A stretch of 34,734 nt of DNA from Candidatus Kuenenia stuttgartensis (GCA_943329845.2 CALQFM020000045.1:1-34734), one strand, 5' to 3'; positions 1-34,734 are shown, counted from the stretch's first letter. The notes: generated by a model not told the origin, from the letters alone. Numbers and translations are program-made.

Positions 1-446
1 AGGCGGCCCAGGTCGCGCTGGTGGTCGAGCGCTCGCTGCACGAGAGCGTGTTCCGGGAATACGGCCTTGACCAGTCCGTTGTCGACGCGGCGGAGCCGTC
101 GCCGACCTGCCTGGGTTACGTCAACTTCCTGATCGCCACCGCGCATCAGGCGAGCATCGAGGAAGCGGTGGCCGCGGTCCTGCCATGCTTCTGGGTCTAT
201 GAGGAGGTGGGCAACGTCATCCATGGACGCGCCGCCCCCGGCAATCCCTACCGCGCCTGGATCGACGCCTATGCCAGCGAGGAGTTTGCGGCGGCGGTCC
301 GGCGGGTGATCGGCATCACCGACCGGCTGGCGTTGCACGCGTCTCCCAAAACCGTCGCCGGCATGACCCGGGCGTTCATGCGCTCGGTGCAATACGAGTG
401 GATGTTCTGGAACAGCGCCTATGCCCGCGAGACTTGGCCGGTGTGA
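1..446 (+). CDS. tenA: TenA/thiaminase II-family protein, 5' end cut by the window edge
   Basis: The reading frame is open from base 3, so the gene starts left of the window and only about 147 C-terminal residues are seen. TenA proteins are all-helical cytosolic enzymes that hydrolyse thiamine or aminopyrimidine breakdown products in vitamin B1 salvage. Two family signatures are visible: LPCFWVYEEVG, which holds the likely nucleophilic cysteine, and YEWMFWNSAY near the C-terminus, which holds the usual catalytic glutamate. The frame ends in TGA at 444-446. No thi gene follows; the next gene has its own promoter, so any operon partner lies outside the window. A GTG at 21 is not the true start, since family-like sequence continues upstream in frame. 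The family call is fairly safe; the exact substrate is open. Confidence 0.82.
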   Translation, partial: AAQVALVVERSLHESVFREYGLDQSVVDAAEPSPTCLGYVNFLIATAHQASIEEAVAAVLPCFWVYEEVGNVIHGRAAPGNPYRAWIDAYASEEFAAAVRRVIGITDRLALHASPKTVAGMTRAFMRSVQYEWMFWNSAYARETWPV

Positions 447-470
447 CACGGACCGGAAGGTAACCGCGCC

Positions 471-499
471 TCGACATCATCCGGCACCCCTGCTTTAAT
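471..499 (+). promoter_or_regulatory. sigma70-type promoter with extended -10, upstream of the first amidohydrolase
   Basis: TCGACA at 471-476 matches five of six bases of the -35 consensus and TTTAAT at 494-499 matches five of six of the -10 consensus, with exactly 17 bp between. TG at 491-492 followed by C also gives a TGn extended -10. Transcription would begin near 506, leaving a leader of about 16 bases that carries the GGGAGAC ribosome site before the ATG at 522. Confidence 0.6.
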
Positions 500-521
500 C
501 GCCGCAAATGGGAGACAGGTC

Positions 522-2219
522 ATGAGCTACGACATCAAGATCGTCGGCGGCACCATCGTGGACGGCACGGGCGCGCCGGGCTATCGGGGCGACGTGGGCA
601 TCAGTGACGGGCGCGTCGTCGCGCTGGGCGATGCGCCCGAAGCGGGGCGCACCGTGATCGACGCTACCGGCAAGGCCGTTTGCCCCGGCTTCGTCGATAT
701 CCACACCCATTACGACGCCCAGGTGCTGTGGGACCGGATGATGACCATCTCGCCGTGGCACGGCGTCACCACCGCGGTCGTCGGCAATTGCGGCTTCGGC
801 ATCGCGCCGACCCGGCCGGAGCATCGCCGGCTGATCCTGCAGACGCTGGAGAACGTGGAAGGCATGTCGCTCGACGCCCTCGAGGCGGGCCTCGGCGACG
901 ATTGGGGCTTCGAGACGTTCCCGGAATATCTCGACGCGCTCGAGCGGCACGGCATGGCGATCAACATGGGCGTGCTGCTCGGCCACACGCCGCTGCGCAT
1001 GTATGTGATGGGCGAGGACGCCGTCGAGCGCGCCGCGACAGAAGACGAAGTGGCGCGGATGCGCGACCTGGTCCGCGAAGGGCTTGAGGCCGGCGCCGTC
1101 GGCTTCTCCACCTCGAAGGCGGTCACCCATTGGGGCTATCACGGCAAGCCGGTGCCGAGCCGCCTCGCCGAGCTGGACGAGATCGCGGCGCTGGCGAGTC
1201 CGGTCGGCGACGTGGGCGGCATGCTGCAGGTGAATGTGGGGCCGGGCTTCTACCTGAAGGAACTGGCGCCGATCGCCCGGAGCACCGGGCGCACCATCAG
1301 CTGGACGGCCATGCTGACCGGCCTGTTCGGCCCCGGCGGCCACCGCAAGCAGCTCGACCGCACGGCCGACCTGGTCGAGGACGGCCTCAACATCATCCCG
1401 CAGGTGGCCTGCCGGCCGCTCAACTTCGAATTCCAGTTCGAGGCGCCGTTTCCGTTCGAGGCCATGACCATGTTCGCCGAGCTGGGCGCCGGCACCCGCG
1501 AGGCGCGGCTGGCGAAATACGCCGATCCGGCCTGGCGCCAGCAGGTGCGCGACAAACTGATCCCGGTGCTGGTCGGCTGGGCCGACCGGACGACCATCGC
1601 CGTCTATCCGCCCGAGCCGGCGCTGGAGGAGCGCAATCTGGCAGACATTGCCCGCGAGCGCGGCGTCGACACCACCGACCTGGCCTTCGACATGGCCTTG
1701 AAGACCGATCTCAAGGCGCGCTTCCGCACCGCCGTGTTGAACACCGACGAGGAAGCCATCGGCGAGATGTTGCACGATCCCAACACCGTGCTGGGCCTGT
1801 CCGACGCGGGCGCCCATGCCAGCCAGCTCTGCGATGCCTGCTTCTCGACCCATCTGCTCAGCCACTGGGTGCGCGAGAAGGGCGTGCTGACCCTGGAGCA
1901 GGGCATCCGGGCGCTGACGTCGCGCCCTGCCGAGGTCTTCGGCATCACCGACCGCGGACGGCTGGAGGTCGGGCTGCCCGCCGATGTCGTCGTGTTCGAT
2001 CCGGCGACCATCGCCGCCGCGCCGATCAAGCGTGTTTACGATCTGCCCGCGGGCGCTGACCGCCTGCAGTCAGACGCGATCGGCATCGACGCGGTGATCG
2101 TCAACGGTACCCTGCTGCGCCGGAACGGCGTCGACCAGGTCGATCCGGCGGGCGCGCTGCCCGGCCGGCTGCTGCGGCGCGGCCGGATGGCCGAACGGGG
2201 CCGCCTGGCGGCTGAATAG
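522..2219 (+). CDS. D-aminoacylase-like amidohydrolase (COG3653 type), divergent metal site
   Basis: A 565-residue cytosolic protein of the amidohydrolase superfamily, in the branch holding N-acyl-D-amino-acid deacylases. The N-terminal beta-sandwich half (KIVGGTIVDGTG) runs into the barrel with DIHTHYDAQ (H61 and H63, metal ligands), NCGFG (C90, aligned with the zinc-binding Cys of D-aminoacylase) and SDAGAH (D428, catalytic Asp). The strands that in classical D-aminoacylase end in ATHMR and ISHLK here read LQVNVG and ISWTAML, so both expected zinc-binding histidines are missing. The substrate may therefore not be an N-acyl-D-amino acid. The start is set by GGGAGAC just before ATG 522. A related 578-residue protein lies at 32839-34575. 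The superfamily is certain; the reaction (hydrolysis of an amide or cyclic imide-like bond) is only inferred. Confidence 0.85.
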   Translation: MSYDIKIVGGTIVDGTGAPGYRGDVGISDGRVVALGDAPEAGRTVIDATGKAVCPGFVDIHTHYDAQVLWDRMMTISPWHGVTTAVVGNCGFGIAPTRPEHRRLILQTLENVEGMSLDALEAGLGDDWGFETFPEYLDALERHGMAINMGVLLGHTPLRMYVMGEDAVERAATEDEVARMRDLVREGLEAGAVGFSTSKAVTHWGYHGKPVPSRLAELDEIAALASPVGDVGGMLQVNVGPGFYLKELAPIARSTGRTISWTAMLTGLFGPGGHRKQLDRTADLVEDGLNIIPQVACRPLNFEFQFEAPFPFEAMTMFAELGAGTREARLAKYADPAWRQQVRDKLIPVLVGWADRTTIAVYPPEPALEERNLADIARERGVDTTDLAFDMALKTDLKARFRTAVLNTDEEAIGEMLHDPNTVLGLSDAGAHASQLCDACFSTHLLSHWVREKGVLTLEQGIRALTSRPAEVFGITDRGRLEVGLPADVVVFDPATIAAAPIKRVYDLPAGADRLQSDAIGIDAVIVNGTLLRRNGVDQVDPAGALPGRLLRRGRMAERGRLAAE

Positions 2220-2227
2220 TCAGCCGC
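2208..2227 (+). other. Hairpin with the stop codon in its loop
   Basis: GCGGCTGA at 2208-2215 and TCAGCCGC at 2220-2227 are perfect 8-bp arms; the 4-base loop ATAG contains the amidohydrolase stop codon TAG (2217-2219). No T-run follows on either strand, so this is not a standard intrinsic terminator. It could protect the 3' end or act with Rho. Confidence 0.55.
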
Positions 2228-2264
2228 GCAAAACCGGCCGCAGCATCGGACAGGCGTGCTGCCC

Positions 2265-2292
2265 TCGACAGCCGCCGCGGCTTGGCTATGCT
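2265..2292 (+). promoter_or_regulatory. Putative promoter of the PQQ dehydrogenase gene
   Basis: TCGACA at 2265-2270 is the same -35-like hexamer as at 471. TATGCT at 2287-2292 (four of six) follows after 16 bp. Transcription would start near 2299, before the GGGGGATC ribosome site and ATG 2321. The fit is weaker than that of the promoter at 471. Confidence 0.4.
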
Positions 2293-2320
2293 GCCTAAGG
2301 GAAACGGCGGGGGATCGGCG

Positions 2321-4270
2321 ATGAAATTCGCGCTGTGGTTCGCGGCGGCCTGGCTGCTGGCGGTTCCGGCACACGCAGGGGAGGCCGGCTGGCCGCTCTA
2401 TGGCGGCGATGCCGCCGGAACCCGCTATTCCCCGCTCGATCAGATCACGCCCGAGAACGCGGACAAGCTGGAGGTCGCCTGGGTCTACCACACCGGCGAG
2501 ATCGCCCGGCGCGGGCCGAAGGCGACGGCCTACAGCTCGGTGCAGAACACGCCGATCCTTGTCGATGGCTCGCTGATCGTCTGCACGCCCTTCAACCGCA
2601 TCATCGCACTCGATCCGGCCACCGGCCGGGAGCGCTGGGTTTTCGACGCCGGTATCAAGCTCGACCTCGAGGTGCCGCACTACAATTGCCGCGGCGTAAC
2701 CCAGTGGACCGATCCGGATGCGCCGGCGGATGCGGCTTGCCGCAAGCGCATCCTGTTCGGCACCAACGACCTGAGGCTGATGGCCATCGACGCCCGCACA
2801 GGAAAGCCCTGCGCCGGCTTCGGCACGGCGGGCGCGGTGCCGGTTCCCGCGGTGTTGCCTGCCGATGCGCGCAAGGGCGAGGCGCGGATCGTCGCCGCGC
2901 CTGTGGTCGTGAACGGTGTCCTGGTGACCGGCACGATCGTGCTCGACAATCAGCGCGAGAACGCGCCGCTGGGGACGGTGTTCGCCTTCGATCCGCGCAG
3001 CGGCGCGCTGAGATGGACCTTCGATCCGATCCCGCGCGACCCGACCGATCCGGCCTACGCCACCTGGCTCGACGGCAGCGCCGAGCGCACCGGCGCGGCC
3101 AATGTGTGGTCGACCATGGTGGTGGACGAGGCCCGCGACCTGGTGTTCCTGCCGGTGTCCAGCCCGGCGCCGGACTTCTGGGGCGGCGACCGCAAGGGCG
3201 ACAACCTCTATTCCGGCTCGCTGGTCGTGCTGCGCGGCGCGACCGGCAAGGTGGTTTGGCACCGTCAGCTCGTGCATCACGACATCTGGGACTGGGACGT
3301 GTCGTCGCCGCCCATGCTGATCGACATCCGCAAGGACGGGAAGGTGATCCCCGCCGTGGTCCAGAACACCAAGCAGGGCTTCGTGTTCGTGTTCGACCGC
3401 GCGACCGGCGAGCCGGTATTCGGCGTCGAGGAACGGCCGGTGCCACAATGGAAACTGCCGGGCGAATGGCTGTCGCCGACCCAGCCCTTCCCGGTGAAGC
3501 CGCTGCCGCTGATCGACACCAGGGTGACGCCCGACGATGCGTGGGGCTTCACTTTCTGGGACCGCAACAAGTGCCGCGAGAAGCTCGCCGCCGCCCGTTA
3601 CGATGGCATGTTCACCGCGCCCGACACCGGCGGCGGCACCCTGTTCATGCCGGGGAACGCGGGCGGCGCCAACTGGGGTGGGCCGGCCTACGACCCGAAG
3701 CGCCAGTGGATGATCGTCAACATCAATGCGATCCCGCAGGTCACCACGTTGATTCCGCGCGACCAGGTGCCGAAGGAGTTGCAGGGCCTGATGCGCGACG
3801 GCGGCGGCGTGATCTACGAGCAGAAGAGCGCGCCCTATGCGGTGAAGGTGGAATGGCTGTTGTCGCCGTTCGGCGCGCCTTGCACCAGGCCGCCGTGGGG
3901 CGAGTTGGTCGCCATCGACATGGCGCGCGGCGACGTGGTCTGGCGGGTGCCGCTGGGCTCGGTCGAGAACGAATTGTCGCTGCCGTTCCGCTGGAACCTG
4001 GGCCAGCCCAATGTCGGCGGGCCGATCGTCACCGCCGGCGGCGTGATCTTTATCGGCGCCGCGCGCGACCGCATTTTCCGGGCGTTCAGTTTGCAAGACG
4101 GCAGCGAGCTGTTCCGCCACCAGTTCGAGGGCGGCATCGGCGCCACGCCCATGACCTATCAAGCGGACGGGCGCCAGTTCGTCGTCATCACCAGCGGCAA
4201 CCTGGTTTTCCTGCGCTCGCCGCCCGGCGACGAGGTGGTCGCCTTCGCCCTGCCGAAGAAGCGCCGTTAG
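2321..4270 (+). CDS. Periplasmic PQQ-dependent dehydrogenase, glucose/quinate dehydrogenase-like, without membrane anchor
   Basis: A 649-residue quinoprotein that would oxidise an alcohol or sugar in the periplasm and pass electrons to the respiratory chain. Residues 1-20 form a signal peptide (MKFALWFAAAWLLAVPAHAG); the rest is an eight-bladed propeller. Family marks are AWVYHTGE (53-60), HYNCRGVTQW (120-129), a cysteine-containing FGTNDLRLMAIDARTGKPC (146-164), ANVWSTMVVDE (260-270) and QLVHHDIWDWD (316-326). Membrane-bound glucose dehydrogenase has five N-terminal helices; here they are replaced by a signal peptide, and there is no haem motif. ATG 2321 is preferred over the upstream TTG 2282 or ATG 2288 because a GGGGGA ribosome site precedes it and the signal peptide starts there. 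No PQQ synthesis genes are in the window. The substrate is unknown. Confidence 0.87.
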   Translation: MKFALWFAAAWLLAVPAHAGEAGWPLYGGDAAGTRYSPLDQITPENADKLEVAWVYHTGEIARRGPKATAYSSVQNTPILVDGSLIVCTPFNRIIALDPATGRERWVFDAGIKLDLEVPHYNCRGVTQWTDPDAPADAACRKRILFGTNDLRLMAIDARTGKPCAGFGTAGAVPVPAVLPADARKGEARIVAAPVVVNGVLVTGTIVLDNQRENAPLGTVFAFDPRSGALRWTFDPIPRDPTDPAYATWLDGSAERTGAANVWSTMVVDEARDLVFLPVSSPAPDFWGGDRKGDNLYSGSLVVLRGATGKVVWHRQLVHHDIWDWDVSSPPMLIDIRKDGKVIPAVVQNTKQGFVFVFDRATGEPVFGVEERPVPQWKLPGEWLSPTQPFPVKPLPLIDTRVTPDDAWGFTFWDRNKCREKLAAARYDGMFTAPDTGGGTLFMPGNAGGANWGGPAYDPKRQWMIVNINAIPQVTTLIPRDQVPKELQGLMRDGGGVIYEQKSAPYAVKVEWLLSPFGAPCTRPPWGELVAIDMARGDVVWRVPLGSVENELSLPFRWNLGQPNVGGPIVTAGGVIFIGAARDRIFRAFSLQDGSELFRHQFEGGIGATPMTYQADGRQFVVITSGNLVFLRSPPGDEVVAFALPKKRR

Positions 4271-6040
4271 TCAAGGGGATGGCGCCTCGTCGGGCGGCGG
4301 CGCGGTGCCCTGCGCCGGCCGCGCCCAGGACGGCTCCAGCATCAGCAGCACGTTGCCCGGCAGACCGCGCCGATGGCTGCCCGAGGCGACGAAGATCCTG
4401 CCGTCCACGGCAACCGGCGCGGCATCGATGGCGCCGCCATGCGCCTTGGCGCCGTCGACCGCGGCGACCTCCGCCGTGGTGTCGAACGACCACAGCTCCA
4501 TGCCCGTCAGCGGATCGCGGGCGCGCAGCATACCGTCGTGACTGCCGGTCAGCACCGCGCCGGGGACAAGCACCGGCGGCGCCGACAGCCTGCCGGGCGC
4601 GGCCCAGAGCTGGTTGCCCGTCGCAGCATCGAGCGCATGGAGCCCGGTCGCATCCGCCACGTAGAGGACCGACCCGTCGGGCGCCGGTGTCCAGCCCATC
4701 GCCCCCTGGCTCAGCGTCCGGCGCCAGGCCAGCTTGCCGGTCTGTGGGTCGAGGGCGTGGATATCGCCGGTCTTCTGCCGGGCGAGCAGCAGGTCGCGGC
4801 CGCCGGGGAGGGCCACCAGCAGCGGCGGCGCGGTGAAGTCGGCGCCGCTTCCGTGCGGCACCGGGCAGTTGGTCTTGTCGGCCATGCGGCAGGACATGGT
4901 CCAGGCGTCGCCCGTTGTCGCCTGGTAGCGCCAGACCTTCCTGCCGGTCAGCAGATCGACGGCGATGACGGGGTCGCTTCCCGAGGGCGCGGGCGACGTA
5001 TAGGCCGCGCCCGTCGCCATGTAGAGCCGCTTCCGTTTCGCATCGACGGCCGGGCCCGCCCAGACGGGCGCGCCGGCGGGCTGCCATGTCGGCGTGCCGG
5101 CGGCGTTGGTGTCCCCGGTCAGGCGAGGTTCGGCGGCGATGGCCCAGCTCTGCCAGACAAGCTTGCCGGTCGCCGCGTCGAGCGCCGTGACGCCGCCGCG
5201 GAAGGTGCAGCATTCGTGGTCCGGATCGGCCGCTGCCACCCATTCCGTCGAGGCCACCGGCACGTATAGCCTGCCTTCATGAAGCACCGGCGTGCCGGCG
5301 ATCATGGCGTTGCCGTGGGAATCGGCCCTGGCTTTCCAGACGAGCTGGCCGGTGGCGGCGTCGACCCGGTAGGCGCTGCCTGCGTCATCGCCGAAGAACA
5401 CCGCCGGCGCCGCCGCCAGATCGCCGGGCATCCACGGGCCGACCACGACGGTGCCGCGCACCTCTGCGTCGGCCTGGAACCGCCAGCGCACGCAGCCGCC
5501 GGCTTCGTCGATCGCCTGGACCACACCATCCTCGCCGGCCACGAACACCGCGCCGCCGGCCACCGCCGGGTTGCCCGCGCGGCTGGCGCCGGGGAAGGCG
5601 AAGGCCCACTTGACCGCCAGCCGCGGCAGCAGGTCGGGCGTCAGCCGCGAGGCGGCGCCCGGCGGGTGGAACATGTCCATCCGGTTCTGCCACTCGGCGC
5701 ACATGAGCGGCGATGGCGCTGGCGGGTCGCCCAGCATCCGCCCGGTGATGTACCGGGCAACCTGGGTCCGCTGCTCCGGCGTGAGGTCACGGGCCTGCAC
5801 GGCCATGATGCCGTTCATCGCGCGGATCACGGTCTCTGGCTGCAGCCGCTTGAGGTTCTCCCGCGTGGGCTCGACCGCATGGGGACCGTCATGGCAGTTG
5901 GCGCACGCGTCCCGGTAGACCGTGGCGGCGTTCCGTTCGTGAAGCGGCGGCGCGGGCGGTGCGGGCTTGTCGTCGCCGCCGCGTCCACACCCGGCCACGA
6001 GCAGCGCCAGCGCCAGAACCCAGCGTCGCCCCAGCGCCAT
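4271..6040 (-). CDS. Haem-c/PQQ lipoprotein, polyvinyl-alcohol dehydrogenase-like
   Basis: A 589-residue quinohaemoprotein. It starts with a lipoprotein signal (lipobox LVAGC, Cys18), then a proline-rich linker, a short cytochrome c domain with CANCH at 46-50 binding one haem, and a PQQ-type propeller to the end. ECCTFRGGVTALDAATGKL and repeated DAATG/TGKLVW blade motifs resemble cytochrome-containing polyvinyl-alcohol dehydrogenase (EC 1.1.2.6), which oxidises secondary alcohol groups and passes electrons to its own haem. The ATG at 6040 is chosen over the TTG at 6058 because GGAGGG lies six bases before it. Its stop codon abuts the stop of the opposite PQQ gene with no base between. A strong terminator of the upstream genes lies just before its ribosome site. 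The native substrate may be a small secondary alcohol rather than the polymer. Confidence 0.82.
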   Translation of the reverse strand: MALGRRWVLALALLVAGCGRGGDDKPAPPAPPLHERNAATVYRDACANCHDGPHAVEPTRENLKRLQPETVIRAMNGIMAVQARDLTPEQRTQVARYITGRMLGDPPAPSPLMCAEWQNRMDMFHPPGAASRLTPDLLPRLAVKWAFAFPGASRAGNPAVAGGAVFVAGEDGVVQAIDEAGGCVRWRFQADAEVRGTVVVGPWMPGDLAAAPAVFFGDDAGSAYRVDAATGQLVWKARADSHGNAMIAGTPVLHEGRLYVPVASTEWVAAADPDHECCTFRGGVTALDAATGKLVWQSWAIAAEPRLTGDTNAAGTPTWQPAGAPVWAGPAVDAKRKRLYMATGAAYTSPAPSGSDPVIAVDLLTGRKVWRYQATTGDAWTMSCRMADKTNCPVPHGSGADFTAPPLLVALPGGRDLLLARQKTGDIHALDPQTGKLAWRRTLSQGAMGWTPAPDGSVLYVADATGLHALDAATGNQLWAAPGRLSAPPVLVPGAVLTGSHDGMLRARDPLTGMELWSFDTTAEVAAVDGAKAHGGAIDAAPVAVDGRIFVASGSHRRGLPGNVLLMLEPSWARPAQGTAPPPDEAPSP

Positions 6041-6056
6041 CCGTTGCCCTCCAGCC

Positions 6057-6089
6057 AAAAAAAGAGGGGCGATGCTGGCACCGCCCCTC
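6057..6089 (-). terminator. Intrinsic terminator of the E1 alpha/beta operon
   Basis: Perfect 8-bp arms GAGGGGCG (6064-6071) and CGCCCCTC (6082-6089) with a 10-base loop, followed on the minus strand by seven T (A-run 6057-6063). It lies 35 bases after the E1 beta stop. The T-run ends only six bases before the GGAGGG ribosome site of the next minus-strand gene, so read-through or a start inside this element would be needed to express that gene. Confidence 0.9.
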
Positions 6090-6124
6090 CGTCATTTCAA
6101 CGGTGTTGCCAACCTATCGGGTGC

Positions 6125-7135
6125 TCAGTGCTCCAGCAGGTCGCGGACGACGACCTCGATCTTGTCGGGCGTCGGCAGGTAGAGCGCTTCCAGCGTCGGC
6201 GAGGCCGGCACCGGCGTGTGCGGCGCTGTCACCTTCTTGATCGGCGCGTCCAGGTAGTCGAACGCGTCCGACGCCACGATGCTGGATATTTCCGAGGCCA
6301 CCGAGCACATCGGGTTGGCTTCGTCGACGACGACCAGACGGCCGGTCTTCTTGACGCTCTCAAGGATTGTCGCGGCATCGAGCGGCGAGGTGGTGCGGAT
6401 GTCGATCACCTCGATGCTGATGCCGTCCTTCTGCAGCCGGTCGGCCACCTCGTTGCAGAACTTCACCATGCGCGAGATGCCGACCAGCGTCAGGTCGCTA
6501 CCCTTGCGGGTGATGGCGGCCTGGCCGAACGGGATGGCATAGGGCTCGTCCGGCACCTCGCAGCTGTCGCCCAGCAGGCTCTTGTGCTCGCAGAAGATCA
6601 CCGGATCGTCGTCCCGGATCGCCTGGATCAGCAAGCCCTTGGCGTCGTAGGCGTTGGACGGCACGATCACCTTCAGGCCGGGGATCATGGTCAGCATCGG
6701 ATAGATCGCCTGGCTGTGCTGGGGGCCAGCGCCCATTCCGGCACCAATCATGGTGCGCACGACAAGCGGCGTGCGCGCCTTGCCGCCGAACATGTAGCGG
6801 AACTTCGCGGCCTGGTTGTAGATCTGGTCGAGGCAGACGCCGATGAAGTCGGCGAACATCAGCTCGGCCACCGGCCGCATGCCGGTGAGCGCCGCGCCCG
6901 CCGCCATGCCGATGATGGCGGACTCGGTGATCGGCGTGTCGATCACCCGGTCGCGGCCGAATTTGGTGGCCAGGCCCGCGGTGATGCCCATGACGCCGCC
7001 CGCCGCTTCGCCGCCGCCGGCCGAGCCGCCGGCGCCGCCCGCCACGTCCTCACCGATGATGATGACGCGGTCGTTGGCTTCCATCTCCTGGCGCAGCGCC
7101 TCGTTGATCGCCTCGCGATAGGTCTTGATTGGCAT
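6125..7135 (-). CDS. acoB: E1 beta subunit of an acetoin/pyruvate-type 2-oxoacid dehydrogenase
   Basis: A 336-residue thiamine-diphosphate enzyme subunit. With the alpha subunit encoded just upstream it forms an alpha2beta2 E1 that decarboxylates a 2-oxoacid or cleaves acetoin and transfers the acyl group to lipoyl-E2. Visible marks are IGEDVAGGAGG (an extended glycine-rich loop as in AcoB), DTPITESAIIGMAAGAALTG, MFADFIGVCLDQIYNQAAKF, GAGPQHSQAIYPML and the C-terminal transketolase domain (VIDIRTTSPLDAATI). The length is normal for the family. GGGAG lies seven bases before ATG 7135. It follows E1 alpha after 76 bases that hold two hairpins and ends at a terminator. No E2 or E3 gene is in the window. 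AcoB is favoured by the glycine-rich loop, but pyruvate or branched-chain E1 cannot be excluded. Confidence 0.85.
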   Translation of the reverse strand: MPIKTYREAINEALRQEMEANDRVIIIGEDVAGGAGGSAGGGEAAGGVMGITAGLATKFGRDRVIDTPITESAIIGMAAGAALTGMRPVAELMFADFIGVCLDQIYNQAAKFRYMFGGKARTPLVVRTMIGAGMGAGPQHSQAIYPMLTMIPGLKVIVPSNAYDAKGLLIQAIRDDDPVIFCEHKSLLGDSCEVPDEPYAIPFGQAAITRKGSDLTLVGISRMVKFCNEVADRLQKDGISIEVIDIRTTSPLDAATILESVKKTGRLVVVDEANPMCSVASEISSIVASDAFDYLDAPIKKVTAPHTPVPASPTLEALYLPTPDKIEVVVRDLLEH

Positions 7136-7148
7136 GATCTATCTCCCA

Positions 7149-7171
7149 ATCGTTTTCGAACCGAAAACGAT
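7149..7171 (-). promoter_or_regulatory. Hairpin next to the E1 beta ribosome site
   Basis: Perfect 10-bp inverted repeat, ATCGTTTTCG at 7149-7158 and CGAAAACGAT at 7162-7171, with a 3-base spacer. It begins one base from the GGGAG ribosome site of E1 beta (7143-7147). It may set the translation ratio of alpha to beta, mark an mRNA processing point, or be a protein-binding site. Confidence 0.6.
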
Positions 7172-7183
7172 AAAATTCTAGTA

Positions 7184-7209
7184 GACCGAAGGCGTAAACG
7201 ACTTCGGTC
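7184..7209 (-). other. Hairpin right after the E1 alpha stop codon
   Basis: Arms GACCGAAG (7184-7191) and CTTCGGTC (7202-7209), perfect over 8 bp with a 10-base loop, two bases past the stop of E1 alpha. A T-rich but interrupted tract follows on the minus strand, so it may be a leaky terminator or a 3'-end stabiliser. Confidence 0.5.
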
Positions 7210-7211
7210 GA

Positions 7212-8183
7212 TCAGGGGTAGCTGACGTAGACGTCTTTGTAGAGCGACGCCGGATCGGGCTGCGGATCGGCCTTGGCTTCGGCCACCGCGTCCTCGATCA
7301 GCTGCATCACTTCCACATCGATGGCGTTCATCTCGGCCTGGTCGAGCAGCGCCGCCTGGGTGACCTTCTCGGCGAAGATCTTCAGGCAGTCGTGGTTCTC
7401 GCGCAGCTCCTTGGTCTCGCCGGCGGCACGGTAGCGCTGCGGATCGCCCGCGAAATGGCCCCAGAAGCGATAGGCCTTGGCCTCGATGGCGCTCGGGCCG
7501 CCGCCGTTCCGGGCGCGCTCGATGGCCTCGCGGGCCGCTTCATACACGGCGAAGAAGTCGGCGCCGTCGACGGTCACGGCCGGGATGTTGTAGGCCTTGG
7601 CGCGCGCCTCGATGCTGCCCGCCGTCGCATAGGAGGCGGCGGTGAACTCGGCATAGCCGTTGTTCTCGAACATGAACACCATCGGCAGCTTGAGGACGGC
7701 CGCCATGTTCATGGATTCGGCCACCGTGCCCTGGTTGGCCGCGCCGTCGCCGATGAACGGCACGGCGACGCCGCCGGTCTTCAGCAGCTTGGCGCTCAGC
7801 GCCGCGCCCAGCGCCAGGGGCGGCGCGCCGCCGACGATGGCGTTGGCGCCCAGCATGCCCTTGTCCAGGTCGGCGATGTGCATGGAGCCGCCCTTGCCGC
7901 CGCAGACGCCGTTCTTCTTGCAGTAGATCTCCTTCATCATCGCCTTCACATCGACGCCCTTGGCGATGCAGTGGCCATGGCCGCGATGGGTGGAGCCGAT
8001 GTAGTCACGGTCGTCGTCGAGCTGCTCGCAGATTCCGACGGCGATGGCCTCCTGTCCCGAATACAGGTGAAGGAAGCCCGGCACCGTACCCGAGAGGAAC
8101 TCCACATGCAGGCGTTCCTCGAACTCGCGGATGGTCCGCATGCGGCGATAGGCGCTCAAAAGCTGGTCACGGCTGAGCTGCAC
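7212..8183 (-). CDS. acoA: E1 alpha subunit of an acetoin/pyruvate-type 2-oxoacid dehydrogenase
   Basis: A 323-residue partner of the E1 beta encoded downstream; it carries the thiamine-diphosphate/Mg site. The TPP motif begins at GDGAANQGTVAESMN (145-159) and ends at ENN (173-175). YIGSTHRGHGHCIAKG (61-76) and GGKGGSMHIAD (95-105) are the conserved catalytic histidine and phosphorylation-loop regions of the E1 alpha family. The start is a GTG at 8183, supported by GGGGAG six bases upstream; no in-frame ATG suits the family N-terminus. The ribosome site lies partly in the loop of a small hairpin. It is transcribed with E1 beta. The acetoin role is inferred from AcoA/AcoB resemblance; there is no AcoC, AcoR or lipoamide dehydrogenase nearby. 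Confidence 0.87.
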   Translation of the reverse strand: MQLSRDQLLSAYRRMRTIREFEERLHVEFLSGTVPGFLHLYSGQEAIAVGICEQLDDDRDYIGSTHRGHGHCIAKGVDVKAMMKEIYCKKNGVCGGKGGSMHIADLDKGMLGANAIVGGAPPLALGAALSAKLLKTGGVAVPFIGDGAANQGTVAESMNMAAVLKLPMVFMFENNGYAEFTAASYATAGSIEARAKAYNIPAVTVDGADFFAVYEAAREAIERARNGGGPSAIEAKAYRFWGHFAGDPQRYRAAGETKELRENHDCLKIFAEKVTQAALLDQAEMNAIDVEVMQLIEDAVAEAKADPQPDPASLYKDVYVSYP

Positions 8184-8185
8184 GG

Positions 8186-8201
8186 TTCACTCCCCAGTGA
8201 A
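8186..8201 (-). promoter_or_regulatory. Hairpin holding the E1 alpha ribosome site
   Basis: TTCACT (8186-8191) and AGTGAA (8196-8201) are perfect 6-bp arms around a 4-base loop, GGGG on the mRNA strand. The ribosome site GGGGAG spans the loop and the first bases of the 3' arm, six bases before the GTG start. Pairing would partly hide it. Confidence 0.45.
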
Positions 8202-8243
8202 TAATGGATTGCGTTTTTTACTTAGCCCACAACGCAAGGCCTG

Positions 8244-9137
8244 TCACCCCGCATATCGCGCGATGGCCTCGTTGGTGTCGCGCCACTCGGGAATGGGTCC
8301 GCCGATCAGATCATAGAACGCGCGGGCATTGGCGGCGACCTGGGCCGTGGTTGCCTCGTCAATGTCGGCGGCCGTGATATCGGAGGGCTTCAGATTGTCC
8401 GTATAGAGCAGTCCCTTCACCAGACGCTCCAGTGGCCGCGGCGCGTATTTTCGCCCCAGTTTCCATAGCGCCGTGTCACGCACCCTTGTCCGCGCCAGCA
8501 TGCCGCGCGGCAGACCGACAATGGCGGGCGTGGCATGATATTCGCCGGCCTCCGCCCGCGCCTCGGCCGGATCGAGCTCCAGCCAGTGAAAGAGCTGCGC
8601 GGCCTCGCTGACGGTGTCGGCCTGGAACCGCTCGGCGACGACGACGCGGATATTTTCATGGGGGAACAGGTCCAGATAGGGGGCCAGCTGCATGGCGTAG
8701 TCGCCGTAGTGGACGAACCGGCGGTCCTGGCTGACGGTCGCCGTGAACGGACCGCGCAGCGAAGCCGTCCGGCGTTCCTGGAAGAACTGGCTGATGATCC
8801 GGCGCAGCGGGTCGCGCACCATGTAGACCAGCCGTGCATCCGGATTGTAGGCGTGGATTCGCCGTGCCGCGCCCGTCGCGTCCGGCAGCATGCTGTAATG
8901 GGTGCTGGCTTCGCACAGGTAACGCGTGCCGGGACCCACGTCGAACAGTGCCATGTAGGCGTCCATGTCCTGATAGGACAGCATTTTCGGCCAAATCCGC
9001 GCGAGTTCCATCTTATCGGCGAAGTGGCATGGCTCCTTTTCCCTCGATGCCGTGATGGCGGGATGCGAACCCAGTACCGCATGCGCGGCGTGGGTGCCGG
9101 ATTTCATGGCACCGATGATGAACAGGTTGACGAGCAT
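8244..9137 (-). CDS. PAPS-dependent sulfotransferase domain protein
   Basis: A 297-residue cytosolic sulfotransferase of the heparan/Stf0-like type, moving sulfate from PAPS to an unknown hydroxyl or amino group. The 5'-phosphosulfate loop is FIIGAMKSGTHAAH (6-19) and the 3'-phosphate-binding stretch is VRDPLRRIISQF (107-118), with R108 and S116. The usual T/S after KSGT is histidine here. ATG 9137 is preferred over the in-frame ATG at 9224 because the phosphosulfate loop normally lies within the first 15 residues, and the extra 29 residues show no family features; neither start has a strong ribosome site. The gene lies 60 bases upstream of E1 alpha on the same strand, yet a functional link is not evident. 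No sulfate-activating genes are nearby. Confidence 0.82.
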   Translation of the reverse strand: MLVNLFIIGAMKSGTHAAHAVLGSHPAITASREKEPCHFADKMELARIWPKMLSYQDMDAYMALFDVGPGTRYLCEASTHYSMLPDATGAARRIHAYNPDARLVYMVRDPLRRIISQFFQERRTASLRGPFTATVSQDRRFVHYGDYAMQLAPYLDLFPHENIRVVVAERFQADTVSEAAQLFHWLELDPAEARAEAGEYHATPAIVGLPRGMLARTRVRDTALWKLGRKYAPRPLERLVKGLLYTDNLKPSDITAADIDEATTAQVAANARAFYDLIGGPIPEWRDTNEAIARYAG

Positions 9138-9329
9138 CTTGCCGTGCGGTGAAGAGATGATGGCGGCCAACCTTAAGGTGCCGAGACACCACCACCAAGA
9201 GTGATCGTCGAGCGAGTTTGCCATGCGCCGACCGGCGGACGCTGCTTCAGGGCGCCTGGATTACGACAGTGAGCTTGCCTCCGGCGTCCGGACTGTTACC
9301 GTCCGGTACATCGATTCTGGGAGGGTGAC
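9138..9329. other. Divergent intergenic region between sulfotransferase and flavin oxidoreductase
   Basis: These 192 bases separate two outward-reading genes and should hold both promoters. I see overlapping short inverted repeats near the rightward gene: CCGGAC (9288-9293) with GTCCGG (9301-9306), and TACCG (9297-9301) with CGGTA (9304-9308). They could be an operator but are short. GGGAGG before ATG 9330 is a strong ribosome site. No convincing -35/-10 pair was found. Confidence 0.35.
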
Positions 9330-10175
9330 ATGAAACTGGGAATCGTCTTCATCAACACCGGCGCGCGTTCGGGCCAGTCGATCATCGAGCTGGCGCGGCG
9401 GGCCGAGGCCGTCGGCATCGAGTCGGTCTGGACCGGCGAGCATGTGATCATCCCGCTCGAGTACAGCTCGCCCTATCCCTACAACGACACCGGCAAGATG
9501 GGCGTGCCGCCCGAGACAAACCTGGTCGACCCGCTGATCACCCTGGCCGCCATCGCCGGCGCGACCAGCACCATCCGGCTCGGCACCGGCGTCAACATCC
9601 TGCCGCAGGTCAACCCGTTGCTGCTGGCCAAGCAGGCCGCCGGCCTGGATTTCATCTCGGGTGGCCGGCTGATGCTGGGCCTCGGCATCGGCTGGCTGAA
9701 GGAGGAGTTCGACGCCATGGGCGTGCCGTTCGAACGGCGCGGCGCCCGGTTCGACGACTACATCCAGGCCATGCGCAAGGTGTGGTCCGGCGATGTCGTC
9801 GAGCACCGGAGCGAGTTCCTCGACTGGCACAACTTCAAGTCCTATCCGCTGCCGGTGCAGTCGCCGCTGCCCGTGGTGATCGGCGGCGACAAGGGCAAGG
9901 CGTTCGAACGCATCGCCAAATACGGCAACGGCTGGTACACGCCGCGCCCCAGCCTGGAGGACGTGACGCGCGGCCGCGACGAGATCGCCGCCGCCTGCCG
10001 CGCCATCGGCCGCGACCCGGCCGAGATCGAGATCACCGCCATGTGGCACATGGCAACCGGCCTGGACAACGTCCGCCGCTACCGCGACGCGGGCATCCAC
10101 CGCATGCTGGTGCCGGTGGTCGGCAAGCCCGATGCAGTCATCGAGGCGCTGGGCGAGGCGATCGCGGCGCTCTGA
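9330..10175 (+). CDS. Luciferase-like (LLM) flavin-dependent oxidoreductase, TIGR03619-like
   Basis: A 281-residue TIM-barrel protein of the bacterial luciferase-like monooxygenase family, using FMN or F420. Visible features are the N-terminal strand MKLGIVF, VWTGEHVIIP (36-45, flavin-facing region), ATSTIRLGTGVNILPQVNP, the family signature DFISGGRLMLGLGIGWLKEE and the C-terminal VVIGGDKGKAFERIAKYGNGW. The length fits the short F420-type subgroup, but cofactor choice cannot be read from sequence alone; FMN is more likely in a proteobacterium. GGGAGGG precedes ATG 9330 at good spacing. It stands alone on the plus strand apart from a small low-GC gene 27 bases downstream. A distinct LLM protein lies at 30577-31572. 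The substrate is unknown. Confidence 0.85.
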   Translation: MKLGIVFINTGARSGQSIIELARRAEAVGIESVWTGEHVIIPLEYSSPYPYNDTGKMGVPPETNLVDPLITLAAIAGATSTIRLGTGVNILPQVNPLLLAKQAAGLDFISGGRLMLGLGIGWLKEEFDAMGVPFERRGARFDDYIQAMRKVWSGDVVEHRSEFLDWHNFKSYPLPVQSPLPVVIGGDKGKAFERIAKYGNGWYTPRPSLEDVTRGRDEIAAACRAIGRDPAEIEITAMWHMATGLDNVRRYRDAGIHRMLVPVVGKPDAVIEALGEAIAAL

Positions 10176-10202
10176 CCTTTTCCGGAGAAAGTCTCGATAC
10201 TC

Positions 10203-10598
10203 ATGGCGCACTCGATACAGCAGTACCGAGGGACCCACCTGATCCTGAACGACGCGGATATCATCGTTACGATCAGTCTCTTGAATGACATTGTCTCCGT
10301 GCATCAGGCTTCTGAAGCTGCTCGCAGCATCGTTTCAAGGTGGAAGCAGGAAGTCGAATTCGCGGGCTTCGGGTGCATCGATCTTCGGTTCGATGATCTT
10401 ATGCAGGCAGGGACAGGCTCGGACGCACTCATCGAACTTCTAGAGGAGCTACGAACCCGGGTTTATCAGTTCGATGAACTGATACCTGCTGCTGAGATCG
10501 GCCTTGTTCCCAATGGCGCGGGCTTTGTGCCGGCCAAGCACTACCCGTGCCGCCTACTACTGGAATTGATAGATCGTGTACGACAGCTGATCGATTGA
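10203..10598 (+). CDS. Hypothetical protein, 131 residues, low-GC
   Basis: I do not recognise a family. The predicted product is soluble, acidic and alternately alpha/beta (LILNDADIIVTISLLNDIVSVHQASEAA at its front, in two adjoining segments 13-22 and 23-40), with no signal peptide, membrane segment or metal motif. A hand count over 10261-10560 gives about 55% G+C, against about 67% in a sample row of the preceding gene, and codon choice is visibly different, which suggests recent acquisition. ATG 10203 has only a distant GGAG, about 15 bases upstream. It begins 27 bases after the flavin oxidoreductase and faces the cupin gene, 19 bases between stops. The uninterrupted frame and protein-like composition favour a real gene, but no homology can be claimed. 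Confidence 0.55.
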   Translation: MAHSIQQYRGTHLILNDADIIVTISLLNDIVSVHQASEAARSIVSRWKQEVEFAGFGCIDLRFDDLMQAGTGSDALIELLEELRTRVYQFDELIPAAEIGLVPNGAGFVPAKHYPCRLLLELIDRVRQLID

Positions 10599-10617
10599 GA
10601 TCAGCGTCTCGGTGGCC

Positions 10618-11073
10618 CTACTTCCCGTCGTAATACTGCGCGAAGAAGTTCAGCTTGAGGTGGTCGATGACCTTGTCGTCCTTGTCGAGGATGTCGAGCA
10701 TCACGTCGCTGTCGCCCTGGAAGCTGCCGAACAGGAACATGCCGTCGGCGGTGGAGTAGGGCGTGTGGATACTGCCCGGCGGCTCGTAGGAAAATGTGCC
10801 GGGAAAGTGCAGTTCCTCGCCCTCGCGGTAGCCCCACAGCCCGCCCAGCGTGTAGGCGATGGCAAGGCAGCGGTAATTGTGCTTGGCGAACTCGGCGTGC
10901 GGGTCCTGCCGGAACAGGAAATCCACCCGGTGGCGCGACGGGTCGAGCGCCAGCACCTTGATGTAGTTGCCCTTCTGGCCTTCCACCTCGCGCCAGTCGA
11001 CCAGGTCCGAATTGACGTTCTGGATGCTGCCGTAGCGGGTGCGGGCAATGATGTCGAGAATCCCACGGTTCAT
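10618..11073 (-). CDS. Cupin-domain protein, ChrR/2,4'-dihydroxyacetophenone dioxygenase-like
   Basis: A 151-residue single-domain cupin. LGGLWGYREGEELHFPGTF followed by SYEPPGSIHTPYS (95-107) matches the ChrR-like cupins that include 2,4'-dihydroxyacetophenone dioxygenase, a C-C cleaving iron enzyme. E97 and H103 are expected metal ligands. The first cupin motif normally has HxH; here it reads AKHNYR, with H65 but Tyr67 in place of the second histidine, so metal binding may be altered. AGGAG precedes ATG 11073, inside a small hairpin. It is the last of three minus-strand genes (acyl-CoA synthetase, malic enzyme, cupin; gaps of 93 and 68 bases). The fold is likely; catalytic activity is uncertain. 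Confidence 0.72.
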   Translation of the reverse strand: MNRGILDIIARTRYGSIQNVNSDLVDWREVEGQKGNYIKVLALDPSRHRVDFLFRQDPHAEFAKHNYRCLAIAYTLGGLWGYREGEELHFPGTFSYEPPGSIHTPYSTADGMFLFGSFQGDSDVMLDILDKDDKVIDHLKLNFFAQYYDGK

Positions 11074-11080
11074 TGTCGTT

Positions 11081-11094
11081 CTCCTCCCCAGGAG
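11081..11094 (-). promoter_or_regulatory. Hairpin covering the cupin gene ribosome site
   Basis: On the mRNA strand CTCCT-GGGG-AGGAG forms 5 bp with a four-G loop. The 3' arm is the ribosome site of the cupin gene, about seven bases before its ATG. The layout resembles the hairpin at the E1 alpha start. It may lower or regulate translation, but is short enough to arise by chance. Confidence 0.35.
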
Positions 11095-11141
11095 AGCGGA
11101 ACTTTGGGCGTTGGCCGTGGGCGAGTCAATGCGCCCGAGCG

Positions 11142-12857
<1,716 letters not shown>

Positions 12858-12950
12858 GCGCGCTTTCGGCGATACGGAAAAGCAGAACCTAGGAAATGGT
12901 GATTACGATCCGGTTGCACGCGCAAAAAATCGTTGTCATCCCGGCGAATA

Positions 12951-14513
12951 TCAGGCCGGTTCCGACCAGTATGGCTCGCGCAGGGCTCGCTTGATCACTT
13001 TGCCGAGCGCATTGCGCGGAAATGCGTCGCGTACCTCCACCGCGGCGATCCGTTGCGGCTTGGCCAGCCGTTCATTGGCCCATTCCCGCACCGCCTCGCA
13101 GTCCACCGTCGCGCCGGGCCTGGCGATCACCAGCGCCAGCGGCGTCTCGCCCCATTTGTCGTGCGGGATGCCGATGACGGTCACGTCCGACACGTCGGGA
13201 TGGCCGCCGATCACCTGTTCGATGTCGGCGGGGAACACGTTGAAGCCGCCGGAGATGATCATGTCCTTCTTGCGGTCCAGAATGTACAGGAAGCCGTCCT
13301 CGTCGAACCGGCCGATGTCGCCGGACCGGATCCAGGCGCGGCCCATATCATCCTTCCAGACCAGCTCTTCCGTGGCGTCCGGACGCTTGTGATAGCCGGC
13401 CATCACGCCACCGCCGCGCGCCACGATCTCGCCGGTCTCGCCGAAGGACAGTTCGTTGCCGTCGCCGTCAATCACACCGATGTCGAAGCCGATCACCGGC
13501 GTGCCGACCGATCCCCATTTGGCTTCCGCGTCCTCGGGCTTGATCATGGTCGCCGCGCCTTCGGAATAGCCGTAGAGCTCGTGGATGCCGCGTCCCATGC
13601 GGGCGATGACCTGCTTCTTGGTGTCGATCCGCAGTGGCGATCCGGCGGACAGCATCACCTCCAGGCTCGACAGGTCGGCCCCGTCCAGCGCCGGGTGCTC
13701 CAGGGTCACGATGTACTGGGTCGGCACCATGAAGGTGTGGGTGATCCGCTCGCGTTCGACCGTCTCGAGAAATGCCTGCGGCGTGAACGACGGCAGGATG
13801 TGCAGCGTGCCGCCGACGAACAGTACCGGCAGCGCCATCAGCCAGGTGCCGTTGGAATAGAGGGCGGTGGTGGCGAGCGCCCGGCTGCGGCGCGAGAAGC
13901 GCATCTCGATGGCGTTCGACCAGGCGAAATGCAGCCGCGCCGCGTGGCTCATGACGATGCCCTTGGGCAGTCCGGTCGTGCCCGACGAATAGATGATGTT
14001 CACCTCGTCGCCGGCGTCATAGGCCGCGTCCGGTTCGGTGCCGTCCTGTTCCGCCATCCAGCCGGCGAGGCCGCGCCAGCCGTCCGCCTCGAAGCCGTGG
14101 GCGAAGAAGCCGTTGCGGCGGATGCGTGCGAGCCGGTCCATTACCGGTTCGATCAGCGCGCGCGTGCTGGCATCGGCGAACAGCGCCTGGGCGCCCGAAT
14201 CCTCGACCATGCCGGCGATCTGGCCGGGCGACAGCAATGCCGATACCGGCACCACGCAGGCGCCGGCCTTGATCACGCCGTAGAGCACGGCGGCCATCTC
14301 GGCCGAGTTGGACATCACCACGGCGACCTTGTCGCCCTGGCCCGCGCCCAGGTCGAGCAGACCGTTGGCGACCCGGTTCATGGCTTCGTTGAACTGCCGC
14401 CACGTCCAGCGCGACGGGCCGCAGACGACGGCCTCGCGGTTGGGAAAATGCCGGGCGTGATTGGCCCAGACATGGGGCAGGAAGGCGCTGGGCGCATCGA
14501 GAATTTGCCGCAT
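12951..14513 (-). CDS. AMP-forming acyl-CoA synthetase
   Basis: A 520-residue ANL-superfamily ligase that activates a carboxylic acid to its CoA thioester via an acyl-adenylate. The P-loop is IIYSSGTTGLPKG (173-185). GYSEGAATM is the A5 region; SGDIGRFDEDGFLYILDRKK and DMIISGGFNVFPADIE cover the A7-A8 hinge; PRNALGKVIKRALR near the end supplies the A10 lysine (K505). The length and the GGFNVFPADIE form are typical of medium/long-chain or aromatic acyl-CoA ligases. The start is ATG 14513 with GGGGAG upstream; the open frame extends further back, but only into the opposite gene. It begins a minus-strand run with malic enzyme and cupin and diverges from the dioxygenase gene with 61 bases between. 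The acid used is unknown. Confidence 0.9.
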   Translation of the reverse strand: MRQILDAPSAFLPHVWANHARHFPNREAVVCGPSRWTWRQFNEAMNRVANGLLDLGAGQGDKVAVVMSNSAEMAAVLYGVIKAGACVVPVSALLSPGQIAGMVEDSGAQALFADASTRALIEPVMDRLARIRRNGFFAHGFEADGWRGLAGWMAEQDGTEPDAAYDAGDEVNIIYSSGTTGLPKGIVMSHAARLHFAWSNAIEMRFSRRSRALATTALYSNGTWLMALPVLFVGGTLHILPSFTPQAFLETVERERITHTFMVPTQYIVTLEHPALDGADLSSLEVMLSAGSPLRIDTKKQVIARMGRGIHELYGYSEGAATMIKPEDAEAKWGSVGTPVIGFDIGVIDGDGNELSFGETGEIVARGGGVMAGYHKRPDATEELVWKDDMGRAWIRSGDIGRFDEDGFLYILDRKKDMIISGGFNVFPADIEQVIGGHPDVSDVTVIGIPHDKWGETPLALVIARPGATVDCEAVREWANERLAKPQRIAAVEVRDAFPRNALGKVIKRALREPYWSEPA

Positions 14514-14574
14514 GGTCGCTCCCCGAAACCGGCTATGATGGCGAGGCAACCACAACGGGGACCGCCGGACAAGC

Positions 14575-15750
14575 ATGTCGAACCGCCAGCAGCGAAGGAT
14601 GCAGGAAAAGTCGCTCCGCAAGCCGCAGGGCGACGGCCAGCAGACGCTGGTGACGCCGGCGAATGCCCTTTCCGCGTTCCAGGCGGCGGTGCAGTACCAC
14701 CGGACGAGCCGCTTCCGCGAGGCCGAGACGCTATACCGCCAGTTGCTGGCGCTCGACGCCAACCACATCGGCTCGCTCAGCGGCCTGGGCATGATCGAAT
14801 TCCAGGCGGGAAACTATCACGCGGCGCTGGAGATGGTGCAGCGCGCCATCGCGCTCGGCGCGTCCGAACCGGGCTACTTCATGAACCTGGGCGCGGTCTG
14901 CGTGAAACTGGGCCGAGCGGGCGAGGCGGAGGCCGCGTTCCGCGAGGCCATCGCCCGCGACCCGCGCTACGGCGATCCGTATTACGACCTGGGCAACCTC
15001 TACCTGGCCCAGGGCATGGCCGACGCGGCGGTTACCGTGTTCGACGCCTGCATGACGGCGCGGGGCAGGGACTATCACGCGCTCGCCTATCAGGCCCACG
15101 CGCTGGCCGAAGCGGGACGAACGGATGAAGCGCGCCGGCTGCTCGACTTCGACACCTATGTGAAGACCTGGGCGTTCGAGCCGCCGGACGGCTTCGCCGA
15201 CATGGCGGCGTTCAACAAGGTGCTGGGCCGTCATATCAAGACGCATCCGACCCTGCAGGGAAACGTCATGTCGACCGAGAACGGCCGGCATACGGGCGAG
15301 TTGATCAAGCCGCCGCTCGGACCCATGGAGGGCATGGTGGCGCGTATCGACGAGGCGGTGCGCTGGTACAAGTCGCAGCTTCCCGACGATCCCGCCCATC
15401 CTGCCGTGCGCTGGGCGCCGGAGCGGTGGCGGCTCACCGCCTGGGGTGTGGTGATGCACAACAAGGGCCACGAGCGCCCGCACATCCATCCCAATGGGTG
15501 GCTCAGCGGCGTGTTCTACCTGCAGCTTCCGGCGGTGATCGGCGACCCGGCGCGGCGTCCCGAAGGCTGGCTGGAGTTCGGCAGGCCGACCGCCCATCTC
15601 AACGTCACCGGCGGATTCGACCTCCGGCAGTACCAGCCGGCCTATGGCCAGATGTTCCTGTTCCCTTCCTACTACTATCACGGCACCGTGCCGTTCCGCA
15701 GCGACGAGCGCAGGGTCTGCATCGCGTTCGACGTCGAGCCGCTGGCGTAG
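14575..15750 (+). CDS. TPR-2-oxoglutarate/Fe(II) oxygenase fusion protein
   Basis: A 391-residue two-part protein. After a basic start (MSNRQQRRMQEKS) come about four tetratricopeptide repeats (30-190; LGMIEFQAGNYHAALEMVQR and LGAVCVKLGRAGEAEAAFRE are clear). From about 215 comes a dioxygenase domain like TIGR02466: RPHIHPNGWLSGVFYLQLP (301-319) gives the first iron ligands (H303/H305), SYYYHGTVPF (365-374) the distal His369, and R379/R380 a likely 2-oxoglutarate salt bridge. Such enzymes hydroxylate side chains or small molecules; the TPR part suggests a protein or peptide partner. No signal peptide is seen. ATG 14575 has a poor ribosome site. It diverges from the acyl-CoA synthetase gene. 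The substrate is unknown. Confidence 0.78.
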   Translation: MSNRQQRRMQEKSLRKPQGDGQQTLVTPANALSAFQAAVQYHRTSRFREAETLYRQLLALDANHIGSLSGLGMIEFQAGNYHAALEMVQRAIALGASEPGYFMNLGAVCVKLGRAGEAEAAFREAIARDPRYGDPYYDLGNLYLAQGMADAAVTVFDACMTARGRDYHALAYQAHALAEAGRTDEARRLLDFDTYVKTWAFEPPDGFADMAAFNKVLGRHIKTHPTLQGNVMSTENGRHTGELIKPPLGPMEGMVARIDEAVRWYKSQLPDDPAHPAVRWAPERWRLTAWGVVMHNKGHERPHIHPNGWLSGVFYLQLPAVIGDPARRPEGWLEFGRPTAHLNVTGGFDLRQYQPAYGQMFLFPSYYYHGTVPFRSDERRVCIAFDVEPLA

Positions 15751-15833
15751 CGGCGCGCAGTAAAAACCCGTCGGAATTGTTTGGAAGGCCAACATTATGG
15801 CGGTAACGAGTTTCCCGGGCCGGGCGACTCCGC

Positions 15834-15839
15834 TACTAT
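15834..15839 (+). promoter_or_regulatory. Possible -10 box upstream of the cytochrome c' gene
   Basis: TACTAT matches five of six bases of the -10 consensus and would place transcription start near 15846, 31 bases before ATG 15877. A matching -35 is poor (TTTCCC at 15811-15816, 17 bp away), so an activator or another sigma factor may be needed. Confidence 0.3.
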
Positions 15840-15876
15840 CTTCAACAAGCGCATGAAAACCTTTAGGGGAAAGCAT

Positions 15877-16335
15877 ATGAAACTTGCCGTTCGGTCCGCG
15901 CTGGTCGCGGGACTTCTGATGACCGTCGCACTGCCCAGCGCGTTCGCCGAGGACAAGGCCGAGGATGCGGTCAAGTACCGGGAATCGCTGATGGATGTGG
16001 TCGGCGGCCACACCAAGTCGTTCTTCGCCATATTGGGTGGCAAGGTCAGCCATCCTGACGATCTGGCATGGCACGCCGATTCCCTCGCCGAGGCCTCGAA
16101 GCGGGTGAAGGGCGCGTTCGCCCAGAGCACCGCCGGTTCGGGCGTGAAAACCGAGGCCAAGGACGGCATCTGGGCGGCAGGCTCGGAGTTCCCCAAGCTG
16201 GCGGGCGACTTCGAAACGGCGGCGGCGAACCTGTCGGCCGCGGTGAAGTCCAAGGATCAGGCGGCCATCGGCGCGGCGGCCAAGGCCATCGGTGCCTCCT
16301 GCAAGGGTTGCCACGACAAGTTCAAGGTGGATTAG
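15877..16335 (+). CDS. Cytochrome c' (class II c-type cytochrome)
   Basis: A 152-residue periplasmic four-helix haem protein. Residues 1-24 are a signal peptide ending AFA, and CKGCH (142-146) near the C-terminus attaches haem c, the class II arrangement. KYRESLMDVVGGH (33-45) and KDGIWAAGSEF (95-105) match conserved helices. Members of the family bind NO and CO and protect against nitrosative stress; an electron-transfer role is also possible. ATG 15877 is chosen because AGGGGAAAG precedes it and the signal peptide starts there; the frame is open upstream but that part is not protein-like. It ends two bases from the stop of an opposing cytochrome b gene, a plausible redox partner. Confidence 0.9.
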   Translation: MKLAVRSALVAGLLMTVALPSAFAEDKAEDAVKYRESLMDVVGGHTKSFFAILGGKVSHPDDLAWHADSLAEASKRVKGAFAQSTAGSGVKTEAKDGIWAAGSEFPKLAGDFETAAANLSAAVKSKDQAAIGAAAKAIGASCKGCHDKFKVD

Positions 16336-16337
16336 GC

Positions 16338-17030
16338 TTACGGTAGCCAAGTCAGGGCGGCGCCGACAGCGCCGCCGGTGATCGCCAGTATCGCAAGCGC
16401 CAGCCACAGGGGCCGGAACCGCAGGGTTTCGGCCCCTTCCACGTCGTCCCGGCCCGTGATCATGGCGCCGATCAGGTTCTGCCGCTTGACGAGCAGGTAG
16501 AACAGTGCGGCGGCGATGTGGATGAAGAACACGATCATGAAGATTTCCCAGCCCTCGTGATGCCAGTGAGCCAGCGTGTCCGCGAGATCCTCGCCGGCCA
16601 TGTCGCTGAACGGCCCGGCCGGGCCCGCGCCCATCAGGTCGGCGTCGGCGGCGAACAGCCCCATCAGTGGCATGGCCAGCAGGAAGCCCAGCATCAGCAC
16701 CACCGACCAGCCGCCCACCGGGTTGTGTCCGGCCAGGTGTGCCTGGCCCCGCGAGAACAGGCCGCCCAGGTAGCGGGCCATCGATACCGGGCTCTTGATG
16801 AAATGGCTGAAGCGCGACGTGGTGCTGCCGATGAATCCCCAGACGATGCGGAACAGCACCAGCGCCAGGATCGAGCAACCGCTCCAGATGTGCAGGATGA
16901 ACGGGTCCCAGCCGCCGGCCACCACCGGGTCGTCAAGGTTCTCGCCGGTCCACCACTGCACCGCGACCAGCAGGATGATCAGCAGGTGGAACAGGCGGGT
17001 CGGCAGGTCCCAGACCTTCGTTTTCATCAT
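16338..17030 (-). CDS. Cytochrome b561-type di-haem membrane protein
   Basis: A 230-residue inner-membrane cytochrome b of the prokaryotic b561/hydrogenase b-subunit family. Helices lie at about 12-28, 44-66, 108-126 and 160-182, plus an extra C-terminal one at about 208-227. Likely haem ligands are H15 (LFHLL), H47 (ILHIWSG), one of the HWHH cluster (155-158) and H171 (FFIHIAA). Such proteins move electrons between quinol and periplasmic c-type cytochromes, which fits the cytochrome c' gene facing it. Its start lies seven bases past the glpK stop, and its GGAG ribosome site directly follows that stop, so it is read from the glpK transcript. ATG 17030 or the adjacent ATG 17027 could be used. 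Confidence 0.87.
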   Translation of the reverse strand: MMKTKVWDLPTRLFHLLIILLVAVQWWTGENLDDPVVAGGWDPFILHIWSGCSILALVLFRIVWGFIGSTTSRFSHFIKSPVSMARYLGGLFSRGQAHLAGHNPVGGWSVVLMLGFLLAMPLMGLFAADADLMGAGPAGPFSDMAGEDLADTLAHWHHEGWEIFMIVFFIHIAAALFYLLVKRQNLIGAMITGRDDVEGAETLRFRPLWLALAILAITGGAVGAALTWLP

Positions 17031-17037
17031 GTGCTCC

Positions 17038-18522
17038 TCAGGGATCGCTCAGTGCGCGTTTGACGGCCCGGTTCCAGCCGGCCAGCAGCCTGGCGCGCAG
17101 GTCGGGCGCCATGGCTGGATCGAAGCGCGCCTGCCGCCGCCACAGCGCCTCCACCTCCTCGGGCGAGGAAATCAGCCCATGGCCCAGCGCGGCCAGCAAC
17201 GCCGCGCCCAGCGCCGTGGTCTCGGTGGTGTGCGGCCGCTCGACCGGCGCGGCGACCACGTCGCTCAGGAACTGCAGCAGCCAGTCATTGGCCGCCATGC
17301 CGCCGTCGACCCGGATGGCGGCGACCGGCCCGGGATAATCCGCCCGCATGGCCGTGAGCAGGTCGTGGGTCTGGTAGCACGCCGCCTCAAGCGCCGCCCG
17401 CGCCATGTGGGCTTTTCCGGTGTTGCGGGTCAGGCCGGTGATCAGGCCGCGCGCATCCGGGTCCCACCACGGCGCGCCCAGGCCGGTGAAGGCGGGCACC
17501 ATGTAGACGCCCTCGTTGTCGTCGATCGAACTCGCTAGCGCGGCACTTTCCCCGGAACTCTCGATGATGCCCAGACCGTCGCGCAGCCACTGGATCGCCG
17601 CGCCGGCGATGAAGATGCTGCCTTCGAGCGCATAGGTCGTCGTGCCGTTCACCCGGTAAGCGACGGTGGTCAGCAGCCGGTTGTGCGACGTGACGGCTTC
17701 GGTGCCGGTGTTCAGCAGGGCGAAGCAGCCGGTGCCGTAGGTGCTCTTGATCATGCCGGGCCGCAGGCAGGCCTGTCCAACCGTCGCCGCCTGCTGGTCG
17801 CCGGCCATGCCGCAGATCGGCAGCGTGCCGCCCAGCAGGCTGGTCTCGCCCAATGGGCCGGCGCAATCGGTGACTTCGGGGAGCAGCGCGCGCGGGATCC
17901 CCAGCGCGGCGAGCAGCTCGTCGTCCCATTGCTGGGCGTGAATGTTGAATAGCAGGGTGCGCGACGCGTTGGTGGCGTCGGTCCCGTGCCGCCCGCCGGT
18001 CAGCCGCCACAGCAGGAAGCTGTCGATGGTGCCGAACGCCAGCTCGCCGGCTTCCGCGGCGGCGCGGGCACCGGGCACGTTGTCGAGCAGCCACGCGATC
18101 TTGGTGCCGGAGAAATAGGGATCGAGCAGCAAGCCAGTGCGCGCCGCGAACATCGGCTCGTGCCCGGCGTCGCGCAGCGCCTTGCACATCGGCGCGGTGC
18201 GCCGGTCCTGCCAGACGATGGCGCGGTGGATCGGCTTGCCGGTCCTGCGGTCCCAGACGACGGTGGTCTCGCGCTGGTTGGTGATGCCGATGCAGACCGC
18301 GGTGAACCCCTTGGCCGACGCCTCGGCCAGCGCCTGGCGGCACATCGCCAGCGTATCGGTCCAAATCTCCTCGACGTCGTGCTCGACCCAGCCGTCCGCC
18401 GGATAGTGCTGGGTGAGTTCTTTCTGGGCGGTGGCGACGACATTGCCGGACAGATCGAACACCAGCGCCCGGCTGCTGGTGGTCCCCTGGTCGATAGCCA
18501 GTATGGCGGTCCCCGTCGTCAT
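17038..18522 (-). CDS. glpK: Glycerol kinase
   Basis: A 494-residue FGGY-family kinase (EC 2.7.1.30) making glycerol 3-phosphate from glycerol and ATP in the cytosol. [16 protein letters not shown] at the start is the phosphate-1 motif with catalytic-site Asp10. [33 protein letters not shown] and [15 protein letters not shown] are almost diagnostic of Glp[16 protein letters not shown] and [13 protein letters not shown] mark the second domain. It is about the usual length. ATG 18522 fits the family N-terminus, but no ribosome site precedes it, and the glpD start lies only 14 bases away on the other strand. A cytochrome b gene follows in the same transcript. No glycerol facilitator or GlpR gene is seen here. 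Confidence 0.96.
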
Positions 18523-18528
18523 GCTACG

Positions 18529-18557
18529 ACTATGCTATGGAAGACGAGCAAAGCCAA
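18529..18557 (-). promoter_or_regulatory. Candidate glpK promoter inside the start of glpD, giving a leaderless mRNA
   Basis: On the minus strand TTGGCT (18552-18557) and CATAGT (18529-18534), each four of six to consensus, are exactly 17 bp apart. The -10 box ends six bases before the glpK ATG, so transcription would start at or very near the start codon. The -35 lies within glpD codons. This fits the lack of a ribosome site, but hexamer scores are modest. Confidence 0.4.
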
Positions 18558-20045
18558 TCGGTTGACCTGCTGGTCGTTGGGGGCGGCATCAACGGCGCGG
18601 GCATCGCCCGCGACGCCGCCGGTCGCGGCCTCAAGGTCATGCTGGTGGAGCGCGGCGACCTGGCGGGCGCCACCTCGTCGGCCAGCTCCAAATTGATCCA
18701 CGGCGGGCTGCGTTACCTGGAGCAGTACGAGTTCGGCCTGGTGCGCAAGGCTCTGGCCGAGCGCGAGGTGCTGCTGGCCGCCGCGCCGCACCTGGTCGCG
18801 CCGCTGGAGTTCGTGCTGCCGCAGGGCGCCGGCTCGCGCCCGGGCTGGATGCTGCGCATCGGCCTGTTCCTCTACGACCATCTCGGCGGCCGGCGGAAGC
18901 TGCCCGGCTCCCATGGCATTGACCTGCGCAAGCATCCGGCGGGACGGCCGCTGAAGGACGAGTACCGGCACGGCTTCACCTATGCCGATTGCTGGACAGA
19001 CGACGCGCGGCTGGTCGTCGTCAACGCCATGGACGCGGCCGGACACGGCGCCATCATCCGCACCCGCACCGAACTGGTCAACGCCCGGCGCGATGGAGGC
19101 GGCTGGCGCGCGGTGGTGCGGGACGTCCATACGGGCAGGGCGGACGCGGTCGCCGCCCGCATCCTGGTCAATGCCGCCGGTCCCTGGGCGGCGGATCTGA
19201 TCGAGCATGAGCTCGGCATGGACGGCGGCAGGCGGCTGCGCCTGGTCAAGGGCAGCCACATGGTGGTGCCGCGCCCCGACGGCGCCGACGACGCCTACCT
19301 GCTGCAGAACGCCGACGGGCGCATCGTCTTCGTGCTGCCGTTCCTCGACACGTTCTCGCTGATCGGCACCACCGAGCTGGAACTGGAGCGGATGCCGGAC
19401 ACCGTGGCGATCACGCCGGGCGAGGTCGACTATCTCTGCGCCATCGTGAATCAGTATTTCCGCCAGCCGATCGGCCCGTCCGACGTGGTCTGGTCGTTCG
19501 CTGGCGTGAGGCCGCTGGTCGACGATGCCGACGATGACCCGTCCTCGGTCACCCGCGACTTCCTGATCGCGCTCGACGCACCAGAGGGCGCCGCGCCGCT
19601 GCTGTCGGTGCTGGGCGGCAAGATCACCACCTACCGGGTGCTCGCCGAAGCCGCCATGGACGACCTGGCGCCTTTCCTGCCGGGGCTTCCCGGGCCGTGG
19701 ACGAAGGGCGCGCCGCTTCCCGGCGGCGACATGCCGCGCGGTGATTTCCATGCCTATGCCGCCGAAATAACGCACTCCACGCCTTGGCTGCCGCCAGACG
19801 TGACGCGGCGGCTGCTGCGCACCTATGGCAGCCGGATCGAGGACTTGCTGGGCGGTGCCAGCTCGCTTTCCGAGCTGGGCGCCCACTACGGCGATGGTGT
19901 CTACGAGGCCGAAATCAGCTATCTCTTGTGCCATGAATGGCTCGAGACGGTGGAAGACTTGCTGTGGCGGCGCACCAAGCTGGGGCTGGTTGTCTCGGAA
20001 GCCACCGTCGAGAGGTTGCGGCAACGGCTGAGCGCGGCGGGATGA
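18537..20045 (+). CDS. glpD: FAD-dependent glycerol-3-phosphate dehydrogenase
   Basis: A 502-residue membrane-associated flavoprotein (EC 1.1.5.3) oxidising glycerol 3-phosphate to dihydroxyacetone phosphate and reducing quinone. The FAD fold is VDLLVVGGGINGAGIARDAA (9-28), followed by SSKLIHGGLRYLE (50-62), the GlpD signature. The substrate and cap regions include VNAAGPWAADLI, LVKGSHMVVPR, FAGVRPLVDD and GGKITTYRVLAE, with the C-terminal helical domain after about 400. It is divergent from glpK, which makes its substrate. The start fits the family N-terminus but has no ribosome site in the 14 bases to glpK, so the message may be leaderless or use a promoter within glpK. Its stop overlaps the next start (ATGA). 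Confidence 0.96.
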   Translation: MEDEQSQSVDLLVVGGGINGAGIARDAAGRGLKVMLVERGDLAGATSSASSKLIHGGLRYLEQYEFGLVRKALAEREVLLAAAPHLVAPLEFVLPQGAGSRPGWMLRIGLFLYDHLGGRRKLPGSHGIDLRKHPAGRPLKDEYRHGFTYADCWTDDARLVVVNAMDAAGHGAIIRTRTELVNARRDGGGWRAVVRDVHTGRADAVAARILVNAAGPWAADLIEHELGMDGGRRLRLVKGSHMVVPRPDGADDAYLLQNADGRIVFVLPFLDTFSLIGTTELELERMPDTVAITPGEVDYLCAIVNQYFRQPIGPSDVVWSFAGVRPLVDDADDDPSSVTRDFLIALDAPEGAAPLLSVLGGKITTYRVLAEAAMDDLAPFLPGLPGPWTKGAPLPGGDMPRGDFHAYAAEITHSTPWLPPDVTRRLLRTYGSRIEDLLGGASSLSELGAHYGDGVYEAEISYLLCHEWLETVEDLLWRRTKLGLVVSEATVERLRQRLSAAG

Positions 20046-21133
20046 CGAGAGCGGCGACCGGGATTCTGGCGGTATTCATGCTGGTGGCCGCTGCCGCCGG
20101 TGCCGTCGCCCAGCACCCGGCCGGTCCGGTGGCCGTCCCGCCGGCGCAGGACCGGACGATCCGCCTCGCGGGCCAATCGCGCGACGCCAGCTATGGCTAC
20201 GACCAGAAGAATCCCATACTGCTGGGCGGCATGGCCGAGCGCGATTTCGACCGGCGGGTGGAGACATATTTCAGCCTGCTGTTCTCCGCCGACGGACAGC
20301 CGCTGAAGGTGCTGCTCAACGAGACCTGCTGCCAATTCCGCGTGCCGGGCGAGGCCGATCCTCTCAGCCTGCAGGTGATCGAGGCGGGGCAGGACGGCAA
20401 GCGGCCGTTCCGCTTCTATGTCAACGGGTTCCAGGGCGGACCCCTGCATGCGCCGCGAGGCCTGTTGGCGACGCCCAGCGAAGCGAACGCCGAAGCGCTG
20501 CAGGGCGCGCTCGACAATGTGCGCGCCGGATTCACCGATGGCGCCGTGCAGCAATTGCGACCGCTCGCCGATGCTGGCGACATGATGGCGCAGTACCAGC
20601 TGGGCCGCATTCTCGCCGACCGGAAGGACTTCAGGGGCGCGTATGGCTGGTTCCTGCTGGCCGCGAAGAATGGCCATTCGGTGTCGCAGGCCACAGTCGC
20701 CGCCATGCTGGACGCCGGCAACGGCGTCGCCGCCGACAAGCGGGCCGCCGCGAGCTGGCGGCGTCAGGCAGCCGCGAACGGCCATACGGGTTCACTGATG
20801 ACGCTTGCGCTCGCCGCGTTATCGGGCAAGCCGGACGCAACGGCGATGGCGCGCGCCGCGTCCATGCTTCAGCTTGCCGCCGATCTGGGCGACCCGGCCG
20901 CGCAGGCCGCCTATGGCGCGATGCTGATCCAGGGCAGGGGCGTGCCCAAGGACAACTTCCAGGGACTGTTGTGGCTGCGCCTCGCCAAGCTGGCCGGCGA
21001 CAGGAATGCCGAGGCGGCCTATACCGCGCTGGCCGCTACCCAGACCGCCCAGACCATGGCGCGGGTCGAGCAGACCGCCGACCAGTGGTCGAAACGCCGC
21101 TCGCCGCCGCCGGTTGCGAGCATCGCCAAATAG
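20042..21133 (+). CDS. Secreted Sel1-repeat protein, coupled to glpD
   Basis: A 363-residue exported protein of unknown role. Residues 1-23 form a signal peptide (ending AVAQ). An N-terminal region (40-145) contains a CC pair (96-97) and NPILLGGM, and has no family I can name. Residues about 165-340 carry roughly four Sel1-type repeats (MAQYQLGRILAD, WFLLAAKNGHSVSQ, AAYGAMLIQGRGVPKDNFQG), solenoids that bind other proteins, often in the envelope. The ATG overlaps the glpD stop by four bases (20042-20045), so translation is coupled. The same frame is open upstream inside glpD but that part is not protein-like. The link to glycerol metabolism rests only on this arrangement. Confidence 0.8.
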   Translation: MTRAATGILAVFMLVAAAAGAVAQHPAGPVAVPPAQDRTIRLAGQSRDASYGYDQKNPILLGGMAERDFDRRVETYFSLLFSADGQPLKVLLNETCCQFRVPGEADPLSLQVIEAGQDGKRPFRFYVNGFQGGPLHAPRGLLATPSEANAEALQGALDNVRAGFTDGAVQQLRPLADAGDMMAQYQLGRILADRKDFRGAYGWFLLAAKNGHSVSQATVAAMLDAGNGVAADKRAAASWRRQAAANGHTGSLMTLALAALSGKPDATAMARAASMLQLAADLGDPAAQAAYGAMLIQGRGVPKDNFQGLLWLRLAKLAGDRNAEAAYTALAATQTAQTMARVEQTADQWSKRRSPPPVASIAK

Positions 21134-21150
21134 CGGTCAGTTCGCCACCT

Positions 21151-22020
21151 CTACGACTTGAACACCACCGTCTTGGTGCCGTTGTCCAGTATCCGGTGCT
21201 CGGCGTGCCAGCGGACGGCGCGGTTCAGCACCACGCTTTCGATGTCGCGGCCGATGCGGACCATGTCCTCCGGTGTCTGGGCGTGGTCGATGCGCTCCAC
21301 CGACTGCTCGATGATCGGGCCTTCGTCGAGGGCGGGTGTCACGTAATGGGCGGTGGCGCCGATGATCTTCACGCCGCGGGCGTGGGCCTGGTGATAGGGC
21401 CTGGCGCCCTTGAAGCTGGGCAGGAAGGAATGGTGGATGTTGATCGCCTTCCATTCCAGCGCCCGGCACATGTCGTCGGACAGGATCTGCATGTAGCGGG
21501 CGAGCACCACCAGATCGATCTCCAGCGAGCGGACCAGTTCCTTGATCCGCGCCTCCTGCCGTTCCCTGGTGTCGGGCGTGACCGGCAGGTACTGGTACGG
21601 GATGCCGTGCCATTCGACCAGCGAGCGCATGTCCTCGTGGTTCGAGACAACGGCGCGGATGTCGATGGGCAGCGAACCGTTGCGCCAGTCGTGCAGCAGA
21701 TTGTTCAGGCAGTGCCCCAGCTTGCTGACCATCACCATCACCCGCACCTTCTGGGCGGCGGGGACGATGCGGAAATCCATGGAGAACCGGTCGGAGACGG
21801 CGAGGAACTCCTGCTGCAGCTTGTCGTGCCGGGGCAGGCGGGGGCCGCCCGAGTGGAACACGGTGCGCAGGAACGAGCGCTTCGACACCGGGTCGGCATA
21901 GTGCGACAATTCAGTCAGGAAGCCGTCCCGCTCGGCGAGGAAGCCGGTGACGGCGGCGACGATGCCGGTGCGGTCGGGGCAGGTCAACGTCAGGACATAG
22001 CTGTCTTCGGGGCCGTTCAT
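21151..22020 (-). CDS. purU: Formyltetrahydrofolate deformylase
   Basis: A 289-residue cytosolic enzyme (EC 3.5.1.10) releasing formate and tetrahydrofolate from 10-formyl-THF. An N-terminal ACT domain (TLTCPDRTGIVAAVTGFLAE) is followed by a PurN-like formyltransferase fold with the active-site run INIHHSFLPSFKGARPYHQA and TPALDEGPIIEQ. ATG 22020 gives the usual length and the MNGPEDSYVLTL start; the open frame runs back into soxG, but the added 23 residues are unlike the family. It lies 32 bases after soxG. PurU is commonly found beside sarcosine oxidase genes: SoxBDAG loads a C1 unit on THF, and PurU lets the excess leave as formate. The ribosome site is weak, so it may rely on the upstream genes. 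Confidence 0.93.
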   Translation of the reverse strand: MNGPEDSYVLTLTCPDRTGIVAAVTGFLAERDGFLTELSHYADPVSKRSFLRTVFHSGGPRLPRHDKLQQEFLAVSDRFSMDFRIVPAAQKVRVMVMVSKLGHCLNNLLHDWRNGSLPIDIRAVVSNHEDMRSLVEWHGIPYQYLPVTPDTRERQEARIKELVRSLEIDLVVLARYMQILSDDMCRALEWKAINIHHSFLPSFKGARPYHQAHARGVKIIGATAHYVTPALDEGPIIEQSVERIDHAQTPEDMVRIGRDIESVVLNRAVRWHAEHRILDNGTKTVVFKS

Positions 22021-22052
22021 TTTCAGGATGGACTCGTCGTGTTGGCAGGATG

Positions 22053-22631
22053 CTAGGCGCTCAGGTCGGCGGACCTGTCCTTTAGCCACATCCAGAGGTC
22101 CATCGCAAGCGAGCGATCGACAACCAGCTCATAGGAGTCGGGTTCGCTCGCCGCGTGGATCAGCACGTCGATGGCGGCGATCTCCGTGGCGGCGAAGCGG
22201 CCCTGGCCGAATGCCCGGCGGTGCAGGTCCTGCTCGCAGCCCCTGACCAGCAGGTCGTAGGCCAGCTTGCCGGACAGGTGGATCGAGACGTATCCATCCG
22301 AGACGTCGTTGACCGCGGCGGCCATGCCTGACGAGACGCGCAGCAGCCGCTCGCCCAGCCCGTAGGCCTTCTCGAAGCAGACCAGCCAGCGGTTGGGCGC
22401 GAGCCTGTAGCAGCAGGGATCGTCGCCGGTCAGCGCGTCGGCGGTCTCCGGCAGCGGCACGCCCAGCGCGGTGGCGACGCTTTTCGAGACTGCCGCCGAT
22501 CCGTCGGTCACGACCAGGAGCTTGTGGCGGGAAGGGTTCTCGCGCGCCAGCAGTCCGTTGCGCTGGATGCGGGCCGCCACGTTGTCCTTGGCCTCGTCGC
22601 GCAGCGGCGATGCGGCGATGATGTCAGCCAA
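22053..22631 (-). CDS. soxG: Sarcosine oxidase gamma subunit
   Basis: A 192-residue small subunit of heterotetrameric sarcosine oxidase. CYRLAPNRWLVCF, NDVSDGYVSIHLSG, LLVRGCEQDLH and the C-terminal VVDRSLAMDLWMWLKD match the SoxG pattern; the subunit packs against the THF-binding part of SoxA. The start is TTG 22631, which overlaps the soxA stop by eight bases and has GGGAG eight bases upstream; the next in-frame ATG would remove over half the protein. This argues for translational coupling to soxA. The beta and delta subunit genes that usually precede soxA are not present in the window. Confidence 0.87.
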   Translation of the reverse strand: MADIIAASPLRDEAKDNVAARIQRNGLLARENPSRHKLLVVTDGSAAVSKSVATALGVPLPETADALTGDDPCCYRLAPNRWLVCFEKAYGLGERLLRVSSGMAAAVNDVSDGYVSIHLSGKLAYDLLVRGCEQDLHRRAFGQGRFAATEIAAIDVLIHAASEPDSYELVVDRSLAMDLWMWLKDRSADLSA

Positions 22632-25431
22632 AGCGCCGTCTCCCGCTGGGGTCGAATATGGGCGGCTTGACGATGCGTGCGGGCACGCTGCCGGTGCGCG
22701 ATGACACGCGTACCGTGTCGGCCAGCCGCTGATGGCCGTTGACGACCAATGCCAGTGTCACGGGCTGGCCCACGGCGTCGCTGTCGAAGCTGAGGATGAT
22801 GCGGCCCTGCCGGTGGTCGGAGCTGCCGTCGAGCGGCATGATGGTGCCGGACTGGGGCAGTACGATCGCCGCGTCCTCGCTGCGCAGCGCCACGAGCTGC
22901 GCCCTGTCCTGCGGGCCGCTGCGTGCCCGCGCCAGCGCGGTCTTGCCGACGAAGTCCTGCTCCTTCGGACGGTATTTGCCATTGGGGTCGAGGTCGAACG
23001 GCGTCAGGCTGCGCGGCGCCACGGCGGGGATGTCGATGCGGCCCTTTTCGGCGGCCAAGCGGTGCATGGCCAGTTCACCGATGGGGCGCAGGCCATAGCG
23101 CGAGCCCGTCATGGCAATGGTTTCCCAAAGGGCGCGGCCATAGTTGGCCGGCACACTGATCTCGAACGACACTTCGCCGATATTGCCGGTACGCACGATC
23201 CGCACCGGCGCGCCGGCCAGCTTGCCCTCGCGCAGCGCCAGGAACGGGAAGGCCGCCGTCGAGACGTCGATGTCGCGGTCCAGGCCAAGCAACACCTGAC
23301 GCGCCCGCGGCCCGGCCAGCACCAGCGTCGACCAGGCCGAGGTGACCGGCGAGACCAGTACCGACATGCCCTTGAGGTCGCTGGCCAGCCAGCTTTCGAA
23401 CCAGTCGCAGACCGGCCCGTCATTGCCCGCCGAGGTGTGGACCAGGAAGCGGTCGTCATCCAGCCGCACCACCACCCCGTGGTCGACCACGGTACCGCCG
23501 ACGTCCAGCAGGCGTCCATAGCGGGCCGTGCCTACCGGGAGATCGGCCATTTTCGTGCAGTAGAGGAACTCCAGGAATTCGGGCGAATCTTCGCCGCTCA
23601 CCTCGATCTTGCCGAGCAGCGACAGATCGATCAGGCCGGCGGCGTTGCGCGCCGCATGCATCTCCTGGGTCACCGTCTCCTCGGGCGTCACGCCGTCGAC
23701 CGGGTAATAGGCCGGGCTGAGCCAGCCGCCGGTACGCCGGAACGCCGCATCCCGCGCCGCAAACAGCGGATGCGCCGGCAGCAGCCGCAGCGGCGGCTCC
23801 GGACGCTTGTCGACGTTCATGGTGACGAAATCGAAGCTGACGACCGGCTTCGGCGGCGTCAGCAAGGTGTCGGCGATGCCGCCCAGCCAGGTCTCGTCCG
23901 GTCCGCGTCCTGCCGCGGTGTGGTCGCTGGTGGTCATGTCGCGGCGCCAGTCCACCCACTGACGCGCCCGGTTGCTCAGGCCCGACTGCGGCACCTGCCA
24001 CAGGCCCATGCCGGTGGTCGGGCCGGGCTGGGCGTCGGTTTCCGGCACGTTGATCTCGTCGCCGCTGCTGAAGCCGGCCGCCCGTGCCGCCGCGGCGCCC
24101 GCGTCGCGGCCGGAAGCCAGCGCGAAACCGAGCGAGCCGTCGCCGGCGATGCTGCCCACGGCATGGGAGATCGATCCCAGCCCGGACGGCACCAGCGCCG
24201 CCACGACGGGGTCGTAGACCACGTTGCCGCCGGCCTGGCGCAGCAGGTCGATGCGTGGATTCCAGCCGCCCGACGTGGCGACGAACCGGCAGTCGAAGCG
24301 GCGCTTGTTGCCGTCCACCTTGCCGTCGCCCAGATGGTTCACCTCGAGGTAATCCACGTGGGTGTCACCGGCGATCTTGGTCACGACGTGGCCGCCGAAC
24401 AGGTTGATGCCGCGGTCGCACATGGCGGCGACCATCTCGGAGCGAATCTCGCGTCGGGCGTCGATCACCGTCTCGACCGGCAAACCCTCGTCATACATGC
24501 GGGCCGCCAGCTCGAGGGTACGGTCATTGTTGCCGACCACCGCGATGGGGCCGTCGACGGGCCGCAGTGCGAACTGGCGTGAATAGCCCAGTACCGCGCT
24601 GGTCAGCATGACGCCGGGTGTGTCGTTGTCGGGGAACACGAACGGGCGCTCGATGCAGCCCGAAGCGAGCACGATCTGCTTGGCGACCACCTTCCAGACC
24701 TGCCACTGACGGCCGCCGGCGCCGGAAGCATCAGGGATCTCGCGCAGGATGATCACGTGGCCGCGTCCGTCGATGCCGGTTACCGTGCTGCGATTGAAGA
24801 TGCGCAGGTCGTCGAGGCCGCGTAGCGCGTGCTCGGCGTCGGCCAGCCATTCGTCGCTGGGCATGCCGTCGATCGCCGCCGTACACCACAGCAGGCTGCC
24901 GCCCAGCCTCACGCCGTCGTCGGCCAGAATCACCCGCGCGCCGGCATAGCCCGCGGTCAGCGCCGTCATCAGTCCGGCGGGTCCGCCGCCTACCACCAGC
25001 ACGTCGCAGTGGGCAAAGCCGGATTCGGCAGAGAAGTCGGGCCGCATGGGCGTGTGGACCGGATCCGTTCCAGGCGGCTTCGGCTGGTCGCGGCGCAACC
25101 GTTCCATCAGCGACGGCGGCGGCCACGGCAGCAGGCTTTCCGCCGCCAGTCCCTCGTAAAGGTCGACCTGGGTGGCGAGCACCGTCCGGGAGGAGCCGTT
25201 TTCGAGCAGCTTCAGGTAGGCGCCCAGGTCCGAATAGCCGACGCCCATGATGGAGCGCGGCCGGTTGTGGCGCAGGCTGCGGCCGATGATCGAGATGTCG
25301 TTGGCCAGCAGTGCCGACGCCAGCGTGTCGCCGGCGAAACCGGTGCACGGTCTTCCATTGAAGGTGAACGAGAGCGGACGAGCGCGATCGATCCGGCCTC
25401 CCGTTTCACGTCGGCGCATCAAAGAGGGCAT
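22624..25431 (-). CDS. soxA: Sarcosine oxidase alpha subunit
   Basis: A 935-residue large subunit. Residues 13-75 are the ferredoxin-like lobe without cluster cysteines (LSFTFNGRPC, DTLASALLAN, RSLRHNRPRSIMGVG). Residues 143-171 begin the NAD/FAD-type fold (VLVVGGGPAGLMTALTAGYA). From about 560 it is a GcvT-like, THF-binding half (VTQEMHAARNAAGLIDLS, then LDPNGKYRPKEQDFVGKTAL). In the known complex the methyl group of sarcosine, oxidised at SoxB, reaches THF bound here. It is slightly shorter than typical SoxA. ATG 25431 has AAGGG upstream. It is the first gene of a soxA-soxG-purU unit; soxB and soxD do not precede it, as the next gene rightwards is the opposing fadJ. A related demethylase with different partners is possible. 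Confidence 0.88.
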   Translation of the reverse strand: MPSLMRRRETGGRIDRARPLSFTFNGRPCTGFAGDTLASALLANDISIIGRSLRHNRPRSIMGVGYSDLGAYLKLLENGSSRTVLATQVDLYEGLAAESLLPWPPPSLMERLRRDQPKPPGTDPVHTPMRPDFSAESGFAHCDVLVVGGGPAGLMTALTAGYAGARVILADDGVRLGGSLLWCTAAIDGMPSDEWLADAEHALRGLDDLRIFNRSTVTGIDGRGHVIILREIPDASGAGGRQWQVWKVVAKQIVLASGCIERPFVFPDNDTPGVMLTSAVLGYSRQFALRPVDGPIAVVGNNDRTLELAARMYDEGLPVETVIDARREIRSEMVAAMCDRGINLFGGHVVTKIAGDTHVDYLEVNHLGDGKVDGNKRRFDCRFVATSGGWNPRIDLLRQAGGNVVYDPVVAALVPSGLGSISHAVGSIAGDGSLGFALASGRDAGAAAARAAGFSSGDEINVPETDAQPGPTTGMGLWQVPQSGLSNRARQWVDWRRDMTTSDHTAAGRGPDETWLGGIADTLLTPPKPVVSFDFVTMNVDKRPEPPLRLLPAHPLFAARDAAFRRTGGWLSPAYYPVDGVTPEETVTQEMHAARNAAGLIDLSLLGKIEVSGEDSPEFLEFLYCTKMADLPVGTARYGRLLDVGGTVVDHGVVVRLDDDRFLVHTSAGNDGPVCDWFESWLASDLKGMSVLVSPVTSAWSTLVLAGPRARQVLLGLDRDIDVSTAAFPFLALREGKLAGAPVRIVRTGNIGEVSFEISVPANYGRALWETIAMTGSRYGLRPIGELAMHRLAAEKGRIDIPAVAPRSLTPFDLDPNGKYRPKEQDFVGKTALARARSGPQDRAQLVALRSEDAAIVLPQSGTIMPLDGSSDHRQGRIILSFDSDAVGQPVTLALVVNGHQRLADTVRVSSRTGSVPARIVKPPIFDPSGRRRFG

Positions 25432-25468
25432 CTATGACCCTTGCCTGTAAAACCGGTGGTCTGGCACA

Positions 25469-25498
25469 TTGTCGGCGGCTCGTCCGACCTATTCTAAC
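25469..25498 (+). promoter_or_regulatory. Weak promoter candidate for the fadJ-type gene
   Basis: TTGTCG at 25469-25474 and TCTAAC at 25493-25498, each four of six to consensus, are 18 bp apart. A start near 25505 would put the 25510-25525 palindrome at the very beginning of the message. The fit is weak. Confidence 0.3.
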
Positions 25499-25509
25499 AG
25501 GAATGCCTC

Positions 25510-25525
25510 ACGGGTGGCCACCCGT
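25510..25525. promoter_or_regulatory. 16-bp perfect palindrome between soxA and fadJ
   Basis: ACGGGTGG followed directly by its complement CCACCCGT, with no spacer, in the 141-base divergent gap. Its position, 48 bases before the fadJ-type start, suits an operator for a dimeric regulator. It has no loop, so it is a poor RNA hairpin. Which of the two divergent genes it would control is open. Confidence 0.5.
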
Positions 25526-25572
25526 CGTGCGAGCTTTCCAACCAGAAAAGAACCAACGCAGGGAAAACGATC

Positions 25573-27672
25573 ATGTCAGTTGCCGCAAGGTGGGAGAAGC
25601 AGGGTGATATCGGCATCATTACAGTCGATAGCCCGCCGGTAAATGCCCTTTCCGCGCCGGTCCGCCAAGGCATATTCGACGGTGTGAAGGCGCTGGATTC
25701 CGACCCCGACGTCAAGGCCATCATTCTGATCTGCGACGGCCGCACCTTCATCGCCGGCGCCGACATCACCGAGTTCGGTAAGCCGCCGAAGGGACCGGAC
25801 CTGCGTTCGGTCCAGGAGACGATGGAGAACGCCTCCAAGCCGATCATCGCGGCGATCCACGGCACCGCGCTGGGCGGCGGCCTCGAAACCGCGCTGGCGG
25901 CCCACTACCGCGTCGCGGTGCCGTCGGCGCAGGTCGGCCTGCCCGAGGTCAAGCTTGGCCTGCTGCCGGGCGCCGGCGGCACGCAGCGCCTGCCGCGCCT
26001 GATCGGACCGGAGCGGGCGCTGAAGGTGATCGTCGACGGAAACCCGATCAAGGCGCCGGAAGCCAAGAACCTGGACATCATCGACGCGGTGGTCGACGGC
26101 GATCTGCGCCAGGGCGCCATCGCCTTCGCCCGTGCGCTGATCGACCGCGGCGCGCCGCTGCGCAAGGTGCGCGACATCAACATCGACGCTTCGACTCTGC
26201 CGGAGAACTTCTTCGCCGACTTCCGCAAGGGCCTCGCGAAGATGCGCGGCTTCCCGGCGCCCGAGAAGATCGTCCAGACCATCGAGGCGGCGGTGAACCT
26301 GCCATTCGACGAGGGCATGAAGGTGGAGCGCGCCGGCATCACCGAGCTGATGGCCAGCACCGAATCGAAGGCGCTGCGCTACATGTTCTTTGCAGAGCGC
26401 GAGGTGGCCAAGATCCCCGACGTGCCGAAGGACACGCCGCTGCGCAAGATCGAATCCGCGGCGGTGCTAGGCGCGGGCACCATGGGTGGCGGCATCGCCA
26501 TGAACTTCGCCAATGCGGGCATCCCGGTGACCGTCGTCGAGGCGACCCAGGAAGCGCTCGACCGCGGCATGCGAATCATCGAGCAGAACTATCGCAATAC
26601 CCAGGCCAAGGGCCGTCTGACCGCCGAGCAGGTCGACAAGCGCCTCGGTCTGATCACGCCCAGCCTGAGCTATGACGACATGGCCGGCGTGGACATCGTC
26701 ATCGAGGCGATCTTCGAGAACATGGAGATCAAGAAGGACGTGTTCCGCAAGCTCGACGGCATCTGCAAGCCGGGCTGCATCCTGGCCTCCAACACGTCCT
26801 ACCTGGACCTGAACGAGATCGCTGCCGTCACCCGCCGGCCCGAGGACGTCATCGGCCTGCATTTCTTCAGCCCGGCCAACGTCATGCGGCTGCTGGAAAT
26901 CGTCCGCGGCGCGAAGACCGGCAAGGACGTGCTGGCGACCTGCATGGCGCTCGCCAAGACCATCGGCAAGATCGGCGTGGTCGCCGGCGTCTGCCATGGC
27001 TTCATCGGCAACCGCATGATCGCCCGCTACAGCGGCGAGGCGAACAAGATGCTCTGGGAGGGCGCCACGCCGCACCAGATCGACAGCGTGCTCTACGACT
27101 TCGGCATGCCCATGGGCCCGCTGCAGATGGGCGATCTGGCCGGCCTCGACGTGGGCGCGCGCGCCCGCAGCGAGTTCCCCGACATGTTCCCGATCGACCC
27201 CAAGTTCCCGGTGATCGCCGATATCCTGGTGGGCAAGGGCCGCCATGGCCAGAAGACGAAGGCCGGCTATTACAAGTATGGCGACGACCGCAAGGCGACG
27301 CCCGATCCGGAAGTGGAAGCGATCATCGCCGCCGCCGCCGAGGAGCGCGGCATTGAGCATCGTCCGATCTCCAACGAGGAGATCATCGAGCGCTGCATTT
27401 ACGCCGCCATCAACGAGGGGGCGCGGGAGCTGGAGGAGGGGATCGCGCTGCGCCCCTGCGACATCGACATCATCTGGATCAACGGCTACGGCTTCCCGTC
27501 CTACCGAGGCGGGCCGATGTTCTATGCCGACACCGTCGGCGTCGACAAGGTGCACGCGGCCGTCGAGAAGTACCGCCAGCGCTACGGCGACCGGAGCTGG
27601 AAGCATTCCTGGCTGCTGGAGAAGCTCGCCCGCGCCGGCAAGGGCTTCGCCGACTGGAAGGATGTGATGTGA
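25573..27672 (+). CDS. fadJ: Bifunctional enoyl-CoA hydratase/3-hydroxyacyl-CoA dehydrogenase (FadJ type)
   Basis: A 699-residue beta-oxidation enzyme. The hydratase half has an oxyanion loop (FIAGADITEFG, 59-69) and catalytic glutamates E105 (LGGGLETAL) and E125 (GLPEVKLGLLPGAGG). The dehydrogenase half has the NAD fold AAVLGAGTMGGGIAMNFA (from about 296) and catalytic H430 in GLHFFSPANVM. The C-terminal repeat (NEEIIERCIYAAINEGA, GYGFPSYRGGPMFYAD) completes the FadB/FadJ/peroxisomal type. It is fused and complete, so one protein would turn enoyl-CoA into 3-ketoacyl-CoA in the cytosol. AGGGAAAA precedes ATG 25573. No thiolase gene is adjacent, which is unusual for a fadB-type locus. It may share acyl substrates with the acyl-CoA synthetase at 12951-14513. 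Confidence 0.93.
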   Translation: MSVAARWEKQGDIGIITVDSPPVNALSAPVRQGIFDGVKALDSDPDVKAIILICDGRTFIAGADITEFGKPPKGPDLRSVQETMENASKPIIAAIHGTALGGGLETALAAHYRVAVPSAQVGLPEVKLGLLPGAGGTQRLPRLIGPERALKVIVDGNPIKAPEAKNLDIIDAVVDGDLRQGAIAFARALIDRGAPLRKVRDINIDASTLPENFFADFRKGLAKMRGFPAPEKIVQTIEAAVNLPFDEGMKVERAGITELMASTESKALRYMFFAEREVAKIPDVPKDTPLRKIESAAVLGAGTMGGGIAMNFANAGIPVTVVEATQEALDRGMRIIEQNYRNTQAKGRLTAEQVDKRLGLITPSLSYDDMAGVDIVIEAIFENMEIKKDVFRKLDGICKPGCILASNTSYLDLNEIAAVTRRPEDVIGLHFFSPANVMRLLEIVRGAKTGKDVLATCMALAKTIGKIGVVAGVCHGFIGNRMIARYSGEANKMLWEGATPHQIDSVLYDFGMPMGPLQMGDLAGLDVGARARSEFPDMFPIDPKFPVIADILVGKGRHGQKTKAGYYKYGDDRKATPDPEVEAIIAAAAEERGIEHRPISNEEIIERCIYAAINEGARELEEGIALRPCDIDIIWINGYGFPSYRGGPMFYADTVGVDKVHAAVEKYRQRYGDRSWKHSWLLEKLARAGKGFADWKDVM

Positions 27673-27811
27673 CGGAGGGCGCCGCTTTCGGGGTGGCTAT
27701 TTGATCCCCGCCTGCGGCACCCTACATCAAGCCCTCCCATAGCCGGGCGCCGCTTCCTACAGGGGGCGGACGCTGCTCGACCGGCGTCACCCGCCTTCAG
27801 TGAAGAGACCC
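27673..27811. other. Intergenic region between fadJ and pepN
   Basis: These 139 bases hold an 11-bp direct repeat, GGGCGCCGCTT at 27677-27687 and 27745-27755, and a weak hairpin (CGGGG 27689-27693 with CCCCG 27706-27710, 12-base loop) lacking a T-run. I found no convincing promoter. Confidence 0.4.
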
Positions 27812-30448
27812 ATGGACCAAGCCAGCCCGCAGACCATCCGCCTCCAGGATTACCGTTCGCCGTCCTTCGTCATCGAGACCGTCGACCTGCGGTTCGACCT
27901 CGACGAGGAGTACACGACGGTCACCTCCGTGCTGACGGTGGTTCGCGAACGGCCGGACGAGCCGCTGGAACTGGACGGCGACGAGCTGGAGCTGGCCTCG
28001 CTGAAGCTGGACGGCCAGGCTCTGTCGCGGGATGACTACACGGTCACGCCGCACGCGCTGATCATTCCGGTCATCGGCGACCGCGCGGAGATTGAGATCG
28101 TCACCCGCATCCAGCCGCAGAACAACACCCAGCTTTCCGGCCTCTACAAGTCGAGCGGCAATTTCTGCAGCCAGTGCGAGGCGCAGGGCTTCCGCCGCAT
28201 CACCTTTTTCCTCGACCGGCCCGACGTGCTGTCGCGCTACACCACGACGATCACCGCCGACAAGGCGAAATATCCGGTGCTGCTGTCGAACGGCAATTTG
28301 ATCGAGGAGCGGGACCTCGACGGCGGCAAGCACCTGGCGGTCTGGGAAGACCCGTTCCTGAAGCCCTGCTACCTGTTCGCGCTGGTCGCCGGCGACCTGG
28401 CGCATGTCGAGGACCATTTCATCACGTCCTCGGGCCGCGACGTGACGCTGCGCATCTATACCGTGGCCGAGGACGCCGACAAGTGCGAGCACGCCATGGA
28501 CTCGCTGAAGAAGGCGATGAAGTGGGACGAGGACACCTACGGTCTCGAATACGATCTGGACATCTACAACATCGTGGCCGTGCGCGACTTCAACGCCGGC
28601 GCCATGGAGAACAAGAGCCTCAACGTGTTCAACAGCGCCTATGTGCTGGCGACGCCCGAGACCGCGACCGACACGAACTTCAATGCCATCGAGAGCGTCA
28701 TCGCCCACGAATACTTCCACAACTGGACCGGCAACCGCATCACCTGCCGCGACTGGTTCCAGCTCAGTCTGAAGGAAGGCCTGACCGTCTTCCGCGACCA
28801 GCAGTTCTCGGCCGACATGCAGTCGGCCGCGGAGCAGCGGATCGATGACGTGAAGTCGCTGCGCGCCCGCCAGTTCCCCGAGGACGCCGGCCCGCAGGCG
28901 CATCCCGTGCGGCCTGAGTCCTACATAGAAATCAATAACTTCTACACTGCGACCGTCTATGACAAGGGCGCCGAGGTGATCCGCATGATGCAGACCATCA
29001 TCGGCGAGGATAATTTCCGCAAGGGCATGGACCTGTATGTGAAGCGCAATGACGGCACTGCCGCCACGGTGGAGGACTTCGTCGCCGCCATGCAGGACGC
29101 GTCTGGCGTCGATCTCACCCAGTTCAAGCGCTGGTACGGCCAGGCGGGCACGCCGCACCTGGAAATCCGCGGCCAGTGGGACCAGGGCGCACAGACCTAC
29201 ACGCTCAATGTCAGGCAGTCGACCAAGCCGACGCCGGGACAGCCCGACAAGCAGCCGCTGCATATCCCACTTGCCATGGGCCTGCTCGGCGCGGGAGGGC
29301 AGCCCTTGCCGCTGATGCTGGACGGCGAGAACGACGGGCCGCTCAGCCGCGTGCTCGACGTCAAGGAACCGGAGCAGAACTTCACCTTCACCGGCGTCAG
29401 CGAGCGGCCGGTGCCGTCGCTGCTGCGCGGCTTCTCGGCGCCGGTCACCATGGACGCCGGCTACAGCCGCGACGACCTGGCGTTCCTGCTGCGCAGCGAC
29501 CCGGATTCCTTCGCCCGCTGGGAAGCCGGCCAGACCTTGGCCACCGGCCTGATGCTCGACCTGGTGGCCGCATATCGCCGGGGCGAGGCGCTGACGCTCG
29601 ATCCCGCCTTCATGGCGGCATTCGAGAGCGTGTTGACGAGCACCGCGCTGGACCCGGCGCTGATCGCCCTCACCATCATCCTGCCCAGTCAGGCCTATCT
29701 GGGCCAGCAAATGGCCGAGATCGACGTCGAGGCCATCGAGCGTGTGCAGCGGTTCGTTCGGGGCGAGTTGTCACGCCGCCTGCGCGGCGACTTCCTCGCC
29801 ACCTACGAACGGCTCAATGACCGGAAGCCATACGTTTTCGAGACCGCTACCGTCGGCCGCCGCAGTTTGAAGAACGTCGCGCTGTCCTACCTGATGGCCG
29901 ATCCGACAGAAGACATCATTGCCCTGTGCCGCGAGGAATTCTTCCGCGCCGACAATATGACCGACTCGCTGGCGGCGCTGACCGCGCTCGCCAGCACCAA
30001 CACGCCGGCGCGCGAGGAGGTCATCCAGGCGTTCTATGACAAATGGTCGAAGAATCCGCTGGTGGTCGACAAATGGTTCTCGGTCCAGGCGATGTCCGAC
30101 CTGCCCGACACGCTGGAGCGGGTCACGGCGCTGATGGGGCACGAGGCTTTCTCGCTGCGCAACCCGAACCGGATGCGCGCCCTGGTCGGCGCGTTCACCC
30201 AATCCAACCAGCCGCGCTTCAACGACGCCGATGGCGGCGGCTACAGGCTGCTGGCCGACGTTGTGCTGGAATTGAACAAGATCAATCCGGGCAACGCGGC
30301 GCGCTTGGCTGGCGGCTTCAACCATTGGCGCCGTTTCGACGAGAAGCGCCGGGCCCTGATGCGGGGTGAATTGGAACGGATCCTCCGCGAGCCCGGTCTG
30401 TCGAAGGACGTTTACGAGATCGCCTCGAAGAGTATGTCAGGGGCTTAG
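27812..30448 (+). CDS. pepN: Aminopeptidase N (M1 zinc metallopeptidase)
   Basis: An 878-residue cytosolic enzyme that removes N-terminal residues in general peptide turnover. The exopeptidase signature GAMEN is at 263-267. The zinc site is HEYFHNWTGN (H299, E300, H303) with Glu322 in LSLKEGLTVF, the spacing of the M1 family. An N-terminal beta domain (from IRLQDYRSPSFVIETVDL) and a long C-terminal helical domain are complete, and the length matches the E. coli-type PepN class. ATG 27812 is preferred over the in-frame GTG 27800; GAAGAG lies before it. No signal peptide is seen. It stands alone after fadJ; there is no obvious metabolic link. Confidence 0.96.
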   Translation: MDQASPQTIRLQDYRSPSFVIETVDLRFDLDEEYTTVTSVLTVVRERPDEPLELDGDELELASLKLDGQALSRDDYTVTPHALIIPVIGDRAEIEIVTRIQPQNNTQLSGLYKSSGNFCSQCEAQGFRRITFFLDRPDVLSRYTTTITADKAKYPVLLSNGNLIEERDLDGGKHLAVWEDPFLKPCYLFALVAGDLAHVEDHFITSSGRDVTLRIYTVAEDADKCEHAMDSLKKAMKWDEDTYGLEYDLDIYNIVAVRDFNAGAMENKSLNVFNSAYVLATPETATDTNFNAIESVIAHEYFHNWTGNRITCRDWFQLSLKEGLTVFRDQQFSADMQSAAEQRIDDVKSLRARQFPEDAGPQAHPVRPESYIEINNFYTATVYDKGAEVIRMMQTIIGEDNFRKGMDLYVKRNDGTAATVEDFVAAMQDASGVDLTQFKRWYGQAGTPHLEIRGQWDQGAQTYTLNVRQSTKPTPGQPDKQPLHIPLAMGLLGAGGQPLPLMLDGENDGPLSRVLDVKEPEQNFTFTGVSERPVPSLLRGFSAPVTMDAGYSRDDLAFLLRSDPDSFARWEAGQTLATGLMLDLVAAYRRGEALTLDPAFMAAFESVLTSTALDPALIALTIILPSQAYLGQQMAEIDVEAIERVQRFVRGELSRRLRGDFLATYERLNDRKPYVFETATVGRRSLKNVALSYLMADPTEDIIALCREEFFRADNMTDSLAALTALASTNTPAREEVIQAFYDKWSKNPLVVDKWFSVQAMSDLPDTLERVTALMGHEAFSLRNPNRMRALVGAFTQSNQPRFNDADGGGYRLLADVVLELNKINPGNAARLAGGFNHWRRFDEKRRALMRGELERILREPGLSKDVYEIASKSMSGA

Positions 30449-30506
30449 GGCTGCCGGTTTTCCGAGGCCATCCTTCAGCCCGATGCATGGGCTCCTCAGA
30501 TGCCTA

Positions 30507-30538
30507 TTGACAGAAGTCAAACATGTTTGAAATATATC
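30507..30538 (+). promoter_or_regulatory. Promoter of the LLM-Rieske-amidohydrolase operon, with operator in its spacer
   Basis: TTGACA at 30507-30512 is a perfect -35 box. An AT-rich stretch (30530-30538, containing AATATA at 18 bp spacing and TATATC at 20 bp) supplies the -10; which hexamer is used is uncertain. The space between is filled by the palindrome at 30517-30530. This is also the most AT-rich part of an otherwise GC-rich region. Confidence 0.6.
30517..30530. promoter_or_regulatory. 14-bp palindromic operator candidate
   Basis: TCAAACATGTTTGA is a perfect dyad sitting between -35 and -10, where a bound dimer would block RNA polymerase. Its core CAAAC-AT-GTTTG fits, from memory, the C/GAAAC-N2-4-GTTTG/C site of PsrA, a fatty-acid-responsive TetR-family repressor of Pseudomonas. 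That suggests a TetR-type regulator responding to an acyl or CoA-linked signal; no regulator gene is in the window. Confidence 0.6.
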
Positions 30539-30576
30539 TGAGGTAAGCCGGCTCACAGCTTCGGGGAGGAAGTGAC

Positions 30577-31572
30577 GTGACCAATTTCGGCCTCAGATTC
30601 GATTTGCGTCGCCATCCGGACGGCGCCAGCCACCAGGCGCTCTACAACGCCTGTATCGAGCAATGTGCCTGGGCCGATGAACTCGGCTTCACCACCATCA
30701 TGATCTCCGAGCATCACATCGCGCCGAGCGGTTACATGCCGTCGCCGATCGTGCTCGGCGGCGCCATCGCGGCGCGGACCAGCCGGGCGCGCATCCGCAT
30801 CTCGTCGCTGGTCGCGCCCCTGCACAATCCGCTGCGGCTCGCCGAGGACCTGGCGACGCTCGACCTCATCTCCGGCGGCCGGCTGGAGCCGGTGTTCAGC
30901 GGCGGCTATGTGGGCGACGAGTTCGAGGCCATCGGCACCTCGCTCGCCGCCCGCAAGGATTTCATGGAGGAGCTGCCGCCCTTCCTGCGCGCCGCCTGGG
31001 CCGGCGAGGAAGTGAGTTGGCGCGGCGGCCCGAAATTCCAGCTGACTACGCTACCTGTGCAGCAGCCCTTCGTGCCGATCTGGATGGGCGGCGCCTCCAA
31101 GGCCGCCGCCCGGCGCGCCGCGCGCCATGCCGACCAGTTCCAGCCGGCGCACAAGGCGCTGTGGGAAACCTACGAGGAAGAGCTGGTCAAGCTGGGCAAG
31201 CCGATCCCGAAGCGCCTGCCGCCGAGCGCCATGTTCTGGGTTGCCGAGGACCCGGACGCGTTCTGGGCGAAGTTCGCCCGGCACGCCATGCTGGAGAATG
31301 ACGAATATGGCGGCTGGTACGAGAAGTGGAACGCCTGGAACGGCTACGTCATCGAGCCCGACGCCGACGCGCTGCGCGCCACCGGCCGCTATCCGGTCGT
31401 GACGCCCGAGGAGGCGGTGCGCCGCGCCCAGGCGCTGGGGCCGGACGGCTTCGTCATGTTCCAGTGCATGTCAGGCGGCCTCGACCCCGACGTGCAGTGG
31501 GAAAGCCTGGAACTGGTCGAGAAGAAGGTGCTGCCGGCGCTGCGGGCCGCGCCGGCCCTCGCGACCGCTTAG
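30577..31572 (+). CDS. Luciferase-like (LLM) flavin-dependent monooxygenase, first gene of the catabolic operon
   Basis: A 331-residue TIM-barrel flavoprotein, likely an FMNH2-dependent monooxygenase. MISEHHIAPSGYMPSP (about 44-59) gives the conserved EHH near the flavin, RISSLVAPLHNPLRLAEDLA (70-90) is a typical luciferase-family block, and DLISGGRLEPVFSGGYVGDE is the family signature in altered form. PIWMGGASKAAARRAARHAD follows. The start is GTG 30577 with GGGGAGGA at proper spacing. It lies behind a palindrome-containing promoter, and its stop overlaps the AGGAG ribosome site of the Rieske gene, so the genes are one operon. No flavin reductase gene is nearby. It belongs to a different subgroup from the LLM at 9330-10175. 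The substrate is unknown. Confidence 0.87.
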   Translation: MTNFGLRFDLRRHPDGASHQALYNACIEQCAWADELGFTTIMISEHHIAPSGYMPSPIVLGGAIAARTSRARIRISSLVAPLHNPLRLAEDLATLDLISGGRLEPVFSGGYVGDEFEAIGTSLAARKDFMEELPPFLRAAWAGEEVSWRGGPKFQLTTLPVQQPFVPIWMGGASKAAARRAARHADQFQPAHKALWETYEEELVKLGKPIPKRLPPSAMFWVAEDPDAFWAKFARHAMLENDEYGGWYEKWNAWNGYVIEPDADALRATGRYPVVTPEEAVRRAQALGPDGFVMFQCMSGGLDPDVQWESLELVEKKVLPALRAAPALATA

Positions 31573-31583
31573 GAGAACGGCTC

Positions 31584-32810
31584 ATGGATCTCGCGACGGC
31601 GGAACTCCTGCGCAACCACATCGAGGTCGAGCGCTCGCGCAACGCGCCGCCCGACGGATTTCCCGACCTGCCGCCCATTCCGGCTGGCCGCTACACCGAC
31701 CCGGCATTCCACGAGCTGGAGAAGCAGCTGATCTTCGACAAGTGCTGGCTCTATGTCGGCTCGGGCTGGGAGATTCCCGAGGCAGGCGACTACAAGTCGT
31801 TCGACAACTTCCGCCGCGCGCCGGTGCTGATCATCCGCGGCAAGGACATGAAGGTGCGCGCCTTCTACAACACCTGCCAGCATCGCGGCGCCACCATCAC
31901 CCGCGAGCCCTGCGGCAAGGCCGGCAGCCGGCTGAAGTGCCAGTTCCACAGCTGGACCTATGACCTGGAGGGCAAGCTGGTCGGTATTCCCGGTCCATGG
32001 GATTTCTCGCCCGACATGGACCGCAGCAAACACAATCTGAAGCCGGTGCGCTGCGAGATGTGGGGCGAGCACATCTTCGTCAACTTCGATGCGAATGCGC
32101 CGGATCTGGCCACCTATCTGGGCCCTGTCGCGTCCGATTTCGAGTGGGCGTCGACCCTGCGGCCGTCCAACCGGCGCTCGCGGGTGATGGCGTGCAACTG
32201 GCGGATCGCCATCGAGGCGTTCATCGAGGTCTACCACATCACCACGATCCACCCGGAGACCGTGTCCGGCAGCATCGACTACCGGGGTACGGTGTCGTCG
32301 TTCTTCCCACACGGCCATTCGCGGATGATCGTCCCGAACACGCCGGCCTACTACAAGGCGCCGCCGGAGGAGATTCCGGAAGACTGGGACGAGGGCAGGG
32401 CGCTGCGCGGTGAGGCCAACGTGTCCTACCACATCTTTCCCAACCTGCTGACGCCTGCCAGCCAGACCGGCTACATGCTGATGGAGTTCTGGCCGCTCGA
32501 CCACAACCACACCGAGATCGTCACCTGGGTCGTCGAGCAGGATTGGGGCGAGGGCGAACCGCCCGAGGACTACTTAAACCGCGCAAAATACTTCGACGTC
32601 GTCCTCGACGAGGACACCTGGAACATGGAGCACATCCAGCACTCGCTGCTGTCGCCCAGCTTCGCCGGGCCGAAATGCTCCTATCACGAGAAGCGCATCT
32701 ACTACCTGGAACAGCATGTCGACCACCTGCTTGACGGGCACGTGCCCGAGCACCTGAGGGTCGCGCCGTTGCTGGCCGACAGGATCATCGAAACGGCCCG
32801 CGCCGTCTGA
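31584..32810 (+). CDS. Rieske non-haem iron oxygenase, catalytic (alpha) subunit
   Basis: A 408-residue oxygenase. The Rieske [2Fe-2S] ligands are C98/H100 (CQHRG) and C119/H122 (CQFHSW), 18 residues between pairs. The catalytic iron site is EAFIEVYHITTIH with H218 and H223; the third acidic ligand is likely D342 or D344 (LDEDTWNMEHIQ). At the position of the usual inter-subunit bridging Asp there is Glu215. Electrons would travel Rieske to iron to hydroxylate, desaturate or demethylate an organic substrate. No beta subunit, ferredoxin or reductase gene is adjacent, so redox partners must come from elsewhere. ATG 31584 has AGGAG at good spacing; the frame is open further upstream only as overlap with the preceding gene. 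Confidence 0.9.
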   Translation: MDLATAELLRNHIEVERSRNAPPDGFPDLPPIPAGRYTDPAFHELEKQLIFDKCWLYVGSGWEIPEAGDYKSFDNFRRAPVLIIRGKDMKVRAFYNTCQHRGATITREPCGKAGSRLKCQFHSWTYDLEGKLVGIPGPWDFSPDMDRSKHNLKPVRCEMWGEHIFVNFDANAPDLATYLGPVASDFEWASTLRPSNRRSRVMACNWRIAIEAFIEVYHITTIHPETVSGSIDYRGTVSSFFPHGHSRMIVPNTPAYYKAPPEEIPEDWDEGRALRGEANVSYHIFPNLLTPASQTGYMLMEFWPLDHNHTEIVTWVVEQDWGEGEPPEDYLNRAKYFDVVLDEDTWNMEHIQHSLLSPSFAGPKCSYHEKRIYYLEQHVDHLLDGHVPEHLRVAPLLADRIIETARAV

Positions 32811-32838
32811 ACCACCGTTACACCGGGGAGACCGAACC

Positions 32839-34575
32839 ATGTCCGATTACGATATCCTGATCCGTGGCGGCACCGTCATCGACGGCACCACAATCCCGCG
32901 CTTTCGCGCCGATGTCGGCATCAAGAACGGCAAGGTCGCCAAGATCGGCGGCATCCGCAAGACGGCGAGCGCCGACAGGGTGATCGACGCCGGCGGCAAC
33001 ATCGTCGCGCCCGGCTATATCGATATCCACACCCATTACGACGCTCAGATCCTGTGGGATCCGTACTGCACGATCTCCGGCTGGCACGGCGTCACTTCCG
33101 TGCTGCTGGGCAATTGCGGCTTCGGTTTCGCGCCGATTCCGCCGCACATGCGCGACCGCGCCATGATGATGATGACCCGCAACGAGGCCATCTCCTTCGA
33201 CACCATGAAGGAAGGCATGGAATGGGACAAATATGGCTGGGAGACGATCCCCGACTGGATCGAGCACCTGAAGCGCATTCCCAAGGGCGTCAACTGCCAG
33301 ACCATGGTGCCGCTCAACCCGCTCTACGCCTATGTGATGGGCAGCGTCGAGGAGGCCAAGAGCCGGCGGCCGACCGAGGCGGAAAAGCAGCGGATGTTCG
33401 CGATCATGAACGAGGCCATGGACCACGGCGCCTGCGGCTTCTCCTACCAGCGCTGCGGCGTGCCTTCGGTGCAGCCCGACTGGGACGGCACGCCGATGCC
33501 GACTGACGTCATCCCCGACTACGAGCTGATCGAATTCGGCCGCGAGCTGGGCAAGCGCGGCGAGGGCTTCATCGAGATGTTCGACGGCGCGCCGTCGGAC
33601 CACGACACGGTCGAGGACTTCATGACGTCGCTGGCCGAGGCGTCGCAGCGGCCCATCGTGCGCAACATCCTGCTGGCCAACGACCGCGACCCCAGGCGCC
33701 ACGAGGCGTTCCTCGACTGGCTGAATGAATCCCACGAGAAGGGGCTGCAGGTCTATGGCATGGGCTTCACCGTCCGTTCGCCCACGCTGCTGACGTTCGA
33801 GGACTGGAGCCTGTGGGACAACGCGCCGCACTGGCACGGGGTGATGAACGGCCCGTATGAGCAGCGCGTCGCCATGATGCGCGACGAGAAGGTTCGCGAA
33901 GGCCTGCGCCAGGACATCGACCGCCGGCTGGTCGGCGGCCTGGGCACGTCGGGCGTGGCGCAGGAACTGCGGGTGCACGGCTCGGCGGGCTATACCCAGC
34001 TCGACAAATATGTCGACCGGGGCGTCGCAGAGATCGCCGCCACCGAGGGCCGGCACATCGCCGACGTCATCCTCGACATCGCCCTCGACTCCGAGTTCAA
34101 GGCCGAGTTCGTCGGCAACGCCTACGACACCTCGGCCGAGACCACCGCCAAGGTGCTGGCCAATCCCTATGTGGTGCCCGGCATCTCCGACGGCGGCGCC
34201 CACTGCCATTTCGTGGTGCAGGGCGCCTATCCCACCGACCTGCTGGAATGGATGGTGCGCGAGCAGGGCTTGATGACCGCCGAGCAGGCGCATTACGGCC
34301 TCAGCCGCCTGCCGGCCCACGTGCTGGGCCTGCCCGACCGCGGCATCCTGCGCGAAGGCGCGCCGGCCGACGTGGTGGTCTACGACCCGGACACCATCCG
34401 CCGCACCCCGTCCTGGGACAAGATGGAGAAGCTCTACGACCAGCCCGCCGGCGGCTGGCGCCGTTCGCAACGGGCCGAGGGCCTCAACTTCACCATCGTC
34501 AACGGCCAGGTCACCTTCGAAGGCCTGGACTGCACCGGCGCAACGCCGGGCGAGGTGCTGCTCAACCGGGGGTGA
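32839..34575 (+). CDS. Second D-aminoacylase-like amidohydrolase, last gene of the catabolic operon
   Basis: A 578-residue relative of the 522-2219 protein. DIHTHYDAQ (H64, H66), GNCGFGFAP (C93) and SDGGAH (D451, H455) are kept. As in the relative, the strands that should end in His carry FIEMFDG and PIVRNILLAND, so the two extra zinc-binding histidines of D-aminoacylase are absent. It also has a distinct DHGACGFSYQRCGVPSVQPD segment and a long SPTLLTFEDWSLWDNAPHW loop. GGGGAG precedes ATG 32839. It lies 28 bases after the Rieske gene. The context suggests hydrolysis of an amide, imide or lactam-like product after oxygenation; this is inference, as the family contains few proteins of proven role. 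Confidence 0.87.
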   Translation: MSDYDILIRGGTVIDGTTIPRFRADVGIKNGKVAKIGGIRKTASADRVIDAGGNIVAPGYIDIHTHYDAQILWDPYCTISGWHGVTSVLLGNCGFGFAPIPPHMRDRAMMMMTRNEAISFDTMKEGMEWDKYGWETIPDWIEHLKRIPKGVNCQTMVPLNPLYAYVMGSVEEAKSRRPTEAEKQRMFAIMNEAMDHGACGFSYQRCGVPSVQPDWDGTPMPTDVIPDYELIEFGRELGKRGEGFIEMFDGAPSDHDTVEDFMTSLAEASQRPIVRNILLANDRDPRRHEAFLDWLNESHEKGLQVYGMGFTVRSPTLLTFEDWSLWDNAPHWHGVMNGPYEQRVAMMRDEKVREGLRQDIDRRLVGGLGTSGVAQELRVHGSAGYTQLDKYVDRGVAEIAATEGRHIADVILDIALDSEFKAEFVGNAYDTSAETTAKVLANPYVVPGISDGGAHCHFVVQGAYPTDLLEWMVREQGLMTAEQAHYGLSRLPAHVLGLPDRGILREGAPADVVVYDPDTIRRTPSWDKMEKLYDQPAGGWRRSQRAEGLNFTIVNGQVTFEGLDCTGATPGEVLLNRG

Positions 34576-34734
34576 TGAGAGAAGTTTAGCCCGAATTATT
34601 CATCAGCCGGGCTATTCCGGGTCGGCGAACGTAGCTTAACCTACTGATTTGGTGTAGAGAATAGGCGCTTAGACCACTCTCGAACACCGGACAGAAAGTG
34701 CCACGCCCGCCATGGTCGACGATAGCGTTGCTGG
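34576..34734. other. Gene-free right end, lower GC
   Basis: No reading frame with coding character is visible. A hand count of 34621-34680 gives about 48% G+C, far below the surrounding genes. A hairpin sits at its left. The composition shift may mark the edge of a different segment, such as a mobile element beyond the window. Confidence 0.4.
34588..34613 (+). other. Hairpin after the last operon gene
   Basis: AGCCCG (34588-34593) and CGGGCT (34608-34613) form 6 bp with a 14-base AT-rich loop, 12 bases after the amidohydrolase stop. No T-run follows, so termination would be weak; it could also be one end of a repeated or mobile sequence. Confidence 0.45.

Follow-up and report, generated by a model that had tools for sequence, protein, structure and literature searches.

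The window analysed here, a stretch of 34,734 nucleotides that makes up the whole of contig C45 in a 3.68 Mb genome of 107 contigs, carries what is probably a dedicated, substrate-inducible catabolic operon under the control of a PsrA-like TetR repressor, in which a Rieske oxygenase and an optional LLM-class flavin monooxygenase would act before a hydrolase. We favour this reading on the basis of the gene order, the pairing of the Rieske and hydrolase genes, a promoter palindrome, a putative autoregulatory site and intact oxygenase residues, all of them read from DNA only. A preliminary description of this DNA had placed an LLM monooxygenase, a lone Rieske alpha subunit and a D-aminoacylase-like hydrolase together, and Pfam matches confirm all three on the same strand, in the following arrangement.

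30507-30512, + strand: TTGACA, putative -35 box; TTGAC is kept in all of the relatives' promoters compared.
30517-30530, no strand assigned: TCAAACATGTTTGA, a perfect 14-base palindrome of the form CAAAC-N2-GTTTG, predicted PsrA-like TetR operator.
30577-31572, + strand: LLM-class flavin monooxygenase, 331 aa, accessory member of the module (Pfam Bac_luciferase, E 5.5e-39).
31584-32810, + strand: lone Rieske non-heme iron oxygenase alpha subunit, 408 aa, core member (Rieske, E 1.2e-14; Ring_hydroxyl_A, E 1.4e-24).
32839-34575, + strand: amidohydrolase-superfamily hydrolase, 578 aa, core member (Amidohydro_3, E 6.9e-20).

The junctions, described earlier as overlapping or short at 12 and 28 bases, are indeed short, with gaps of 11 bases between the LLM and Rieske genes and 28 bases between the Rieske and hydrolase genes, and no overlap occurs in the window. 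A GGAG-type ribosome-binding site lies directly upstream of each of the three starts. The contig ends 159 bases past the hydrolase, inside a repeat that also ends contig C58. An acyl-CoA ligase (12951-14513), a FadB-like protein of beta-oxidation (25573-27672) and a second Amidohydro_3 protein (522-2219) are present elsewhere in the window, as had been pointed out, and we found no link between the operon and any of them.

Co-occurrence of the gene families, named in the preliminary description as the check that might refute the proposal, proved to be non-random. Defining a locus by a hydrolase at least 60 % identical to that of the window gave 12 loci in 11 genomes: the window itself, a locus in each of seven other genomes from its family, three loci in two Gammaproteobacteria MAGs (of which UBA2965 holds one), and a last one in an Acidimicrobiia MAG. 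Where relatives have named records, these belong to MAGs, most of them carrying the label Alphaproteobacteria; genes around the relatives' loci were called with our own ORF caller and labelled by blastp. The Rieske gene adjoins the hydrolase gene or lies in the same gene row at 11 of the 12 loci, and at the twelfth (G008) the pair is split across contig ends. The gene orders recorded were as follows.

G000 (the window's genome) and G002: LLM-Rieske-hydrolase.
G005 and G006: LLM-OYE/FadH-Rieske-hydrolase.
G003: Rieske-hydrolase.
G007: TetR-Rieske-hydrolase.
G009: TetR-Rieske-hydrolase-LLM-LLM2.
G008: Rieske at one contig end, hydrolase at another.
L049: Rieske-TetR-LLM-hydrolase.
L050: TetR-Rieske-SRPBCC-FAD protein-LLM-hydrolase.
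L056: hydrolase-Rieske-P450.
L052: hydrolase-P450-Rieske-Rieske.

At two of the 12 loci (L052 and L056) a GntR regulator replaces TetR and a P450 gene stands beside the Rieske gene. The OYE/FadH gene of G005 and G006 is related to the mycofactocin FadH/OYE and BaiCD models. Further genes occur at L048, which in its extended form holds SDR, second LLM, SnoaL and crotonase genes, at L049, with SDR, SnoaL and second LLM genes, and at L050, with genes for a FAD_binding_2 protein and a second LLM.

The LLM gene is present at only seven of the 12 loci, and we therefore take the core of the module to be the Rieske and hydrolase genes, together with a PsrA-like TetR repressor; this conserved pair is what survives of the three-gene set first described, of which the LLM is not a fixed member. 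Orthologues of the LLM were found at six other module loci (58-93 %), together with a partial copy (95 %) in G001, whilst a search for a close copy in G003, G007 and G008 found none, which marks the LLM as accessory and argues against a fixed three-step pathway. The lack of partner genes in G001 was dropped as evidence of co-absence: the contig stops inside the LLM gene, with the upstream operator intact, so the remaining genes may be unassembled. The G004 assembly is 78 % complete. Hydrolase homologues at 36-49 % occur in other Alphaproteobacteria, in Microthrix-like Actinobacteria and, at 45-49 %, in the order of UBA2965; in the neighbourhoods examined, which came from the first two groups, neither a same-clade Rieske nor a close LLM adjoins them, and the association thus belongs to the subfamily of at least 60 % identity. 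Close relatives sought in plasmid records gave matches that were all below 60 % identity and had different neighbours.

In the window's genome, 61 matches to the Rieske query, representing about 57 proteins, were found alongside 23 to the LLM, and in such a genome a chance Rieske neighbour would carry little weight. In a maximum-likelihood tree of 53 Rieskes, however, all 12 hydrolase-linked proteins form one clade (support 100/99), separate from the 38-43 % identical paralogues of the same genomes, within which an alphaproteobacterial half and a gammaproteobacterial/Acidimicrobiia half are sisters. As judged from these sequences, the same specific Rieske lineage accompanies the same specific hydrolase lineage in three bacterial classes (Alphaproteobacteria, Gammaproteobacteria and Acidimicrobiia), and because the pair recurs in all three it is probably a dedicated kit for one compound.

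The Rieske protein itself carries the CxH...CxxH cluster motif and the 2-His-1-carboxylate iron site, and scores above the cut-offs of PF00355 and PF00848. Residues C98/H100/C119/H122, H218/H223, D344 and E215 are invariant in an alignment of nine sequences. E215 occupies the position of E205 of CntA, in which a bridging glutamate has been seen (PMC7948474), with identical E-x2-H-x4-H spacing. A quaternary-amine reading based on this residue was dropped as non-diagnostic, because a bridging glutamate is found at the same place in nearly all of the 53 Rieskes compared and is thus near-universal among these lone alpha subunits. The nearest folds are CntA and stachydrine demethylase, at about 20-23 % identity in structural comparison, and the residue equivalent to CntA position 203 divides the clade, one half having F there and the other N. 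Against NCBIfam the protein fell below the cut-off of every family matched, the best being GbcA (NF058607; 127 bits versus a cut-off of 670). The module contains no gene for an electron-transfer partner.

The description of the third protein as D-aminoacylase-like holds for the fold, and does not hold for the defining metal histidines of the beta site. Foldseek matched the model to 1m7j (E 3e-23), and all nine entries of the D-aminoacylase family gave VIA Z values of 27.3-28.1 over 427-438 residues (28.1 to 3gip and 27.8 to 1v4y), the next family reaching 21.4. The HxH motif (H64, H66), C93 and D451, the catalytic Asp after strand 8, are invariant in the alignment. In the characterized subtype V enzymes, zinc is bound by Cys97, His222 and His252 (PpOngB numbering; PMC12017989). 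Here C93 is kept, and no invariant histidine was found in residues 84-287 of 13 sequences; the sequences of predicted strands 5 and 6 are GFIEM and IVRNILL, so that E247 and N276 would take the places expected of the histidines. Since the model has a mean pLDDT of 67.9 and is of low quality near the active site, we infer this equivalence of metal ligands rather than read it directly. The paralogues, both in the window (522-2219) and elsewhere, likewise have no beta-site histidines. Given the lack of conserved beta-site zinc histidines, D-aminoacylase activity is not to be assumed.

Membership of the LLM class is clear from the Bac_luciferase score (134.8 bits versus a cut-off of 27.9), whereas the F420-dependent subfamily TIGR03619 scored below its cut-off (119.6 versus 166.9). 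The nearest solved relatives are alkanal monooxygenase-like proteins, and the match to the solved type II BVMO 4uwm, a 3,6-diketocamphane monooxygenase, is weak (E 8e-4).

TTGACA and the palindrome sit in a 128-base gap preceding the LLM gene, of which only 0.7 % of base-shuffled versions contained a perfect 14-base palindrome. A simple sigma-70 scan of 30400-34734 returned no promoter-like sites, and the case for a promoter comes from the conservation of TTGAC and the palindrome in relatives: TTGAC directly precedes the palindrome in L045, L058 (both promoters), L059, L048, L051, L170 and L180. In five genomes of the genus the palindrome precedes the first gene, which is the LLM gene in G000, G005, G002 and G001 and the Rieske gene in G003, where it is degenerate. 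The earlier proposal of a single operon with one regulated promoter is supported.

The same palindrome precedes the operon-heading TetR gene in L048 and L051, and a separate TetR gene in G000 and G005. Allowing up to two mismatches, the 16-mer TTCAAACATGTTTGAA occurs at one to three places per genome in five genomes, and the reversed control at none. The window's genome has just two such places, the operon promoter and C81:11347, the latter 25 bases before a TetR gene (11372-11974). Two extra near-matches in G002 and G005 adjoin another TetR gene together with an enoyl-CoA hydratase-like operon, and are taken as a paralogous system. The C81 TetR, which lies on a different contig from the window, is 90-92 % identical to the TetR proteins whose genes follow the hydrolase after 37 bases in G005 and after about 3.4 kb in G002, a synteny that would place it beside the operon. 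Orthologues (about 42-64 %) occur in the operons of L048, L051, L049 and L050. Taken together, TetR orthologues at 42-90 % follow the module into Gammaproteobacteria.

Both TetR_N and TetR_C_30 domains are present in the TetR protein, and among NCBIfam models it matches PsrA best, although at 66.3 bits it falls short of the equivalog cut-off of 300. PsrA binds the operator C/GAAAC-N2-4-GTTTG/C (PMC13104628) and long-chain fatty acids bring about its release (PMC13104628; PMC5722320); such acids are also the ligand of a PsrA-like regulator of Stenotrophomonas (PMC13104628). A predicted PsrA-type operator, CAAACATGTTTG, stands before both the operon and the TetR gene, and since CAAAC-N2-GTTTG is the published form of the PsrA operator, a hydrophobic acid-like inducer is likely. 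These features point to a repressor that controls its own gene and binds a hydrophobic, acid-like ligand.

Our favoured model of a substrate-inducible catabolic operon can be set out as a sequence of steps, in which the class of repressor ligand, the order of reactions and the bond cleaved are given as we infer them. The PsrA-like TetR would sit on the promoter palindrome and repress both the operon and its own gene, until a hydrophobic, acid-like substrate or early product lifted it off. The Rieske oxygenase, with electrons from an unlinked ferredoxin/reductase, would then hydroxylate or oxidatively dealkylate the compound; the LLM, where present, would perform a further flavin-dependent oxygenation, and reduction by OYE would be an optional step. 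The amidohydrolase would cleave the oxygenated product at an ester, lactone or amide, and the released acids would pass to acyl-CoA ligation and beta-oxidation elsewhere. The target is probably one greasy compound; our best guess is a cyclic or acyl-linked hydrophobic molecule. The stepwise opening of a cyclic or N-acylated compound, put forward in the preliminary description, is likewise a hypothesis.

Other routes through the same genes have to be weighed. The LLM might make a lactone by Baeyer-Villiger oxidation, the ring of which the amidohydrolase opens, much as Landry et al. (2017; PMC5395668) proposed that LLM-family type II BVMOs and SDRs open alicyclic rings via lactones in SAR202. 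The OYE/FadH gene that separates LLM from Rieske in G005 and G006 would fit such chemistry, as would the additional SDR, LLM, SnoaL, crotonase and FAD_binding_2 genes of L048, L049 and L050. However, the operon in the window has no SDR, the LLM resembles a solved type II BVMO only weakly, and since five of the 12 loci have no LLM this route cannot be the general mechanism; we consider it somewhat unlikely. The breakdown of an N-acyl compound, such as a lipoamino acid, acyl amide or acyl-homoserine lactone, is an unlikely explanation, despite the D-aminoacylase fold of the hydrolase. Here the hydrolase would free a fatty acid and an amine, the Rieske would oxidize the amine or the acyl part, and acyl groups would induce through the PsrA-like repressor, in keeping with the operator, the TetR_C_30 domain and the long-chain fatty acid ligand of the Stenotrophomonas regulator. 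Nevertheless, the Cys/His/His zinc site of characterized D-aminoacylases is incomplete in this protein, and two unlike oxygenases would be superfluous.

Neither the GbcA score nor the bridging glutamate, which is shared too widely, lends weight to oxidative N-demethylation or N-dealkylation of a quaternary or tertiary amine by a Rieske like CntA, GbcA or stachydrine demethylase, and the F/N split at the CntA position-203 equivalent also speaks against it; we regard this as quite improbable, even with CntA and stachydrine demethylase as the nearest folds, GbcA as the best NCBIfam match and E215 at CntA spacing. Single-target autoregulated TetR repressors frequently control defence against lipophilic toxins, and the operon might detoxify a harmful hydrophobic compound rather than support growth on it. 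This seems very improbable, as the module carries no efflux pump within the family to which the window's genome belongs, and the extended row of L048 holds SDR and crotonase genes of catabolic type.

A broader proposition, possible but doubtful, is that this is a mobile module of Alphaproteobacteria, Gammaproteobacteria and Acidimicrobiia, in which the Rieske has as its obligate partner an amidohydrolase with a new type of metal site (HxH, Cys and Asp kept, beta-site histidines lost), which would perform an unreported cleavage of an oxygenated product, with a PsrA-like sensor and a recalcitrant hydrophobic target. The families are known individually; the combination of Rieske, hydrolase and LLM genes, here in a fixed, repressor-controlled form, was not found in the open-access papers searched, in agreement with the earlier statement that no characterized pathway is known to have exactly this set. 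A role in oxidizing recalcitrant organic matter has been proposed for genomes that hold dozens of Rieske and LLM paralogues, genes that tend to be treated at the level of families. One of about 57 Rieske lineages is now tied to a fixed hydrolase partner and to its own repressor with a defined operator. Repressor and operator could serve as a biosensor for the inducer without culturing, which makes the question of the substrate directly testable.

Each component resembles a known system in part. The hydrolase shares its fold (Z 27-28) and the active-site HxH, Cys and Asp with D-aminoacylase, N-acyl-D-glutamate deacylase and PpOngB, but it is longer than the subtype V enzymes (578 versus about 480 aa), has no conserved His in the predicted strands 5 and 6, and matches them in sequence only in its N- and C-terminal parts. 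Like CntA, GbcA and stachydrine demethylase of group V, the Rieske is alpha-only and has the iron ligands and the bridging Glu; unlike them, it is below family cut-offs, at about 20-23 % identity, and no partner reductase is encoded nearby. By analogy, the putative order of hydroxylation, LLM-family oxygenation and ring opening recalls the camphor-type pathway, to whose diketocamphane monooxygenase the LLM has the weak sequence match given above; that pathway uses a P450 in place of the Rieske and has no amidohydrolase.

The regulator is comparable to Pseudomonas PsrA, which controls fatty-acid oxidation, in the CAAAC-N2-GTTTG operator, the TetR_N and TetR_C_30 domains and the site before its own gene, and differs in its score (66 versus 300 bits), in having only two operator sites in the window's genome and in its target, an oxygenase/hydrolase operon rather than fadBA. 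Lastly, the expansions of SAR202 involve the same LLM-family (FMNO) and ring-hydroxylating dioxygenase families in many copies per genome, for which a role in the oxidation of recalcitrant organic matter has been proposed (Landry 2017, PMC5395668; Saw 2020, PMC6946804). There the hosts are Chloroflexota, and the papers give families and hypothetical pathways with no mention of an amidohydrolase, whereas the module described here is a fixed, repressor-controlled operon.

Many Rieske oxygenases are encoded in the genome that contains the window, for which completeness is listed as 100%: a Rieske query gave 61 matches genome-wide, representing about 57 proteins. The NAD-binding domain of FNR-type reductases (PF00175) had no match anywhere in this genome, and control genomes were positive. 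The electron donors of these oxygenases must therefore be of a non-FNR type, for example a ferredoxin with a glutathione-reductase-like flavoprotein.

In two relatives of the genus, a FadH/OYE-like flavoenzyme of 651-654 aa is encoded between the LLM and Rieske genes; it is absent from the window and from relative G002.

L058:10603-12555, FadH/OYE-like flavoenzyme
L046:6714-8678, FadH/OYE-like flavoenzyme

Genome G057 (1.4 Mb, same class) carries an independent hydrolase-family/Rieske/OYE cluster (L068:7475-11622, GC 36% at the locus), with 31, 43 and 46% identity, respectively, to the library labels. This suggests that the hydrolase/Rieske pairing arose, or was retained, more than once.

Near-copies of the operator (TCGAACATGTTTGA) occur at L171:10556 (G005) and L172:9631 (G002). 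Each has an enoyl-CoA hydratase-like operon on one side and, on the other, another TetR gene, of 28-30% identity; they probably represent a paralogous system.

The final 150 bases of the window (34584-34734) are 99% identical, in inverted orientation, to the start of contig C58, which places a repeat directly beyond the hydrolase gene. It is possibly a mobile element, and probably separates the hydrolase from the TetR gene on contig C81.

Elsewhere, the window encodes a sulfotransferase-like protein, whose neighbours are 2-oxoacid dehydrogenase E1-type genes and a second LLM, and a second Amidohydro_3 protein adjoining a PQQ-dependent dehydrogenase.

522-2219, second Amidohydro_3 protein
2321-4270, PQQ-dependent dehydrogenase
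6125-8141, 2-oxoacid dehydrogenase E1-type genes
8244-9137, sulfotransferase-like protein
9330-10175, second LLM

The second Amidohydro_3 protein is kept across the genus and is 36% identical to the trio hydrolase, which it also resembles in lacking the beta-site histidines that are zinc ligands in characterised D-aminoacylases.
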